From contig CAJOFY010000010.1 of NCBI GenBank assembly GCA_905233945.1, positions 1-64,000 of the forward strand: a stretch of DNA of 64,000 nucleotides, written 5' to 3'. How positions within the stretch are numbered: position 1 is the stretch's first letter; each line of letters starts with the position of its first letter. This document shows, piece after piece, positions 1 through 64,000 of this stretch. The position numbers and the translations under genes were made by a program. This DNA comes from an uncultured bacterium (GTDB lineage Bacteria > UBP6 > UBA1177). The notes under the pieces were generated by a model. That model was not told the origin of the DNA and did not search any database. It was given only the letters and a program-made list of their open reading frames with translations.

Positions 1-58
1 ATAACTGAAAAACGCAATATTTTAAAGGAAAATAAGGAAAAGGCAAAAAAATGAAATC

Positions 59-92
59 TTGAATTTAGAAAAAAAATCGTTAAAATACTGCG
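59..92 (+). promoter_or_regulatory. Predicted promoter with GC discriminator
   Basis: TTGAAT (59-64) is followed by a 16-bp spacer and TAAAAT (81-86), then ACTGCG. The same layout recurs across the window. It lies 25 bases before the first lipoprotein start. Confidence 0.55.
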
Positions 93-116
93 TTTTTTTT
101 GTTTTAGGTGGGAAAA

Positions 117-1091
117 ATGAAGAATTTCATAAGTTTTTTATTTGCAGTCCTGCTTGTTGTCTCGTGTTCAGGCGGCGGCAATGTCGAAAGCAAGTGGCGT
201 GTGCTCGACGAAGAAAAATACGAGCCGAAAATTGACGAAAGCCAATTGTACTCTTCGCTTGACGAACTTGAAAAGCTGATCATCGCTCCTGTTTCCTATT
301 TCCGCGACAAAAACGGCATTTATTCATTTTCGCAGAACATGGATTACGAGACCGTTTCAACGGTCCGGAACGCTGATGCCGCCGAAGATGCAAAAGCAAC
401 GGAGCGGAAGCTGGTGCTTCACGAGTCGTCGAAATTCAGAAGCGACAAATCGGGCAATTTTTCGATGAGTTACCAGAACAACAAGAACGAAGGCTGGGAA
501 GTTGTCTGGCGCGACAACTTTCTTTACCGCAAGCAGTTCGGCGGCGAGTTCACGAAGACTTTCAGCATGGGCGAGCACATTTCGCTCAGGGACAACCTTT
601 TCAGTTCGCTTCCTTCGGTTTATCTCATGCTGCGTGACCACGCTTCGATAGAATCCGAGAAAGAATGGAAAACCGGCGCTTTCAAAGGGCATCTTGTCAC
701 AATCGTTTTCAGCGATAAAAAATCGGACAGAGCATCTCTTTCCGAAAAGAAGTATCTCCAGAATCTTCAGGGAACAGAAGAGAAGCACGATGACAGCCTT
801 GTCGCAGGTCTTGCCGGGAAAAAGAAGTCCGGCATCAAAGGAAAAATGACAGTTTTTGTCACTCTCGAAGGTGCTGTTGCCGAAATGAAAATAGAAGAGC
901 TTTCGTTCAGATTCTCCGACGAGAATGTCACTTTCAGCATTAAAGGGCAGAGAAAACTTTCGACCGATTTTGCGGAGATAATCACGGAACCTGAATACAA
1001 CGAGGAATACCACAGAAGAACGCTTGATTCTTCAGTAAACATCATGAAAAAGAAGGTAGAGAAAAAGGAAGAAAAACATGACGAAGAATGA
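117..1091 (+). CDS. Putative lipoprotein, unknown function
   Basis: I do not recognise this family. The start at 117 is chosen because AGGTGGG lies just upstream; a GTG at 108 is inside that ribosome-binding site. The protein is about 324 residues. It opens with a short basic-hydrophobic signal peptide ending in a lipobox (VVSC, then SGGG), so it should be lipid-anchored on the cell envelope. The middle and C-terminal parts alternate charged and hydrophobic residues in a beta-strand-like pattern, and the tail is Lys/Glu rich. It overlaps rsfS by 14 bases, so the two are probably co-translated, which may be only a shared-transcript arrangement. Confidence 0.8.
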   Translation: MKNFISFLFAVLLVVSCSGGGNVESKWRVLDEEKYEPKIDESQLYSSLDELEKLIIAPVSYFRDKNGIYSFSQNMDYETVSTVRNADAAEDAKATERKLVLHESSKFRSDKSGNFSMSYQNNKNEGWEVVWRDNFLYRKQFGGEFTKTFSMGEHISLRDNLFSSLPSVYLMLRDHASIESEKEWKTGAFKGHLVTIVFSDKKSDRASLSEKKYLQNLQGTEEKHDDSLVAGLAGKKKSGIKGKMTVFVTLEGAVAEMKIEELSFRFSDENVTFSIKGQRKLSTDFAEIITEPEYNEEYHRRTLDSSVNIMKKKVEKKEEKHDEE

Positions 1092-1431
1092 AAAATTAGA
1101 GACAGTTATCCGCACCCTTTCCGATAAAAAAGGGGTAAATATCATGGCTTTTGATGTCGAGAAGAAGTCCGGTTATACCGATTTTATGGTTTTTGTGACT
1201 GGAACGAGTACCCAGCACAATACGACTATGGCCGATTCGCTTTTCCGCGAGCTCAAAAACGCAGGATTCGCGAAACCGCTGGTCGAAGGCGAGACGAGTG
1301 CGAAATGGATTCTTGTCGATGCGGGAAGCGTCGTCATCAACATCATGCTTGAGGAGCTGCGCGACTACTACTCTCTGGAAGACATCTGGAGCGGTTGCGC
1401 AAAAGTCGATATAAGTTCTTATCTTCAGTAA
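1078..1431 (+). CDS. rsfS: Ribosomal silencing factor RsfS
   Basis: RsfS (Iojap/YbeB family) binds ribosomal protein L14 on the large subunit and blocks subunit joining when nutrients are low. The 117-residue length fits the family. Recognisable family blocks are the central GYTDFMVFVTGTS segment, the GETSAKWILVDAGSVVINI stretch, and the RDYYSLEDIW ending. It starts inside the preceding lipoprotein gene, and its stop overlaps the rlmH start (TAATG), so translation is coupled. The rsfS-rlmH pairing is common in bacteria and supports both calls. Confidence 0.95.
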   Translation: MTKNEKLETVIRTLSDKKGVNIMAFDVEKKSGYTDFMVFVTGTSTQHNTTMADSLFRELKNAGFAKPLVEGETSAKWILVDAGSVVINIMLEELRDYYSLEDIWSGCAKVDISSYLQ

Positions 1432-1862
1432 TGAAAATCACTTTAATCGTTGTAGGAAAACTCAAAAGCCAGTTCAGGGAGATCGATGATTTTTTCCAGA
1501 AAAGGATAAAGATCTATTCTCCGCTTGAAATAATTGAGCTGAAAGAGCGCAACGACATCGTGCTTGAAACTGAAAGCATAATAAAATCAATACCTTCAAA
1601 TTCGTTTGTAGTCGCTTTGCGTGAAACCGGAAAAGGGCTCGACTCGCTTTCTTTCGCAAAACTTTTAAGCGAAAAATCGGTCTCGCACGGCTCGATCTGC
1701 TTCGTGATAGGGGGCGCTTACGGATTCGGCGACATAAACGAAAACCTCACTCTTTCGATTGCGCCGTGGACGCTTCCGCACCAGCTTGCGCGTATAAACC
1801 TTCTTGAGCAGATCTACCGCGGACTTTCGATAAACAGCGGCTCCGGTTATCATCACGGGTGA
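1431..1862 (+). CDS. rlmH: 23S rRNA pseudouridine-1915 N3-methyltransferase RlmH
   Basis: RlmH is a SPOUT-class SAM-dependent enzyme that methylates pseudouridine 1915 of 23S rRNA. The ATG at 1431 overlaps the rsfS stop and gives the typical N-terminus MKITLIVVGKLK; an upstream in-frame start at 1395 would lie inside rsfS and is rejected. At 143 residues it is slightly short for the family. The conserved C-terminal signature is present: FVIGGAYGFG, then LPHQLARINLLEQIYR, and the terminal SGYHHG. Confidence 0.95.
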   Translation: MKITLIVVGKLKSQFREIDDFFQKRIKIYSPLEIIELKERNDIVLETESIIKSIPSNSFVVALRETGKGLDSLSFAKLLSEKSVSHGSICFVIGGAYGFGDINENLTLSIAPWTLPHQLARINLLEQIYRGLSINSGSGYHHG

Positions 1863-1889
1863 AGATTTGTTGTTTCTATGGGGGCATGA

Positions 1890-3443
1890 ATGCAAAAGTT
1901 GTTGAAATCAATGGTTGTTTTGTTGGTTTTTGTATTTGTTTCCTGCACATCTTCAAAATCGCATAACGATTCGGACACAATGCCTGACGCGGATCCTGAT
2001 GACATCGAAACTGTTGATGATGACGCAGACCCCGAAGAAGATTCGGATTTTCTTGATGACTCGGATGAAACAGGGACTCAGGATGAAGAACCTGTTGTTG
2101 AAGAGTGTGATCCTCCGTTAAGCAAGGCATCGTTTCCGTATCATGATAAAAATGGAAATATCACTTTCTGCCGTCCAGGTTGCGATGAACAGACAGAAAA
2201 AAATCCGCAGTGTGTAGACAACCTGTGGAAAATCGCTTCAAAACGGCTTTATGCCGCTTCTCCTGAATCCGAATGCAAAGATTCCTATCCGTGCGATATG
2301 TCTGCATTTAGGAATATGACAACAGATGATATTGATGCACTTGAAGCATGGACAGGGAATAAGTTTGATCATCGTCCGCATGAATGTGACACGCTTGTAA
2401 ATGCTACGTCCAAAGAGTCGGGGGAATGGTGGGAAAGTGGTTATGATCCGCAATTAAGATATTACGGTATCAATGACGGAAAAGTTGGTGTAGTATTGAA
2501 AAATACTAAAACTAAATGGGATACAAAAGATTTCACTACTTCGCAAAAAACGGTGATTTATGATGTCGTTTCAGGAAATTACAGAGCCGTAACTCCTGCA
2601 TCTGCAAACATATCGGCATATTACAAAGGCTGCTTCTTTTTTATGGGGCAGGATTTCAGATATCAGAATGCAAGCGGTGTTTATTATCTTATCTATGCCT
2701 GTGATGACGGCAGAATGGAACTTGCATATCCTGTTTCAGTGGATTACCTCTGGTGGTCGCCTGCAATCAACGAAAAATGGGCTGTCGCCAACATTCAGGA
2801 AAAAGAGGACGAAGAAAAATCCGCCATGTATGCAAGGATCGACGAATGGAAATGGACAAAAATTTATCCCGACAGACCACTTTATTACCCTAATATTGTC
2901 AAAGACAAAGCTGTATTCAGCGATCCTTTTATGAAAGCTTACTACTGTGACCTTTCAAAAAATCCGCAGAGTCTAGATGATTGTATCGTTATAAATGAAG
3001 ACGAGTCGGAAGAGATAGAGCGGCCTGTAATAAACAAAGATAACGATAGGGAGGTTCTTTACGGCGCCGGAGGGCGTATAAAAAGGCTGAAAATTAAGGA
3101 AAACGGCGAAAAGGAATATTCGGTGCTTTTGGATACTTTCGGAACAGATGACGGAATCAGCAGTCCATATGAACATTCTTTGAGAAAAGTAACCGATGAT
3201 ATGGTTTACTACAGCGAACGTCTGGTAACAAAAGGAGACGGGGACGTCAACACATGCTTCTACAATAGAAAATCGCAAAAAGTTTCATGCATGAAAAAAA
3301 TTGAAGGATATGATAAATATCACCTCGGCGCGGAAGACTGGGAAGGGAAATGGATGCTTTACCAGCTTTCTACGGCATGGCAGATTGTCAGGGACCTCGA
3401 CTGTTACTGCGAAAAAGAGGGTGTATGTCCGTTGGCGGAATGA
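1890..3443 (+). CDS. Large Asp-rich, Cys-rich lipoprotein
   Basis: The 517-residue product begins with a signal peptide and lipobox (FVFVSC, Cys at about 19). A strongly acidic linker of Asp/Glu/Thr follows (about residues 20-70). The remainder is Cys-rich with repeated short strand-turn patterns ending in Trp/Tyr, resembling a beta-propeller or similar all-beta exterior domain, but no family is recognised. GGGGGC precedes the ATG. The acidic linker after the lipid-anchored Cys is shared with several other lipoproteins here and probably lifts the domain from the membrane or binds calcium (inference). Confidence 0.8.
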   Translation: MQKLLKSMVVLLVFVFVSCTSSKSHNDSDTMPDADPDDIETVDDDADPEEDSDFLDDSDETGTQDEEPVVEECDPPLSKASFPYHDKNGNITFCRPGCDEQTEKNPQCVDNLWKIASKRLYAASPESECKDSYPCDMSAFRNMTTDDIDALEAWTGNKFDHRPHECDTLVNATSKESGEWWESGYDPQLRYYGINDGKVGVVLKNTKTKWDTKDFTTSQKTVIYDVVSGNYRAVTPASANISAYYKGCFFFMGQDFRYQNASGVYYLIYACDDGRMELAYPVSVDYLWWSPAINEKWAVANIQEKEDEEKSAMYARIDEWKWTKIYPDRPLYYPNIVKDKAVFSDPFMKAYYCDLSKNPQSLDDCIVINEDESEEIERPVINKDNDREVLYGAGGRIKRLKIKENGEKEYSVLLDTFGTDDGISSPYEHSLRKVTDDMVYYSERLVTKGDGDVNTCFYNRKSQKVSCMKKIEGYDKYHLGAEDWEGKWMLYQLSTAWQIVRDLDCYCEKEGVCPLAE

Positions 3444-3472
3444 TCCGTATCTGATTTATACAAATTTTATCA

Positions 3473-3507
3473 TTGAAAAAAAATATTGATTTCTTAATAT
3501 TGTGCGG
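3473..3507 (+). promoter_or_regulatory. Predicted promoter with GC discriminator
   Basis: TTGAAA (3473-3478), a 16-bp spacer, TAATAT (3495-3500), then TGTGCGG. It sits just before the lytic transglycosylase start at 3525. Confidence 0.55.
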
Positions 3508-3524
3508 ATTTTGGAGAGGTTCGC

Positions 3525-5894
3525 ATGAAACCGTCGTTTTTTGTTCTGTTTTCAGTTTTGTTTTTAACTTTCCCGCTTTTTTCCTATCACGACTGCCTGA
3601 ATGATGAGAATGTGACTGAGGCCTGTATCAGAGAGCTTTTCAAAGCAAATGAATTCGCTCTTGCCGCGTCGCATATAGACAAGGCGGAATTTGCTTCAAA
3701 GACCGATTACACGATCCTGAAAATCGAGCTTTTTATGAAACTCTCAAGATACGACGAGATAGAAAAACTGATAAATTCTCTGCCGAACGATGTGAAAAAT
3801 ACGCTTTACTACAAAGTGATGCTGGTGAAGACTTTCGCGGCGAGAAAACGTTTCAACCAGGCTCTCGAGATCATCGATGAAATCAAAAGTACCTATCCGG
3901 TTTACTATCTTTTCAGCGATCTTGAATGCTTGAAAGGCGATGTCGCGCTTTACAGGCGTCAGTATGACTCGGCACTTGAATTTTACGACAAATGCCTTGA
4001 CGCGCAGGATAACGGCGTCGCCGCTTTCAACCGCATTCTGGCGCTGGAAAAGAACGGCGAACCGCAGGTCACTTTCCTCAAGGATTATGTGGAATATATG
4101 GACAGTTACGGCTCTCTTTCGTGGAAAAACCAGATCGTGGAGAGGCTTGTAAAACTCAAGAAAAACAAAGGTGTGCCGAATTCTTCTTCGCCTTACTATG
4201 TGAGATGGCTTTCGATAATGCGGCGCGAAAACAGACTTTCGCAGTTTTTTACCGACGAATATCTGAATCTGCCGTTTCCTGCGAATCTTGAAATTGCGGA
4301 CTATCTGATTTCGGCGAAACGCTATTCCGACGCGCTGAAGATGCTTGACGACGCAATTTCAAAGCAGACGAAGGCTAACGATGCGAAATACAAGCTCGTG
4401 AACAAAAAATACAGAGTTCTCAATCAGGCGGGGCGAGAGGTCGAGGCAGCCGATTTTCTCCTCAAATCTTCTGACGAGTTCGCCGGAACGCAGAAAGACA
4501 GGATGAAATTCCTTGCCGCTCTGGTCTATTTTGAAAACGGCATGGCTGAAAAGAGCAAGGAGATTTTGGGCGCTATCGTCGCAATGAGGCAGAACTCGAA
4601 ATATTTCATGCTTTCGCTTTACAAACTCGGGCTCATTTATCTTTTTGAAGGTAACGATCTCTACGCTTTCACGATGTGGTCGGAGTTCCTTCTTTCCGAA
4701 AAGATGAATTACGACAAATTCGTTGACGGGAAGGGGAGTTATGAGGCGATAACGGGGCTTACCGCGCTTCTGGACAGGATAAACGGCTACTGCGCGGCTC
4801 TTACGGACTTCAATTTTCAGTGTTCTGTCGATGAGAGCGGTATTTCCGAAAGCGTGAACAGTTTCATTTCGTACTACGACTTTACTTATTTTCACATAAT
4901 CGAAAGTGAAAATTTCAAAAAGAAACCAGATTTCGGAAATGTTGCCGCCACATCGGACAAATGGCTCTCGAACAGGGTCGAAAACGGCGCTACAAAAGAG
5001 GAGTTTGCCGAATCTCTGAACCAGCTTCCTGCCAAAATAAAGAAACGCGAGCCGGTGCAGATGATTGATTTGTTTCTGAAAGCCGATAACTTTGACGGAG
5101 TCGAGTTTTATGTCGATATGATGCGGACATACACCTCTTACAACGAATCAAAACATGCGAAAAACGCTTCTGCAATGCGTATTGCGATGCCGGAAGCACA
5201 GATCCTTGACGAATTTTCTTCGAACTACAAAGAAATACTTTCAAAAATCCATCTTGTCTACAACAAATTTTTCAAGAAAACGGCGAAAGTCACAAGTTAC
5301 TACTACAATCAGTTCTCTCCTGACCTTACTTATTCGCCGCATTACGGCAAACAGTATGAGTGGCGGATGCTTTATCCGACGCCTTACCTTGAGGATGTCC
5401 TCAAACTTGCCGGCGAGTTCAACGTTCCTGTCCAGCTCATTTATTCGATAATGCGCGCTGAAACATATTACCGCGAATCGCTTTCTTCGAATGTCGGAGC
5501 GCTCGGACTCATGCAGATCATGCCGCAGACTTTTGAAAAAATCAGCAAATTCGGCGGGATAAAGATTCACGATCCGATGAATCCGTACGACAGCATGAAG
5601 GCTTCCGTCTGGTATCTTTCAAAACTTCTCAAACGTTTCGACAACAATCTGATTGCCGCGACAGCCGCTTACAATGCAGGTCCGCACAATGTTTCCGACT
5701 GGATATCGCGTTACGGCGGGAAGGAGGCATACCTTTTTGTCGAGATGATTCCTTACAAAGAGACACGCGACTATGTCAAAAAAGTAATGAAATTCTACAT
5801 GATTTACAGCTATATCTACGAAGGCGAGTTTTTCAATGTCGGTTTAAACGGCATTTATGATGTCCTGGAAAACAGTGATGTTGTAAATTTCTGA
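3525..5894 (+). CDS. Soluble-type lytic transglycosylase with long helical N-terminus
   Basis: The protein cleaves the MurNAc-GlcNAc bond of peptidoglycan, forming 1,6-anhydroMurNAc, in the periplasm. It has 789 residues with a cleavable-looking signal peptide (about 1-19). About 550 residues of TPR-like helical repeats follow, as in Slt70, then a C-terminal SLT domain (about 615-770). The catalytic Glu is residue 646 in the motif IMRAETYYRES. It is followed by the family blocks GALGLMQIMP, AATAAYNAGP and the distal Tyr-rich segment MIPYKETRDYV. GGAGAGG precedes the ATG. It may feed the muropeptide recycling represented by the NagZ-like gene near the window end. Confidence 0.92.
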   Translation: MKPSFFVLFSVLFLTFPLFSYHDCLNDENVTEACIRELFKANEFALAASHIDKAEFASKTDYTILKIELFMKLSRYDEIEKLINSLPNDVKNTLYYKVMLVKTFAARKRFNQALEIIDEIKSTYPVYYLFSDLECLKGDVALYRRQYDSALEFYDKCLDAQDNGVAAFNRILALEKNGEPQVTFLKDYVEYMDSYGSLSWKNQIVERLVKLKKNKGVPNSSSPYYVRWLSIMRRENRLSQFFTDEYLNLPFPANLEIADYLISAKRYSDALKMLDDAISKQTKANDAKYKLVNKKYRVLNQAGREVEAADFLLKSSDEFAGTQKDRMKFLAALVYFENGMAEKSKEILGAIVAMRQNSKYFMLSLYKLGLIYLFEGNDLYAFTMWSEFLLSEKMNYDKFVDGKGSYEAITGLTALLDRINGYCAALTDFNFQCSVDESGISESVNSFISYYDFTYFHIIESENFKKKPDFGNVAATSDKWLSNRVENGATKEEFAESLNQLPAKIKKREPVQMIDLFLKADNFDGVEFYVDMMRTYTSYNESKHAKNASAMRIAMPEAQILDEFSSNYKEILSKIHLVYNKFFKKTAKVTSYYYNQFSPDLTYSPHYGKQYEWRMLYPTPYLEDVLKLAGEFNVPVQLIYSIMRAETYYRESLSSNVGALGLMQIMPQTFEKISKFGGIKIHDPMNPYDSMKASVWYLSKLLKRFDNNLIAATAAYNAGPHNVSDWISRYGGKEAYLFVEMIPYKETRDYVKKVMKFYMIYSYIYEGEFFNVGLNGIYDVLENSDVVNF

Positions 5895-5921
5895 TTCTGG
5901 TAAAATAAATCAAATTTATAT

Positions 5922-5949
5922 TTGACAAAAATCTTTTTGTGAGTAATAG
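5922..5949 (+). promoter_or_regulatory. Predicted promoter
   Basis: A consensus TTGACA (5922-5927) with a 16-bp spacer to TAATAG (5944-5949). No GC-rich discriminator follows. It would serve the two beta-helix lipoprotein genes. Confidence 0.4.
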
Positions 5950-5984
5950 ATAATTGTTTTATGATTGTTTTTTAAGGTGATGCT

Positions 5985-7028
5985 GTGAGGAAATTATTTT
6001 TTCTATCTATTTTAATCTTGTTTTGTTCATGTTCGCAAAACGGTGTGGGAGATTATGATTTACCCGAAGATTGCGGCGGAAAGTGCTATGTTGCGCATGA
6101 CATCAATTCTTTACAGGATGCGCTGATCAATTCCGCAGCCGCTTTTTCGAACTGCGTATGTCTGGGGAGCGGCGTTTTTGAAAGTTCTGTGATGATTGCG
6201 AAACCGCTCAGGCTTTTTGGCAGGAAAGACGGCTCGACTTATTTGAAAAGTCTTGCGGTTTCCGATACTTCAGGGGTTCTGCTGCGCGATTTTTCCTTTA
6301 AAGATGTTTCAACTGATTCTGCTGCGCTTTTTATTTCGGGAAGTTCCGTTGAAATTGAGAATGTTTCATTCTCGAATATCGGCGCGGCTTCGGTTTCCGG
6401 CGGCAGAGGAATCGTTGTTTCCGGAAATGAATCCGAAGTTTTCATAAAAAATTCAAAAATCGAAAAAACGGACGGAACAGGGATTCTCATCAATGGGGCT
6501 CACAAAGTTTTTTTGGAGAATGTGAATGTTTCAAAGTGCGGTTTTGCCGGAATCTGGGCTCAGAATCAGAGCGAAGATAGTGGAATTCTGTCGGTTTCCG
6601 GCGGCAGAATTGAAGAAAACAGCGCTGTTGCGGTTGAAATTCTCGGGAAGACTGCTCTGAAAATTTCAGGAACCGTAATCAAAAATATCAAAAAAAGGGA
6701 TGTCGCGTTTGAAACTGTAGGGGACGGAATAGTTGTCAAGAACCCTTTTCTTTCCGAAAGCGGGTCTGTCGCCATAGAAAACAGCTCGGTTTCAGATTTT
6801 GCCCGTGCCGGAATAATTCTCGACGGCGGCAGTTCAACCGAAGAGCCCGGAGCGGAATTCAAAAATCTTTCACTTGTTTCGGACAGAGGCTCTTTCGGTC
6901 TTGTCGTGCAGAATGCCGCCGAAACACAGAGTCTGAGGAACGGGATTGTTGAAAACGATTTTTCTTCCGCTGATATAAAGCGCGAGGGCGAACTTTTTAT
7001 AATTGATTCTTTCTTTGAGCTCAAATGA
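5985..7028 (+). CDS. Right-handed beta-helix lipoprotein A
   Basis: The 347-residue protein starts at a GTG preceded by AAGGTG. It has a lipobox (LFCSC) at the end of the signal peptide. The body is built of short strand-turn repeats typical of the parallel beta-helix (pectate-lyase-like/NosD-like) fold, for example repeated units of the form VEIENVSFSNIGA, VFLENVNVSKCGFAG and VAIENSSVSDFARAG. Such proteins are often surface polysaccharide-binding or lyase-like, but no catalytic set can be assigned. Its stop overlaps the next start by four bases (ATGA), so the two are translationally coupled and probably work together. Confidence 0.82.
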   Translation: MRKLFFLSILILFCSCSQNGVGDYDLPEDCGGKCYVAHDINSLQDALINSAAAFSNCVCLGSGVFESSVMIAKPLRLFGRKDGSTYLKSLAVSDTSGVLLRDFSFKDVSTDSAALFISGSSVEIENVSFSNIGAASVSGGRGIVVSGNESEVFIKNSKIEKTDGTGILINGAHKVFLENVNVSKCGFAGIWAQNQSEDSGILSVSGGRIEENSAVAVEILGKTALKISGTVIKNIKKRDVAFETVGDGIVVKNPFLSESGSVAIENSSVSDFARAGIILDGGSSTEEPGAEFKNLSLVSDRGSFGLVVQNAAETQSLRNGIVENDFSSADIKREGELFIIDSFFELK

Positions 7029-8719
7029 CGGTATTTATTATTGTTTTTATTGCGTTTTTTGCGTTTTCATGCGGCGGAGTCTCCGAAAATGTTCCGTCGG
7101 AAGATGATGATTTCGGTGAAATTCCCGATGAAACGGCTGAAGAGTGTGCGGAAAACGCCGTTTTATATCAAAAGCCCGAACTGCCTCAAAAGCCCGAAAT
7201 TGCTGAAATAAGGAAATACGACAAAAATTTTGAGTGTATTCCGCTGCCGGAGCCTGAAAACGGGGAACTTGTTCTTGAAAGCGGCTGTTTTTCAGGCTGT
7301 ATAAAAGCCGAAGGAAAACTCAGAATTTCTGGAAACGGTGCCGAAAACACGATGATAGTATGCGAAGACGATGAAAATGAGGCTGTTGTGACCGTTTTCC
7401 CTGATGCGGAAGTGACTATTGAAAATCTCTCTCTTTCGGGAAATGTGCGCTGTATTTTTGCTGAAAACGGTTCATCAACAACTGTGAGAAACAGCGTTCT
7501 TTCACACTGTACGAAAGGGGGAATAAACATCTGTCCGGATGAAGCTGGATGCCGCGCCGATCTTACGGTTATTGACAGTTTTATCGGCGATATCGATGAA
7601 GCTGCATCAGGCATAAGTTACGGAATTTCTTTCGGAAACGGCAGTTTGAGTGTCTTGGGAAGCGAGATTGCGGGAGTCAATTCTTTCGGCATAGCGGTCT
7701 GGGGAGAAAAGGGGGAAAACAACAAAATAACCGTGGAAAATTCTGTCGTTTCAGGAATTTACGGCGGTTTGAGAAGTTATGAAGGCCACGGTTTCTATGC
7801 CGAAAACTCAGCTGATATCACAATAAAAAGGAGCATATTTTCTGATGCGGCGACTTCTTTTGTTTTTGTTTCGGGGGAAGAAAACGAAATAGCTCTTCAT
7901 CTCGTTGATTTTACAGCGGAAAACATGCTCGAAACCGGAGAAGAGCAGGGCGGGGTCGTGCTTGACGGCGGGATTGCAGCCTCTTTTGAAAGGGTCAGCA
8001 TCGAAAACAGCCGGGGAAACGCCGTTTTTTCACGCGGAGCACTGCTTTATTCAGAGGATCTTTCAATAAAATCAGTATATTCCGACGGTCTTCTGCAAAA
8101 CGGTTTCGGAATGCAGATTGTTGACGGAAGTGAGATTTTCATAAAAAATCTTTCGGTAATTTCTGCGGAAAGGGCAGGGGTGCTGCTTGACGGAAAATGT
8201 GCGGCTGACATTGAGGATTTTGAAATAATATCGACAAAATCGGACAGCAGCACTAAGGAGTACGGTGTCGGGGCGGGGTTTCAGAACGGAGCTTCTGTTT
8301 CGCTGAAAAACGGCATGCTTTCTGACAACCGTGAAATGGGGATTCTTGCGGTAAGATCCGATGTCGCTTTGGAAAATGTTGCGGTGAAGAATACGAAACC
8401 AAGGGAATGTACCGAGGAAAAGAACTGTATTTTTGCCCCCGACACCGATTTCGGCCACGGTATATCGGTTTATTTCGGTTCAGTCCTCCGTTTTGATTCT
8501 CTCACTCTTATCGCCAACAACAACGGTCTGAATATAGAAAGCTCGGAAGTTGCAGGTTTCGGGGAGAAAGAAATTTTATTTTACAGGAACATTACGGCTG
8601 TTAATGTGTGGAATATCAGTGATTTCGAGTTGCTGGAAGAAAATCTTTCAAATTCGTCTTTCTGCGGGAACGAATCGGTTTTTACTGCCGATTCTCAGCC
8701 GGTAAGGGATTCTTTGTGA
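7025..8719 (+). CDS. Right-handed beta-helix lipoprotein B
   Basis: This 564-residue paralogue of the preceding protein has a signal peptide and lipobox (AFSC, then GGV) and an acidic linker. A long run of beta-helix repeats follows (ITVENSVVSGIYGG, ITIKRSIFSDA, VALENVAVKN and similar). It starts in the ATGA overlap with the upstream gene and has no ribosome-binding site of its own, which supports coupling. It ends two bases before the convergent oligoendopeptidase gene. Function is unknown; surface adhesin or polysaccharide handling is the family-level expectation. Confidence 0.82.
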   Translation: MTVFIIVFIAFFAFSCGGVSENVPSEDDDFGEIPDETAEECAENAVLYQKPELPQKPEIAEIRKYDKNFECIPLPEPENGELVLESGCFSGCIKAEGKLRISGNGAENTMIVCEDDENEAVVTVFPDAEVTIENLSLSGNVRCIFAENGSSTTVRNSVLSHCTKGGINICPDEAGCRADLTVIDSFIGDIDEAASGISYGISFGNGSLSVLGSEIAGVNSFGIAVWGEKGENNKITVENSVVSGIYGGLRSYEGHGFYAENSADITIKRSIFSDAATSFVFVSGEENEIALHLVDFTAENMLETGEEQGGVVLDGGIAASFERVSIENSRGNAVFSRGALLYSEDLSIKSVYSDGLLQNGFGMQIVDGSEIFIKNLSVISAERAGVLLDGKCAADIEDFEIISTKSDSSTKEYGVGAGFQNGASVSLKNGMLSDNREMGILAVRSDVALENVAVKNTKPRECTEEKNCIFAPDTDFGHGISVYFGSVLRFDSLTLIANNNGLNIESSEVAGFGEKEILFYRNITAVNVWNISDFELLEENLSNSSFCGNESVFTADSQPVRDSL

Positions 8720-8721
8720 TT

Positions 8722-10518
8722 TTAAAGCAGTTCCTTGAGCTGCTGGAGCCTTTCGACAAAAACTTTCTCGAACATTTTGTAAGGCGCTATGTCTGTCATG
8801 TCGACGCCTGCGTCCTTGAGGATTTCGATAGGCGGTTTCGAGGTTCCGGCTTTGAGGAAGCCGTTGATATACTGCTCTGCCGGGATCTTGCCGCTTCTGA
8901 CGCCTTCAGCGAGCGAAAGTGCGCCGATAAAGCCGACGACATACTTGTAAACGTAATAGTTGTAGTAGAAATGAGGAACGAAAGCCCACTCGTTCTTGTA
9001 GAGCTCGTCGATCTTCATGAGGCCGTATTCCTCGCCGTAGTACCTGCTCAGAGTCTGGCCGTAAAGGTCGTTGAGAAATTCGGGAGTGAGAACTTCGCCG
9101 GCTTCGACTTTCTTGTAGATCCCGTCCTCGAATTCAGCGAACTGCATCTGTCTGAAAACAGTCGATCTCGCCATTTCGATGAAGTGATTGAGGAGGAATT
9201 TCTTCTCTTCCTTGTCCTGCGTCGTATCGATAAGGCGGTTGATGAGCATGATTTCATTGAAAGTACTTGCAACTTCGGCTACAAAAATCGTGTACTGCGA
9301 CTTTTCGTAGGGCTGGAACTTGTTGGAATAGTATGAATGGATCGCGTGACCCATTTCGTGAGCCAGAGTTGAAGCCGAATTGTAGTCGTCAATGTGGTTC
9401 AAGAGAACGTAGGGATGCGTGTCGTAAGCCATGCCTTCCATGTATGCGCCGCTGACTTTGCCTTCGTTCGGATAGATATCGACCCAGCCGTTTGCCGGGT
9501 CCATAGCTTCGGCGATAGCTTTTCTGTATTCGTCTGTCATGCAGGACATCGCTTCGTTTATGAGTTTTACGGAATCTTCGTAGGTGTAGACTCTGCTGTT
9601 GCCGCCTTTTACCATAGTTGCGTAAATATCGTGGTAGCCCTGATCCGGAATATTGAGGACTTCCTTTTTGAGAGCTAAATATTCGTGAAGTGCCGGCAGA
9701 ATGGCGCGGACATTGTCACGCAGAGTGTAGAAGAAATTCGACGGAAGCTCGTTTTCCTTCATCTCCTTGTCGAGAGCATCGGAATATTTTCTGATCTTTG
9801 CGACTGTCGCATAGTATTTTGTCTGGTAGTGAAGCATCTTCGCAAGCGAGTTTTTGTAGCTGTCGTAAGTTTTCCAGAAAACGTCGAAGATTTTCTTTCT
9901 CGTCTCGCGGTTGTCGCTCTGGCGGAATCTTGCGTAAGTCTGGATGTTCGCTTCCATTTTCTCGCCTTCAAGTTCGATTTCGGGGAACTTCATGTCAGCC
10001 GAAGCGAAAGTGGAGTAGGTTTCGTATTCGCCGAGAGCCAAGCCGCCGAACTCAGCCATGATCTTCTCTTCTGGTTCGGAGAGAGTGTGCGGCTTGTTCA
10101 GAAGAATAGCGTCGAAATATCTTGAAAAATCACTGAAATCAGGATCGTTTTTGAAGCCGAGCAGCTTTTCTTCGCTGTAGGAGAGAAGTTCCGGCTCCAT
10201 GAAAGAGCTTGCAGCCGCCATTTTTGTCATAGCTGCAGCCGCCATGCCCGAAAGTTCCTGCCATTTGCCGACGCTCATGTCGACATCGCGGTTTCTGTCT
10301 GCGTAACACTGAAGTTTTGCGCCTCTTCTCATTGCGTCGCTTGAAATTCTGAGAGCTTTGAGAAGAGTTTCCTTTTCACCGAGTTTTCCGGCGAATTTCA
10401 CGATTTCGGCAGCGTCTTTTTCAAGGCACTGGAACTCGTTAGCGACTTCTTCTTCATTTTTGTACAGGTGGCTCGTCTGCCAGCAGTTTTTCGGATCGAC
10501 TTCGTTTCTTTTCAGCAT
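8722..10518 (-). CDS. pepF: Oligoendopeptidase F, M3 family metallopeptidase
   Basis: PepF is a cytosolic zinc peptidase that cuts oligopeptides. The 598-residue product carries the M3 zinc motif HEMGHAIHSYY, with the third ligand Glu in the following EVASTFNE block, and the usual C-terminal region (YYYNYYVYKYVVG). The start is the ATG at 10518 because a perfect GGAGG lies seven bases upstream; a TTG start at 10530 would fall inside that site. It is convergent with the beta-helix lipoproteins and divergent from the serpin gene, with both promoters packed between 10.55 and 10.61 kb. Confidence 0.93.
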   Translation of the reverse strand: MLKRNEVDPKNCWQTSHLYKNEEEVANEFQCLEKDAAEIVKFAGKLGEKETLLKALRISSDAMRRGAKLQCYADRNRDVDMSVGKWQELSGMAAAAMTKMAAASSFMEPELLSYSEEKLLGFKNDPDFSDFSRYFDAILLNKPHTLSEPEEKIMAEFGGLALGEYETYSTFASADMKFPEIELEGEKMEANIQTYARFRQSDNRETRKKIFDVFWKTYDSYKNSLAKMLHYQTKYYATVAKIRKYSDALDKEMKENELPSNFFYTLRDNVRAILPALHEYLALKKEVLNIPDQGYHDIYATMVKGGNSRVYTYEDSVKLINEAMSCMTDEYRKAIAEAMDPANGWVDIYPNEGKVSGAYMEGMAYDTHPYVLLNHIDDYNSASTLAHEMGHAIHSYYSNKFQPYEKSQYTIFVAEVASTFNEIMLINRLIDTTQDKEEKKFLLNHFIEMARSTVFRQMQFAEFEDGIYKKVEAGEVLTPEFLNDLYGQTLSRYYGEEYGLMKIDELYKNEWAFVPHFYYNYYVYKYVVGFIGALSLAEGVRSGKIPAEQYINGFLKAGTSKPPIEILKDAGVDMTDIAPYKMFEKVFVERLQQLKELL

Positions 10519-10553
10519 TTTTTCCTCCAAATCAAATGTTCATAAACAAATTG

Positions 10554-10587
10554 CGCGGCATTATAATTTTTCTTGAGAAAAGCACAA
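10554..10587 (-). promoter_or_regulatory. Predicted pepF promoter
   Basis: On the minus strand: TTGTGC (10587-10582), a 16-bp spacer, TATAAT (10565-10560), then GCCGCGC. It overlaps the divergent serpin promoter, so the two may compete for polymerase. Confidence 0.6.
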
Positions 10588-10607
10588 ACAAAAATAAAAT
10601 TCTGCGG
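10573..10607 (+). promoter_or_regulatory. Predicted serpin promoter
   Basis: TTGAGA (10573-10578), a 16-bp spacer, TAAAAT (10595-10600), then TCTGCGG. It is nearly identical over about 35 bases to the sequence before the cyclophilin gene at 12107-12141. Confidence 0.6.
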
Positions 10608-10641
10608 CGGACTTGATGATTACAGACTGTAGGAGGTCAAA

Positions 10642-12069
10642 ATGAAAAAACTCATCGTTTTGATTGGCTTTTTTATGATTTTATCGCTTGCAGGCTGCGG
10701 CGGCAGTTCTTCAAGCGGAGAGAAGGGTGCTGAGCCGGATGATGACGGTTCCGCGCCGTTCAATGACGATGAAACTGGCGATTTCGAGGTCGTCAGTGAC
10801 GATGATTTTACGGAACCGGCTGAAGAAGATGCCGCTCCGCAGACATACGAGGAATGGGAAAACGCCTACGCAAAGGCGGATGCTCAGGCGGAGCAGGTTC
10901 AGGCTCCGTTTGTAGAGGCGAACACGAACTTCGGAATGACGCTCTTCGCGAAGCTCAACGAGCGTGGCGAAAACATCATGATTTCACCGCTTTCAATTTC
11001 AATCGCCATGGCGATGACTTTAGGCGGTGCGGGAAACAGCGGAACATTCGACGAGCTGATGGATTTTCTCGGCTACAAGGCGGCGGGGTACGACGACTAC
11101 ATGACGCTGAACGAGCAGTTTGACTTTCTTTTGCAGAGTCTGACCTATTTCGATAAGGATTTCGAGCTTTCTCTGGCAAATTCGATGTGGCTTGACGACG
11201 ACTTCAGGGGAAAGGTCAGCAAGACGTTTGTGAACGATCTTAAAAAGTATTACGGCGCCGGCTATTTTGTCGAGGATTTCGCTGATTCGAAAACTGTAGG
11301 GAAGATCAATTCCTGGGTCAATAATGAAACAAACGGGAAAATTACTGAAATTATTGATAAAATAGACGAAGACACGATGATGCTCCTGCTAAATGCGGTC
11401 TATTTCAGGGCAAACTGGATGCAGCAGGTCGACTCGGAAGGAGAGATTGAACAGGGATACTTTGTCACGAGCAGCGGTTCAAGAAAACCGGCTAAGTTCT
11501 TCCGCGGAATGCTTCGCGAGCGTCAATTCTACAACGGACCGGCTGTGCGAGACGGTATGGATATCCGGATGCTGGCTGTTCCTTTCGGGAGATGGGCGGC
11601 TTCAATATACTTCTTCATGCCGTGGGACTCCGACGGTTCTGTTGACGATATGATTGCCGAGATGGCCGAAAACGGGATCGGAAAATATTTCGACAGAGTC
11701 AACGATGCGTACAGAGATTACAGCGAATTCGAGCTCCCGCGCGTCAGATTCGAATACAAGGAGTCGGTGGAGGATGACTTTTACGGGATGGGGCTGAAAA
11801 AGCCGTTTGACGATAATTACGGCTTTGACGGGATTGTCAAAGACAAACTCATTATCAGCGAGATCCTTCACAACACCTACTTCAGCATGGATGAAAAGGG
11901 AGTCGAGGCATCGGCTGTGACTAAGGTTGACTTTGAAGTCGGCGCAGGTGTAGACGGCTTTGACCCGACACTTTTCCGTTTCGACCGGCCGTTTGTATTT
12001 GCTGTCCGCGACGACAGAACAGGCACGCTTCTTTTCATAGGCAAGGTCGAAGAGCCTGAGTTCGACTGA
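10642..12069 (+). CDS. Serpin-family lipoprotein protease inhibitor
   Basis: The 475-residue protein has a signal peptide with lipobox (LAGC, then GGSSSS), an acidic linker to about residue 70, and a full-length serpin fold. Serpin landmarks are ENIMISPLSISIAMAMTLGG (helix B region), LLNAVYFRANW (strand region), the hinge DEKGVEASAVTK, and the C-terminal FDRPFVFAVRD followed by TLLFIGKV. The hinge has small residues at the positions needed for loop insertion, so it is probably inhibitory, although P14 is Val rather than the usual Thr/Ser. The reactive loop is about five residues longer than in alpha-1-antitrypsin, so P1 cannot be fixed. AGGAGG precedes the start. Surface anchoring suggests defence against external serine or cysteine proteases. 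Confidence 0.93.
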   Translation: MKKLIVLIGFFMILSLAGCGGSSSSGEKGAEPDDDGSAPFNDDETGDFEVVSDDDFTEPAEEDAAPQTYEEWENAYAKADAQAEQVQAPFVEANTNFGMTLFAKLNERGENIMISPLSISIAMAMTLGGAGNSGTFDELMDFLGYKAAGYDDYMTLNEQFDFLLQSLTYFDKDFELSLANSMWLDDDFRGKVSKTFVNDLKKYYGAGYFVEDFADSKTVGKINSWVNNETNGKITEIIDKIDEDTMMLLLNAVYFRANWMQQVDSEGEIEQGYFVTSSGSRKPAKFFRGMLRERQFYNGPAVRDGMDIRMLAVPFGRWAASIYFFMPWDSDGSVDDMIAEMAENGIGKYFDRVNDAYRDYSEFELPRVRFEYKESVEDDFYGMGLKKPFDDNYGFDGIVKDKLIISEILHNTYFSMDEKGVEASAVTKVDFEVGAGVDGFDPTLFRFDRPFVFAVRDDRTGTLLFIGKVEEPEFD

Positions 12070-12106
12070 TTTTCGAGCCAATATGTCAAAATATTTGTAG
12101 ATTTTC

Positions 12107-12141
12107 TTGAGAAAAGCACAAACAAAACTAAAATTCCGCGG
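12107..12141 (+). promoter_or_regulatory. Predicted promoter of cyclophilin-queD
   Basis: TTGAGA (12107-12112), a 16-bp spacer, TAAAAT (12129-12134), then TCCGCGG. It closely matches the serpin promoter. Confidence 0.6.
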
Positions 12142-12166
12142 TTTTTTTGTTAATTTGGAGATCGAG

Positions 12167-12847
12167 ATGAAAAAAAGTTTTAGAATCATTTTTGGTTCCT
12201 TGTTCTGTTTCTTTCTTTTCCTTGCCGTTTCCTGCGGCGAATCTGAAAAAAAGCCTGATCCGCTTGAAATCACTCACAAAATTCTGCTCGAAACAAGTGA
12301 AGGAAACATCACTTTGGGGCTTTACGGCAACGGAATGCCCGGCACAGTGACCAATTTTGTGGGATATGTTGAGCGCGGTTTTTATGACGGCCTCATTTTC
12401 CACAGAGTCGTCAAAGGATTCGTGATCCAGGGCGGCGGACTTTACGAAAATCTGACGGAAAAAGAGCCTCTTGCACCGATAAAACTTGAAATGCCGCCTA
12501 GTGTCGAAGTCAAGGACGAAAGCGGCAAGGTCACGGGCAGAAAACTTCTGATTTCCCACGACAAATACACTCTGGCCATGGCAAGAAGACGCGATCCAGA
12601 CAGCGCCGCAAGCCAGTTTTACATCACTTTGGAAGCGACGCACAACCTCGACCCGAATCCGAACACGACGCAGCCCAACGGATACGCTCCTTTCGGAAAG
12701 GTCCTCGAAGGTTTTGAAGTTGTCGACAAAATCGGCGCGAAACCTGTTACGACGAAAAACGGCTATCAGGGCGTTCCTGTTGAAAATGTCAGAATAATCA
12801 AGATGAGCATCATTGAAAAACCGGGAATGAACAAGGAGAAAAAATAA
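12167..12847 (+). CDS. Cyclophilin-type peptidyl-prolyl isomerase lipoprotein
   Basis: This 226-residue protein catalyses cis-trans isomerisation of prolyl bonds in the envelope. The signal peptide ends in a lipobox (LAVSC, then GES). The cyclophilin domain shows FHRVVKGFVIQGG, a variant of the FHRI/RVI-x-FMIQGGD core, then SAASQFYITL and GYAPFGKVLEGFEVV. The start at 12167 follows GGAG and lies just after a predicted promoter; a start 20 codons upstream would sit on the promoter and is rejected. The TAATG overlap with queD indicates coupled translation. Confidence 0.93.
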   Translation: MKKSFRIIFGSLFCFFLFLAVSCGESEKKPDPLEITHKILLETSEGNITLGLYGNGMPGTVTNFVGYVERGFYDGLIFHRVVKGFVIQGGGLYENLTEKEPLAPIKLEMPPSVEVKDESGKVTGRKLLISHDKYTLAMARRRDPDSAASQFYITLEATHNLDPNPNTTQPNGYAPFGKVLEGFEVVDKIGAKPVTTKNGYQGVPVENVRIIKMSIIEKPGMNKEKK

Positions 12848-13224
12848 TGAAATTCGAAGTTTACCGCGAAGTTCAGTTTTCATCCGCCCACAGACTGAGA
12901 AACTACCACGGAAAATGCGAGAATCTTCACGGCCACAACTGGCGCGTAAGACTTTTCGTGACGAGAGACGGGCTTGACGAAACCGGCTTTGTAATGGATT
13001 TCAAGGTTCTTGACGCGGTTTTGAAAGAAATTATGGAGCTTCTCGATCATAAAGATTTGAATTCATTGAAAGAATTTGAAACCGTAAATCCCACTGCCGA
13101 AAATATCGCGCTTCTTGTCTTCAAACTCGCGGAAGAGAAAATCGCCAAACTGGATAAGGAAGTTAAAGTCTCCAAAGTCTGCGTCTGGGAAAGCGATAAA
13201 TCGTGTGCCGTAGTTCAGCTGTAA
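12847..13224 (+). CDS. queD: 6-carboxytetrahydropterin synthase QueD
   Basis: QueD (6-pyruvoyl-tetrahydropterin synthase family) converts dihydroneopterin triphosphate to 6-carboxytetrahydropterin in queuosine/7-deazaguanine synthesis. The 125 residues include the zinc His (FSSAHRL), the catalytic Cys and the paired zinc His in CENLHGHNW, and the later HKDLN and PTAEN blocks. AAGGAG precedes the start, which overlaps the cyclophilin stop. Other que genes are not nearby in this window. Confidence 0.93.
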   Translation: MKFEVYREVQFSSAHRLRNYHGKCENLHGHNWRVRLFVTRDGLDETGFVMDFKVLDAVLKEIMELLDHKDLNSLKEFETVNPTAENIALLVFKLAEEKIAKLDKEVKVSKVCVWESDKSCAVVQL

Positions 13225-13538
13225 CCTTGGTAAAGCCTTAAATCGGCAGACTCAAAATTATTCCTGTTGACTTTGATTTTTTTTGGATTAAAAACAGTCT
13301 TGTCTTAGGTTCTCGATAATTGATGCATGGAGATTTTACCGGTTCTGTCGCGAGGCGGATACCTCATTGGCAAATACATCACGGGCAGTGGTGGATCGGT
13401 AAACAAGCCGGCGCTCGTTTTAAGCAGTTGTTTTCGGCTTGAGGGGCTTTTGCAGGTTGTCAAAGACTCTTTTCCCCGCACGAAATTATCAAAAAAGTTT
13501 TTTATAAACATTCTATCGCACTGATGGCGGGGGTTAAA
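13225..13538 (+). other. Intergenic region before orphan ORF
   Basis: This 314-base stretch holds a possible promoter, TTGACT (13267) with a 16-bp spacer to TAAAAA (13289). It also contains a 65-codon open frame (13327-13524) that lacks a ribosome-binding site and resembles nothing known to me. It may be the eroded left edge of the accessory array. Confidence 0.3.
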
Positions 13539-15155
13539 ATGGATTGTCTTTCTAAATTTAGTGAAATTAAAGAAAGTATCGTCAAATGTTTGCTGGAAAA
13601 GCGTTCGGAAGAAGACTGGAAGAAATGGGTCGACGAATGGATCATAGATATTCAGGATTTGTATGGAGTCGCAGAACATATAATAACTAAATCCCCTTCC
13701 GCATTTCCTGACAGTTTGTACTATATTCTGGCCGGTTTTTTGAACGATACTGACTTTTTGAAATCCGCTCTGCAAGAGAAACATCTGAATCCTGTAATTT
13801 ATTTTGAGCTACTTGAAGAATTGTCAGACACAGGCTTTGCCTGTCTGCGCGACGATGCAAAAAAAGAAGTTGCTGGGATCCTCTTTGAATTTAAAGAATT
13901 TATTGATCAAAGCTATCGTTGCCGCGGAATAAGCTATGAGGAGGTAAATAAAAAATTCCTCTCTTTGATAAAGTCGCTTGATCCCGAATATGACGTGACA
14001 GATATCCTCAGGAGCATTGCGGCAATGATGATAAGAGATACTGAAGTGAAAAATGAGAAGGATCTTTTCGAAGTAACAGGCGGGGTGTGCGCATGGAATT
14101 TTATAAACAGCTACAACTGTCTGGAGTTTCTGTATGTCGACGGTGTATTTAATGAAAAGAAATTTGATGAGATAAATTCATTTTTCTACAAAAACTTCTT
14201 TCGTGAAAAAGTACTCAATAGCGAGTGCTTTAAAAAACTTCCGGAATTTTTTCAAAAGACAGTCATTTTCCTGCAGATCGGAGGTTTTAAAAACGGTGAG
14301 CTTCTGTCCGAACTCGGAATCGATAACGATGATTTGAAAGAGTATTTGAAAAAAGAGATTGATAACTTTCTACTTGAGCTCAAGAAAATTGCCGGAAATG
14401 CAGGAAAACCCTCCGATTACTATGCCGGAGAATCCCTATCCCAACAATATTGGTTATCTGACCCGGAATCGTATCTTGTGACACAGATCTTTAACAGATC
14501 TATCTCGTTTCTGAAAAAATATTCCGGATCATGGAAAGCGCTGAAACCGATGCTCGCCATTTTCAGAAGCCTTAAGAAACAGGCGTATCATATGTGTCTG
14601 CAGCGACGGGAAATCTACTTATACCCATGGGCTTTCGTGCCAGTCAGTATAACTCAGCTTTTGGGCTCCATGGAGGAGAGTGAAACTAGGGAAGTGTGCG
14701 CTGAGTGGTTCGAATATCTCGGAAAGCAGCTGCGTTCGGCTGATGATTTCGAAGTGAAAAAACGTACTGAAAATCCGGAACTAGTTCAGGAAAAGTTCAG
14801 GAATGGCTACGACATAAAAGTGATCGAACCGCATCCTGTATGGCGGGAAGCATACTGCGAAGCGGCTGGCGATCTGCGAGTAAATTTAGGCTTTGAAAAA
14901 TGCAGGATATTTAAACACCTGCAAAAATATGATATTGATGAGAATGTGAGAAAGGCGGCAGGCAAAACTCTAGAACGTGTTGAGAAAATCAAGGAAAAGT
15001 TCGATTCTACTTCAAGAAAAAGAGCACTTCTCAACGCATGGTGGTGGTACAGAGTCGCGCATTTGAAAAGCCTGAACATTGATTTTGACTGGGTGTCGGC
15101 ACAGGACCGCAAGAGGAAGGAGGTCAGTTTCTACTTTCCGAAAGATTTCTTTTAG
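13539..15155 (+). CDS. Orphan helical protein, unknown function
   Basis: I do not recognise this family. The product is about 538 residues and predominantly alpha-helical; there is no signal peptide or membrane segment. The C-terminal third contains an HEAT-like stretch (EAAGDLRVNLGFEK, then VRKAAGKTLERVEKI). The last 60 residues are rich in Trp and basic residues. The ATG at 13539 follows GGGGG; an in-frame ATG five codons earlier is possible. It ends 18 bases before the first copy of the thioesterase-tail repeat, the same arrangement as the other blocks of the array, suggesting it arrived as accessory DNA. Confidence 0.7.
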   Translation: MDCLSKFSEIKESIVKCLLEKRSEEDWKKWVDEWIIDIQDLYGVAEHIITKSPSAFPDSLYYILAGFLNDTDFLKSALQEKHLNPVIYFELLEELSDTGFACLRDDAKKEVAGILFEFKEFIDQSYRCRGISYEEVNKKFLSLIKSLDPEYDVTDILRSIAAMMIRDTEVKNEKDLFEVTGGVCAWNFINSYNCLEFLYVDGVFNEKKFDEINSFFYKNFFREKVLNSECFKKLPEFFQKTVIFLQIGGFKNGELLSELGIDNDDLKEYLKKEIDNFLLELKKIAGNAGKPSDYYAGESLSQQYWLSDPESYLVTQIFNRSISFLKKYSGSWKALKPMLAIFRSLKKQAYHMCLQRREIYLYPWAFVPVSITQLLGSMEESETREVCAEWFEYLGKQLRSADDFEVKKRTENPELVQEKFRNGYDIKVIEPHPVWREAYCEAAGDLRVNLGFEKCRIFKHLQKYDIDENVRKAAGKTLERVEKIKEKFDSTSRKRALLNAWWWYRVAHLKSLNIDFDWVSAQDRKRKEVSFYFPKDFF

Positions 15156-15173
15156 GAGAAGGAAATAAAACCG

Positions 15174-15228
15174 CTATTTCCCGCTTCTGATTATCTCGTT
15201 GACTCTGTTCACGAAAACTTCGGGGCAG
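15174..15228 (-). repeat. Thioesterase-tail repeat, copy A (55 bp)
   Basis: Read on the minus strand this encodes CPEVFVNRVNEIIRSGK and a TAG stop, matching the last codons of the thioesterase at 24440-24846. Homology ends abruptly at 15228. It is the shortest and most diverged-looking copy. Confidence 0.8.
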
Positions 15229-15358
15229 GCTGGTTAATTGTTTGAAAGAAAAAATTGTTTAAATATTTGTGTTTTATTGATAAATAAATCAATTTTTTAT
15301 ATTGTTTATGTGATTTAAAAATTGATCTTTTATAATTGTTAAAGTAGAATGATTCGAT

Positions 15359-15491
15359 TTCGGAATTTAGTCGTTTTTGCGAGTAACCTGCGATTCAAAA
15401 ATTTGCGGTTTTATGATTGTTTTTATTGCAAAAAATAGAATCTAAGTATAATTGTTTCGTAATTTAGTTGTTTTTGCGAGTAACTTCCGAC
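15359..15491 (+). repeat. 35-bp direct repeat upstream of ATPase
   Basis: A segment starting TTCGGAATTTAGTCGTTTT (15359-15393) recurs as TTCGTAATTTAGTTGTTTT (15456-15491) with few mismatches. Each copy has TATAATTGTT a short way upstream, so the promoter region of the broken ATPase looks internally duplicated. The surrounding 15230-15500 is AT-rich with no other feature seen. Confidence 0.55.
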
Positions 15492-15500
15492 GGAGGAAAA

Positions 15501-16783
15501 ATGATAGTCGAGCGTGAAAAATATCTTCAGGCTTTACTGAAAAAAAGGTGGAACGGTCAAATAAAGATTGTGACAGGCATCAGAAGATGCGGGAAAAGTA
15601 CGCTTCTTTTCGGGCTTTTCCGACAGGCTCTTATTGATTCAGGTGTCAGGCAGTCTCAGATTATAATTTTGGAGCTTGATTCCGATGCAAATGAAAAATA
15701 TCGGAATCCTGACGCTCTTTCGGCGTATATCCGTCAGAAAATCATAGATCCGCGGGAAAAATATTATGTTCTGCTTGATGAAATCCAGTATGCAATATCG
15801 AAGGAAGAACTGAAAAACAAGGATAACCCGGTAAAATTATACAGTGTTTTGAACGGCTTGCTGCATCTTGGGAATGTTGATGTCTATGTGACCGGCAGCA
15901 ATTCAAAAATGCTGTCGAAAGATATTTCCACCGAGTTCAGGGGACGCGGTGATGTCATCAAAGTTTATCCGTTTTCGTTCAACGAATATTACCGCGCTTC
16001 CGGCAAGGACAAATTCGATGCATACAACGAATATGTGATGTTCGGCGGAATGCCTTATCTTTTGAATCTGGATTCTGACAATGAAAAACACGAATATTTA
16101 GCCGGACTTTTTGAAGAAATTTACTTCAAGGATATCGAGGAACGCTATGATGTGGCGACACCGGGAATTTTGCGCGAACTTGCATCAGCTCTCTCATCTT
16201 CAGTGGGTTCGCTCACGAACGCAAGCAAAATTTCCAAAAGCATAAAAACAGCTAAAAACATCAGCATTGATCCTGAAACTATCGGGAAATATTTGAATTA
16301 TCTGACAGACAGCTTTTTGTTCAGCGAGGCCGCAAGGTATGATGTCAAAGGAAAAAAATATTTTGAATATCCTTACAAATATTACTCGGTTTAAGAAATG
16401 CACGGCTCGGTTTCAGGCAGCAGGAAGAGAACCATATTCTGGAAAATTTGATTTACAACGAGCTTTTATGCCGCGGTTGTATTGTTGATGTCGGAGTCGT
16501 TCCTCTTGTTGAAAGGGATAATGCCGGCAGGCGAACGCAGAAAAACTGCGAAATTGATTTCGTGGTCAGAAAAGGAAGTAAGCAATATTACATACAGTCA
16601 GCTCTTTCCATAGATGATCCTCTAAAAGAAGCAACGGAACTCAGACCTCTTCTCCGGACAAAAGATTCTTTCAAAAAAATTGTTGTCTCAAAGTCATACG
16701 GTAAAAGCTGGATCGATGAAAACGGCATTCTCAGGATAAATCCGATTGACTTCCTGCTTGATGAAGAGAGCCTTGAAAGGTGA
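15501..16783 (+). pseudogene. AAA_14/DUF4143 ATPase, frameshifted
   Basis: The N-terminal part (15501-16394) begins after GGAGG. It shows the P-loop variant GIRRCGKSTL, the Walker B-like YVLLDEIQ, and the family block VTGSNSKMLSKDISTEFRGR. Translation then stops after KYYSV, but the downstream frame continues the same protein (RQQEENHILENLIYNEL to the TGA at 16783). Comparison with the intact paralogue at 23187-24437 implies loss of ten bases near 16388 between two TCGGT direct repeats. ATPases of this family are widespread in multiple copies and of unclear function; accessory or conflict roles are suspected. It precedes repeat copy B by 79 bases. Confidence 0.85.
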
Positions 16784-16802
16784 GATCATGGTTGCACATC
16801 AA

Positions 16803-16836
16803 GTCAGTTTTTTGATATGTATACTTGAAAACTGAC
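16803..16836 (+). other. Hairpin (9-bp arms) before repeat copy B
   Basis: GTCAGTTTT (16803-16811) is the exact reverse complement of AAAACTGAC (16828-16836), with a 16-base loop. No T-run follows on either strand, so a terminator role is uncertain. Confidence 0.4.
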
Positions 16837-16862
16837 AAGCCTACTGATTGCAAGTGGGTGGT

Positions 16863-17060
16863 TTATTTCCCGTTTCCGATTATCTCGTTGACTTTGTTCA
16901 CGAAAACTTCGTGGCAGACGAATTCAGACTCCATTTTCGAGATGTTGAAAGCCATCTGGGTGCTTTCGGCTCTTGTGGTCAACTCTCCTTTTTCATTGAA
17001 GATTTCGTATCCTCGTATTCGAGGAGGCTTGAGACTATTTTCGCGTTTTCGCCGAAGTAG
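16863..17060 (-). repeat. Thioesterase-tail repeat, copy B (198 bp)
   Basis: This is the longest extra copy. It reads on the minus strand from the YFGENAKIVSSLLE region to the stop codon of the thioesterase. It shares with the resident gene (24440 onward) the same frame break between LLE and the YEIFNEKGEL block. It has six more bases at that point, so the resident gene appears to carry an additional six-base deletion. Confidence 0.85.
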
Positions 17061-17216
17061 ATTTAAAGTATTCTGCTGTTTTGCTCAGAATGACTCGATT
17101 TTCTCAAAACTGTCTTCCCAAAATTTTTTTGACTTGACCAACGGCGAGAGTGAGCGCCCGTCTCTTCAAAAGGCGGGCGAAATATGCTCGCTACGCTGCG
17201 CAAAATGCAACCTCCT
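17061..17216 (+). other. Intergenic region with REP-like fragment and hairpin
   Basis: TTTTGCTCAGAATGACTCGA (17082-17101) resembles the dispersed CTTCGCTCAGCATGAC-type repeat that also appears inside the restriction gene at 22.55 kb. CGCCCG (17154-) pairs with CGGGCG (-17179) around a 13-base loop. No gene is seen. Confidence 0.35.
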
Positions 17217-18752
17217 TTACTCCGCGTTCCTCACACAACGTACAGAGTTGTTTATAGTCGTATAGAAGTCGATCTTATCTAAGATGCTCAAGCCCAAGTC
17301 GAATTGCACAACCCACGCGAAGCTGGTATCGTAGACGTAGGTAGAGGAAGACCAGAAATCGCCAGTCTGCATATCCGGGGAATATGAAGTTTCATAGTTT
17401 ATCAAAGATGCCAGTTCATTCTTGTTAGGAAGTCTCCAGTCACTATAACCAGCGTACGTTGAATTTTCACAGTGTGTGAGTTCACTATCCCACGACAGCG
17501 TGCTTGTCGAAGAATATTCTTTCTGCCACATAAGACCGGTTCTCAAGTCAGTGACTGTTTTGCCATCCGACGATGTCGTAAAATCACTAGATACGGCTGG
17601 TTCATCTCTTCTCCGCTCACACAAAGAACATTGAGAGTGTTGGTTTTTGAGAAATAACTGTCATTATAACCGTAATAAAATCCGGCAGCCGGATAAAACA
17701 CATAAGCATAGCTTGTGTTGCCTTTGACTTCGTTGTTTGTCCACAATTTTGTGCTGTCTTCTGTCGGCATTCCGGTGAAATTCGAGTTTATTGCTGGATT
17801 ATTTTTGCTGTTGTCAACAATTGTCAGGAACTCAAGCGGATTCGGAACACGCCAGTTGCTCTTGCCGCCGTAATTCGAGCTGTTGAGCTCGTTGCAGTGC
17901 GTGTTTCTGTCTGCCCAGGTATAGGTGCTTGACGAAGGCGATTTTTCCCAGGTGAGACCAGTGTTGTTGTCTATAACTACATTTGAGGATGACGAGAAAC
18001 TCTGCGGCGTGCATTTGCCAAGGCTCGCATAATATGCATCCTGACCGAAATAAATATTACTTTCGGAAGTAGGGCAGGTGATAACTGCATTTGACGAAGA
18101 TGTCTTGTAGCATTTATCTTGCCCCGTGCAGATGTTGCCGAGAGTAAGACGGCGTTTGTCTCTGCAGCCTTTCTCTACTCCCCACCAGTAATAATTCTCT
18201 TCGCATTCGCAGGCATATTGAGTTTCAGTTACCGGGTTGCATATTCCGGTTGAATTCGGAATATTACACGGGTTATTCAGGCATAGATTCTTCATGCATT
18301 TCTTTGAAGGTGGATCCCAAACATAGTTATTTTCGCATTCGCAGGTATATCTATCCCAGCTGTTTCCAATGCAGGTTCCGGTTTCACCGATACTGTTGCA
18401 CGGATTAGGATCGCACGGAGTCTGTGGATAATCGTTGTCCGGTTCAGTGTCGCCATTGTCGGGTGCTGTATCGCCGCCGTCAGGTGTCGAATCACCGTAG
18501 TCGGATGTTGTGTCGGTGTCATCTGGCTGTTCTGGCGTAGAATTGCCGTTGTCGGGCTGTTCAGGTGTCGTATCGGGATTTTCATGTCCGGAGTCTGACG
18601 GTTCTGAATCATCAGGCACGCTGTCTGCCGTATCTTCGTCAGTCACGGTTTAGCCAGTGTCGGTTGTGTCACCGGTTTTAGAGCCTCCGCCGCAAGAAAT
18701 CATCAAAAACATTGCCGCAAGAACGGCAAAAACAATAAAGAATTTTTTCATA
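17217..18752 (-). pseudogene. EGF-like/DUF1566 lipoprotein, degraded
   Basis: The start at 18752 follows GGAGG and gives a signal peptide with lipobox (MISC, then GGGS). An in-frame TAA at 18652-18650 interrupts the acidic Thr/Pro/Asp linker after about 33 codons. The reading frame continues (GTG at 18646) through heptad-like repeats (DGGDTAPDNGD) and two EGF-like Cys modules (CDPNPCNS..., CLNNPCNI...). A first DUF1566 (Fib-succ-major-like) domain with NTGLTWEK and NWRVPNPLEF follows. A frameshift near 17600 then separates a second DUF1566 domain (RTGLMWQKE, DWRLPNKNELASL) that ends at 17217. It is the only large minus-strand gene inside the array. Confidence 0.85.
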
Positions 18753-18961
18753 CTAAACCTCCAAAATTAAAAAAATCATCAAAATTATTGAAATTTTTTG
18801 CAGAAAAAGCTTGACTGTAATTATAGCTGGGACACGCTTTTTTTATAGTTGCGTTGCGTTTTGCCTCGGAATCACAAAAACCGGAAAAGTTTAGGGAAAT
18901 TGAGTTGAAAGGCAAGTTTTTGTGCGGGCGGCTACCCGCGCTCCGGCATGAAATATACCGG

Positions 18962-18989
18962 TTGAAAACATTTGATTTTATGATATAAT
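18962..18989 (+). promoter_or_regulatory. Predicted promoter of toxin-antitoxin pair
   Basis: TTGAAA (18962-18967), a 16-bp spacer, TATAAT (18984-18989). It lies 26 bases before the TTG start at 19016. Confidence 0.55.
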
Positions 18990-19015
18990 TAGTGGCTTTT
19001 GCAGGAGGTGCAAAA

Positions 19016-19342
19016 TTGAAACTGTACACCATTGAGGATTTCAGGAAAATCAACAAGTTAGAAAATATCGTTATTTCTTTGCACGGACAACTCAGGCTCA
19101 TAGAACGCAATATTTCTGTCGAAGATGTTATGAATGCGATTGATAACGGAGATATTATCGAACAATATCCTGAGGATTTTCCTTTTCCGAGCTGCCTGAT
19201 ATTGGGACTTACAATAAAAGGGCAATATATTCACGTTGTTGTAAGTATGAACGAAACAAAAATTTATCTGATTACAGCTTATGTTCCGGATCCTGCGAAA
19301 TGGGAATCTGACTTAAAAACACATAAGGAGGCAAAAAAATGA
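19016..19342 (+). CDS. DUF4258 family toxin-like protein
   Basis: The 108-residue product matches DUF4258: LHGQLRLIERNISVEDVMNA, then GDIIEQYPEDFPFPSCLILG, HVVVS and LITAYVPDPAKW. Members usually pair with a YgiT/MqsA-type zinc protein, as here, and are thought to be RNase-like or MqsR-related toxins. The TTG start at 19016 is chosen because AGGAGG precedes it at good spacing; a GTG at 18992 lies within the leader. The gene overlaps its partner by four bases. Confidence 0.8.
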   Translation: MKLYTIEDFRKINKLENIVISLHGQLRLIERNISVEDVMNAIDNGDIIEQYPEDFPFPSCLILGLTIKGQYIHVVVSMNETKIYLITAYVPDPAKWESDLKTHKEAKK

Positions 19343-19566
19343 AATGCATTCGCTGCGCAAACGACACTTACAAAAGCACGACAACGGAAGCTGTTGAACT
19401 TGGTTCCGGTGTTCTCGTCATCCGTAACATCCCGTGCTACAAATGTACTGTATGTGACGAGATTCATTTCACAGGTGATGTTGTAAAACGGCTTGAAGAG
19501 ATTATTTCCTATGCAAAACAGCATATTCAGGAACTTTCTGTTGTAAACTTCGAAAACGCTGCTTAA
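19339..19566 (+). CDS. YgiT-type zinc-finger antitoxin-like protein
   Basis: This 75-residue protein has two CxxC pairs (MKCIRCAN and CYKCTVCDEIHF), the YgiT/MqsA N-terminal zinc module. It has only a short tail after it, so it probably lacks the HTH domain of full-length MqsA. The start overlaps the toxin stop in an ATGA. It ends 11 bases before repeat copy C. Role as the cognate antitoxin is inferred from pairing. Confidence 0.8.
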   Translation: MKCIRCANDTYKSTTTEAVELGSGVLVIRNIPCYKCTVCDEIHFTGDVVKRLEEIISYAKQHIQELSVVNFENAA

Positions 19567-19577
19567 AATTCGGCAGT

Positions 19578-19688
19578 TTATTTTCCTTTTCCGATTATCT
19601 CACTCACTCTGTTCACGAAAACTTCGGGGCAGACGAATTCGGATTCCATTTTCGAGATGTTGAAAGCCGGTTTAATCTTTGTATTTAC
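19578..19688 (-). repeat. Thioesterase-tail repeat, copy C
   Basis: The minus strand encodes AFNISKMESEFVCPEVFVN, then RVSEIIGKGK and stop (19578-19668), matching the thioesterase tail. Beyond that it shares about 20 further bases (GGTTTAATCTTTGTATTTAC on the plus strand) only with copy D, not with the resident gene. Confidence 0.85.
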
Positions 19689-19799
19689 AGTATATGATTT
19701 TGAATCAAAAAACAGGAACCGACTAAAATAAATAAAAATCGTTGCTTTTGCAATATGAAAGCATAATATTTCACGCAATTTTTATTCCGGAGGTAATCA

Positions 19800-22706
19800 A
19801 TGAGCACTTTGCGCTGTAAAACAATGACTATGGAAGAGCGGAAAGCGCTTCTCTCAAAACTTGCGGAGCAGTTCCGCGAACACGAAAACTTCTACATGAG
19901 CGGTGATTTTGTTGAGAGCGAATGCCGCTCGAAATTCATAGATCCGCTGCTTGAATGTCTTGCATGGGATGTGAAAAACGAGAAAGGGGCGCGTTATGAC
20001 AGGACAGAGGTGATTACTGAAGACCGTGTTGTGATTGCAGGTCAGGTGAAGCATCCCGACTACACGCTCTGTTACGGCGGCGAGCGGAAAATCTATGTCG
20101 AGGCGAAGCAGCCGAGTGTTAATCTGAAGACGAATCCAGAACCTGCGCTTCAGGTGCGCAGATATGCCTATTCAAGCAGAATGCCGATTGCGATTCTCAC
20201 CGATTTCCAGGAGTTCGCAATCTATGATACCCGCATAAAACCCAAGCCCAACGACTCTGCGGCGGTTGCAAGAATCGACTATATGACTTATCAGCAGTAT
20301 CTTGACCATTTCGACGATCTTTTCAACAGAATTTCGTGGAATGCCGTCGATCTCGGTAAATTCGACACTTATTGGGAAACTTCGCGGGACAAAAAGGGGA
20401 CGGCGACTGTTGACAACGATATCCTTGCGATGATTGAAAAGTGGAGAATCATTCTTGCGGAGGACATTGCGCGGCGCGGCGGTGAAATTGACGAGTTCAA
20501 TCTGACGGGTGCTGTGCAGAAAATCATCGACCGTATCCTGTTCCTGCGAATCTGCGAGGATAAGATGATCGAGCCGAGAAACTCCCTGAAAAATATTGTC
20601 GAAAAGAAGCAGAATATTTATGAAAAACTGAAAAAGCTCTTTTCGGCTGCCAACGATAAGTTCAATGCCGGTCTTTTCGCGACCGACAAATGGCTCGATT
20701 CGCTTGAAATTCAGGATAAAACGCTTTCAACAATAATCAAAGAGCTTTATTTCCCGGTATGCCAGTATGAGTTTTCAGTAATTCCGGTCGAGATTCTGGG
20801 TTCGATTTACGAGCGTTTTCTGGGGAAAATAATCCGCTTTACCAGAAAGACAAAAAGCGGGCACAGCCTTGAAATAATCGAGAAACCGGAAGTTCAGAAG
20901 GCGGGCGGAGTTTACTATACGCCTGATTATATTGTGAAATACATCGTGAAAGAGACAATCGGCAGAAAAATTGAGGGAAAAAAGCCGGAAGTTGTGGCAA
21001 AAATGCGTTTCCTTGACCCTGCCTGCGGGAGCGGCAGCTTTCTTGTCGGCGCGTATCAGTATCTTCTGGACTGGCATTTGGACTGGTATCTTAATAAAAA
21101 TGTGAAAAAAGCCGAAAAACAGGGCAAAATATACAAGGATGCCGACACAAAGGAATACAAACTTTCGATTGAGGAAAAACGGGCGATTCTGCTGAACAAC
21201 ATTTACGGAGTTGACATCGATTCGCAGGCGGTCGAAGTGACGAAACTTTCGCTTTTCCTGAAACTTCTCGAAAATGAAGGAAAATCACTTTCTCCTGAAG
21301 GACAGATGAACATGTTCCGTGCCAGCGATCTCCGGGCGAAAATCCTCCCGAGCCTGAATGACAACATCAAATGCGGAAATTCGCTTATCGGAAGCGACTT
21401 TTACAACGACAGGAACCTGCTTCTTTTTGACATGAAGGAGCAGCGTAAAGTCAATGCTTTCGACTGGGAAAAGGAGTTTGATCTCAACGGTTTTGACTGC
21501 GTTATCGGAAATCCGCCGTATGGCGCGTATTTTTCGCAAGATGAAGAGAGCTATTTGCGTAAAAAATATCCGAATCAATCTTATCAGCTGGATTCTTATC
21601 TGATCTTTACAGAAAAAGTGGAACAGTTGGTAAAGGAAAACGGTTTGGTCGGTTTTATTATGCCCAACACATGGCTTTCGACTATTTTTGCAGGCAATAT
21701 GAGAAAATATATTTTCGGGACATACATTGTCAGGAACATAAATCACTATTCGTTTTTCGTTTTTAAGGATGCTACTGTCGAAACAGATGTCTACATTTTT
21801 GAAAAAAGTGCAGGGAAAACCGCTGACAATAACGTTGAACTTGCAATCATAGGTTCTTCAGGCATTTTCCAAGCCTATAGTATTCCTCAAAAATCGCTGA
21901 TTGAAAAAGAAGGTGTTCCGATTAACATATACGAATATAAAAACGGTAGCAGTATAAAAGAAAAACTGGCGGATTTTGATAAACTTGGAGACTTGGTTCA
22001 AGTTATTCAGGGAACAAAACCGTTCCAAAAAGGAAAAGGAAATCCTCCGCAGACAGAAAAAATTTTGGAAGAAAAGCCGTTTGTCAAAGAGTTCAAACAA
22101 GACGATACGTTTTTACCTTGTCTTAGGGGAAATCTGATTCATAGATATTCAATTTTCTGGAATGAAAATTACTACATAAGTTATGGTGATTGGCTGGCTG
22201 AGCCGCGATATTCCGCGCATTTTGATTGTCCGGAAAAGCTGCTTGTCCGTCAAACAGGTGATTCCATTATTGCGACATACGATAATCAGCAGTTCATAGC
22301 TCGAGACAATCTTTATGTTATTCGTGACGACAAGAAAAAAATAAATTTAAAATTTCTGCTTTGTATTTTGAATTCTTCGTTTATAACTTGGTATTACAGG
22401 ACTTACATAAATCCGGAAGAAGGAAAAGTTCTGGCGCAAGTCAAAAGAACTCATCTGCTTCAACTTCCGATTCCAAATATTGCTCGCAAAGAACAGCAGA
22501 AACTTGCTGATCTTGCCGAGACAATGATTAAGACGAAAAGATGTTTCGCTCTCGCTCAACATGACGAATCTGGCAAACCGATGTCCGAAGCGGACAAAAA
22601 ACTGCTTGAGCAGCGTATCGCGCTGATTGATTCCCAAATAAATGCAGCCGTGTATAAACTTTACGGACTGACCGAGACTGAAATCAAAGTGGTGGAAGGG
22701 AAATAG
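19800..22706 (+). CDS. Type IIG-like restriction-modification enzyme (Eco57I-like)
   Basis: This single 968-residue protein should both cut DNA and methylate adenine. The N-terminal domain has a PD-(D/E)xK-like core (HPDYTL at about 85, YVEAKQPS at about 100). The N6-adenine methyltransferase domain has motif I LDPACGSGSF (about 405) and motif IV NPPY (about 570), followed by a TaqI-like target recognition region. Start ATG follows CGGAGG. The C-terminus contains a peculiar in-frame insert encoding RCFALAQHDESG, which matches a known type of dispersed intergenic repeat, so specificity or stability there may have changed. It ends 5 bases before repeat copy D. Confidence 0.88.
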   Translation: MSTLRCKTMTMEERKALLSKLAEQFREHENFYMSGDFVESECRSKFIDPLLECLAWDVKNEKGARYDRTEVITEDRVVIAGQVKHPDYTLCYGGERKIYVEAKQPSVNLKTNPEPALQVRRYAYSSRMPIAILTDFQEFAIYDTRIKPKPNDSAAVARIDYMTYQQYLDHFDDLFNRISWNAVDLGKFDTYWETSRDKKGTATVDNDILAMIEKWRIILAEDIARRGGEIDEFNLTGAVQKIIDRILFLRICEDKMIEPRNSLKNIVEKKQNIYEKLKKLFSAANDKFNAGLFATDKWLDSLEIQDKTLSTIIKELYFPVCQYEFSVIPVEILGSIYERFLGKIIRFTRKTKSGHSLEIIEKPEVQKAGGVYYTPDYIVKYIVKETIGRKIEGKKPEVVAKMRFLDPACGSGSFLVGAYQYLLDWHLDWYLNKNVKKAEKQGKIYKDADTKEYKLSIEEKRAILLNNIYGVDIDSQAVEVTKLSLFLKLLENEGKSLSPEGQMNMFRASDLRAKILPSLNDNIKCGNSLIGSDFYNDRNLLLFDMKEQRKVNAFDWEKEFDLNGFDCVIGNPPYGAYFSQDEESYLRKKYPNQSYQLDSYLIFTEKVEQLVKENGLVGFIMPNTWLSTIFAGNMRKYIFGTYIVRNINHYSFFVFKDATVETDVYIFEKSAGKTADNNVELAIIGSSGIFQAYSIPQKSLIEKEGVPINIYEYKNGSSIKEKLADFDKLGDLVQVIQGTKPFQKGKGNPPQTEKILEEKPFVKEFKQDDTFLPCLRGNLIHRYSIFWNENYYISYGDWLAEPRYSAHFDCPEKLLVRQTGDSIIATYDNQQFIARDNLYVIRDDKKKINLKFLLCILNSSFITWYYRTYINPEEGKVLAQVKRTHLLQLPIPNIARKEQQKLADLAETMIKTKRCFALAQHDESGKPMSEADKKLLEQRIALIDSQINAAVYKLYGLTETEIKVVEGK

Positions 22707-22711
22707 GAGTT

Positions 22712-22822
22712 TTATTTTCCTTTTCCGATTATCTAATTAACTCTGTTCACAAAAACTTCGGGACAGACAAATTCAGACTCCATTTTCGAGATGTTGAAAG
22801 CCGGTTTAATCTCTGTATTTAC
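22712..22822 (-). repeat. Thioesterase-tail repeat, copy D
   Basis: It matches copy C in extent, including the extra GGTTTAATCTCTGTATTTAC tail. On the minus strand an internal TAG interrupts the thioesterase tail (RVN, stop, IIGKGK), so this copy is not under coding selection. Confidence 0.85.
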
Positions 22823-22997
22823 TGAGATCAATCACTTCTGAAATATAGACGAACTTTATGTCCTTTGTTCCGTGGTCGCAGACGACAACAGTTTTTTGAT
22901 TGGGTGAAATGTAACAATCATATTTTGGTGGATAATTTTCAAGAAACCACTTCAAAGTCGCTTTATGGCAGTACCAAAGGCAGCCCGCGTTCGTGTG
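22806..22997 (-). pseudogene. C-terminal remnant of an unrecognised gene
   Basis: The minus strand carries 63 open codons with protein-like composition (CLWYCHKATLKWFLENYPP, then KTVVVCDHGTKDIKFVYI and a terminal SKYRD) ending at TAA 22808-22806, directly abutting the thioesterase tail. No start codon with a ribosome-binding site is visible and a TAG lies at 23000. Copy C keeps only the matching last few codons (KYKD, stop). The rest of 22823-23186 has nothing else but the ATPase promoter. Confidence 0.45.
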
Positions 22998-23035
22998 CTA
23001 CTCTAAGATTAAATTAAGATATTTTGAAAAATAAT

Positions 23036-23064
23036 TTGATATTTCTAAAATTAATGATTATACT
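23036..23064 (+). promoter_or_regulatory. Predicted ATPase promoter and leader
   Basis: TTGATA (23036-23041), a 17-bp spacer, TATACT (23059-23064). The leader before the ATG at 23187 contains small inverted repeats (GGTTGATAACC near 23098 and GTGGCTAACCAC near 23159) that could be operator sites. Confidence 0.4.
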
Positions 23065-23186
23065 GCTTTTGTTAGTGAGTCTTGTTGGAATTTAGAGGTT
23101 GATAACCACCTAAACTTGCATTATGAAAAATAAATGTTATTTTACGGTGCAAAATCTGTGGCTAACCACAAAAAAGGAGCCCCAAA

Positions 23187-24437
23187 ATGATAATTAAGCG
23201 CGATAGATATCTCAAACAGTTGACGGTGGCAATGGGTAACGGAATGGTTAAAATTGTCACCGGTATCCGGCGGTCAGGAAAATCATTTCTGTTGATGACT
23301 TTGTTTCATCAGTATCTTACAGGTCAGGGAGTTCCTGAAAATCACATTATTGAAATATCTCTGGATAACCGCAAAAACAAACGGTTGCGCAATCCTGACG
23401 CTCTTTTGAAATATATCGACAGCAGAGTGCTGCCTGACGGAGAGACGCACTATGTGATTCTTGACGAAGTACAGCTGGTGGATGACTTTGTGGAAGTGCT
23501 TCTGAGTCTTATGCAGGATAAAAGACTGGATGTCTATGTTTCAGGGTCGAACTCAAAATTTTTATCAAAAGATGTCGTTACCGAATTCCGCGGCAGGGGT
23601 GACGAGATTCACTTGTATCCGCTTTCTTTCAGCGAGTATTATGCCGCAGTCGGCGGTGACAAGCACGATGCCTGGAACGATTACTACACTTACGGCGGTC
23701 TCCCTCAAGTTCTGCAGTTTGAAAGCGAGGAAAAGAAGAGCAAATATCTGGCAGATCTTTACGAACTCACCTATTTAAAGGACATAATTGAGCGTAATCA
23801 CCTTAGAAATGTTGATGGTTTGCGTACATTGATCCGCGTTCTGGCCTCAAACATCGGTGCGCCGACAAACCCTAAAAGAATAAGTGACACTTTCCAAACC
23901 GTTGAAAACATAGCTATGAAAGCCGGTACAATCCGCGATTATCTTTCATATCTTCAGGATGCTTTTCTTATAGAGGAGGCATTGCGTTACGATGTCAAAG
24001 GACGGAAATATATCGGCACAGAAACAAAGTATTACTTCTCCGATGTGGGAATTCGTGCGGCTATTCTGAATCTTAGGCAGCAGGAGGAGACGCACATAAT
24101 GGAAAATATTATCTACAACGAACTTCGTATGCGTGGTTACAGTGTTGATGTCGGGATGGTTGAAACATGGACAACTAGTGCCGGCAACAAGACAGCCCGC
24201 CTGCCGCTGGAGATTGATTTTGTAGTCAATAAAGGGGCTGAACGCATTTATATTCAGTCTGTGTACCAGATGCCGACAGGCGAAAAAGAAGCGCAGGAGA
24301 AACGTTCTTTGCTGAACACAAATGACAACTTCCGCAAAATAATTATTGTCGGTGACGACATCAAACGCAAAACAGATGAACAGGGTATAATAACAATCGG
24401 TTTGTTGGATTTTCTGTTAAATCCAGACAGTATTTAA
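23187..24437 (+). CDS. AAA_14/DUF4143 ATPase, intact
   Basis: The 416-residue protein has an N-terminal AAA domain with P-loop GIRRSGKSFLL, Walker B-like YVILDEVQ and the block VSGSNSKFLSKDVVTEFRGR, followed by the DUF4143 C-terminal domain (LPLEIDFVVNKG, nuclease-like Asp/Glu pattern). GGAG precedes the start. It is the intact relative of the broken copy at 15501-16783. Molecular function is not established for the family. Its stop is only 2 bases from the end of the thioesterase gene, which is transcribed toward it. Confidence 0.88.
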   Translation: MIIKRDRYLKQLTVAMGNGMVKIVTGIRRSGKSFLLMTLFHQYLTGQGVPENHIIEISLDNRKNKRLRNPDALLKYIDSRVLPDGETHYVILDEVQLVDDFVEVLLSLMQDKRLDVYVSGSNSKFLSKDVVTEFRGRGDEIHLYPLSFSEYYAAVGGDKHDAWNDYYTYGGLPQVLQFESEEKKSKYLADLYELTYLKDIIERNHLRNVDGLRTLIRVLASNIGAPTNPKRISDTFQTVENIAMKAGTIRDYLSYLQDAFLIEEALRYDVKGRKYIGTETKYYFSDVGIRAAILNLRQQEETHIMENIIYNELRMRGYSVDVGMVETWTTSAGNKTARLPLEIDFVVNKGAERIYIQSVYQMPTGEKEAQEKRSLLNTNDNFRKIIIVGDDIKRKTDEQGIITIGLLDFLLNPDSI

Positions 24438-24439
24438 AA

Positions 24440-24846
24440 TTATTTCCCTTTTCCGATCATCTCATTGACTCTCTTCACGAAAACTTCAGGGCAGACGAAT
24501 TCAGACTCCATTTTCGAGATGTTGAAAGCCATCTGGGTGCTTTCGGCTCTTGTGGTCAACTCTCCTTTTTCATTGAAGATTTCGTATCTTCGAGGAGGCT
24601 TGAGACGATTTTCGCGTTTTCGCCGAAGTAGAGCGGTCTGACGTATTTGATTTTGATGTCGGTGACGGGGAAAGCGTAGCCCGATTTCACCATTTCGGTG
24701 TAGTTGTAGCCGATTTTGTCGAGCAGTGCGCATCGTCCGATCTCCATGTATTTCACGTAGTTGCCGTGCCAGACTACGTTCATCGGGTCGAGGTCGAAAA
24801 AGGCGACTTTGAATTCAGTTGTTTCCGAGCAGTAAACGTTAACCAT
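24440..24846 (-). pseudogene. Hot-dog acyl-CoA/ACP thioesterase (ApeK-like), frameshifted
   Basis: The start at 24846 follows GGAGG and overlaps the acyltransferase stop. The N-terminal part reads as a YbgC/4HBT-type thioesterase (FFDLDPMNVVWHGNYVKYME, with the conserved Asp). After SSLLE near 24586 that frame runs to a stop at 24556. The family-typical C-terminus (RYEIFNEKGEL, TTRAESTQMAFN, to IGKGK) continues in another frame to 24440. About 16-22 bases appear to be missing at the join. Repeat copy B carries the same break, so it is unlikely to be a sequencing error. It is the last gene of the Ape-like operon, and its 3' end is the sequence repeated through the array. Confidence 0.8.
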
Positions 24847-25813
24847 TTTCACCTCCGTTTTTTTGCCAGAAATCAAAGAAATTATACCACTGGTTCGGGT
24901 ATTTTATGCAGTATTTTTCAAGAGTTGCAGCGTATTCGCCGCAGAGTTCAACGATTCTTTTTTTGGTTTCGGCTCTACCGCAGTTAAAATCGGTTTTCGC
25001 TTTCTCGACAAACATGTTGTTCCTGGGAAAGAGAGCCGCGCTTTTTGTGCGAAGGCCGAAAACGAAATATACAGGAGCTTTGAGAAGCGAGGCGATAAGG
25101 AATACTCCGTAGGGAAATTCGGCCGTTCTCCCTAAAAATTCGCGCTCTATGAAGCGTTTTCCGCTGTGTGCCGAGGTTCTGTCGCCCGTGATCACGACAA
25201 GTCCGCCGTTTTCAACTTCGTTCTGAAGCGCGAAAATCGTTTCAGGGCCTATCGAATCTGGGTCGATGACGTTTGTAACGACTTCGGGGTTTATCTCTTT
25301 CAAAGTGTTGTTGAACTGACTGGTGACTTTCATCGACATGATCGTCGTGACGCTGATTTTTTTGGAAACTCCGGTCTCGCAGAAACTTGAGAGGCTTCGC
25401 ATGAGCTCGATGTTTCCGAGGTGAGAGCCGATTAAATAGGCTCCTTTGCCGCTTTCAAGAAGCGAGATCAGATCCTGCAGGTCGTCATCGTGTTTTATCA
25501 GGTTTTTGTATTTGGTTTTTCCAAGCCATCCTTCCATTTTCTCCACGACTGAAAGGGCGAACGAAAGAATCGTGAGATAAGAATTTATTTTTTTCGGAGT
25601 TTCGCCGTTTGTGTAAAGCTGCATCTGTTTTTGGAAATTTTCTACATGCTTTCTTGCACTTTTTGCGCAGAGAAAAAAGAAAAAACTTACTGGAAATACG
25701 ATAAGATGAACTAAAAATGCTGGGAGAAACTTTATCAGAAGCAGCGTGAATTTAAGCGGTCTGCTGGTGGAAACAACTTCCTGACTGTCACTCCAGTGCC
25801 CGTTTCCGCTCAT
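24839..25813 (-). CDS. Lipid A-type (LpxL/HtrB-like) acyltransferase
   Basis: The 324-residue protein transfers an acyl chain at the inner membrane. One N-terminal hydrophobic segment (about 23-50) anchors it. The acyltransferase motif HLGNIE fits the HxxxxD/E catalytic pattern, followed by the GGLVVITGDRTS block. In aryl-polyene clusters such an enzyme moves the polyene acyl group onto a membrane carrier. It overlaps both neighbours in the operon by a few bases. Confidence 0.85.
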   Translation of the reverse strand: MSGNGHWSDSQEVVSTSRPLKFTLLLIKFLPAFLVHLIVFPVSFFFFLCAKSARKHVENFQKQMQLYTNGETPKKINSYLTILSFALSVVEKMEGWLGKTKYKNLIKHDDDLQDLISLLESGKGAYLIGSHLGNIELMRSLSSFCETGVSKKISVTTIMSMKVTSQFNNTLKEINPEVVTNVIDPDSIGPETIFALQNEVENGGLVVITGDRTSAHSGKRFIEREFLGRTAEFPYGVFLIASLLKAPVYFVFGLRTKSAALFPRNNMFVEKAKTDFNCGRAETKKRIVELCGEYAATLEKYCIKYPNQWYNFFDFWQKNGGENG

Positions 25814-26559
25814 TTTTTTCTCGTAAGTGAATGGTAAATTATAACCGGAAGACGTGGTATCATTCCGAGGTAAAGGCGGGTGTAAGTTTCGGAAATTCCT
25901 GCATTATCCCAAAACAGGCGGAAGTTTGAAATTCCGTCTGTGGGGTATGAAATTTTAACGGGTTCAGAGATTATCGGCACATTTGCCCAGAAAAGGCGCA
26001 CCAGAATTTCGATGTCAAACCCCATTCTTTTGTTGATGTAAAGCGTGCGTTTCAAAGTTCTCACAAAAGGGGCGACCGGATAAACACGGAAACCCACCAT
26101 TGCGTCTTTTATCGAGCGCGAAAGTGTGACAATGTGGATCCACATATTTGCAAATTCACGTCCCCGGACGCGGCTTTTCGGGGCATTTTCATCGTATTCG
26201 GGGCATCCGCAGATGACAGAATCGGGATTTTCGCGCGAAAGTTCAAGAAACCGCGGGATTTTCGAAGTGTCGTGCTGGCCGTCGGAATCAAGCTGGAAAA
26301 CGTGGGTCAGTCCCATTTCGGCAGCCTTGAGAACACCCGACGATACAGCTGCACCTTTGCCGCCGTTTTTCTCGCGGACTACTAAAACCGCATTTTTACT
26401 GTTATCGACTGCTTCTTTTATAAGTCTTTGATTTTCCTCGTCGTTTCCGTCATCGACCGCAATTATCGGAAAACCATATTTTTCAAGTTCCGCCAGAACG
26501 CCTTTCAAGGCCGCTCCGTGCCTGAAAACCGGGATGATAAAGCCGAATTTTTGTTCCAT
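25810..26559 (-). CDS. Family 2 glycosyltransferase (ApeJ-like)
   Basis: The 249-residue protein has a GT-A nucleotide-sugar fold. It shows FIIPVFRHG at the N-terminus, VDDGND, and the metal-binding DSDGQHD motif, with the C-terminal SYPTDGISNF typical of dolichol-phosphate-mannose synthase-like and Ape-cluster enzymes. It overlaps the acyltransferase gene by four bases (ATGA). In related clusters the glycosyltransferase and acyltransferase are one fused protein; here they are separate. Confidence 0.85.
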   Translation of the reverse strand: MEQKFGFIIPVFRHGAALKGVLAELEKYGFPIIAVDDGNDEENQRLIKEAVDNSKNAVLVVREKNGGKGAAVSSGVLKAAEMGLTHVFQLDSDGQHDTSKIPRFLELSRENPDSVICGCPEYDENAPKSRVRGREFANMWIHIVTLSRSIKDAMVGFRVYPVAPFVRTLKRTLYINKRMGFDIEILVRLFWANVPIISEPVKISYPTDGISNFRLFWDNAGISETYTRLYLGMIPRLPVIIYHSLTRKK

Positions 26560-26927
26560 TACGCCTCGTGGACTTCAAAAGTGCCGGTCGAATAGACCAT
26601 TTTCTGCAGTGTAAAATCTGAAATAGTGTAGGTGAGGGAGGGTTTTGTGCTGTCGTATTTCATTTCGAGAAGCGCAACTGTACCCGGAAGGATCGGGGAG
26701 GAGAACTTTATCCGCCTGATGTTGGGAACAAAGCGTTTCGTGCCGAAGTATATCCCTGCGAGTCTCGTCACGATTTCAAACTGCGCTACAGCCGGAAGAA
26801 GTTTGAACTCAGGAAAGTGACCGTCAAAGAAATCAGATTCTTCTTTGATATTGAGTTTTAATATAACATGCTGGTTTTCTTTAAGAATTTCTTCTTCAAT
26901 AACTATGCCGTGAAGATCTTTTTCCAT
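26559..26927 (-). CDS. 3-hydroxyacyl-ACP dehydratase, ApeI-like
   Basis: This 122-residue hot-dog fold protein contains FFDGHFPEFKLLPAVAQFE, the FabA/FabZ-type active-site block with catalytic His. In polyene synthesis it dehydrates 3-hydroxyacyl-ACP after each extension. It starts at the stop of the ApeGH gene, preceded by GAGGTG. Confidence 0.85.
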   Translation of the reverse strand: MEKDLHGIVIEEEILKENQHVILKLNIKEESDFFDGHFPEFKLLPAVAQFEIVTRLAGIYFGTKRFVPNIRRIKFSSPILPGTVALLEMKYDSTKPSLTYTISDFTLQKMVYSTGTFEVHEA

Positions 26928-28921
26928 TATTTCACCTCAAACAAAGCTGCGATTTCCTCTTTGTGTTTTTTTCCCTGGATGTCAGTCGGAAGTTTGTCCA
27001 GAAAGCGCCATTTTTTTGGAATTACCGTGTTTTCGAAGTAATGCATCAGAAAGTCGTGGAAATATTTGTTTATCGCATATTTTTCCTTGCCGGAAAACTC
27101 TGCTTTGCCTTTTTCGTTGAGGACAAGAGCCGCCGCGAGATACTGCCTGATGTCGTTTGAAAGGGCGATCACTTTTACATCTTCGACAAGTCCGCTTTCC
27201 AAAAGTCTGTTCTCGACTTCGGTAAGAGATATGCGCTTTTCCTCGATTTTGACGATCGAATCGCTGCGTCCTTTGAGGAGAAATTTGCCGTTTTCGAGCA
27301 TCTCAGCCATGTCAGCCGTCGCAAAACCTGCCGGATCCTTGATGTAGGGTGAGATTATGCGGAGGCATCCGTCATCACCCAGCCAGATTTTCGCGTTGTC
27401 GAAAGGAGTCCAGACAAGTCCGTCTTTATCCTGCATTCTGTATGCGATCCCAGAAGTTTCTGTGCTGCCATATACTTCAAGCGGGTAAATTCCGAAAAGT
27501 TTGTTTGTTTTTACCGCCAGTTCGGGACTCACCGCGCCGCCGCTTGTGAAAAGCCACGGATCGCGCATATTCAGCTTTTCTTCCATTTCGACGGTGCGTT
27601 TGAGAAACGCCGGAGTTGCCACAATCAAGTATTTTTCATCGTCAAGTGTCTCAAATTCTTCAGGAAATTCGATCCTTTTGCGCCTGAAAGGTGTCCCTGT
27701 CGCAAACGGAAGCGAAAAACCGAAAAGAAATCCGAAAATGTGGTGCTGGCTCACTGTCGAAACGAACTTCCTTTCTGAGATTTTATCGAGCCATTTCGAA
27801 ATTATGAAAGCGTTGTCCTCTTCGAATTCCTTCATTCTCTGCGGGACGGCTTTCGGTTTTCCGGTAGAGCCAGAAGTGAAGAGGAAAATGCGCGTCGTTT
27901 CGCCGTTTATTTCGGGAGTTTGTTCAATCTCTTCTTTTGGTGGTTTTTCTGATTTCTCAATAATTTCAGGGATGTAAAGTGAATTCTGAACTCCGGCGTC
28001 AGTTAAAAGTTCCATTCCGGGAAGAAGTGCTTCGGCAAGGAAATTTTCCGAAATATTCTGAGTCAGATGAACCGCTTTCCGGCACTGTAGAAGGGCAGTG
28101 AACGTGACACCGAAATACCAGAAATCGCCGCAGTGGAGAATGTATGAATCGGTTTGGCGGCTTTCAATGAACTTTCTCATTTTTGCCGTGTCGGCAAGGA
28201 AGTCGCCCCACGTTTTGAAAATGCCGTCAGACCATTTTCCGTCGTAGCAGACAACTGCGTCTTTTGCTCTGGACGCGGCTTTGAACTTTGTTACAGGAAA
28301 AACTTTTACCATTTTTTTATCCGCAAATTTTCTCACAATAAACTCAGCAGCAAACAAAACGCCCATAAGGATATACGATATTCCGCCGTTGTAAAGCGAC
28401 CAGAATTTATCCGCTTCATCAGGCGGAAATCCGAACAGTTTTCCGGCAAAAACCGTAAGAAGTGCAGCTGTTCCGTTGAAAATAAAGAAAATACACCACG
28501 CATAAGTCACTTTTCTGCAATAATTCTCAACACTTTTTTCGTGGAAAGAGCCTTTTATCGATTTGTCGGCAAGAGCTGCAAAACGGAAAATAATGTTCGG
28601 GCCAGAGATTAGAGTCGAACCGAAAAACATCAGTAAAATCAAATTGATGGCAACCGGATAAAGTTTAAGAAAAATAGATTCGTTTGTTAAAAAGCAAAGC
28701 AAACCGGCAAGAAAAAAGAGAAGGGAAGTCGCAAGCGGTTTCCATTCAAGGCTTTTCTCCTTTTTTTTAGCCGAAACACTTACGAAAAGCGCCGCGGCGA
28801 GAGCTATTATGCAAAGCGAAAGGAGTTTTAAAGGAAGTTTGAAAACAACTAAAAGTGCAAAAACTAAAATCGGATAAAGTGCTGAAAGAACATAGAAAAA
28901 TATCCGGAATGCTTTTTTCAT
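26927..28921 (-). CDS. ApeG-ApeH fusion: membrane domain plus AMP-ligase
   Basis: The 664-residue protein has about 210 N-terminal residues of membrane helices resembling the COG4648/ApeG membrane protein, including NGTAALLTVFAGKLFG and SLYNGGISYILMGVLFAAEF. An acyl-CoA synthetase/AMP-ligase domain follows, with the AMP-binding motif FLFTSGSTGKPKAVPQ, the core VYGSTETSGIAYR, and the C-terminal GRSDSIVKIEEKRIS. The ligase should activate an aryl or acyl starter and load it on the neighbouring ACPs. In enterobacterial ape clusters apeG and apeH are separate genes, so the fusion is notable. Confidence 0.85.
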   Translation of the reverse strand: MKKAFRIFFYVLSALYPILVFALLVVFKLPLKLLSLCIIALAAALFVSVSAKKKEKSLEWKPLATSLLFFLAGLLCFLTNESIFLKLYPVAINLILLMFFGSTLISGPNIIFRFAALADKSIKGSFHEKSVENYCRKVTYAWCIFFIFNGTAALLTVFAGKLFGFPPDEADKFWSLYNGGISYILMGVLFAAEFIVRKFADKKMVKVFPVTKFKAASRAKDAVVCYDGKWSDGIFKTWGDFLADTAKMRKFIESRQTDSYILHCGDFWYFGVTFTALLQCRKAVHLTQNISENFLAEALLPGMELLTDAGVQNSLYIPEIIEKSEKPPKEEIEQTPEINGETTRIFLFTSGSTGKPKAVPQRMKEFEEDNAFIISKWLDKISERKFVSTVSQHHIFGFLFGFSLPFATGTPFRRKRIEFPEEFETLDDEKYLIVATPAFLKRTVEMEEKLNMRDPWLFTSGGAVSPELAVKTNKLFGIYPLEVYGSTETSGIAYRMQDKDGLVWTPFDNAKIWLGDDGCLRIISPYIKDPAGFATADMAEMLENGKFLLKGRSDSIVKIEEKRISLTEVENRLLESGLVEDVKVIALSNDIRQYLAAALVLNEKGKAEFSGKEKYAINKYFHDFLMHYFENTVIPKKWRFLDKLPTDIQGKKHKEEIAALFEVK

Positions 28922-28939
28922 CGGGAAAGTTTGAAAGGA

Positions 28940-29221
28940 CTATCTGCCGTCTTCTTTCGGCAGTTCTTCGTCAGCAAGGTAGGGATGAAGCGCGTCAACG
29001 ACATCCTGAACTGTGCGGACAGATCTCAGAATCATCGGATCGATATTGCCTTTTCCTGCCGGAATATACTCTTTCATTTTTACAAAAAGATCGATTGCGT
29101 CAATCGAATCGAGGTTGAGCTGTTCCCTCAGATCAGCTTCGGGAGTGATTTTATCCGCATCAATTTCAAATTCAGCGGCTAGTATTTTTTTGAGTTCGTT
29201 GAAAATTTCTTCTTTTTTCAT
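28940..29221 (-). CDS. Acyl carrier protein 2
   Basis: This 93-residue carrier protein has the phosphopantetheine-attachment motif LNLDSIDAIDL. AAGGAG precedes the ATG at 29221; an upstream in-frame start at 29260 overlaps the previous ACP gene. It resembles ApeF-type ACPs in position, next to the AMP-ligase gene that would load it. Confidence 0.9.
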   Translation of the reverse strand: MKKEEIFNELKKILAAEFEIDADKITPEADLREQLNLDSIDAIDLFVKMKEYIPAGKGNIDPMILRSVRTVQDVVDALHPYLADEELPKEDGR

Positions 29222-29231
29222 TTCAAGCTCC

Positions 29232-29498
29232 TTATTTTGTTTCTTCCCTTGTTGCGGCAATGTATTCAGCCAATGCGTTTACAGACGCGAAATGTTTGCG
29301 GTTTTCGGCATTGTCGGACGAAAATTTGATTCCGAATTTCTTTTTGAGCGCAACTCCGAGTTCGAGTGCATCGATCGAATCAAGGCCGAGTCCTTCACCG
29401 AAAATCGGCTCACTGTCAACTATGTCTTCAGGTTTGATGTCTTCGAGTTCCAGTGACGAAATAATCACTTTTTTTATCTCGTTTTTTAATTCTTCCAT
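29232..29498 (-). CDS. Acyl carrier protein 1
   Basis: This 88-residue carrier protein has the motif GLGLDSIDALEL for phosphopantetheinylation. GAGGAAG precedes the ATG at 29498. It is the first gene of the Ape-like operon (ApeE position) and lies about 60 bases after a predicted promoter. Two dissimilar ACPs in tandem are a hallmark of aryl-polyene and related clusters. Confidence 0.9.
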   Translation of the reverse strand: MEELKNEIKKVIISSLELEDIKPEDIVDSEPIFGEGLGLDSIDALELGVALKKKFGIKFSSDNAENRKHFASVNALAEYIAATREETK

Positions 29499-29550
29499 TG
29501 CTTCCTCATTTCTAAAATCCAACAGCTGCGGATCGTTCCGCCAAAAAATT

Positions 29551-29584
29551 CGCAGTATTGTAGGGATTTTGTATATAAAGGCAA
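29551..29584 (-). promoter_or_regulatory. Predicted promoter of Ape-like operon
   Basis: Minus strand: TTGCCT (29584-29579), a 16-bp spacer, TACAAT (29562-29557), then ACTGCG. Confidence 0.55.
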
Positions 29585-29616
29585 TTTTTTTAAATTCAGA
29601 AGTTTAAAGTGATATA

Positions 29617-30849
29617 TTATTTGTTTTTGATTTTTTCCCAGTATTCCTTGATTTTTGCTTCGTAGCCTATGTTTTTCATCTTGTAGAACTGCGGCGGCTC
29701 GACATCGCCGGGGAAATAGCGCTGGTCGACCCAGTGGTTTTCGTAGTCGTGCGGATATTTGTAGTCGCCTTTCTCTTCGCCTGGAGCAAAAGAGGAGTCA
29801 TTGATGAGATGTTTCGGGATTTCAAGAGCCGGATGTTCCTTAAAATAATCTTCCGCCGCATGAAGCCCCATGTAGCTTGCGTTGCTTTTTGGAGCGGTCG
29901 CCAGATAGTTTACGATATGCGCTAAAATTATTTTTCCTTCGGGGTATCCAACAGCCTGAAAAGCCTGAAGAGCCGAAACTGCGAGTTCAAGCGCCCTCGG
30001 ATCGGCGTTTCCTACGTCTTCGGAAGCGAAAATTATCATTCTACGCAGTAAAAACAGCGGGTTGTCGCCCGATTCGATCATTTTGACGAGGTAATAAAGC
30101 GCTGCGTCCGGGTCGCTTCCGCGGAGACTTTTGATGAAAGCTGAAATAGTGCGATAGTGGAAATCGCCCGTTTTATCGTACTGGTTCGGATTTTCGACGA
30201 GTTCCATCACGTTTTCGCGGGTGATTTTTCCGTCTCCGCTCAGATGATACGCGCTTTCCATTATCGAAACTGCGATCCTGACATCGCCTGAAGCCTCTTT
30301 CGCCATGATTTCAAGAAGTTCGTCGTCGATTTCGGCTTTGAGATAATCCTTTGCCTTGTGCAGAACTTTCATAATGTCTGCAACCGAGATTTTCGAAAAT
30401 CTGACGCTTCTGGCACGCGAAAGGAGCGCGTTGTTGACATAAAAAGATGGGTTTTCAGTCGTAGCGCCGATAAAGACGATTCCCTCGTTTTCTATCATCG
30501 GCAGGAAAATATCCTGCTGCGCCTTGTTGAAGCGGTGGATTTCGTCGATAAAGACGATCTGCTTGTTCACGAAAACCGATTCCCGGTCTTTGTAAAGGAT
30601 TTTCTTTATGTCGGCGGAACTGTCGGTAACTGCCGAAAATTTATAGAGTTTTGCACCGTAAAGCCCGGCTGTTATCCGTGCTACCGTCGTTTTTCCGGTT
30701 CCGGGAGGGCCGTAAAATACCATTGAAGGCAGAAAACCTGATTTTAAGAATGATTTCAATAGCTTGATGACATTCTGCTGACCGACTACGTCATCGAAAG
30801 TTTCGGGGCGGAGCACCGAATACAAAGGAATGTAAGCTGAACCGTTCAT
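29617..30849 (-). CDS. rarA: Replication-associated recombination protein A
   Basis: RarA/MgsA (Mgs1/WRNIP1 family) is a clamp-loader-like AAA+ ATPase acting at stalled replication forks. The 410 residues begin with the family hallmark LRPETFDDVVGQ, with Walker A GPPGTGKTT (about 47-55), Walker B IVFIDEIHRF, sensor ATTENPSF and the RarA C-terminal block (ANYLATAPKSNASY-like). Its start overlaps the upstream gene's stop. Confidence 0.95.
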   Translation of the reverse strand: MNGSAYIPLYSVLRPETFDDVVGQQNVIKLLKSFLKSGFLPSMVFYGPPGTGKTTVARITAGLYGAKLYKFSAVTDSSADIKKILYKDRESVFVNKQIVFIDEIHRFNKAQQDIFLPMIENEGIVFIGATTENPSFYVNNALLSRARSVRFSKISVADIMKVLHKAKDYLKAEIDDELLEIMAKEASGDVRIAVSIMESAYHLSGDGKITRENVMELVENPNQYDKTGDFHYRTISAFIKSLRGSDPDAALYYLVKMIESGDNPLFLLRRMIIFASEDVGNADPRALELAVSALQAFQAVGYPEGKIILAHIVNYLATAPKSNASYMGLHAAEDYFKEHPALEIPKHLINDSSFAPGEEKGDYKYPHDYENHWVDQRYFPGDVEPPQFYKMKNIGYEAKIKEYWEKIKNK

Positions 30850-32510
30850 TTCTTTTTGGCCGGAACCGTGCCGTCCGGATTGAGGCCGCGCGCTTTATAG
30901 TCGGCTTTGATTTTAGCCTCTTTCACGTCTTCGGGAGTCATAAACAGTTCTTTGTATTTTTCGGGAACGAAAACTGTCGAATCGTTTTTGAGTACCGCGA
31001 AAACCGTATCGGAAAACCCTTTTTCGTGGTCGGCAATCCGTGCGTCGTCCGAAATGAAAAGAGAGTAGGAGAGCATTCTTGCCCTGACAGGATCTTCTTC
31101 GTCGATAACGAAAGCGGCGAGGTTGTTCTCGACCTGCTCGGCAGTCCGCCAGTCAACCGGAGTATCGTATTTGCGGAACATCGTTTTTTTGATCGGGTCG
31201 AAGAAATAAATCTTGTCGGGATACTCTTTCTTGAGCTGAATGAGATAAGCGTTTTTCGCGTCATATTCCTTAATGGAATCAAGGTCTTTCCTGATTTTTT
31301 CGCTCAGTTCATCTAACCGCGTCATTATCACGTTTTCATTCTTTCTGGTGACGACGAAGTATCCTTCCTCCGGCATGAGTTTGATCGCGCCTCGGATTTT
31401 GTCGGTGACTGAGAAAGGATCGTCGATAGAAACCGACCAGCGGACATATTCTTTCGGAAGTTTCCACATTCCGTGGCGGTCGCCCAGATAAATCAGATAG
31501 TTGAACTTAACTTTCGGCAGCTTTTCCTTGAGCTGTTTCATAAAAAGCGCTTCTCTGAAAAAGTTTACGTCAATGCTTACATTCGGGCTCAGGATTTTCA
31601 CGCTTTTCTTCTCGCCGTCAAGCTCGATTTTGTTCGGATCGGCGTAGGGGATAAACGCTTTAACGCTCTCGAAATTCGGCGTTTTGTCGATTGTCGAACG
31701 TACTTTCAGGTTGCCCAGAATATTGAGCAGAAGCGCCTTCTTCTCGTTTTCCGAAATCGAAGATGGTTTAGAGAGAGCCTCTTTCAGCATATTCGCGAAA
31801 GATTTGTCAGAAATTGCGTAAATCTGTTTTGCGATTTCATCGACCGAAGATGCAGAATCGGTTTTTTCCTTCGTCAAAGTGTCGAGAAGTTTTTTTCTGT
31901 TCTGGATTTCGCTGGGGGAGAGGAGGGGATTGTCGAAAAGATAGTTGAGAACGACTTCTGCTTTTGCGTAAGCCGTTGATTTCTTTTTGTAATTCCGATA
32001 CTGCCTTTCCCAAAACTCGGAAATTTCACCTGATGCCAGATTGTAATAGGAAATTTCGGACATTTTTTTGCCCGTTTCCAACAATTCGTAAAGTGCCGGA
32101 AATGATGAAAGATTCTGTTCTTCCTTTATCGCTTCGCCTGTTTCCGAATGAGTTTCGTTGATCAGTTTCGCAACATTCAGCATTTCGTTGACTTCGTTTT
32201 CCGACTGCCGGATCATTGCGTAAAACTCTTTGTTCCAAAACTCGGATCCGAGATTCGTTGCTCTGATTACGAGCTTGTTTTCTTCAAAAACGGTGTATGT
32301 GAGCGGTTGTTCTACGAAAAAATCCTTGTAATATTCGGAATACTGCTTTGCCGCAGCGAAACGGTCATATTCCTTGTCGCTTGACCATTTGATCATAAAA
32401 TAAAGGAAAAGTCCGCCGACGATGATAAGGAGAATGAGATAGCGCCAGTGGGAGCTGCTGTTCCGGCCTGCTGTAAGTTCTGAGGCGCGTACTTTTCTTT
32501 TGGGGGACAT
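30846..32510 (-). CDS. Membrane-anchored protein resembling ApbE
   Basis: The 554-residue protein has one N-terminal transmembrane helix (about 23-42) after a basic segment, with the rest periplasmic or external. Two stretches resemble the FAD:protein FMN transferase ApbE layout. The region with SENEVNEMLNVAKLIN and LYELLETGKKMSEISYYNL is like the ApbE N-terminal helices. The later NYLIYLGDRHGMWK and WSVSIDDPFS are like the ApbE GGD and DP block. The catalytic Gly-Gly and metal Asp residues are not convincingly conserved. Function is therefore unknown. It sits between khpA and rarA with overlapping ends. Confidence 0.7.
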   Translation of the reverse strand: MSPKRKVRASELTAGRNSSSHWRYLILLIIVGGLFLYFMIKWSSDKEYDRFAAAKQYSEYYKDFFVEQPLTYTVFEENKLVIRATNLGSEFWNKEFYAMIRQSENEVNEMLNVAKLINETHSETGEAIKEEQNLSSFPALYELLETGKKMSEISYYNLASGEISEFWERQYRNYKKKSTAYAKAEVVLNYLFDNPLLSPSEIQNRKKLLDTLTKEKTDSASSVDEIAKQIYAISDKSFANMLKEALSKPSSISENEKKALLLNILGNLKVRSTIDKTPNFESVKAFIPYADPNKIELDGEKKSVKILSPNVSIDVNFFREALFMKQLKEKLPKVKFNYLIYLGDRHGMWKLPKEYVRWSVSIDDPFSVTDKIRGAIKLMPEEGYFVVTRKNENVIMTRLDELSEKIRKDLDSIKEYDAKNAYLIQLKKEYPDKIYFFDPIKKTMFRKYDTPVDWRTAEQVENNLAAFVIDEEDPVRARMLSYSLFISDDARIADHEKGFSDTVFAVLKNDSTVFVPEKYKELFMTPEDVKEAKIKADYKARGLNPDGTVPAKKK

Positions 32511-32749
32511 TATTTGTTCTCTTCAATGATTTCCAAAACGACTTTCTGATTCTGACGGCTTGCAACCGCACTGATGAGAGTGCGGAGAGCTGTTGCAGTT
32601 CTGCCGCTTTTGCCGATAACTTTACCGACATCTTCGGGAGCTACTCTGAGCTCGATTATGGCCGTGTTTTTGCCTTCGATGTAGCTGACTTCGACTGCTT
32701 CCGGAGCATCAACCAGTTTTTTTGCGATGAATTCAACAAACTCTTTCAT
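32510..32749 (-). CDS. khpA: RNA-binding KH protein KhpA
   Basis: This 79-residue protein has a single KH domain with GKVIGKSGRTATALRTLI, the GxxG-containing RNA-binding loop, matching KhpA (YlqC). KhpA usually works with KhpB/Jag in RNA-dependent control of cell wall growth. The start at 32749 follows GGAGG; the stop overlaps the next start (TAATG). Confidence 0.92.
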   Translation of the reverse strand: MKEFVEFIAKKLVDAPEAVEVSYIEGKNTAIIELRVAPEDVGKVIGKSGRTATALRTLISAVASRQNQKVVLEIIEENK

Positions 32750-32870
32750 AAGAACCTCCAAAAATAGAATAGGGATAAAACTCGACATTAAAAAATAAAA
32801 CCAAATGTCTGGCAATATTTAGTGATTTTTGTTAAAAATGCAATTTTTTTATGGTTTTACAGAATTTTTT

Positions 32871-34397
32871 TTAGTATTGTCCGGTTCCGGGTTTGTATTC
32901 ATCGGCTTCCCATGTGAAATTGTCTATCAAGACAAGTGAATCCAGAGCATGATCTCCGAGATCCCAGATTGCGAGTCTGAGCGTGATGACTTCGCCGCCA
33001 ACTACGTTTCCGCGTGTCGTGAGCCAGCCGGTTCCGCCGTGTGATTCGAAGCCTGTGCTGACAAGGTCTTCCGTGCCGACACACGATGTTTGTGTCGCAG
33101 GATAGCTTGAAACGGGTGAACACTGGGTGAAAAGTCCTGAAGGAGCGAGGTTTACACCGACAGGGTTGCCGTTTGCATCCATTGCAAGGTTTTTGTCGGC
33201 AGGATTCTGCAAAGTCGGATCGCTGCTTGTATGAGTCGAGTCGAGCAGAGCTACGAAAAAGTCGTTGAATGAAGAACAAATCCAGGAGGGGTATTCTATT
33301 GTCAGGAAGTAGAGATTGAAACTGAACGATTTTGCAGTTTTGGGAGTTCTGATTCTCATTTCGAGCATTACTGCATCATTTACTGAACCGCTTGTTCCTG
33401 AGCTGCCGTTACAACCGGGAGCAGAAGGAAATTTTCCGCCGTTTGCTGCGAGCCAGTCTGAGGGGGCACCAGTTGTAGCACCCGAATAATTTGAGACGAA
33501 AGGATCTGAAACTGTCCCCGAACTGAGCCCGAGCATAAGGTTTCCTGCTTGAGGCTTTATTACGTTTCCGAGTTTGGAAAGAAGTCCGTTGCTGCCGTTA
33601 TGAACGATGGCATCACCGTTCGGAGCCGTGATTTTTGCGCTGATAAGTCCCCAGTCGCTGGAATCTTCGGTAGTTGTCTTGCAGAGCCCGATCGCTTTCG
33701 CATAGTCAACAGGGTCGGTAGAATTTGCCTCGATTTCTGAATCGCAGTTGTAACTTATTTCACCGCTGTATTCGCAGATGTGCGAAGGAATACTGTTGTC
33801 CCATGCCTGGGACGGGGCAGGACAGTCATCTGTTGATTCGCAGCAGTCCGTGCACGAACCGTGACCGTCATCGTCAAAATCTGTGCCGTTGTCAACGATG
33901 CCGTCGCAGTCGTCGTCAATTTCGTTGCTGCAAAGTTCACCGATTTCTGGAACCGGTTCGTATCCGCCGACGCATTTGCCCCATGTTCCGTCTTCCTGAC
34001 ATGTTCTTTTCGCGGCTTTGCACGGCCCGATGCCTTCGGTTCCTGCTGGTCCCTGATAATCGCAGAACTGGGTGTCGCCTGGATTGCAGTTTCCGGTTAT
34101 CGGCCCCTGATCGTCGTGGTTGACAGGTCCGGTGTCGCTCTCGTCTCCGTTGTTGCCGTTGTCGCCGCCGTCTCCGTTGCCGCCGCCGTTTCCACCGTCT
34201 CCGCCGTTGTCTGAACCGTCAGTGCAGATTTTCTTGTCAGGGTCGCAGGTATAGCCGAGGGGGCAGTCGAAATTCGATTCGCAACTCTGCCCTGAAGCAG
34301 AATTCGTATCAGTGGTGTCCTCCTCATCGTCACCGCCGCATGATACAAAACAGAGCGTAAAAACCGAGATAATCAACGCAAACTTCAATAACTTCAT
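32871..34397 (-). CDS. MopE-type/choice-of-anchor L-like lipoprotein 1
   Basis: The 508-residue protein has lipobox FVSC20. A Cys-rich module (CESNFDCPLGYTCDPDKKIC) and a Gly/Asn/Asp low-complexity linker follow. Next is the block GPCKAAKRTCQEDGTWGKC leading to the metal-binding motif NEIDDDCDGIVDNG, as in MopE-like proteins. The C-terminal half resembles choice-of-anchor L domains (FNDFFVALLDS, then TGWLTTRGNV and LIDNFTW). Probably a surface protein; ligand unknown. The start follows GGAGG. Confidence 0.85.
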   Translation of the reverse strand: MKLLKFALIISVFTLCFVSCGGDDEEDTTDTNSASGQSCESNFDCPLGYTCDPDKKICTDGSDNGGDGGNGGGNGDGGDNGNNGDESDTGPVNHDDQGPITGNCNPGDTQFCDYQGPAGTEGIGPCKAAKRTCQEDGTWGKCVGGYEPVPEIGELCSNEIDDDCDGIVDNGTDFDDDGHGSCTDCCESTDDCPAPSQAWDNSIPSHICEYSGEISYNCDSEIEANSTDPVDYAKAIGLCKTTTEDSSDWGLISAKITAPNGDAIVHNGSNGLLSKLGNVIKPQAGNLMLGLSSGTVSDPFVSNYSGATTGAPSDWLAANGGKFPSAPGCNGSSGTSGSVNDAVMLEMRIRTPKTAKSFSFNLYFLTIEYPSWICSSFNDFFVALLDSTHTSSDPTLQNPADKNLAMDANGNPVGVNLAPSGLFTQCSPVSSYPATQTSCVGTEDLVSTGFESHGGTGWLTTRGNVVGGEVITLRLAIWDLGDHALDSLVLIDNFTWEADEYKPGTGQY

Positions 34398-34426
34398 AGT
34401 ATCCTCCTTAAAAAATCAACCTTCTT

Positions 34427-34454
34427 ATTTTAAGGATATGCCGAAAAATATCAA
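34427..34454 (-). promoter_or_regulatory. Predicted promoter of lipoprotein 1
   Basis: Minus strand: TTGATA (34454-34449), a 16-bp spacer, TAAAAT (34432-34427). Confidence 0.5.
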
Positions 34455-34493
34455 GTCTTATTTGAGATTGAAAAAAGAGATCTTTTTGACTGG

Positions 34494-36245
34494 TTAATAC
34501 TGACCGGTTCCAGCTTTTGCCGGTTTTGGAAGCCATTTGAATCCGTCGAGAAGAACTGTCGAATCGTATGAATGATCCGGGCCGTAGGTAACGGTTCCCT
34601 GTTCCCAGAGAGCAAGCCTCAAAGTGATTGTTTCACCGGGAACAACATTTCCGCGTGTCGTGAGCCATCCGGTTCCGCCAGCTTTAAATTGCGGGAGATC
34701 ATCAAAACCGGTTCCTTGAAGAAGAGTATCTCCCTGACAGTTGGATGCAAATTTTGATCCGTCATTAGGGTCGCAGACCATGAAAAGCCCGTCAGGAGCA
34801 AGGTCTACACCTACAAAATTACCATGTTCGTCTTTTGCCAGGTTTTTGTCGTAAGGATTCTGGAATTCGTCATCCGGATATTGTGTATTGTGTTTAGAAT
34901 CTAGCAATGCGATGAAAAAGTCGTTGTAGCTGCTCGAAACGCATGCTGTTCCCGGATATTCAGCAGAAAAGAAGAAGAGGTTGAATTCAAAAGCTCTTGC
35001 ATTCATAGGTGCCTTAACCTTCAGCGTAAGCATGATCGGATCCTGAACGGAAGGAATGGTTTTGCCCGCACACTGGTTTGAAAGTTCTTCAGTAATTGCA
35101 GTTCCGCCGCATGAAGGCGACTTTGGGATAACGCAGTTCGGCATCATATTGATCCAATCTTCGGGAACCCGGCTTGAGGTTTTCATATCACCCATTTTAA
35201 TTGTTGCGTAAGACGCATTTTGGGTCGGATTATCCCATGGACCTGTTGAAAGAATCGCTATTTTCGAGCCTTCCATCGGAGTGATATTGTTCCCGAATTT
35301 TGGTTCTGCGGCAAAAGTTTTGTATTTGTCGTCATACATCGGCATCGATAAGCTTGCCCTGTCACTTTTTGACGAAGTGCAGTCGCCGCCGATGCCGAAC
35401 AGACTTCCCTCGTCGCAGTCTTCACCGTTGTCTGCGATATTTTCAGACACAGGCTCTCCGGCAAGAGAAAGTGTTGCCGAGATAAGCGAGTTGCCGCAGA
35501 TTCCCATCGCATGTGCAAGTTTTACAGCGTTTCCTTCGTAGTCACCTACAGCAAGCGCGCCGTCTTCGCCGTCACATGAAGTCGGCTCGTCTATTTTGCC
35601 GTTGCAGTTGTTGTCGATTTCATCGCCGATCATTTCGTAAGCACCGGGATATACTGTGGCAGGGTCGAAGCCGGGGCAGTCCGATTCAACTTCGCAGCAG
35701 TCGTTGCATGAGCCGAATCCGTCGCCGTCGTAATCAACGCCGTTATCTTTTATTCCGTCGCAGTCATCGTCAATGTCGTTGCCGCAAAGTTCACCGATTT
35801 CAGGAACCGGTTCGTATCCGCCTGTGCATTTTCCCCATGTCCCGTCTTCCTGACATGTTCTTTTTGCAGCTTTGCACGGTCCGACGCCTTCTGTGCCTTC
35901 CGGGCCCTGGTAGTCGCAGAACTGGGTGTTGCCGGGATCGCATTTTCCTGTTATCGGTCCCTGGTCGTCGTGGTTTACCGGCTCGCTGCTGTCATCATCG
36001 CTTGTTTCAGAGTTTCCGCCGTTTTCTCCGTTTCCGCCGTTACCGCCGTTGCCGCCGTTATTTGATTCGGATGTGCATATTTTTTTCTCAGCATCGCAGG
36101 TATAGCCTATCGGGCAGTCAAAATTCGAGGAACAAGCCTGTCCGCCGCCGTTTCCGCCTTCATTTTCATCTTCATCGCCTCCGCATGAGACGAAACAAAG
36201 TGTCAAAAGTGCAAGAACTGAAAAAAATTGAAAAAATTTCATCAT
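34494..36245 (-). CDS. MopE-type/choice-of-anchor L-like lipoprotein 2
   Basis: This 583-residue paralogue of the downstream protein has the same domain order: lipobox FVSC21, Cys module (CSSNFDCPIGYTCDAEKKIC), NGGNGGNGG linker, GPCKAAKRTCQEDGTWGKC, NDIDDDCDGIKDNG plus a second Asp-rich block (DYDGDGFGSCNDCC and DEIDNNCNGKID), and the choice-of-anchor L-like C-terminus. The two copies are tandem with a promoter between them. GGAGG precedes two adjacent ATG codons; I take the first. Confidence 0.85.
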   Translation of the reverse strand: MMKFFQFFSVLALLTLCFVSCGGDEDENEGGNGGGQACSSNFDCPIGYTCDAEKKICTSESNNGGNGGNGGNGENGGNSETSDDDSSEPVNHDDQGPITGKCDPGNTQFCDYQGPEGTEGVGPCKAAKRTCQEDGTWGKCTGGYEPVPEIGELCGNDIDDDCDGIKDNGVDYDGDGFGSCNDCCEVESDCPGFDPATVYPGAYEMIGDEIDNNCNGKIDEPTSCDGEDGALAVGDYEGNAVKLAHAMGICGNSLISATLSLAGEPVSENIADNGEDCDEGSLFGIGGDCTSSKSDRASLSMPMYDDKYKTFAAEPKFGNNITPMEGSKIAILSTGPWDNPTQNASYATIKMGDMKTSSRVPEDWINMMPNCVIPKSPSCGGTAITEELSNQCAGKTIPSVQDPIMLTLKVKAPMNARAFEFNLFFFSAEYPGTACVSSSYNDFFIALLDSKHNTQYPDDEFQNPYDKNLAKDEHGNFVGVDLAPDGLFMVCDPNDGSKFASNCQGDTLLQGTGFDDLPQFKAGGTGWLTTRGNVVPGETITLRLALWEQGTVTYGPDHSYDSTVLLDGFKWLPKPAKAGTGQY

Positions 36246-36350
36246 GAGAACCTCCAAAAATCAAAACACAAACACAAAATTATTGTCAAAATCATGAAAA
36301 AATCAAGACGGATTATCGGGATTATCGTTATTATCGATTCGCCGCCCTGT

Positions 36351-36413
36351 GTCGGTATAACGATTCGCGCCGTCGGTATAACGTTATAACGGTATCACGG
36401 TATAACGATCCTG
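36351..36413 (+). repeat. GGTATAACG short repeats
   Basis: The 9-mer GGTATAACG occurs three times, with a near copy GGTATCACG, in about 60 bases between divergently transcribed genes. Spacing is irregular, so it is not a CRISPR array. Confidence 0.6.
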
Positions 36414-36451
36414 ATTTTCGGCGCGTCGACAAGAACGGGATGAAATGAAAA

Positions 36452-36487
36452 TTGGCAGTGAAAACAAAAACGTGCTATATTGTGCCG
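36452..36487 (+). promoter_or_regulatory. Predicted promoter of GDP-fucose synthase
   Basis: TTGGCA (36452-36457), 18-bp spacer, TATATT (36476-36481), then GTGCCG. Confidence 0.45.
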
Positions 36488-36510
36488 TTTTTCTGTTTTG
36501 GGAGTGTACT

Positions 36511-37482
36511 ATGGAAAAAAATTCTTTGATTTTTGTCGCAGGTCACAAAGGACTTGTCGGAAGCGCGCTTATGCGTGAACTCCGGTCAAAAGGCTATACC
36601 AATCTGATTTTTAAAAGTTCAGCCGAGCTTGATCTCAGGAATCAGGCCGAAACGGAGCATTTTTTCGCAGAAACCAGGCCTGAATATGTTTTTCTTGCGG
36701 CTGCACGGGTCGGCGGGATCGGTGCAAACAATGTCCACCGCGCAGAAATGATCTACAACAACCTTATGATCGAGTCGAATGTGATTCACAACTCGTGGAA
36801 ATACGGCGTGAAAAAGCTCCTTTTCCTCGGTTCAAGCTGCATTTTCCCGAAATTTGCGCCGCAGCCGATGAAAGAGGATTTTCTTCTCACGAGCGAGCTT
36901 GAGTACACTAACGAGCCTTACGCAATTGCCAAAATCGCCGGCCTCAAACTCTGCGAGTCATACAATATTCAGTACGGAACCAATTTCATTTCGGTCATGC
37001 CGACCAATCTTTACGGCGAAAACGACACCTTTGACATTGAAAACGGCCATGTCCTGCCGACGATGATAAGAAAATTCCATGAGGCAAAGGTGAACGGGCG
37101 CGATTTCGTGGAACTCTGGGGCACAGGAAAACCGAAAAGAGAGTTCCTTTACAGCGGCGATCTTGCAGAAGCTCTGGTCATGCTCATGGAAAATGTCTCG
37201 TTCTCCGATCTGAACAAAGGAATGAGCGAAATCCGCAACACTCACATAAACATCGGAACAGGAACGGATCTTACGATTTACGAGCTTGCTTTCATCATCA
37301 AGGATATTGTCGGCTACGACGGCGACATCGTCTGGGATACATCAAAGCCGGACGGAACGCCGAGGAAGCTGCTTGACATTTCGAAAATCAAAAGTTTCGG
37401 CTGGAAACCGCGCACAAATCTCACTGACGGAATCGAGAAAGTTTACCGCTGGTACGTCAGAAACAACGCCAGCCAGGAGTAA
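36511..37482 (+). CDS. fcl: GDP-L-fucose synthase
   Basis: It converts GDP-4-keto-6-deoxymannose to GDP-L-fucose (epimerase-reductase, NADPH-dependent). The 323 residues show the Rossmann motif GHKGLVGSAL, the catalytic region SSCIFPK, the YAIAK Tyr-Lys pair, and VMPTNLYGENDTFD. The start at 36511 follows GGGAG. The GDP-mannose dehydratase partner is not in the window. It suggests fucose or a relative in surface polysaccharide. Confidence 0.94.
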   Translation: MEKNSLIFVAGHKGLVGSALMRELRSKGYTNLIFKSSAELDLRNQAETEHFFAETRPEYVFLAAARVGGIGANNVHRAEMIYNNLMIESNVIHNSWKYGVKKLLFLGSSCIFPKFAPQPMKEDFLLTSELEYTNEPYAIAKIAGLKLCESYNIQYGTNFISVMPTNLYGENDTFDIENGHVLPTMIRKFHEAKVNGRDFVELWGTGKPKREFLYSGDLAEALVMLMENVSFSDLNKGMSEIRNTHINIGTGTDLTIYELAFIIKDIVGYDGDIVWDTSKPDGTPRKLLDISKIKSFGWKPRTNLTDGIEKVYRWYVRNNASQE

Positions 37483-37487
37483 TTTCA

Positions 37488-38393
37488 ATGCTTCTCTATG
37501 CAGACAAACTCTTTTCGAAAGAGTGGTTTAAAAGCCTTTATCTGATAATTCAGGGTGCGCTTGTAGCCGCTTTCGGATACAATTTTTTCCTCATTCCGCA
37601 CAAAATCATCCCGGGCGGGCTCATGGGACTCAGCAGCGTTTTCTATCACTTGGTCGGAATTCCGGTCGGTCTTCTCACGATAATCCTCAACATTCCGCTC
37701 ATTCTCCTCGGAATGAAAATCCTCGGAAACCGTTTCGGCTACAAAACGATCCTAGGAATGACGTTGCTTTCTGTTTTCAACGACACGATGAACTATTTCT
37801 GGCACGATGTGAAGCTGACGGACGACATATTTTTGAGCGGAATAATCGGCGGAACCCTTGTCGGAGCAGGGGTCGCCTCAATTTTTAAGGCGAAGGCGAC
37901 AACAGGCGGAACTGACATCATTGCCCAGCTTTTCCACGTCAAATTCAAGTTCTCGACCGGGAAAGTCGTCCTTTTCACAAATATAATCTTCCTTTCGCTC
38001 GGAGCTTTTTCGATTCACATGAAAGACCCGAAAACGACGGAATTTTTCAAAATGATTGTTTATGCGATTGTCACGCAGTTCACAACGGCGAAAGTGATGG
38101 ATGTCATCCTTGAAGGAACTTCGTATTATAAAGGAATTTTCATCATTTCAAACAAGTACGACGAGGTCAAGGAAAAGCTTCTCACCCAGATGCGGCGCGG
38201 CGGAACGATGATCCACGGGCAGGGGATGTTCAAAGACGACGAGCGCAAAATAATCTTCACTGCGGTAAGCAGACGCGAATCGGCTTTTCTCAAGGAATAC
38301 ATCAAATCAATAGATCCTCAGGCTTTCATCATCATTTTCCAGACAAACGAGATTTACGGTCAGGGATTCCTGCCGGTCAAGGATATTGAATAA
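37488..38393 (+). CDS. YitT family membrane protein (DUF161/DUF2179)
   Basis: The 301-residue protein has five or so N-terminal membrane helices with the family signature KATTGGTDIIAQL. The C-terminal soluble DUF2179 domain (RRGGTMIHGQGMFKDDER) follows. AGGAG precedes the start five bases after the fucose synthase stop, so they share a transcript. Transport substrate is not known for most members. Confidence 0.88.
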   Translation: MLLYADKLFSKEWFKSLYLIIQGALVAAFGYNFFLIPHKIIPGGLMGLSSVFYHLVGIPVGLLTIILNIPLILLGMKILGNRFGYKTILGMTLLSVFNDTMNYFWHDVKLTDDIFLSGIIGGTLVGAGVASIFKAKATTGGTDIIAQLFHVKFKFSTGKVVLFTNIIFLSLGAFSIHMKDPKTTEFFKMIVYAIVTQFTTAKVMDVILEGTSYYKGIFIISNKYDEVKEKLLTQMRRGGTMIHGQGMFKDDERKIIFTAVSRRESAFLKEYIKSIDPQAFIIIFQTNEIYGQGFLPVKDIE

Positions 38394-38413
38394 TTTCGCG
38401 CCGCGTAATGGTG

Positions 38414-38470
38414 TCGAAATCTCGAAGTATCGATGAAATATCGAAGTCTCGAAATATCGAAATTTCGATA
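38414..38470 (+). repeat. TCGAAAT/ATCGAAGT short repeats
   Basis: About 57 bases consist of degenerate copies of (A)TCGAA(A/G)T with occasional ATCGAT. They lie between convergent genes, immediately before the patatin stop, and could form small hairpins. Confidence 0.6.
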
Positions 38471-38474
38471 AGGC

Positions 38475-39326
38475 TTAGCGGCGCAGAAAATCTTTTATTT
38501 TGTCGAGATTTTTTTCAGCAGTTGCTCTTCCTTCCTGATAGACGCGTTCAAGTTCGTCAACATTTTTTTCGGTCCTGCTGATTCCGAGCGGTTTTTCGGG
38601 GCAGATGATGAACGCTGCTCCCGCTTTTTCCCTCGAAAAAATGTATTTGCGCTGTTCGTTGTATTTTTCGTGGCGCACGGCTACGGCTTCAATGAGTTTC
38701 GGATGTCTGCGGAGAAGGAACTTCATCAGCGGAAAGAAGCTGACAGGCTGTTTTGTGAAATCGCGTGGCTGGGTGAGGACCACGACATTTTTTTTGTAGC
38801 CGATGCTTTCAAAGTATTCGATCGGGACAGAGTCGGCAATACCGCCGTCGAGGAGAAGTCTTCCGTCGATTTCTACCGGTTTTGAAACACCAGGCATCGA
38901 AGCCGAAGCGCGGATCCAGTCCATTCCTTCCCTTGAGTTCGGAATTTTTTTGTAGAGCGGCTCTCCTGTTTCGGCATTGGTTGTTCCGACATAGAATTCC
39001 ATCGGGTCATTGTCAAATGTCTCATAATCGAAAGGATCAAGCTGATTAGGAAGGACATTGTAGCAGAAATCGGCGTTGTAGAGATCTCCGGATGTGAAAA
39101 GTGAATAAAAACTGCAGTAGCGTCTGTCGTGGGCATATTTTATGTTGTAGCGGATCGCGCGGCCTGCCTGTTTCGACTTGAAATTGCAGCCGAAAGTCGC
39201 ACCGGCAGAGACACCTATCATTCCGTCGAAAGTGATTCCGTTTTCCAAGAACACATCGAGCACGCCGGTCGTGAACATCCCGCGCATTGCGCCGCCTTCA
39301 AGTATCAAGCCTTTTTTTTCAGCCAT
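38475..39326 (-). CDS. Patatin-like phospholipase (YjjU/RssA-like)
   Basis: This 283-residue Ser-Asp dyad lipid acyl hydrolase has the oxyanion loop GGAMRGMF, nucleophile motif GVSAG and Asp motif DGGIADS. No signal peptide, so it is probably cytosolic. The domain order and C-terminus (REKAGAAFIICPEKPLGISR) match the COG4667 group. Confidence 0.9.
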   Translation of the reverse strand: MAEKKGLILEGGAMRGMFTTGVLDVFLENGITFDGMIGVSAGATFGCNFKSKQAGRAIRYNIKYAHDRRYCSFYSLFTSGDLYNADFCYNVLPNQLDPFDYETFDNDPMEFYVGTTNAETGEPLYKKIPNSREGMDWIRASASMPGVSKPVEIDGRLLLDGGIADSVPIEYFESIGYKKNVVVLTQPRDFTKQPVSFFPLMKFLLRRHPKLIEAVAVRHEKYNEQRKYIFSREKAGAAFIICPEKPLGISRTEKNVDELERVYQEGRATAEKNLDKIKDFLRR

Positions 39327-39349
39327 AATTTTCTCCGAAAAAATATTTT

Positions 39350-39907
39350 TTAAATTGCTGCCAGAAATTCTTCAGTCTGCTTCCTTAAAATTGCGGTGTC
39401 TTCGTCACTCAAAGTCAGAACGTCGCTCTGAAAAGCCGCAGCATCTGCTGAAAAACCGTTCCCTTCGCCGCAGACAACTTCCATGCGGATAAAATCGAGA
39501 AGTTTTTTGAGGTCCGCACGGACATTTTTGGTCGCATTTTTGCCGCCGACTCCGCAGAAAGTGACTTTTTTGCCCGCAACTGCCGTTCCGCTTGAAAAAT
39601 CGCCGGGAACAAGCGGGCGCGAAAACCAGTCTAGCAGGTTTTTGAGCACACCCGGAATTGCGAAGTTGTATTCCGGCGTGAAGATCCAGAGCGCGTCAGC
39701 CGCCTGAACTTCAGCGCGGACACGGCTCACAGCCGCCGGAAGAGCTGCCTCGACATCCTGATTCATAAAGGGAACATCGCTGTAATTAAGCGTTTTGATT
39801 TCGACATCACCGGTTTCCGCGAGTATTTCGGCGCATTTCGCGGCAAGCTGCCTGTTGAACGATTTCTTTCTCAAAGAACCGATGATAAAAAGAATTTTTT
39901 TGCTCAT
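39350..39907 (-). CDS. NAD(P)H-dependent FMN reductase (ChrR/YieF-like)
   Basis: The 185-residue flavodoxin-like protein has the FMN phosphate loop GSLRKKSFNRQL and the family block FTPEYNFAIPGVLKNLLDW. It likely reduces quinones, chromate or azo compounds as a two-electron reductase. GGAGAG precedes the start. Chromate-transporter halves lie 19 kb away but are not linked. Confidence 0.9.
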   Translation of the reverse strand: MSKKILFIIGSLRKKSFNRQLAAKCAEILAETGDVEIKTLNYSDVPFMNQDVEAALPAAVSRVRAEVQAADALWIFTPEYNFAIPGVLKNLLDWFSRPLVPGDFSSGTAVAGKKVTFCGVGGKNATKNVRADLKKLLDFIRMEVVCGEGNGFSADAAAFQSDVLTLSDEDTAILRKQTEEFLAAI

Positions 39908-39940
39908 TTTTCTCTCCTTTCTTGGTTGTCAAAAATCCGA

Positions 39941-40026
39941 GGTATTATACACAAAAATCAGGAAAATTAGTTTTTCTGTATATAAAATCGCTTTTTTTAT
40001 GCAGATAAGGTCATTTATGTGCAGAT
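39941..40026 (-). promoter_or_regulatory. Duplicated intergenic promoter/hairpin unit, copy 1
   Basis: The minus-strand -10 TATAAT (39949-39944) follows TTTTTGTG and precedes ACCTCGG. The adjoining segment includes CTGTATA and TATGCAG imperfect arms. About 85 bases match 40951-41037. Confidence 0.45.
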
Positions 40027-40028
40027 TC

Positions 40029-40319
40029 TTAATCTGAAATTATGCGTGAATGAGTTTCGTATTTGATTTGGTGTTGATCGCAGAAAGCCGAGACCCCGCA
40101 TAATTCAAGATGTTCTCCGAATTTTTCTATTATCATTTCGGATAAACTCTCGCTTAATCCGTTTGCCTGAAGAACATCCATCAATTTTTTGCGGTTTGTA
40201 TGATCAAAAATATAGGTAAATTCGTAGTCGGCACCGCCGAAAACCTCAACATTGTAATCCACGCAGGATATTGAAAGAGTTGTTTCGGAATCTTTTACAA
40301 TAGCCTTTCCTAATGACAT
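40029..40319 (-). CDS. Small hypothetical protein
   Basis: This 96-residue soluble protein is not recognised. It has an N-terminal strand-rich half (VDYNVEVFGGADYEFTYIF) and a helical half, with two or three Cys. GGAG-like sequence precedes the ATG 12 bases after the HD-protein stop, so it is probably its downstream partner. Confidence 0.7.
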   Translation of the reverse strand: MSLGKAIVKDSETTLSISCVDYNVEVFGGADYEFTYIFDHTNRKKLMDVLQANGLSESLSEMIIEKFGEHLELCGVSAFCDQHQIKYETHSRIISD

Positions 40320-40331
40320 TGTTCCTCCGTT

Positions 40332-40925
40332 TTAACTGATTTTTTTAGCTGTTTCGAGCAGACTGCCGATCTGATAGCCGAGCAGCCATGCCGCGTTAGT
40401 GTACTCAGGAATTTCTTTTAAAACATTCAGCAGTTTCGGATAATAAGTTTCAGTTTCTTCAATGTACTGGCGTATTTTTTCCGGTGAAAAACCTGTCGCC
40501 ATACCGCTCACATTGTTGCATCTGTCAACGCATTTCACGAAACAGGCCTTGGGATTTTTTGCAATAGCATCGTAATATTCGTTTTCGGAGAAGCCGTTTT
40601 TCGGTTTTGTTACCAGACGCACGATTTCCTGTGCTTCACGGCATACCGGAAGATTTTCAGGCAGCACTCCGCAGTCTTCCGCCACATCGTGCAGAAGAAC
40701 TGCCGCAATCAGAACATCATCGTTCATTCCCATCGCCAGAACGTGACTCGCCATCGTCATCGGGTGAGTGATGTAGGGGATTCCAAGTTCTTTCGGCTTT
40801 CTTAACTGTCCTTCATGCTTTTCTTCGGCAAATTCCAAAGCACGCAGACTTTCAGGAAATTCACTGTTATTCAGTCTGCTTTTCAGAAAACAATCGAGTG
40901 AGTTTTGAGATTCTTTAAAAATCAT
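40332..40925 (-). CDS. Small HD hydrolase resembling (p)ppGpp hydrolase domain
   Basis: The 197-residue protein matches the N-terminal HD domain of RelA/SpoT: RKPKELGIPYITHP, then LLHDVAEDCG and the VKCVDRCNNV block (KxxDRxxN-like). No synthetase or regulatory domain follows. It could be a small alarmone hydrolase (MESH1/SAH type) or a nucleotide phosphohydrolase. GGAG lies before the ATG at 40925; a start 12 codons upstream is rejected. Confidence 0.8.
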   Translation of the reverse strand: MIFKESQNSLDCFLKSRLNNSEFPESLRALEFAEEKHEGQLRKPKELGIPYITHPMTMASHVLAMGMNDDVLIAAVLLHDVAEDCGVLPENLPVCREAQEIVRLVTKPKNGFSENEYYDAIAKNPKACFVKCVDRCNNVSGMATGFSPEKIRQYIEETETYYPKLLNVLKEIPEYTNAAWLLGYQIGSLLETAKKIS

Positions 40926-40950
40926 TTTTTTCTCCGTCACAAAAATCAAG

Positions 40951-41081
40951 GCATTATACACAAAATTCAGAAAAATTAGTTTTTCTGCATATAAATTCAG
41001 TTTTTTTATGCAGAAAAGGTCAATTATGTGCAGAAAAAGTCAAGTATCTGCATATTTTTTTGTGATTTATATGCAGATACT
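40951..41081 (-). other. Promoter plus two perfect TGCATA hairpins
   Basis: On the minus strand, TATAAT (40958-40953) follows TTTTGTG. Upstream are two inverted repeats. TTTTCTGCATA (40981-40991) pairs with TATGCAGAAAA (41007-41017), and AGTATCTGCATA (41043-41054) pairs with TATGCAGATACT (41070-41081). The second touches the stop of the upstream gene and, read on the minus strand, is followed by TTGACTTTTT, so it may terminate that transcript. Confidence 0.55.
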
Positions 41082-41425
41082 CAGCGTTTCACGCAATGGA
41101 CTGAGCTCGCATCCGGCCTGGATTCGCCGTTTTCTCCGGGGTATGAGAAACATGTGACCCACGATTTTCCGCCGTTATACGGCATATACGACCAGAAAAG
41201 CGGCGGAGTTATGAATTTGCCGCTGAAACCGTTTTTGCCAATGTTTTCAAGGACATTTTTGCTCGGAAGTTTAAAATCGAAATAGCGGCAGTTCTCAAAA
41301 TCTTTGCAGTTTTCCTCATTGATCCATGCCATTTCGGGAGCCGGAAGAAAACGCGAGAAATCGCTGTCACTTTCAGCTGAAAGAGCCGATGAAACAAAAA
41401 TGAATGTAAAAACGATGAGGTTCAT
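41081..41425 (-). CDS. Small secreted hypothetical protein
   Basis: This 114-residue protein has a signal peptide (MNLIVFTFIFVSSALSA) with a likely signal peptidase I site before ESD. The mature part has four Cys (NCKDFENC, TCF, HCVKR) suggesting disulfides. No family recognised. It ends in the large hairpin described below it. Confidence 0.65.
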   Translation of the reverse strand: MNLIVFTFIFVSSALSAESDSDFSRFLPAPEMAWINEENCKDFENCRYFDFKLPSKNVLENIGKNGFSGKFITPPLFWSYMPYNGGKSWVTCFSYPGENGESRPDASSVHCVKR

Positions 41426-41438
41426 GGGTTGTCTCGGT

Positions 41439-41843
41439 TTAAATAGTCTCGTTCAAATCGGGATATTTTGCGGAAATGTTCTTTTCCAGTTCGACAAACT
41501 GGGGAATGTATTCTTCAATTATGCGCTGAACCAGCCGGTATGCCGCGTTTTTATCGTAGACATGGGCGAGATTGTTCCTTTCGGAGAGCATTGAAAGCCA
41601 TACCTGCTCGTCAATGAAGGAATAGCATTTGTAGGCTTCTTTGATTATATCGCGGGGGCTTCCGCTTTGTGCCGCCGCAATGCCTTCGTATGTGAGAAGT
41701 TCTTTTAAAACTTTCCATGCGAGTTCGAATTGAATGAAAAATTTGTCGATTATTCCGCCGATAATGAATTCGTTTTTGATGTCCTGAGCATCAGCCTGGA
41801 CAAGCACCGAAAGATTGCTTTTGTAGTTATCGAACTTCTTCAT
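41439..41843 (-). CDS. HEPN-type (HI0074 family) partner of nucleotidyltransferase
   Basis: The 134-residue all-helical protein belongs to the nucleotidyltransferase substrate-binding (HI0074) group, with the HEPN-like motif RNNLAHVYD. In HEPN-MNT systems the HEPN protein is an RNase toxin silenced by AMPylation from its partner. It overlaps the MNT gene by 17 bases. Confidence 0.85.
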   Translation of the reverse strand: MKKFDNYKSNLSVLVQADAQDIKNEFIIGGIIDKFFIQFELAWKVLKELLTYEGIAAAQSGSPRDIIKEAYKCYSFIDEQVWLSMLSERNNLAHVYDKNAAYRLVQRIIEEYIPQFVELEKNISAKYPDLNETI

Positions 41844-42135
41844 AAAGCGTCACTCCCTCGTTTTTTATTATTTCCGCCAGTTCGGTATTTGAATTCTGGT
41901 TCAGATCCAACACATCGTATTGCAGCAAAGTCGATGTTTCTTCCTCGACAAGCAGCCTGAACATGTCGATGTCGCCGCCTTCCGCAGCCAGATCGATGTC
42001 GCTCGCTCTGCCGAAATCACCTCTTGCACGTGAACCGAAAAGAACGACTTTTTCAACGCCGCAGCGTTTCGCAAGTTCCGCGATTTCTTCGGTAACTTTT
42101 GCTTTTATGCCGGTGTCTTTTTCAGAAATTGCCAT
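41827..42135 (-). CDS. Minimal nucleotidyltransferase (MNT antitoxin)
   Basis: This 102-residue nucleotidyltransferase has the active-site motif GSRARGDFGRASDIDLA (GSxRxG plus DxD). It pairs with the overlapping HEPN gene as a toxin-antitoxin module. The start at 42135 follows GAGGG; a TTG at 42156 is too close to the predicted transcription start. Confidence 0.87.
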   Translation of the reverse strand: MAISEKDTGIKAKVTEEIAELAKRCGVEKVVLFGSRARGDFGRASDIDLAAEGGDIDMFRLLVEEETSTLLQYDVLDLNQNSNTELAEIIKNEGVTLYEEVR

Positions 42136-42160
42136 GAGTTTTATACCCTCAGTCAAAAAA

Positions 42161-42196
42161 CGACGGAATTATAACAGAGGTTTAAAATGCGGTCAA
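42161..42196 (-). promoter_or_regulatory. Predicted promoter of HEPN-MNT pair
   Basis: Minus strand: TTGACC (42196-42191), 17-bp spacer, TATAAT (42173-42168), then TCCGTCG. Confidence 0.55.
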
Positions 42197-42235
42197 GCGG
42201 GTAAATTTGCATGATATTCCTTTAAATTTAGCTGT

Positions 42236-44632
42236 TTACATTATATTATATTTTTGTAATTCTTGTATAACACCTTCTTCAGAAAAATAATTTATATCTC
42301 CTGCCTTGTTAAAAAACCAATAGGGTTGTTCCGGATTATCGTAATCATATCCTATTTTTGTGGATCCATTGTCTATTTCAATATATCTTTTTGGGTAACC
42401 ATTTTCGTCTTTTAGTTCTCCGGTTTTATCTAGATGAAGTTTTATATCAATTCTTGAGAGTTTTAAATCTAGTAGTTTTTGGTATAAAAGAAACGTGTAT
42501 AGCTCGCTACTCCAAGATCTCTCTGTTGTATCTTTCAGCATTAAAATCTCATGTTTAGTACCGATATTAATACAATTTTTAAATTTGTTTTTATCCGAAT
42601 TCAAATTGGCGTCGAATAAATTGTTTTCTATAAATGCCAATTTCCATTTCGATTCATCATTGAATTGCAATGCGTCTACATTGTCAATAATATCTGTTAA
42701 TTTTTCATCTATATCGGATGGGGTATGAATGTCTGTTGATATGAGTTTATCGATCAACTCTTTGAGAATATGCTTCTTTTTCTTGTCGGTAACATTTTTC
42801 ATTAACTCTTTGTAATGGTTTCTAGTATTACAACATAAAAATCCCCATGATGTTGTAGATTTATTTTGTCCTAAAAGATGTCCTGTAAAGTCATCTGTTG
42901 TGTCTTTCATGCAAAGCATTGCTTTTTCAAATTTGGATTTATCTACTTCTTTTTTCAGTTCCTTTTCTTTATCAAACAGCATTTTGAGATATTTAAGATA
43001 TTTCTGGAACAATGCCTTGTCATGACCTGGATTTGTTTCTGAACAATAAAGAATAAAACCAATTTCGCCGTCTCTGAAGTAATTTTCAGCATCTAGAATT
43101 TCGACTTTCCAAGAAGCGTCTTGAATAATTAATTTTGCTTTTGTAATTTCTTCTTTCATTTGATAAGAAATGCTTTGAGGTACTTTGCTAATATCAATAT
43201 TAGAAACTGCCTGCAATATACTTATTTCGTCATAAGATTTTATCTTTTCGATCACAGATTCTACAAAGTAGAAAGTTTTACAAACATCTTCAATATTTTT
43301 GAAATCACTATTGAATGTAACATTGTCAATTATTCGTCTCCACATGCTATAAGCTACTTCTTCGCCATGTATTGTTGGAATTCCAAATCGGTACAAAAAT
43401 GAATATAAAGAGTATCTTATTAAGTCATCTCTGTATTTACTAGTTCTTTCTTCTGTGTAGTAGTTGTTTCTAAATAAATTTATTTCAGAAAAATTCACCT
43501 GTTTTGAAGTTGTGTCAATTTTAAAAGTAAATGGTTCTTCCAAGGGACTGAATTTTTCCAATAAATCATCGGCTCTTTTTAATCCTTCTACAAAAGCATC
43601 TTTTAATTGTTCCTTATATTCCATAAATTCAGACCTTTCGGCACCACCTTTTTCAATATAACGAAACAATACGCTTCCTGTCATACTGTTAATATTTTCG
43701 TACTCTGGTCTATATTTTTTTTCTGCAACCTGATTTGCTACTACTTCTTTTAAATAGGAATCTCTCAACATTTCCTTAATAAAACTCATCATGGCATTAT
43801 CATAATCTTTGCCGAAAAACTTATAAAAAAATTCAGCATATTCGTTGTTGTACTTACTGATAAATCTTACTTTGTCTTGCTCTGTTGTTCCACTTCCGAT
43901 TTGTTCAAGAAGCCTTGTTAAGATACCTGATTTCTGTAATTTAGCCTTAAATATTTCAAAATCCGAAAGGAGTTTTCCCCTTGCGTTCATCTTGATATAA
44001 AGATCACTTGTTTGGAGCGAATTTGGAATTTCGAGCCATAAAAAAGAAACAGGGCAATCATCCCTTAACAATTTATCTCTTATAGAATCAACATCTGCAA
44101 CATCTTTAAATTTATTGTGGAACTCATCCAAAACAACAAGCATCGATTTGATAGTAGGGTCTATCTTGAAGTTTCCAGTAAACCAAGGAAAATTCTTTAT
44201 CTGGTTAGAAATCGTCTCTTCGAAAAAATCCAAATCTTTTATGTAGTCGTTTATTTTACAAATATTTTTACAAAAACGCATAGATGTGTTTCTAGTTTCA
44301 TAAGAAAAATTTTCCAATTGTTTTAAACCTGACACATCCCCTGTTCTTGCAAATATATACCAATGAAATAAAAAAAGTGTCGTAAGTCTTTGCTGTCCAT
44401 CAATTGGATTAAATTCGCCGTTGTTTTGTGTTCCAAAAATAAAATTTAGAACCAACGGATTATCTTCGGTAACAGCTCGGAAAATTTCGGCAATCAAAGA
44501 AGTTCTTATTTGTTCAATCGCTCTATTTTTTTCTCTGCCTTGAGCATAGTCTCGTTGTAGTTTAGGAATTATTATAGATTTTTTATTTATTAATTTCCAA
44601 AACGTAGAGGTGGTAGATTTTTCTTCGCTCAT
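42236..44632 (-). CDS. DUF262 protein, large, no HNH domain seen
   Basis: The 798-residue protein opens with a DUF262 (ParB/GmrS-like nucleotide-binding) domain: KLQRDYAQGRE, then PIDGQQRLTTLFLF. The long remainder is helical, and I do not see the DUF1524 His-x-x-Pro nuclease motif. A C-terminal block (KRYIEIDNGSTKIGYDYDN) is distinctive. Base composition is markedly AT-rich against the neighbourhood, indicating transfer. It overlaps the preceding DUF262-DUF1524 gene by four bases (ATGA). Confidence 0.82.
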   Translation of the reverse strand: MSEEKSTTSTFWKLINKKSIIIPKLQRDYAQGREKNRAIEQIRTSLIAEIFRAVTEDNPLVLNFIFGTQNNGEFNPIDGQQRLTTLFLFHWYIFARTGDVSGLKQLENFSYETRNTSMRFCKNICKINDYIKDLDFFEETISNQIKNFPWFTGNFKIDPTIKSMLVVLDEFHNKFKDVADVDSIRDKLLRDDCPVSFLWLEIPNSLQTSDLYIKMNARGKLLSDFEIFKAKLQKSGILTRLLEQIGSGTTEQDKVRFISKYNNEYAEFFYKFFGKDYDNAMMSFIKEMLRDSYLKEVVANQVAEKKYRPEYENINSMTGSVLFRYIEKGGAERSEFMEYKEQLKDAFVEGLKRADDLLEKFSPLEEPFTFKIDTTSKQVNFSEINLFRNNYYTEERTSKYRDDLIRYSLYSFLYRFGIPTIHGEEVAYSMWRRIIDNVTFNSDFKNIEDVCKTFYFVESVIEKIKSYDEISILQAVSNIDISKVPQSISYQMKEEITKAKLIIQDASWKVEILDAENYFRDGEIGFILYCSETNPGHDKALFQKYLKYLKMLFDKEKELKKEVDKSKFEKAMLCMKDTTDDFTGHLLGQNKSTTSWGFLCCNTRNHYKELMKNVTDKKKKHILKELIDKLISTDIHTPSDIDEKLTDIIDNVDALQFNDESKWKLAFIENNLFDANLNSDKNKFKNCINIGTKHEILMLKDTTERSWSSELYTFLLYQKLLDLKLSRIDIKLHLDKTGELKDENGYPKRYIEIDNGSTKIGYDYDNPEQPYWFFNKAGDINYFSEEGVIQELQKYNIM

Positions 44633-46428
44633 TTATTCTCTCCATTCAGCATATTATAAATATTTTTTGCCATATCTTTGAGATATTCATCCATATCGTT
44701 TTTACGCCAAGCAGTTAAAGATTTTGCTTCTTCGTAGCCTTTTAAAAAGACCCATTTTGTTCCTATTGGTATATATTTCCCTTTGGAATTATTGTTTCTT
44801 TCTATCTCAAGTATTTTTTTTCTTTTATCAAAAAAGCAATCATTCTTGTACCCTCGATTTGTGCCGGCATCTAATAAAACAAGGTTCCCCAAGGAATTTA
44901 TATTGTCAATTTCATAGTGTTGCGTGATTTCTCTAGAGACCTCATCAAAATCAATAAATTTTTTTTCTTGGCAATGTTTGATAACTTTTAACAATTCACG
45001 AATTTTTTTTGTTTCTTCTTTGTTGGAATCGGTCTGTTCGATCCGTAATAATTTTTGGTAACTTGATAACCACTTCTCCTTATCATCCGGAATATCTTTT
45101 GGAGTCTGCGGATTGACATGTTCAATGTCCCAAGTTGTTTCTTCCTTATACAATGCAAACGGAAATCTCTCGTAGGTGTTGTTGGCATTGACAAGCATTG
45201 ATATGCTGTATAGCAACAAGATTTTTCTAATGTCATTTTTTTCAGAGTCGCTGTATTCTATGTCTTCCAATTTATTTTTTATTTCTTCTAGAGGAAGATC
45301 CAATTTCATTTTATTCTTGATTTTAGTTAGAATTCCTTTGCGAAATTCAGTTTTGTTTTTTTGTTTGTAGTCGCGATGTAAGTCTTTGATAAGATAAACA
45401 TTTTTCTTGTCTTCAGCGATTAAAAAACCGATGGTGTGATAGTAAAAATAATCATCATACCAGTCCATTAAAGTTTCGTAAATTTCTTGAATGTCTGACC
45501 ATATTTCGTCAGAAGATTTGCTTGTAAGAACTTCGTTTACTTCACGAAAAACTGCATATCTATCATCACTATTTTCTTTTATTTCATTGTTTTTTTGTTC
45601 TGCACACCAGATTTCAAACAAATAATCTATTCTTGTGTCATAGTTATAATTCTTTTTATTAACTATAAATTCCCAAAAATTATCATTATTTAATCCCTTT
45701 TCAATTTCTTCCCATTGATGAGCCAAGGCCTGAACTTTGTCTTCGCCGTCTTTTTCGCAGGAATGTAAAAGAACAGCTTTGATAAGTTCAGCATTTGTGA
45801 GCTCAATTTTATTGGCATTTACATTCGTGAATGTCTGTATAGCATCTTCATTGTTATCTAATACATACCAAATGATTTGTATTTTTTGCTCTCTTAGTTT
45901 GTCAAAAATTTTTGTCAGAATTTTGCGTGCAGGTATAGTAACTTCGCCATTTTTATATTGATATTTCGAAATAAACTCCAAGCTATCAATTAGATTTCGA
46001 CAATCTATGCTTTTTGCTTTATTATCAAAATGACCGTCAGCAATTTGTTTCAAAGAACCTTCTTTGACGAAATCATCAATTTCTTTAAACAAGTTTGTGA
46101 TTTTATCTTTGTTTTCGTACTTCAAAAAATATTCTTCCCTTTGAAGATTGGGATCATTATCACGATCAATACAATAGTATAAAGCAGATATAAGCCACAG
46201 AGCGGTTAGTCTTTGTTGGCCATCAACTAATTCCCATTCATTATCACCATGTTGCTTTACAATAATCGGTTGAAGACAGTAATTTTGATTTTCATCAAAA
46301 TCATATAAATCTTCTAACAATTCTTTTACTTGAATCTCTGGGGTCCATCGATATCCTCTTTGATATGATGGAACAAAGAAATTCATTCCAAAAAGTTCGC
46401 TAACCGGTTTTAATTCTACTGTTGCCAT
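44629..46428 (-). CDS. DUF262-DUF1524 protein (GmrSD-like)
   Basis: The 599-residue protein has N-terminal DUF262 (VPSYQRGYRWTP, VDGQQRLTALW at about 69-78) and a C-terminal DUF1524 HNH-type nuclease region with DIEHVNPQTPKD and LGNLVLLDAGTNRGYKND. GmrSD-type enzymes are type IV restriction systems that cut modified (for example glucosylated hydroxymethylcytosine) DNA using NTP. GAGGGAG precedes the start. The gene is AT-rich like its partner. Confidence 0.87.
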   Translation of the reverse strand: MATVELKPVSELFGMNFFVPSYQRGYRWTPEIQVKELLEDLYDFDENQNYCLQPIIVKQHGDNEWELVDGQQRLTALWLISALYYCIDRDNDPNLQREEYFLKYENKDKITNLFKEIDDFVKEGSLKQIADGHFDNKAKSIDCRNLIDSLEFISKYQYKNGEVTIPARKILTKIFDKLREQKIQIIWYVLDNNEDAIQTFTNVNANKIELTNAELIKAVLLHSCEKDGEDKVQALAHQWEEIEKGLNNDNFWEFIVNKKNYNYDTRIDYLFEIWCAEQKNNEIKENSDDRYAVFREVNEVLTSKSSDEIWSDIQEIYETLMDWYDDYFYYHTIGFLIAEDKKNVYLIKDLHRDYKQKNKTEFRKGILTKIKNKMKLDLPLEEIKNKLEDIEYSDSEKNDIRKILLLYSISMLVNANNTYERFPFALYKEETTWDIEHVNPQTPKDIPDDKEKWLSSYQKLLRIEQTDSNKEETKKIRELLKVIKHCQEKKFIDFDEVSREITQHYEIDNINSLGNLVLLDAGTNRGYKNDCFFDKRKKILEIERNNNSKGKYIPIGTKWVFLKGYEEAKSLTAWRKNDMDEYLKDMAKNIYNMLNGENK

Positions 46429-46448
46429 TTTCTTCTCCCTCTCAAATT

Positions 46449-47228
46449 TTATTTTCCCTTAAATTCCTCAATCTGCTGCCGGATGTTTTCGATATGAAGG
46501 CGAAGCATGAAGTCGATGAAGGTTTTTGAATTGCCGTTATCCTGAGCGTCAGCGAGAGCCTGTATGTATTCGGCGCGGTTTTCTTTTTTGACGATGCTGG
46601 GGATAACGCCGGCTTCGCGCTGGATCATGTTCATGACAAGGCGCGACATTCTGCCGTTTCCGTCAGCCCACGGATGGATCGCCGTAAGCTGATAGTGCGC
46701 TTCAAAACTGAGTTCGTAGATTTCCTGCATGTTGGCGGTTGTCATTTTTTTGCGTTCGTTATTGAGCCAGTCGCAGAAATTCTTTAGTTTTTCCGGCACT
46801 TTCTGCCATGCGAGGTAGGATTTTCCGCCGCGACCTGCACTTACGTTCAAAAGTCTGATTTCACCTTTTGCGGAGGAGAAGTCTCCGGCGAGAGTTTTGT
46901 ATTCCGAGCCTGTGTTTTTCATCACGATCGCGGCGAGGCTGCACAAAAGTTCCGGAGAAAAATCGGCGTGTTCCTTCGCATAGACAAAACTCTGCTCGTA
47001 AGCGGCTTTGAGGTCAAGGTTCATAAGGATTTCCGCCATCGGTTTTTTCGCGCTGATCCCCTCGTCAAAGAGGAGCTGGTTTTCGATTTCTGTGACAGTC
47101 GAGCCTTCTATCGCCGTGGAGTGGGTGATGATCGAATAAAGATAGAATTTGTCGTAATCAAGCTGTTCGTTGATGCCGAGAGCGATATATTCGTTGATCG
47201 TATCTGTGAGTTCTGTCAGCTTATCCAT
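46449..47228 (-). CDS. Fic family AMPylase, self-inhibited class II-like
   Basis: The 259-residue protein has the Fic active site HPWADGNGRMSRL and an N-terminal inhibitory motif STAIEGS (about 37-43), so it probably AMPylates a target only when the helix is displaced. The start at 47228 follows GGAGG. It lies between the AlbA_2 regulator and the DUF262 pair with gaps of 20-27 bases, suggesting one operon. Confidence 0.88.
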   Translation of the reverse strand: MDKLTELTDTINEYIALGINEQLDYDKFYLYSIITHSTAIEGSTVTEIENQLLFDEGISAKKPMAEILMNLDLKAAYEQSFVYAKEHADFSPELLCSLAAIVMKNTGSEYKTLAGDFSSAKGEIRLLNVSAGRGGKSYLAWQKVPEKLKNFCDWLNNERKKMTTANMQEIYELSFEAHYQLTAIHPWADGNGRMSRLVMNMIQREAGVIPSIVKKENRAEYIQALADAQDNGNSKTFIDFMLRLHIENIRQQIEEFKGK

Positions 47229-47255
47229 CTTTTCCTCCGCCAAAATCCGTGTGCT

Positions 47256-48674
47256 TCATTTTTCTACAATCTCCCAGTGGCCGCCTTTGTCAGCTCCGAT
47301 GCGGCGGATAACACCTTTTTCCTGTAATTTCGCAATTGTTTTCGCAATAGCACGGCGACTTATTCCTAAATTATCAGCCATCGCTTGCGTTGTAATAGTT
47401 GCATCCGATCTAATCATATCCAGAATTTTCTGTGAACTTTTCTGTGAACTTTTCTGTGAACTTTTTTGGGCACTTTCCTGTGCACTTTCTTCAGTTTTCT
47501 GGCCACTTTTCTGGTCATTTTCTGTTTTTTCATACTCATTCATCAGTGTCAGATAGACATCCGACGCATAGCAGCGGGCTGTTACACCGCCGAGAGAGAG
47601 GTCGATTACCGGCAGTTTTGCGTTTTCTTCTTCGCAGTATCTTGTAATTTTGTTGAAACCGCGAGCCCAGCTTTCAATCATGCCGCATTTGAAAAAGACA
47701 TTCGCAAGGTTCGGATTGCACGGTTTTGAAACATGTTCCTTGAACAGATCCTCGACCGGAACTTCTTTGGGAAGTGCTCCGTCGTTCCATAGACGGATTT
47801 TGTCTTTGTAAATACGGATCTGAATCGGCGTGGTGGAAAGATAATCTTTGTGGATTACGGCATTCAGAAGCAGCTCACGAAACGCCGATTTCGGGAAGAA
47901 GAAGGTTTCCTTTCTGTAGAGGTCATCATAGGAAATAAGGGCTTTCATATATTTTGTGTAAATCAGCTCCATCGTTTTTTCGACCTGAAGAATCAGCGGG
48001 CCGTGTATCTCGTCCTGATAAAGAATATCTGCATCGTTTTCAAAATAGGCGACTTTGATATATGCGCCTGTTACCCATCTTTCAGGGTCAGGATGGAACG
48101 CAAGCATACAGGCGCGGGTCAAGTAGTGACCTTCCGTAATGTGCAGATTCTGAATGAGAGTTTCATTTGTTACATCTAAAGCCTCGTCATCAAGACGTCC
48201 CGATTCTTTAGCCTTTTTCTTGAAAAGTCTGATCGCGTCATTTTCCAGATCTGCAACGGAAATATGCGGAACCGGAACCGAATCCCATGTGCGGCCCTGA
48301 ACTCCCAGAATCATTTTATCCAGCTCGATGCCGCTTACTTCCTGGATCGTAGAGCCTGTCCGCTTGTAATATCTGCCGTGGTAACTTACAGGAAACGGAT
48401 ATTTTTCGGTAACGATTTCAAAATAATCAAGACCGTTCTCGGAAAGCAGATTAACAGCGCAGATCAGACCCATTGAATTGCGGATTTTATTCGGAATATC
48501 CTCGCTCAGTTTGTGCGCATCATCCACGCCGCAGACAGTGCCGTCATCCTTTACACCGATATAAAGCCTGCCTCCCTCTGTATTTGCAAATGCGCAGACC
48601 CATTTGAGATATTCGTCACGCCAAGACTGCTTGTATTCAATATTCTGATTTTCCATCTGCTTCCTATTTTTCAT
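47256..48674 (-). CDS. AlbA_2 (Schlafen-like)/HATPase DNA-binding regulator
   Basis: The roughly 472-residue protein starts with an AlbA_2 domain (NIEYKQSWRDEYLKWVCAF, then NTEGGRLYIGVKDDG). An ATP-binding HATPase_c_4 region (FRELLLNAVIHKDY) as in RecG-related regulators follows, then a Gln/Ser/Lys linker with SSQK tandem repeats and a C-terminal winged helix (MADNLGISRRAIAKTIAKL). It likely controls or triggers the operon. The start at 48674 follows GGAG. Confidence 0.85.
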   Translation of the reverse strand: MKNRKQMENQNIEYKQSWRDEYLKWVCAFANTEGGRLYIGVKDDGTVCGVDDAHKLSEDIPNKIRNSMGLICAVNLLSENGLDYFEIVTEKYPFPVSYHGRYYKRTGSTIQEVSGIELDKMILGVQGRTWDSVPVPHISVADLENDAIRLFKKKAKESGRLDDEALDVTNETLIQNLHITEGHYLTRACMLAFHPDPERWVTGAYIKVAYFENDADILYQDEIHGPLILQVEKTMELIYTKYMKALISYDDLYRKETFFFPKSAFRELLLNAVIHKDYLSTTPIQIRIYKDKIRLWNDGALPKEVPVEDLFKEHVSKPCNPNLANVFFKCGMIESWARGFNKITRYCEEENAKLPVIDLSLGGVTARCYASDVYLTLMNEYEKTENDQKSGQKTEESAQESAQKSSQKSSQKSSQKILDMIRSDATITTQAMADNLGISRRAIAKTIAKLQEKGVIRRIGADKGGHWEIVEK

Positions 48675-48691
48675 TTGCGTCTCCGTCAAAA

Positions 48692-48712
48692 TCCGCCGCA
48701 TTATACACAAAA
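48692..48712 (-). promoter_or_regulatory. Predicted promoter of AlbA_2-Fic-DUF262 operon
   Basis: Minus strand: TTTTTGTG then TATAAT (48705-48700), then GCGGCGG. The -10 context matches the promoters near 39.9 and 40.95 kb; a -35 is not clear. Confidence 0.45.
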
Positions 48713-48762
48713 ATTCAAAAAATTATTTTATTTTCCGTGCAATTTTGCAGATTTTTTTCAAA

Positions 48763-48816
48763 CACTCTACAGTTCGTAACACTTTCTGTTATGTTTTGTA
48801 GAGTGCCAGATTTTTT
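48763..48816 (+). other. Hairpin with T-run upstream of eno
   Basis: CACTCTACA (48763-48771) pairs with TGTAGAGTG (48797-48805), with a smaller inner GTAACA/TGTTAT stem, and ATTTTTT follows after CCAG. It precedes the eno promoter, so it may be a terminator insulating eno or a remnant leader. Confidence 0.4.
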
Positions 48817-48839
48817 CTCATATTTTTTCCCTCAAATAC

Positions 48840-48876
48840 TTGTTATAATCTTAAAAGGTTGTAGTATCACCGCCGG
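48840..48876 (+). promoter_or_regulatory. Predicted eno promoter
   Basis: TTGTTA (48840-48845), 16-bp spacer, TAGTAT (48862-48867), then CACCGCCGG. An alternative is the extended -10 TGTTATAAT at 48841-48849. Confidence 0.5.
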
Positions 48877-48906
48877 TTTTTTATTAACTGTTTTTTTGGG
48901 AGATGA

Positions 48907-50205
<1,299 letters not shown>

Positions 50206-50213
50206 CTTTTCGG

Positions 50214-50238
50214 CGGGGTCGCAAGACCCCGTTTTTTT
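50214..50238 (+). terminator. Rho-independent terminator after eno
   Basis: CGGGGTC (50214-50220), GCAA loop, GACCCCG (50225-50231), then a run of Ts. It is the clearest intrinsic terminator in the window. Confidence 0.92.
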
Positions 50239-50252
50239 TATCAGGAGAGACT

Positions 50253-51410
50253 ATGAGTGAAGCTCTTTATTCAAGCTGGATCGAGATTTCACGGTCGGCT
50301 TACAGAAAGAACATCGAGTTTTTTAAAGGGAGACTTAACGCCGGGACGGAACTTGCTGTCGTCATCAAGGCGAACGCTTACGGTCACGGAATGGTCGAGA
50401 TCGCCCATTTTGCGGACGAGTGCGGGATCAAGGTTTTCTGCGTCCACAGCATCGACGAGGCTCTGACTCTCAGAAAGCACGGCTTTACGCAGCGCATCGT
50501 CGTTGTCGGACCCACCATCAAAAGAATGGCGAAAGCGGCGGTCGAAAACGATATCGAAGTTCTCTGCTGCGATCCCGAATATCTCCATAATTACGACAAT
50601 ATCGCGAAATCTCTCGGAAAAATTGTGAATATCCACCTCAAGATCGAAACCGGAACAAACAGACAGGGAATCGCGGGGCAGGCGCTTATCGCATTTCTTG
50701 AAGAACTCAAAAAGTGTACGAACGTAAGGCTGAGAGCGGTTTACAGCCACTTCGCAAATATCGAGGACACTACTGACCACTCTTACGCGAGATTCCAGAT
50801 AGACCGCTTCAAAAGAGAGATTTCCTACATCCGTGAGGCAGGTTTCTCCGGTTTTGACATGCACTTCGCATCGAGTGCGGCCGCTACGATATACAACAAC
50901 ACTCACTTCAACATGGTTCGTCTCGGCATCGCGCAGTACGGTCTCTGGCCGTCGAAAGAGACTTATCTCAGCTACATAATCGAGCACGGTCACGGCCCCG
51001 AGCACATCCTGACCCCCGTTCTTTCTTGGAAAACCGTGATAGGGCAGGTCAAAACCATAAAAGCGGGCGATTTCGTCGGATACGGCTGCTCGCACCAGAT
51101 GACGCGTGATTCTAAAATTGCAATAATTCCGATTGGTTACAGCGACGGCTACGACAGAAAACTTTCCAATCAGGGTTATGTCCTCGTCCACGGAAAGCGC
51201 GCTCCCGTCATCGGCAGGATCGCGATGAACCTCACCACGATCGATGTCACCGACATTCCCGATGTCAAAGCGGAGGACGAAGTCGTTCTCATCGGCGAGC
51301 AGGGCGACCAGATAATCCGCGCCGAGCAGGTCGCAGCCCTTGCAGGGACGATCAACTACGAAGTCGTAGCAAGACTTTCCGACAGAATCCCGAAAGTTGT
51401 GGTGGACTGA
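50253..51410 (+). CDS. alr: Alanine racemase
   Basis: This PLP enzyme makes D-alanine for peptidoglycan. The 385 residues include the Schiff-base Lys at 39 in AVVIKANAYGHG and the C-terminal catalytic Tyr region GYSDGYDRKL, followed by IGRIAMNLTTIDVTD. In that block the usual Ser-Met-Asp is Ala-Met-Asn, a mild variant. AGGAGAG precedes the ATG just after the eno terminator. Confidence 0.93.
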   Translation: MSEALYSSWIEISRSAYRKNIEFFKGRLNAGTELAVVIKANAYGHGMVEIAHFADECGIKVFCVHSIDEALTLRKHGFTQRIVVVGPTIKRMAKAAVENDIEVLCCDPEYLHNYDNIAKSLGKIVNIHLKIETGTNRQGIAGQALIAFLEELKKCTNVRLRAVYSHFANIEDTTDHSYARFQIDRFKREISYIREAGFSGFDMHFASSAAATIYNNTHFNMVRLGIAQYGLWPSKETYLSYIIEHGHGPEHILTPVLSWKTVIGQVKTIKAGDFVGYGCSHQMTRDSKIAIIPIGYSDGYDRKLSNQGYVLVHGKRAPVIGRIAMNLTTIDVTDIPDVKAEDEVVLIGEQGDQIIRAEQVAALAGTINYEVVARLSDRIPKVVVD

Positions 51411-51464
51411 TCAGATAAAAAATCCGGTATTTTTTAGCCAAAATCTTGTTTTTTATCGTTTTTA

Positions 51465-51493
51465 GTGGTAACGTTACCACCGAATTTGGTGGT
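51465..51493 (+). promoter_or_regulatory. Overlapping palindromic operators before fic
   Basis: GTGGTAACGTTACCAC (51465-51480) is a perfect 16-bp palindrome. It overlaps ACCACC-GAATTT-GGTGGT, a second inverted repeat. Both lie directly before the ribosome-binding site, suggesting autoregulation by the Fic protein's winged helix or another repressor. Confidence 0.6.
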
Positions 51494-51507
51494 TTTTGGA
51501 GAGTTTT

Positions 51508-52578
51508 ATGGAAAATAAAAAACTTTCGGCGGTCTTGGAAAAATGGCAAAACCTGCAGCCGCTTTCTGAAACTGATAAAGGAAGACTGAGTCGCCGATTT
51601 ACAGTAGATTTCAACTACAACAGTAACCATATTGAAGGCAATACACTCACTTACGGGCAGACGGAATTGCTCCTGCTTTTTGATAAAGTTATCGGCGCGG
51701 CGGATTTTCGTGAATACGAGGATATGAAGGCAAGTGATCTTGGTTTAAAAATGATGCTGAATGAAGCAACGGAAGCACATCAACCGCTTACACAAAATTT
51801 TATCAGGGCTTTGCACAAAACTTTGATACGAGAGGATTATGATGTTTTCCGCACACTTCCTGACGGTATGCAAGTTGGTTACACGGTCCACGCAGGCCAG
51901 TACAAAACCCGTCCGAACAGCGTTATAACCCGTTACGGCGAGCGTTTTGACTATGCATCGCCCGAAGAAACACCGGCATTTATGGCGGATCTGGTGGACT
52001 GGTATAACAAAACTGAGCAGGAAAAGAGCCTCTCTCCGATAGATCTCGCAATTTTATTCCATTACAGATACATCCGTATTCACCCGTTTGAGGACGGTAA
52101 CGGTCGTATCGCAAGGCTCATGGTCAATTATATTCTTTCAAGACACGGTCTGCCTATGATTGTTGTGCGCAGCCGCCTGAAACAGGAGTATCTGGATGCG
52201 CTGCATCGTGCTGATCTGATAGTTGGTCCGGTAACATCTGACGGAGTTCGTGCTTCGTTGAAAAGCATTAGGCCTTTCCACAAATATATGGTCGATCTGA
52301 TAACGCATGAAGTAGAAAACGACATCCTTTTTGTAACGGAAAAAAATGAAAATGTCTGGTGGTATGACGGCGAGCGCATAGCTTTCAGGACACCGACTTA
52401 CGGGAAAATTCTCCGTGAGCTCCAGATTGAAGCAAAGGCCACTTTGTCATATTTGCAGAATGAAATCGGAATAAACCGTTCCGCTTTGCAGAAAATGCTG
52501 CAAACCTTGCAGAAAAACGGCTACATCGAAAAGGATGATAAAGGATTCTGGCGTGTATTTATAACGCCGTCGTGCTGA
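51508..52578 (+). CDS. Fic family protein with C-terminal winged helix
   Basis: The 356-residue protein has the Fic motif HPFEDGNGRIARL, an N-terminal inhibitory motif SNHIEGN (39-45), and a C-terminal winged-helix (SYLQNEIGINRSALQKMLQTL). The start at 51508 follows GGAG; a TTG four codons upstream lies inside that site. The DNA-binding tail plus the palindromes just upstream suggest it represses itself. Confidence 0.9.
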   Translation: MENKKLSAVLEKWQNLQPLSETDKGRLSRRFTVDFNYNSNHIEGNTLTYGQTELLLLFDKVIGAADFREYEDMKASDLGLKMMLNEATEAHQPLTQNFIRALHKTLIREDYDVFRTLPDGMQVGYTVHAGQYKTRPNSVITRYGERFDYASPEETPAFMADLVDWYNKTEQEKSLSPIDLAILFHYRYIRIHPFEDGNGRIARLMVNYILSRHGLPMIVVRSRLKQEYLDALHRADLIVGPVTSDGVRASLKSIRPFHKYMVDLITHEVENDILFVTEKNENVWWYDGERIAFRTPTYGKILRELQIEAKATLSYLQNEIGINRSALQKMLQTLQKNGYIEKDDKGFWRVFITPSC

Positions 52579-52588
52579 ATTAAAGATT

Positions 52589-53443
52589 CTATTCTCTTTC
52601 CATCATGCTTTGATGGATTTCCTTCGCATTGAATGAGCTTCTGACAAATCTGCCTGAATAAACTTCCTTGAAGCCGATTTCCAGGCCGTAGTCGCGAAGT
52701 GCTTCGAATTCAGCCTGAGTGTAGTCCTTTTCAACCGGAATGTGCTGCAGCGACGGGCGGAAATACTGTCCGATCGTCATTATGTCGCAGCCGACATCGC
52801 GGAGGTCGCGCATCAGAGCGTGAACTTCATCGACTGTTTCGCCGACACCGAGCATTATTCCCGATTTTGTGATCAAACCTTTGCGCTTCATGTAGCAGAG
52901 AACATCAAGAGAGCGCTTGTAATCGGCCTGCGGACGCACTTTCGGGTAGAGCGAGCAGATAGTCTCTACATTGTGGTTGAAAACGTCAATCGGTGAATCG
53001 GCGACGATATCGAGATTTTCTTTTATTCCGAGAAAATCAGGAGTAAGTACTTCGACAAGCATGTCAGGTGATAACTCCTTGACTTTCTTGACTGTTTCGG
53101 CAAAGTGTGCTGCTCCGCAATCTGACAGATCGTCTCTTGTTACCGAAGTGATGACTGTATAAAGCAAACCTAAATCTTTAACTGCAAGCGCGAGATTCAT
53201 CGGCTCATCCGGGTCGGGAAGGGGAATGTTTTCATTGTGGACTATGTTGCAGAAGCGGCAGTTGCGCGTGCAGCTGTTTCCTAAAATCAGGAAAGTCGCC
53301 GTTCTTTTCTTGAAGCAGTCGCCTATATTGGGGCAGTGCGCCGATTCGCAGACTGAATGAAGGTGATGCAGTCGCAGGATTTTCTTCATTTCTGCTACGA
53401 AAGGTGATTTGAAAGTCGATTTTTTAAGCATTTCTTCAGCCAT
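52589..53443 (-). CDS. lipA: Lipoyl synthase
   Basis: LipA inserts two sulfurs into octanoyl-lipoyl domains using two iron-sulfur clusters and SAM. The 284 residues show the auxiliary-cluster motif CESAHCPNIGDC and radical-SAM motif CTRNCRFC. The start at 53443 follows GAGGC; an ATG four codons upstream is possible. LipB is not nearby. Confidence 0.95.
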   Translation of the reverse strand: MAEEMLKKSTFKSPFVAEMKKILRLHHLHSVCESAHCPNIGDCFKKRTATFLILGNSCTRNCRFCNIVHNENIPLPDPDEPMNLALAVKDLGLLYTVITSVTRDDLSDCGAAHFAETVKKVKELSPDMLVEVLTPDFLGIKENLDIVADSPIDVFNHNVETICSLYPKVRPQADYKRSLDVLCYMKRKGLITKSGIMLGVGETVDEVHALMRDLRDVGCDIMTIGQYFRPSLQHIPVEKDYTQAEFEALRDYGLEIGFKEVYSGRFVRSSFNAKEIHQSMMERE

Positions 53444-53507
53444 AATAAGCCTCATAGAACATTCATAAAACGCTGGATTTAAGCCTTTGAGCGGGCGGAT
53501 GTCAAGG

Positions 53508-54527
53508 TTAATTTTTTACTCTTCCGAGTTGTCCGCAGGCTGCAAGTTTGTCGCCGCCGCGCGATTTTCTGATCAGAGCTGTCACGTTTTTCGCAATCAG
53601 AATATTCTGGAAATCGATGATCTTTTTCATCGGAGTCGGCTCGAAAGCGGCTCCGTCAAAGATGTTGAAGGGAATTATGTTGACTTTCGCGTCGTATCTT
53701 TTGGCGATTTTCGCAAGTTTTTCGGCGTCTTCGGGGAAGTCGTTGAAATTTTTGAGCATGACATACTCGAGAACGACCATTTTTCTTGAAATAGGGTAGG
53801 AGTCTATCGCATGCAAAAGCTCTTTCAGCGGATATTTTTTGTTTATGGGCATAATTTTGTCGCGTTTTTCGTCAGTCACGGCGTGAAGCGAAACGGCGAG
53901 GTTCACCTTTGTCTTTTCGCCCAGTTCCACGATTTTGTCAGCGATTCCCGAAGTCGAAACGGTGATTTTTCTGTTCGAGAAGTTAAAACCGAAGTCGTCA
54001 AGCAGAATATCAATAGAATCAAGAAGGTTTTCAAAGTTTAGGAGCGGTTCTCCCATTCCCATGAAAACGAGGTTAGTTATTCTTTTTTCATTTCTTTCGG
54101 CTTCGATCTGAGCAGAAAGGACCTGAGAGGTTATCTCCGAAACGGTGAGATTGCGCCTGAATCCGAGGCTTCCCGTGCGGCAGAAAGCACATTTTATGGG
54201 GCAACCCGCCTGAGTCGAAACGCAGAGAGTGCAGCGCGTTTCTTCGGGAATTATGACCGCTTCGACGACATTTCCGTCGGAGAGGGTGAAAGCGAGTTTC
54301 TGCGTGCCGTCGGAAGATGTGAAGATTTCACTCGGAAAAACCGGGGTTATTTCAAACATTTGTGCGAGTTTTTCGCGGTCGGATTTGCTGATATTGGTCA
54401 TTTCGTCGAACGAAAAAACCCTTTTCTGGTAAATCCACTGCATTATCTGGGTCGCCTTGAATTTCGGAAAACCGTTCTCAAGGAGGGTCGATTCAAGTTT
54501 TTTGCGGGTCAGATCAAAGAGCTGCAT
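53508..54527 (-). CDS. rlmN: 23S rRNA/tRNA (adenine-C2)-methyltransferase RlmN
   Basis: This radical-SAM enzyme methylates A2503 of 23S rRNA and A37 of some tRNAs. The 339 residues have the cluster motif CAFCRTGSLGF within VSTQAGCPIKC, FMGMGEPLLNF, and the C-terminal catalytic Cys region (GGDKLAACGQL). It lies two bases after the prepilin peptidase stop, likely one transcript. Confidence 0.95.
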   Translation of the reverse strand: MQLFDLTRKKLESTLLENGFPKFKATQIMQWIYQKRVFSFDEMTNISKSDREKLAQMFEITPVFPSEIFTSSDGTQKLAFTLSDGNVVEAVIIPEETRCTLCVSTQAGCPIKCAFCRTGSLGFRRNLTVSEITSQVLSAQIEAERNEKRITNLVFMGMGEPLLNFENLLDSIDILLDDFGFNFSNRKITVSTSGIADKIVELGEKTKVNLAVSLHAVTDEKRDKIMPINKKYPLKELLHAIDSYPISRKMVVLEYVMLKNFNDFPEDAEKLAKIAKRYDAKVNIIPFNIFDGAAFEPTPMKKIIDFQNILIAKNVTALIRKSRGGDKLAACGQLGRVKN

Positions 54528-54529
54528 GG

Positions 54530-55396
54530 CTACATTCCGAAAAATAAAGATAAAATCGAATTCATGATTTCAGTCGGAAGAAGGAACATAAGAAGTCCTC
54601 CGGCCGCAAGGAAGGGGCCGAAATAAATCGCATGCTCGACATCTTTTTCGTCTTTTGAGTTGAGGTCTTCAGCCGAAATGTTGCCGGCAAGACGCTTTTT
54701 TCCGAAGAAAAGTTTTGCCGCGAGATAGAAAATTATTCCGCCGAATGAGGCCAGAAATAGGACAAACGGGATTTTGACAGGTCCTGTGAACGCGCCGATT
54801 GCAGCTAAAATATAGACATCGCCGAGCCCCATGCCGATTTTTTTCGTAACAATGTAGAAAAGAAAAATCGCGAGCAGAAGAAATCCCGCGCCGACGCCGA
54901 TTCCGATGAGCGATTCCTGCCAGGTTATCGTCGGCTCGAAAAAGCTCCACAAAATTCCCATAAAAATAGGCGGAATTATAACTTTTGAATATACGAACTG
55001 CGTCTTGTAGTCGATCGCGGCGGTAACGACGAGAGCCGAAATGAAGTAAAGCGGCAGGATCAGGCGCGGATGAAGCCCGAATTTAAGGAACGCGAAAAGG
55101 TATAAAACGGCGTTTAAAAGCTCGATCACAGGATAAATCAAAGAAATTTTCTCACCGCAGCCGGAACATTTTCCGCGGAGAAAAAGCCAGCTGAAAACGG
55201 GAATGTTCTCATACCATGTGATTTTGTGTCCGCATTTTGTGCATGAACTCGGCGGAAAAACGATGCTTTTCCCGATCGGGATGCGGTAGATGCAGACATT
55301 GAGAAAACTGCCGAAAAGAAGCCCGTAAATAAAGACGAAAGCGACCGAAAACGGCATAAAACGCTTTGAATTGAGTATAAAGAAAAGATCTTCCAT
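54530..55396 (-). CDS. pilD: Prepilin peptidase (A24 family)
   Basis: The 288-residue inner membrane aspartic peptidase processes type IV pilin or type II secretion pseudopilins. GSFLNVCIYRIP, two CxxC pairs (CTKCGHK, CSGCGEK) of the methylase domain, and the paired catalytic Asp regions AAIDYKT and GMGLGDV are visible, with about seven membrane helices. GGAGG precedes the start. It implies pili or secretion elsewhere in the genome. Confidence 0.94.
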   Translation of the reverse strand: MEDLFFILNSKRFMPFSVAFVFIYGLLFGSFLNVCIYRIPIGKSIVFPPSSCTKCGHKITWYENIPVFSWLFLRGKCSGCGEKISLIYPVIELLNAVLYLFAFLKFGLHPRLILPLYFISALVVTAAIDYKTQFVYSKVIIPPIFMGILWSFFEPTITWQESLIGIGVGAGFLLLAIFLFYIVTKKIGMGLGDVYILAAIGAFTGPVKIPFVLFLASFGGIIFYLAAKLFFGKKRLAGNISAEDLNSKDEKDVEHAIYFGPFLAAGGLLMFLLPTEIMNSILSLFFGM

Positions 55397-55500
55397 AAAA
55401 ACCTCCGCAGCAAAAGACCGGAAATTTTCAATATAACGGCGAAAATGTCAATAAAGACATTGTCCAACCACTCTCGGTATGGCGAGTGACAACATAAAGC

Positions 55501-55536
55501 TTGCTTTAAAATAATATTGTACTAGTATATCCGCCG
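55501..55536 (+). promoter_or_regulatory. Predicted promoter with GC discriminator
   Basis: TTGCTT (55501-55506), 16-bp spacer, TAGTAT (55523-55528), then ATCCGCCG. Confidence 0.5.
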
Positions 55537-55572
55537 TTTTGTTTGGCACTTTTTAATTTTTTGGAGGCAATG

Positions 55573-58287
55573 ATGAAAAAATTTACGGCTCTGGCTTTTG
55601 CGGTGCTGCTTTTGATGTTTGTAGCATCCTGCGGAAGCGACAAAAAAACGGAAGAAAAACTTCCTGATTCCGAAGTCACGGACGAAGATGCTGTCGATGA
55701 CGAACCGGCAGATACAACTCCTGACAGCGGTGACACAACTCCGAACGAAGGTGATACGACACCGGACGGCGGAGATACAACTCCGGATGAAGGCAATACG
55801 ACACCTGACGGCGGAGATGCGACACCCGACGAAGGCGATTCAGCTCATGACGGCGGTGATACGGCTCAGGACGATGCTGATACGAACACCAATGACGACG
55901 ATGCAGACAGCGGCGCGGTTATTGACGATGCTGATTCCAGCACAAACGACGACGATGCAGACAATGTTCTTCCCGATGAAGACTCCGAACAGGAAACCGG
56001 TTCATGCACCTATATTCCGAACGCTTTCGTTTCGAACTGGACCGACAATTTCCCGACAGACTGGGTAAGCAAAACAAAACTTTCTTATGAAAAAATCGAC
56101 CGCGGCGAAGGCAATTATGCTCTCAGAGCTTCAGTGTCAGCTCAGACAAAAGCCGGCTACGCATTCGAACCTCCGGCATTCGTTCCCGCAGAAGATGCCG
56201 CTTTCCCGACAAAACTTACTTTCGACCTTAAAACCAACAATACCAGCAAAATCTCTATAAACTTGAGATGCGGAGATCTCGGAGACAAGGACGGATTCCA
56301 GGTTTATAACTGGGATTCTGACTCAAAAACTTTTGCATATGCAGGAACAGTTGAGCCCAATCATACAGGAAGCACTCCGAATAAATATAATCCCGTTGTT
56401 CTGGAAGGTAATATTAACGAGTTCCACGAAGTTACTGTTGTGCTCGGCGACGAACTTAAACAGGAAGGTTTCTGGCGCGGTCAAAAATGCCGTTTTGAGT
56501 TCAAATACGGAAAAGAGGCAGATTTTGATGTAACAATCGACAATCTTGTTTTCCACACTGCTGCAGGTGCATGCGAGCCGGATGATGATCCTGCTGAGGA
56601 AGACGACAACGATGATAACGACACCAACGATGATGATGCTGACAGCGACACCGACGATCAGGACACTGATACCAACGACGACGATACCGACACCGATACC
56701 GATGATCAGGACACTGATACCAACGATGACGATACCGACACCGATACCGATGATCAGGACACTGATATCAACGATGACGATGATGATGTTCTTCCGGATG
56801 ATGAACCAGAACCACAGACTTGCGTACAAATTCCGAACGGTGACTTCAGCGGCACTTGGGATGAAGACGGAGTTCCGCAAGGCTGGACGAAAGACGGGAG
56901 TCAGCTGAGTAAAGTTACTTTCGCAAAAGATGAAAACGGCGCTCTGCGTATTACCCGCACCAATGACGGTTCAACCGGTTATGCAGCTTATTCTCCTAAA
57001 TTTATACCAGCAGCTGATGCTGGAGTTCCTGCTGGAATCAAATTCAAAATGGCAGTAAACTCTCCGTCTCTGGTTTCAATCAATATTGGCTGGAAAGATG
57101 AGCAGGACCATGTAAAATATAACCCATACAATTGGGATTCTAATGGTCAGGTTTTTGTAAGCGCAAATCAAAACCAGTATTTTGTTAATTTGGGCAATAC
57201 TCTTACCGAAACATACATAATTTTCGGTGATGAAATGACTGCAGATTTTTGGCATAGAGGCACCCCTTTAACTCTTCAGTTCAAATTCGGCAACAAAGAC
57301 AAAAACACCAATGTTACTTATGATTATGATATTTCTGTCAAAGATTTCGAATTTGTTTACTTTGGAGGCGACTGCAACAACGTACCTGCTCGCACAATTG
57401 GTTACGCGCACACACAGTGGCCGGAATCTATTGAAGGCTATGCAGGAATGAAAGAAACCGTTTACGGCAGAATTTACATTTCCGGTCTCACAGATCAGAC
57501 TGTAAACAAATCAGTGGCACTGTTGGGAGTCAAAGCTCAGCTCGGCACAAAATCTGAAGAAGACGCTGATTTTGTTTGGGAAGATAATTATGCTATTGTA
57601 AATCCCGAAAATGAAAGCTCAGGCAATGACGATGAGTATAAGTATGAACACACTTTCAATAAAGCAGGAAAAATCAAATATAAATTCAGATTTACTGCTG
57701 ACAACGGTCTGAATTGGAAAGAAGCGGATAACTACTGGGAAGCTACAATTTTTGCCCCGGAACCAGGCCAATTCGGTAATGCAGACTTCTCATACTGGTC
57801 AAACGATACGACGCCGCAGGTTTGGACTTCAACAACAGAAGCAACAATTTCGAAATGGGATCGCGGTGACGCGAATGGATTAGCTGCCAAAGTCACAGCG
57901 ACAAAAAGTTTAACTAAAGGTGATATCTTTACTTCCGGCGAATTTGTAGTTCCTACCGGTAAAATAGCCAAAAAAATCACATTTGATATGGCGACAGACC
58001 AAGCGATTAAGCCGAAGATTGGTGTTAATTGTGCTTCTACAACATGGTATGGTTGGGATTCGACAGCGGAAGCGGGCTCTGAAACAGGACTTGGATATTT
58101 TACAACTTCAAAAGATTCATTCGTTTCGATAGATTTCGGAGATAACAATAAACTGCATCCGACATATATCAAACTTGACAGTGCCAACACAACAGGCACA
58201 TGCCAGTTAATAGTCAGATACAGAGCTGACAAAGATTCATGGGCAGCTTTCGACAACTTCACAGTTGTTTATGAAGACGCTGAATAA
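55573..58287 (+). CDS. Large acidic-repeat lipoprotein with three beta-sandwich modules
   Basis: The 904-residue protein has a lipobox (FVASC, then GSD). Eight 7-residue repeats of TTPDxGD type (about 48-103) and an Asn/Asp stretch follow. Three related modules come next, each starting PNxxFSxxW or NADFSYW and resembling carbohydrate-binding beta-sandwiches. The first two are separated by an Asp/Thr-only tandem repeat. Probably surface exposed, binding glycan or calcium; no catalytic motif seen. The second of two adjacent ATGs (55573) has the better spacing from GGAGG. Confidence 0.85.
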   Translation: MKKFTALAFAVLLLMFVASCGSDKKTEEKLPDSEVTDEDAVDDEPADTTPDSGDTTPNEGDTTPDGGDTTPDEGNTTPDGGDATPDEGDSAHDGGDTAQDDADTNTNDDDADSGAVIDDADSSTNDDDADNVLPDEDSEQETGSCTYIPNAFVSNWTDNFPTDWVSKTKLSYEKIDRGEGNYALRASVSAQTKAGYAFEPPAFVPAEDAAFPTKLTFDLKTNNTSKISINLRCGDLGDKDGFQVYNWDSDSKTFAYAGTVEPNHTGSTPNKYNPVVLEGNINEFHEVTVVLGDELKQEGFWRGQKCRFEFKYGKEADFDVTIDNLVFHTAAGACEPDDDPAEEDDNDDNDTNDDDADSDTDDQDTDTNDDDTDTDTDDQDTDTNDDDTDTDTDDQDTDINDDDDDVLPDDEPEPQTCVQIPNGDFSGTWDEDGVPQGWTKDGSQLSKVTFAKDENGALRITRTNDGSTGYAAYSPKFIPAADAGVPAGIKFKMAVNSPSLVSINIGWKDEQDHVKYNPYNWDSNGQVFVSANQNQYFVNLGNTLTETYIIFGDEMTADFWHRGTPLTLQFKFGNKDKNTNVTYDYDISVKDFEFVYFGGDCNNVPARTIGYAHTQWPESIEGYAGMKETVYGRIYISGLTDQTVNKSVALLGVKAQLGTKSEEDADFVWEDNYAIVNPENESSGNDDEYKYEHTFNKAGKIKYKFRFTADNGLNWKEADNYWEATIFAPEPGQFGNADFSYWSNDTTPQVWTSTTEATISKWDRGDANGLAAKVTATKSLTKGDIFTSGEFVVPTGKIAKKITFDMATDQAIKPKIGVNCASTTWYGWDSTAEAGSETGLGYFTTSKDSFVSIDFGDNNKLHPTYIKLDSANTTGTCQLIVRYRADKDSWAAFDNFTVVYEDAE
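55714..55881 (+). repeat. 21-bp tandem repeats (TTPDxGD heptads)
   Basis: Eight units of 21 bases encode TTPDSGD, TTPNEGD, TTPDGGD, TTPDEGN, TTPDGGD, ATPDEGD, SAHDGGD and TAQDDAD. Similar heptads occur in the degraded lipoprotein at 17.2-18.75 kb. Confidence 0.85.
56656..56799 (+). repeat. 48-bp tandem repeats in Asp-rich linker
   Basis: A 48-base unit beginning GATCAGGACACTGATA repeats at 56656, 56704 and 56752, encoding DQDTDTNDDDTDTDTD. The third copy decays. Near-identity suggests recent slippage. Confidence 0.85.
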
Positions 58288-58370
58288 TCCATTTAACCCA
58301 ATTCCCTTAAAATAGCTTTTTCCATTTTTTTCAGTATCAATTCCACGAATGTTTTTTGTGCAGGTTTTTT

Positions 58371-58937
58371 ATGCGTATTCTGGTTGATCTCTTTCTCACA
58401 TTCATGAAAATCGGTTTTTTCACTTTCGGCGGCGGCTATGCCATGCTGAGCGTCATCGAAGACAACTGCGTCGAAAAGAAAAAGTGGATAACTCACGACG
58501 ACATGATGAATGTTACCGTCATTGCGGAATCGACTCCGGGGCCTATTGCCATAAACTGCGCTACTTTCGTGGGTTACAGGCAGGCGGGGATTTTGGGTTC
58601 GATCATGGCGACGGCGGGAATCGTCATGCCTTCTTTCCTTGTGATACTTCTGATTTCTGGTGTTCTCGACAACTTTCTTGAAATTCAGGTCGTAAAAAGC
58701 GCCTTTTTCGGCATAAAATGCGCAGTCGGAGTGCTTATCATCAGCGCAGCCGTCACGATGATAAAAAACATGAAAAAAAAGCCGTTTACGATAGCGGTTT
58801 TATCCGTATCGACTCTGGCAATGCTTGCGATAGACGTGTTTTCGCTCAGATTTTCGGCAATCACAATCATCATCGCCGCGGCTGTGCTCGGTTTTGCGGT
58901 ATTTGCCGTTAAATGGAAAAAAGAGGAGAGCAGATGA
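58371..58937 (+). CDS. Chromate transporter half, subunit 1
   Basis: The 188-residue membrane protein is a single CHR domain: FMKIGFFTFGGGYAM near the N-terminus, STPGPIAINCATFVGYR, and later helices. Short CHR proteins act as pairs for chromate/anion export. GCAGG precedes the ATG at 58371. The stop overlaps the next start (ATGA). Confidence 0.9.
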   Translation: MRILVDLFLTFMKIGFFTFGGGYAMLSVIEDNCVEKKKWITHDDMMNVTVIAESTPGPIAINCATFVGYRQAGILGSIMATAGIVMPSFLVILLISGVLDNFLEIQVVKSAFFGIKCAVGVLIISAAVTMIKNMKKKPFTIAVLSVSTLAMLAIDVFSLRFSAITIIIAAAVLGFAVFAVKWKKEESR

Positions 58938-59497
58938 TATATCTCGATCTTTTCTTAGGTTTTCTCAAAGTCGGATGCTTCGCTTTCGGCGGTGCTTACG
59001 CCGCAATTCCGCTGATCCGCGATGTCGTGCTTTCCTACGGTTGGGTTACGGACGAGACTCTGACTTACATGATTGCGGTGAGCGAAATGACGCCGGGCCC
59101 GATCATGGTGAACCTTGCGACATATATCGGACGCAGCCAGGCGGGATTCTTAGGTGCTTTTCTTGCCACTTTCGCCGTTGTTTTTCCGGCATTTTTAATC
59201 ATGCTGCTCTGCATGTTCGTCTTTAATTCGCTTATGAAAAACAAGTGCTTCAGAACTGTCATCGGCACGCTGAAACCCAGTGTCGTAGGGCTTATCCTCG
59301 CAATCGGGCTCTACATGACAGCCGAAGCGTTTATTGATTTGAAAGGCTCTTTTTCACTTGATTTCAAGGCGCTTGCGATAACCGTGATCCTTCTTGCTGC
59401 CGCGTTTCTGCCGCCTGTTTTCGGGAAAAAGAAGATTTCTCCCATAACTCTCATCATTTTCAGCGCAGTTCTGGGAATCGTTTTCTGCGGCGTGTGA
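58934..59497 (+). CDS. Chromate transporter half, subunit 2
   Basis: This 187-residue partner has the same domain: FLKVGCFAFGGAYAAIPLI and EMTPGPIMVNLATYIGR. The start at 58934 follows GAGGAG and overlaps the previous stop. The two halves presumably form one heterodimeric transporter with opposite topology. Confidence 0.9.
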   Translation: MIYLDLFLGFLKVGCFAFGGAYAAIPLIRDVVLSYGWVTDETLTYMIAVSEMTPGPIMVNLATYIGRSQAGFLGAFLATFAVVFPAFLIMLLCMFVFNSLMKNKCFRTVIGTLKPSVVGLILAIGLYMTAEAFIDLKGSFSLDFKALAITVILLAAAFLPPVFGKKKISPITLIIFSAVLGIVFCGV

Positions 59498-59581
59498 AAC
59501 AGTGAAAATTCCGGGCTGAAAAACCTTTTTTTAAAATAATTTTTCAATATACTCCGCTGTATTTTGTTTTTCGAGGTTTGT

Positions 59582-60181
59582 ATGGAACAGAAAAAAACGC
59601 TGGCGCTTTTTGATTTCGACAAGACAGTGACTGACCGGGATTCCTTTCTTCCGTTTATGTTTTTCGCGTTCGGCCACTTCAGGATAATATGCCTTATCAT
59701 TCTGTTTTTTCCGCATGCATTGCTTTGTTTTGCAGGTTTTATGTCACGCAAAAAATTCAAGGAAAATTTTTTCAAGCTGACAATAAAAGGGTGGACAGAG
59801 GAAAAATTCCGCAGCGTCGCGCTCGATTTTTATCAGAAACAAATGCGTTCCTGGGTGAGAAAATCGGCTGCAGACGAGATAAAAAAACATCTTGAAAACG
59901 GTGCCGATGTATCGCTTGTTTCGGCTTCTCCCAACGACTGGCTCTGGCCTTTCACCGATGACTTCGGGATAAATCTTATTGCGACGAGGCTGGAAGTGAA
60001 AGACGGGGTCTACACTGGAAATATTGTTGGCAACAACTGCCGTAAAGCCGAAAAGGTAAGACGGGTCAGAGAGGTTTACGACATCGAAAGTTATTCCGAT
60101 ATTTACGCTTACGGTGATTCATCAGGCGATTACGAGATGCTTAAAATCGCCAATCATCCTCATTTCAGATATTTCAACTAA
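59582..60181 (+). CDS. HAD-IB family phosphatase
   Basis: The 199-residue protein has HAD motif I DFDKTVTDRDS, motif II SASP, and motif III/IV YGDSSGDYEML, with a hydrophobic stretch (about 27-57) typical of HAD-IB members related to SerB and phosphatidylglycerophosphatase-type enzymes. Substrate unknown. GAGG precedes the ATG at 59582. It is convergent with and overlaps the next gene by four bases. Confidence 0.88.
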   Translation: MEQKKTLALFDFDKTVTDRDSFLPFMFFAFGHFRIICLIILFFPHALLCFAGFMSRKKFKENFFKLTIKGWTEEKFRSVALDFYQKQMRSWVRKSAADEIKKHLENGADVSLVSASPNDWLWPFTDDFGINLIATRLEVKDGVYTGNIVGNNCRKAEKVRRVREVYDIESYSDIYAYGDSSGDYEMLKIANHPHFRYFN

Positions 60182-61842
60182 ATTTTTTTCCTGATTTCGT
60201 CAGCGATTTTTCTGGTCATGTCAACCGGATGGTAGTTCGGAAAAATGCCGGAAACTTTCAGAGCGTTTGCCGCGATAGTTGTGTTTTTGTCGACTGAATA
60301 CTGCGAGAAGAAGTAGAAAGGAATCTCTGAAATTTCCTTTTTGTGTTTTATTGCGGCAAGGAGCCTGAGAGGCGTTATAGCGCTTTCGGTCATGTCGATG
60401 TCGCACAGGATGAAACCGAGGTTGTCTTTCTGTTCTTTTATGATCTGAGCCGCTTTTTCGATAGTTTTAGCCTTCAGAACATCGATGTTTACTCTGCTGA
60501 ATTTGTCGGCAATATCGTCAAGGTCGAATTTTTTCTGAGAAATAACGATTGCTGTGATTTTTTTCAGCGAAGATTCTGCTGCGGAAATTTGCTGTGTCTG
60601 TTCAAGCGCATTTATGATTCTGTCGCTGAAATACATTGTTTCTTTCAGCTGCTTCAGAGCTTCTTTCGGCGGAACGTTGGAAATCCTCGTCATAAAGTCG
60701 TAAGTGTTTGCAAGAAGCAGTATGAGAGAGCCTATCGGAATCTCGTTCAGTTTGAGCGCGCGCGGAAAACCTTGTCCGTTGTAGGTTTCATACATATTTT
60801 CAAGGCAGTTGAGTGCAAGTTTGGAAAGCTGTACATCGGCGAAAAGTTTTGTCGCTATCTGCGAATATGTCTTCATTTTGTCGGTATTCGACTGATTCTT
60901 TATGTCAAGAGCGGTGAGGTGGAGCTTCTTGCCGACATCGTGAAGATATGCAGCGATTGTGAGATCGTAAATCTCGACTTCCGAAAGATGTATCGCCTCG
61001 CCGATTTCTTTGCAGAGAATGGCAACGCGCTGCGAGTGGGCGAAATAGCTGTCACCGTGTGCCGCGACATCGAGGAGGTTGGAAAATATTCTCAAAAGTT
61101 CTATCAGCTGGTTTCCCTGTTCACGGACCCAGCTCGGCATATTGCTCATCATAGAAGTCGTTACAGCGGTAACGTCGACTTTTGTACCTCCGGAAAGATC
61201 GGCCTTGTTGACGATCATGGAGAAGGTTTCACGATTCTCCTGATTCAGTTTGTCTTCGTCCATCGTGGCGATATCCTGGATCCTGTTCGCCATTTCAATG
61301 TCATTCGGGTTGTCGAGGCTGATGATGTTTTCGTTCGAAAGGAAATTGTGACTTACAGAAACCGAATCTCTTACAAGCCTGTCGAAAGCTGTGACATCGT
61401 TGTTGTACTGCTTCAGAATGAGCGCTTTGATCACGTTGGAAGGCGCTACTACGGGAACTACGGACTGCACGCCGTTGAGAAGGATCTTGAGTTCGTCGAA
61501 AATGACGATGTTCTGCGGTTCGTATGTGAGAACCGTGAGACGGTAATTGTTCATACTGTATTTAAGCGGGAAAATAGTCTTGTCCAGCGCCATTTTCAGA
61601 GGAATGATGTCTGCAGGCGTCGTTACGGCCATTTTTTCGAGTTTCTCGCTTGATATATACTGCACGTTGAACTGTTTCGAAAGATACAGCAGCAGATCGT
61701 TTTCCTGAATTTTTCCGAGTTTCAGGAGAATTTCTCCGAGGTAGGTAGGATGTGTTTGCTGAAATGCCAGAGCAGAGGAGATATCTGATTCCGAAACGAT
61801 CCCTTTTCCTAAAAAGTATTCACCGACTTTCATACCTATCAT
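60178..61842 (-). CDS. MshEN/HD-GYP protein, degenerate
   Basis: The 554-residue protein begins with a GspE/MshE N-terminal-like domain (VGEYFLGKGIVSESDI and YLGEILLKLGKI), a known c-di-GMP-binding fold. A central HD-GYP-like domain follows (AAYLHDVGKKLH, then ETYNGQGFPRAL), and a C-terminal receiver-like domain (GFILCDIDMTES). The HD is kept, but the downstream His-His pair is missing and GYP reads GFP, so hydrolysis of c-di-GMP is doubtful. It may be a c-di-GMP-responsive scaffold for pilus or secretion ATPases. Confidence 0.85.
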   Translation of the reverse strand: MIGMKVGEYFLGKGIVSESDISSALAFQQTHPTYLGEILLKLGKIQENDLLLYLSKQFNVQYISSEKLEKMAVTTPADIIPLKMALDKTIFPLKYSMNNYRLTVLTYEPQNIVIFDELKILLNGVQSVVPVVAPSNVIKALILKQYNNDVTAFDRLVRDSVSVSHNFLSNENIISLDNPNDIEMANRIQDIATMDEDKLNQENRETFSMIVNKADLSGGTKVDVTAVTTSMMSNMPSWVREQGNQLIELLRIFSNLLDVAAHGDSYFAHSQRVAILCKEIGEAIHLSEVEIYDLTIAAYLHDVGKKLHLTALDIKNQSNTDKMKTYSQIATKLFADVQLSKLALNCLENMYETYNGQGFPRALKLNEIPIGSLILLLANTYDFMTRISNVPPKEALKQLKETMYFSDRIINALEQTQQISAAESSLKKITAIVISQKKFDLDDIADKFSRVNIDVLKAKTIEKAAQIIKEQKDNLGFILCDIDMTESAITPLRLLAAIKHKKEISEIPFYFFSQYSVDKNTTIAANALKVSGIFPNYHPVDMTRKIADEIRKKI

Positions 61843-61922
61843 TGCAAAACCCCATAAAAAACACTTTCAAAAAAAAGACAAAACATTATAGTCAGAAAAA
61901 AAATAAAATCAAGTAATATGTT

Positions 61923-62840
61923 TTACTTATCTTCAAGGGATTTGACTGCTGCCTCATGCATTTCCAGGATCATTTCCTCTTTGCCGGAACAGATGAGAAG
62001 TTTGTCTGTGCCGCTTTTGAAGAAAAGTTCGGTTTTTTCTTTTGCCGAAAAGACGTCAAGTGCGTGCATTTCTATGTCGTCTGTCATCGAAATTCCTAAA
62101 AATTTAAGGTCGTTGCGTAGAATTTTGTCCCATTCTGGAGAAAGCGATGCCGGAAGTTCGCTGATTTCCGGCAGGAGAAGGTGAGCTTTCATTACAAATC
62201 CGGCTTTGTTCGCAAGTCTGCGGTAGGGGACGATGTCTTCGTTGAAAAGGTCTTTGAACGGTTTATTGATCAGCGGAAGTTCAGAGTGTGAGTCGATAAC
62301 TGTCGTTCCGTGCCCTGGAAAGTGTTTTATTACCGGAAATACTCCGTGCTTTTTCATTTTTTCAATATAAATTGAAGCAAATTTTACAACTGTTTCTGGA
62401 TTTTCACCGAACGATCTGTCACCGACTATCGAGTTGTCTTCGCCGCTTCTGAGATCGACATTGGGGGCCATGTTCATGTTTATGCCGGTTTCACTGAGCT
62501 TCTGTGCCAGAATTTCGATTCTTTCCGCTGCATACTCTTCGCCGCAGGCGGCAAGCTCTTTCATTGACGGGAGGGAATACTCTCCTTTCGGCAGTCTGCG
62601 GACTCTGCCGCCTTCCTCGTCTATCGAGTGAAATTCGATCGATTCAAAGCATTTTGTTGATTTTATAAGGCTCTCAAGCGATTCGCAGCTTTCGATGTTT
62701 CTCTTGAAGTATATGAGTCCGCACGGAGAAACTTCGCGGAGCATCGAAAACTCGCTTTTGGAGAGTGATGTTCCGGAAATCGAGACAAACATGCGGCTTC
62801 CCGCCTCCTTTTTCAATCTTTCAAGTTTTGGCTGAATCAT
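61923..62840 (-). CDS. nagZ: Beta-N-acetylhexosaminidase NagZ-like (GH3)
   Basis: It removes GlcNAc from anhydro-muropeptides in cell wall recycling. The 305 residues show IDEEGGRVRRL, the GH3 NagZ loop KHFPGHGTTVIDSH with catalytic His, and nucleophile Asp in SMTDDIEM. No signal peptide, as expected for the cytosolic Gram-negative enzyme. Slightly short at the N-terminus compared with the E. coli protein. Confidence 0.9.
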   Translation of the reverse strand: MIQPKLERLKKEAGSRMFVSISGTSLSKSEFSMLREVSPCGLIYFKRNIESCESLESLIKSTKCFESIEFHSIDEEGGRVRRLPKGEYSLPSMKELAACGEEYAAERIEILAQKLSETGINMNMAPNVDLRSGEDNSIVGDRSFGENPETVVKFASIYIEKMKKHGVFPVIKHFPGHGTTVIDSHSELPLINKPFKDLFNEDIVPYRRLANKAGFVMKAHLLLPEISELPASLSPEWDKILRNDLKFLGISMTDDIEMHALDVFSAKEKTELFFKSGTDKLLICSGKEEMILEMHEAAVKSLEDK

Positions 62841-62982
62841 TTTTTAACCTCCGGATTATTGATTCTGCATTTTATTCCGTCCGCAGACTGCTTCCGGAAA
62901 AACGGCTGGAAATATTAAATTTACCGGCTTCAAAAGGCAATGAAATTTTTCTTTTGTCATCAAGAGTAAAAAACGGGTATTT

Positions 62983-63015
62983 TTGACTAAATAAATTCTT
63001 TGGTATATAAGCCGG
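62983..63015 (+). promoter_or_regulatory. Predicted promoter of 5'-nucleotidase-like gene
   Basis: TTGACT (62983-62988), 17-bp spacer to TATAAG (63006-63011), then CCGG. Confidence 0.5.
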
Positions 63016-63038
63016 AGTCTGAATTTTTGGAGGTTTTT

Positions 63039-64000
63039 ATGAAAAGATTTTTAGTTTTCCTTTTTGTATGCGGTCTCACTGCTTCGCTTTTTGCAGAACC
63101 GAGACTTCTCACAATCCTTTTCACAAACGATTCGCACGGCATGGCTTGGGCGTTTGACGCTCCTGACAGCCCGAAAACAGGTGGTCTTGCAGCGCAGAAA
63201 ACCCTTATCGAGCAGATAAGGAACGAAGTTCAGCTCACAAACGGCGACGTTGTCGTTCTCAGCAGCGGAAACGTCACGATGGGTGACCCGAGAAGCAACA
63301 TCTGCGAGAATCTTCCGATGATCATGGGAATGAATCTCATTGGTTATGACGGAATGCTTATCGGAAGCCACGAGTTCGATTTCGGAATGAAGACTTTTTC
63401 AAAAATGCAGAAAGAGGCAAGATTCCCGTTCATGTCGGCAAACCTTTTCTACAAAAACAACAAGCAGGTCGGCAAATCGTTCATCCAGAAAGAGATGATA
63501 AACGGCGTTAAAGTCGCTTTCGTAGGCATTACGACACCTGAACTCGAGAAAATTTCCAACGCCGGCGTCGAAGGGCTTGTCAAAGTTCAGGATCCTATCG
63601 AAGCTGCGAAAAAAGCGGTAGATGAGCTTAAACAGAACAACGATTTCGTAGTTGTCCTTTCGAACCTCGGCTACTCCGACAAAGAAGTCGATGCCGACGG
63701 TTATCCGAGCGACATCAAACTTGCGAAGGAAGTTCCCGGAATCGGCCTTATCATCGGCGGACGCACGAAAATCCAGATGGACGAGCCTGTTATGGTCAAC
63801 AATGTTCCGATAATCCAGACTGAAGGTTTGGGTAAATGGGTCGGCAGATACGATATTTACTTCGAGGGAAAGCAGGTCGTTCAGAAGAACTTCAAACTTT
63901 ACCCGGTAAACATCAAGGAAAAAATCGTTAAAAGCAACGGCAGCGTAACTTACGAAAACCGCGGCAAAGACCTTGTCGAGAACGAGGCAATGCTGAAAAT
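63039..64000 (+). CDS. 5'-nucleotidase/UshA-like metallophosphoesterase, partial, probably inactive
   Basis: The gene starts at 63039 after GGAGG and runs off the window after about 320 codons. It has a signal peptide ending ASLFA before EPR. The N-terminal fold matches the UshA/CpdB-type metallophosphoesterase (ILFTNDSHGMAW, GSHEFDFGMK). Several metal ligands of the family are changed: the DAGD-type motif reads SSGN, GNHE reads GSHE, the SHxG position reads SNLG, and GGHSH-like reads GGRTK. Only the first Asp/His remain, so it is likely a non-catalytic binding or structural relative. Confidence 0.8.
   Translation, partial: MKRFLVFLFVCGLTASLFAEPRLLTILFTNDSHGMAWAFDAPDSPKTGGLAAQKTLIEQIRNEVQLTNGDVVVLSSGNVTMGDPRSNICENLPMIMGMNLIGYDGMLIGSHEFDFGMKTFSKMQKEARFPFMSANLFYKNNKQVGKSFIQKEMINGVKVAFVGITTPELEKISNAGVEGLVKVQDPIEAAKKAVDELKQNNDFVVVLSNLGYSDKEVDADGYPSDIKLAKEVPGIGLIIGGRTKIQMDEPVMVNNVPIIQTEGLGKWVGRYDIYFEGKQVVQKNFKLYPVNIKEKIVKSNGSVTYENRGKDLVENEAMLK

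Follow-up and report, generated by a model that had tools for sequence, protein, structure and literature searches.

A seven-gene aryl polyene operon ends at an accessory gene array

The window analysed here is a stretch of 64,000 nucleotides from contig CAJOFY010000010.1 of a metagenome assembly of 56 contigs (lineage UBP6). Its host is a little-studied gut bacterium. Seven minus-strand genes, running from 29522 down to 24440, correspond to ApeE, ApeF, ApeG-ApeH, ApeI, an ApeJ split into two genes, and ApeK:

29232..29522, minus strand: acyl carrier protein 1 (ApeE/F-like); PF00550 E=2.5e-9; NF006617 101.5 bits, cut-off 70
28940..29260, minus strand: acyl carrier protein 2 (ApeE/F-like); PF00550 E=7.3e-7; NF003757 87.9 bits, cut-off 65
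26927..28921, minus strand: ApeG-ApeH-like, an AMP-binding ligase with a hydrophobic N-terminal part; PF00501 E=9.8e-17
26559..26927, minus strand: ApeI-like dehydratase; PF22818 (ApeI-like) E=7.8e-9, above cut-off
25810..26559, minus strand: glycosyltransferase family 2 (GT half of ApeJ); PF00535 E=4.4e-14
24839..25813, minus strand: lysophospholipid-acyltransferase-like gene (AT half of ApeJ); orthologue in nine other genus genomes
24440..24846, minus strand: thioesterase (ApeK-like); 4HBT_2 E=1.1e-9

The original prediction, that these genes follow the order of the first half of ape clusters, is borne out by their coordinates and by Pfam and NCBIfam matches, with both acyl carrier proteins above their cut-offs. 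The AT half of ApeJ has no Pfam family and matches NF004190 weakly (E=2.8e-7, below cut-off); in two relatives, G008 and G013, ApeG-ApeH appears as two overlapping matches whose frames differ. Alignment with eight relatives places a 22-nt deletion in the thioesterase that shifts the frame near 24589 and leaves about 96 of 142 amino acids, and a protein search of the same genome matched this single locus and found no second thioesterase copy.

An accessory array had also been said to start right at the thioesterase, and it does: the first DUF4143 gene lies 2 nt from the thioesterase stop. Moving outward from the operon, the array contains:

23187..24437, plus strand: AAA_14/DUF4143 ATPase, cargo facing the thioesterase; PF13173, PF13635; PADLOC candidate PDC-S01 E=1.3e-116
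22712..22822, minus strand: thioesterase-tail copy of 91 nt, with 20 further nt in common with the copy at 19578; 90% identity, E=2.4e-29
19800..22706, plus strand: Type IIG restriction-methyltransferase, cargo; Eco57I E=3e-35; PADLOC REase_MTase_IIG E=4.3e-171
19578..19688, minus strand: tail copy of 91 nt, with the 20 further nt also present at 22712; 91% identity, E=7.5e-31
18992..19566, plus strand: DUF4258 gene and small CxxC protein, cargo; PF14076 E=6.1e-27; small protein without family
17543..18646, minus strand: lipoprotein with Lcl_C domain, within the array; PF07603 E=1.2e-24
16863..17061, minus strand: tail copy, 199 nt; 93% identity, E=2.0e-81
15468..16783, plus strand: second DUF4143 gene, cargo, frameshift near 16385; tblastn matches to the gene at 23187 lie in two frames
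15175..15228, minus strand: tail copy, of which 54 nt are clear and a decayed protein match extends to 15335; 87% identity, E=3.2e-12
13524..15155, plus strand: L1, 543-aa protein without Pfam family; 63-64% homologues in place in G009 and G012

We take the DUF4258 gene and its small CxxC partner to be a toxin-antitoxin-like pair. In base composition the array lies only a little below its flanks, which is not decisive.

Copies of the thioesterase tail follow each cargo block

The 3' end of the thioesterase is present five times in the window, in the gene itself and in the copies at 15175, 16863, 19578 and 22712, with one tail after each cargo block. This repetition is a new observation that goes beyond the original prediction. 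Tails in this genome are confined to these five, and relatives have a single one; only this genome, a metagenome assembly, shows the repeats. Since the matches range from E=3e-12 to 2e-81 in a search of the genome itself, the repetition is far beyond chance.

The copy at 16863 has 99 identical nt in common with the thioesterase gene (other tail pairs share at most 34), and in the alignment it lacks 16 nt at the point where the gene lacks 22. The ages of the scars are not simply ordered, in that this copy, second from the far end, is the closest to the present gene. The 20 nt common to two scars were absent elsewhere at up to three mismatches in 25 contig stretches; a shared cassette-end motif was rejected, because a sequence found at two scars only is no general end sequence.

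Relatives contain parts of the same arrangement. In G003 the same DUF4258 pair faces the thioesterase, with 93% identity over 730 nt that stops exactly at the 19578 scar end, and in G009 and G012 the L1 homologue faces the thioesterase directly, as at an empty site.

The rest of the pathway is elsewhere in the genome

The ketosynthases, ketoreductase, LolA-like carrier and exporter had been reported as absent, which holds at the locus and fails for the genome as a whole. A search for homologues of ApeB-M and ApeO-R found ApeL-M-O about 52 kb from the operon; contig 20 carries ApeP-Q-R and contig 45 carries ApeB-C-D. ApeO scores 410.2 bits against NF006618 (cut-off 407) and is closest, among solved structures, to 6qsp and 7f28; ApeR passes the NF006587 cut-off, with 4ewg and 7f27 as best solved relatives. 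PMC8358021 describes 6qsp and 7f28 as ApeO-ApeC, 4ewg as an ApeR homologue and 7f27 as ApeR. ApeQ passes the TIGR01831 cut-off, and the chain-length factor gene on contig 45 matches PF13723 (E=1.2e-28).

The genome therefore holds the parts that mark an aryl polyene cluster: the ketosynthase-chain-length-factor pair ApeO-ApeC, a second ketosynthase (ApeR), a ketoreductase (ApeQ), the dehydratases ApeI and ApeP (the latter identified solely by its position beside ApeQ and ApeR), two acyl carrier proteins, an acyl-ACP synthetase, the frameshifted thioesterase, and Lol-like and RND-type export genes L and M (an MMPL-family match on contig C10 and a LolA2-like match, E=7.8e-14, below the NCBIfam cut-off). 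In comparison with apeA-R of E. coli CFT073, there are homologues here of B-F, G-H, I, J, K, L, M, O, P, Q and R, and the gene order inside each block matches the E. coli list; unlike it, they are not one contiguous cluster but lie at four separate places, with ApeJ as two genes and the thioesterase frameshifted. Judged from sequence, the seven genes form the ApeE-to-ApeK part of an aryl polyene cluster that appears to be complete, though dispersed, and the organism may still make the pigment. A screen of five family-level relatives (G015-G019) and G055 for an ancestral contiguous cluster gave partial, distant matches only.

Variable genes separate ApeK from ApeL across the genus

The genus set comprised 15 genomes, of which five had no AT match and were excluded from the operon carriers (G001, 93% complete; G002, G004, G007 and G010, 59-84%). 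A second, partial operon copy on contig 37 of G012, with an in-frame stop in the AT gene, was left out of the mosaic alignment described below (bin contamination 6%). All nine other operon-carrying genomes have these seven genes with the thioesterase last, and the array is in none of them. Because the relatives have it without an array, the seven-gene form is native, and the suggestion that the array had cut the operon falls by the very comparison of synteny proposed for it.

In E. coli, ApeK immediately precedes ApeL (PMC8253772, Table 1). Six relatives have the two sides on a single contig (G003, G005 and G012 carry the operon without this); in all six, ApeL-M lie 3-13 kb past the thioesterase on the same strand, and five of the six gaps contain defence-type genes by Pfam and PADLOC similarity:

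G006, 7.6 kb: type I restriction-modification and ToxN
G008, 3.0 kb: two lipoprotein genes, nothing else
G009, 9.4 kb: schlafen-type helicase and YhcG nuclease
G011, 7.8 kb: McrB-like AAA_5 with PADLOC REase_II match
G013, 13.0 kb: methylase and LmuB-like ATPase
G014, 11.0 kb: C5-methylase, Vsr, AspBHI/Mrr nuclease and SNF2 helicase

As in a core defence hotspot, the same two flanks enclose differing cargo. The gaps being variable and mostly of defence type, the ApeK/ApeL joint is, as read from gene content, a landing zone for putative defence genes throughout the genus. The break point singled out by the original prediction is thus meaningful, in that variable genes hold ApeK and ApeL apart in all six relatives, but this array is not its cause.

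The window's genome has its L-M-O block at the separate site noted above, not past the array. The upstream neighbour of the operon also varies, being ApeC in G011 and G012 and other genes in the window's genome and G006 (presumably RarA-like and Obg-like, respectively). From these differing neighbours it follows that the whole operon block has moved.

Signs of homologous recombination in the thioesterase gene

The recombination tests were picked after the similarity windows along the alignment had been inspected and covered six triples at two split points each, on an alignment without G008, whose thioesterase lies across two contigs. G012 sided with G000 over G009 by 273:59 in GT-AT and by 22:37 in the thioesterase (p=8e-12). 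G014 sided with G009 over G011 by 222:80 and then by 15:66 (p=2e-19), a figure that is one of three partner choices. For the G003 triple no clear mosaicism emerged (p=0.38 at one split point, 0.048 at the other). That thioesterases of relatives are mosaic speaks for homologous recombination within this gene. No integrase or recombinase was found among the array and gap proteins scanned (a subset of the gap ORFs), where the sole mobility gene was an IS110 transposase in G009; a mosaic flanking gene and no integrase among scanned proteins are the features of a recombination-driven, integrase-free hotspot. The genome has a ComEC-like gene, but since the same family matches 10 of 14 control genomes, this is little guide to competence.

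Origin of the array

We consider it probable that the array consists of serial homologous imports anchored on the thioesterase tail, at a genus-wide ApeK/ApeL landing zone within a dispersed ape cluster. A donor block would carry cargo together with a thioesterase 3' end of its own and would cross over inside the resident thioesterase by homologous recombination, while illegitimate recombination, or recombination tail to tail, would join its far side. New cargo would have taken the place of old in most relatives; in the window's genome blocks would have accumulated, and the displaced old thioesterase tails would remain as scars between cargo units. Against this account count the scar ages, which are not simply ordered, the G008 gap with its two lipoprotein genes, the unclear G003 triple, the choice of tests after inspection and the restriction of the repeats to one genome. 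The order of import, the route of DNA entry, dependence on RecA and continued pigment making are points that we infer.

A further reading, possible if rather doubtful, is that the thioesterase 3' end serves as a portable homology tag carried by defence cassettes, which RecA-type recombination between tails would stack, excise and reshuffle, much as in an integron without its integrase. The thioesterase would then be tolerated as a sacrificial anchor, because its loss merely dims the pigment; deletion of apeK in E. coli causes only partial loss of colour (PMC8253772).

It seems unlikely that a site-specific recombinase, lost or encoded elsewhere, inserted cassettes at the thioesterase 3' end in the manner of SCC at rlmH. 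Such an enzyme would suit a target at a gene 3' end, cargo ends that face the target in a single orientation, and two scars that stop at the same base with 20 nt of cassette end in common. The scar lengths are unequal, however (54, 199, 91 and 91 nt), and reveal no fixed crossover site; a fixed attachment site as sole cause was rejected on these differing ends. Nor did the proteins scanned include a recombinase gene in or near the element, bar the G009 transposase, and the thioesterase mosaics agree with ordinary homologous exchange. A phage origin of the tail was likewise rejected, an exact-pattern scan, which misses diverged copies, giving 0 matches in IMG/VR viral contigs.

Displacement of the second half of the cluster by the array itself is very improbable and largely refuted. 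The adjacency of ApeK and ApeL in E. coli, the variable gap that they flank in all six relatives and the distant L-M-O block here would fit it, but the nine array-free relatives end their operon at the thioesterase too, so the split is most likely older than the array; the differing upstream neighbours, moreover, indicate relocation of the whole block.

That near-identical tails led the assembler to join unrelated pieces is about as improbable. This is a metagenome assembly, and the 99 identical nt of one tail pair would be enough for a false join, so that one at a single tail junction is possible; the remaining pairs, sharing at most 34 identical nt, are too short for modern assembly k-mers, the junction of the DUF4258 pair with a tail recurs in the independent G003 assembly, and L1 also neighbours the tail in G009 and G012. 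Least tenable is a native, reduced seven-gene cluster for a different acyl lipid, as had also been suggested: the thioesterase ends the operon in every relative, but the remaining core and transport homologues (B-C-D, L-M-O and P-Q-R) are all in this genome, with counterparts in relatives and L-M-O nearby in six.

Relation to known systems and significance

Serial homologous import, our preferred reading, has partial parallels. Like the array, SCC elements and composite islands at rlmH/orfX grow by serial additions at a gene 3' end with repeats between units, in their case by site-specific recombination; here, in contrast, no ccr-type recombinase was found in the scanned proteins and the scar ends shift. 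The hotspots cDHS1/2 of Pseudomonas aeruginosa (PMC10250203) likewise hold variable defence genes between fixed flanks, often without mobility genes; in contrast to these, the flanks here are two halves of one biosynthetic pathway and partial copies of a flanking gene sit inside the cargo. Integrase-free recombination hotspots share the mosaic flanking gene, the integrase not found and the turnover of cargo, but their model is replacement by double crossover, whereas here cargo is stacked with tail scars. Such hotspots are widespread; a leading idea for them is double crossover in the core genes on either side (PMC5635113). Among open-licence papers we found no report tying an aryl polyene cluster to defence islands, insertions or UBP6.

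To our knowledge, hotspots seldom retain the traces of individual imports. The tail copies described here may record how batches of foreign genes arrived, and the four anchor-gene stumps between cargo units could allow import events to be ordered. If this is true, it would show defence-gene traffic prising a pigment pathway apart and would help explain how the cluster became dispersed without loss of its genes.

Operon and remaining pathway genes

The gene calls of the original prediction for the seven-gene operon, and the boundary drawn for it, proved correct:

29522 to 24440, minus strand: ACP, ACP, ApeG-H, ApeI-like dehydratase, glycosyltransferase, acyltransferase and (ApeK-like) thioesterase, in that order

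Among the 15 genomes of the genus, this one (G000) included, the acyltransferase is present in 10, and all nine of the others that carry it have the same seven genes with the thioesterase last, counting G008, in which the thioesterase is divided between two contigs. A second, partial operon copy is found on contig 37 (stretch L067) of G012, a bin with 6% contamination; its acyltransferase is 82% alike and has an in-frame stop. Ketosynthase and MMPL searches of our 2.65 Mb, 56-contig assembly, of which the window is bases 1-64000 of contig 10, located the remaining predicted pathway genes in the same genome as the operon:

contig 10, 80.9-85.5 kb: ApeL-M-O and a phosphatase gene
contig 20: ApeP-Q-R
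contig 45: methyltransferase, chain-length factor and a gene that, from its sequence, is a putative acyltransferase

Among solved structures, aryl polyene enzymes described in PMC8358021 are the nearest relatives of both ketosynthases. For E. coli, Table 1 of PMC8253772 lists genes A to R as one cluster. Across our genus, ApeO homologues (matches of at least 82% identity) and the chain-length factor each occur in 13/15 genomes and ApeR in 12/15. The LolA-MMPL pair (ApeL-M) lies 3.0-13.0 kb past the thioesterase on the same strand in G006, G008, G009, G011, G013 and G014; in G007, P-Q-R follow M-O and the phosphatase gene; in G005, G006 and G014 they lie upstream, with 8.7-14.0 kb between them and the operon; in G002, P and R follow L-M-O, with no Q found; and G011 and G012 have the chain-length factor about 1.3 kb away from the first ACP. 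On contig 25 of G009 (21470-31710; stretches L060 and L062), 10 kb lie between ApeM and ApeO, occupied by two small genes along with several lipoprotein genes; this is a second opening of the cluster.

Contents of the thioesterase-ApeL gap

Judged by its gene content, the ApeK-ApeL gap is a zone of putative defence genes, whose contents vary from relative to relative:

G006: type I RM subunits, NYN, ToxN
G011: nucleotidyltransferase, McrB-like ATPase, DUF4143
G013: methylase, LmuB-like ATPase, DUF4143
G009: IS110, schlafen-type helicase, YhcG nuclease, acetyltransferase, L1 (a 543-aa protein)
G014: C5-methylase, SNF2 helicase, Vsr, AspBHI/Mrr nuclease
G008: two lipoproteins, nothing else
G003, thioesterase side: DUF4258 pair facing the thioesterase
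G003, ApeL side (a different contig): ToxN, McrB-like ATPase
G005, before the thioesterase: HsdM-like gene, DUF3990, acetyltransferase (named by likeness to that of G009)

By coordinates, 5/10 genomes (G000, G003, G005, G009, G012) have a cargo gene that faces the thioesterase and stops at most about 40 nt from the thioesterase end. The open-licence literature searched yielded no description of an aryl polyene cluster with such a zone.

Elsewhere in the window, 42236-48710 holds a second defence-like patch, with two genes of GmrSD type, one Fic gene and one schlafen AlbA_2 gene; near it, direct repeats of 42-94 nt occur at 39932, 40941 and 48688. Two lipoprotein genes lie in tandem at 32871-36257, and the segments repeated in them are 73-83% alike.

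The array and its thioesterase tails

Each of the nine relatives has a single thioesterase tail. The array, known from our one draft assembly, has several, each preceded by a cargo gene:

15175-15228: tail, 19 nt after cargo
16863-17061: tail, 79 nt after cargo
19578-19668: tail, 11 nt after cargo
22712-22802: tail, 5 nt after cargo
thioesterase gene itself: 2 nt after cargo

The own-genome search found no further tail elsewhere. The cargo comprises L1, a frameshifted DUF4143 gene, a lipoprotein gene with a DUF4258 pair, a type IIG RM gene and an intact DUF4143 gene. The frameshifted DUF4143 ATPase gene (15468-16783, shifted near 16385) and its intact counterpart at 23187 have 46-48% identity. 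Two tails have 111 nt in common, of which 20 nt, with one mismatch, are not thioesterase sequence. A caveat for a draft assembly is that the thioesterase gene has 99 identical nt in common with the 16863 tail; in other pairs the figure is at most 34.

Alignment against eight relatives shows deletions of 22 nt in the thioesterase gene and 16 nt in the 16863 copy; their position at the same spot suggests that damage to the gene came before this copy was split off. No other thioesterase of the same kind was found in a search of this genome. In E. coli, according to PMC8253772, loss of apeK merely weakens pigmentation.

Origin of the array

In windowed identity, the thioesterase of G012 switches from G000-like to G009-like (the final windows, just past the gene, match G009 at 98-100% identity), and that of G014 switches from G009-like to G011/G006-like. 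With splits picked after viewing the windows, site counts back both switches (p=8e-12 and p=2e-19, respectively) and, more weakly, one in G013 (p=3e-6); G003 has no clear switch (p=0.38). Exchanges therefore appear to run through the thioesterase gene in G012 and G014, a route like the exchange through a flanking gene proposed in PMC5635113 for integrase-free hotspots. The array most likely arose by such exchanges through the thioesterase gene; here cargo would have been added, not swapped, with tails left behind between the cargo, and the two tails with 111 nt in common may reflect duplication by tail-to-tail recombination.
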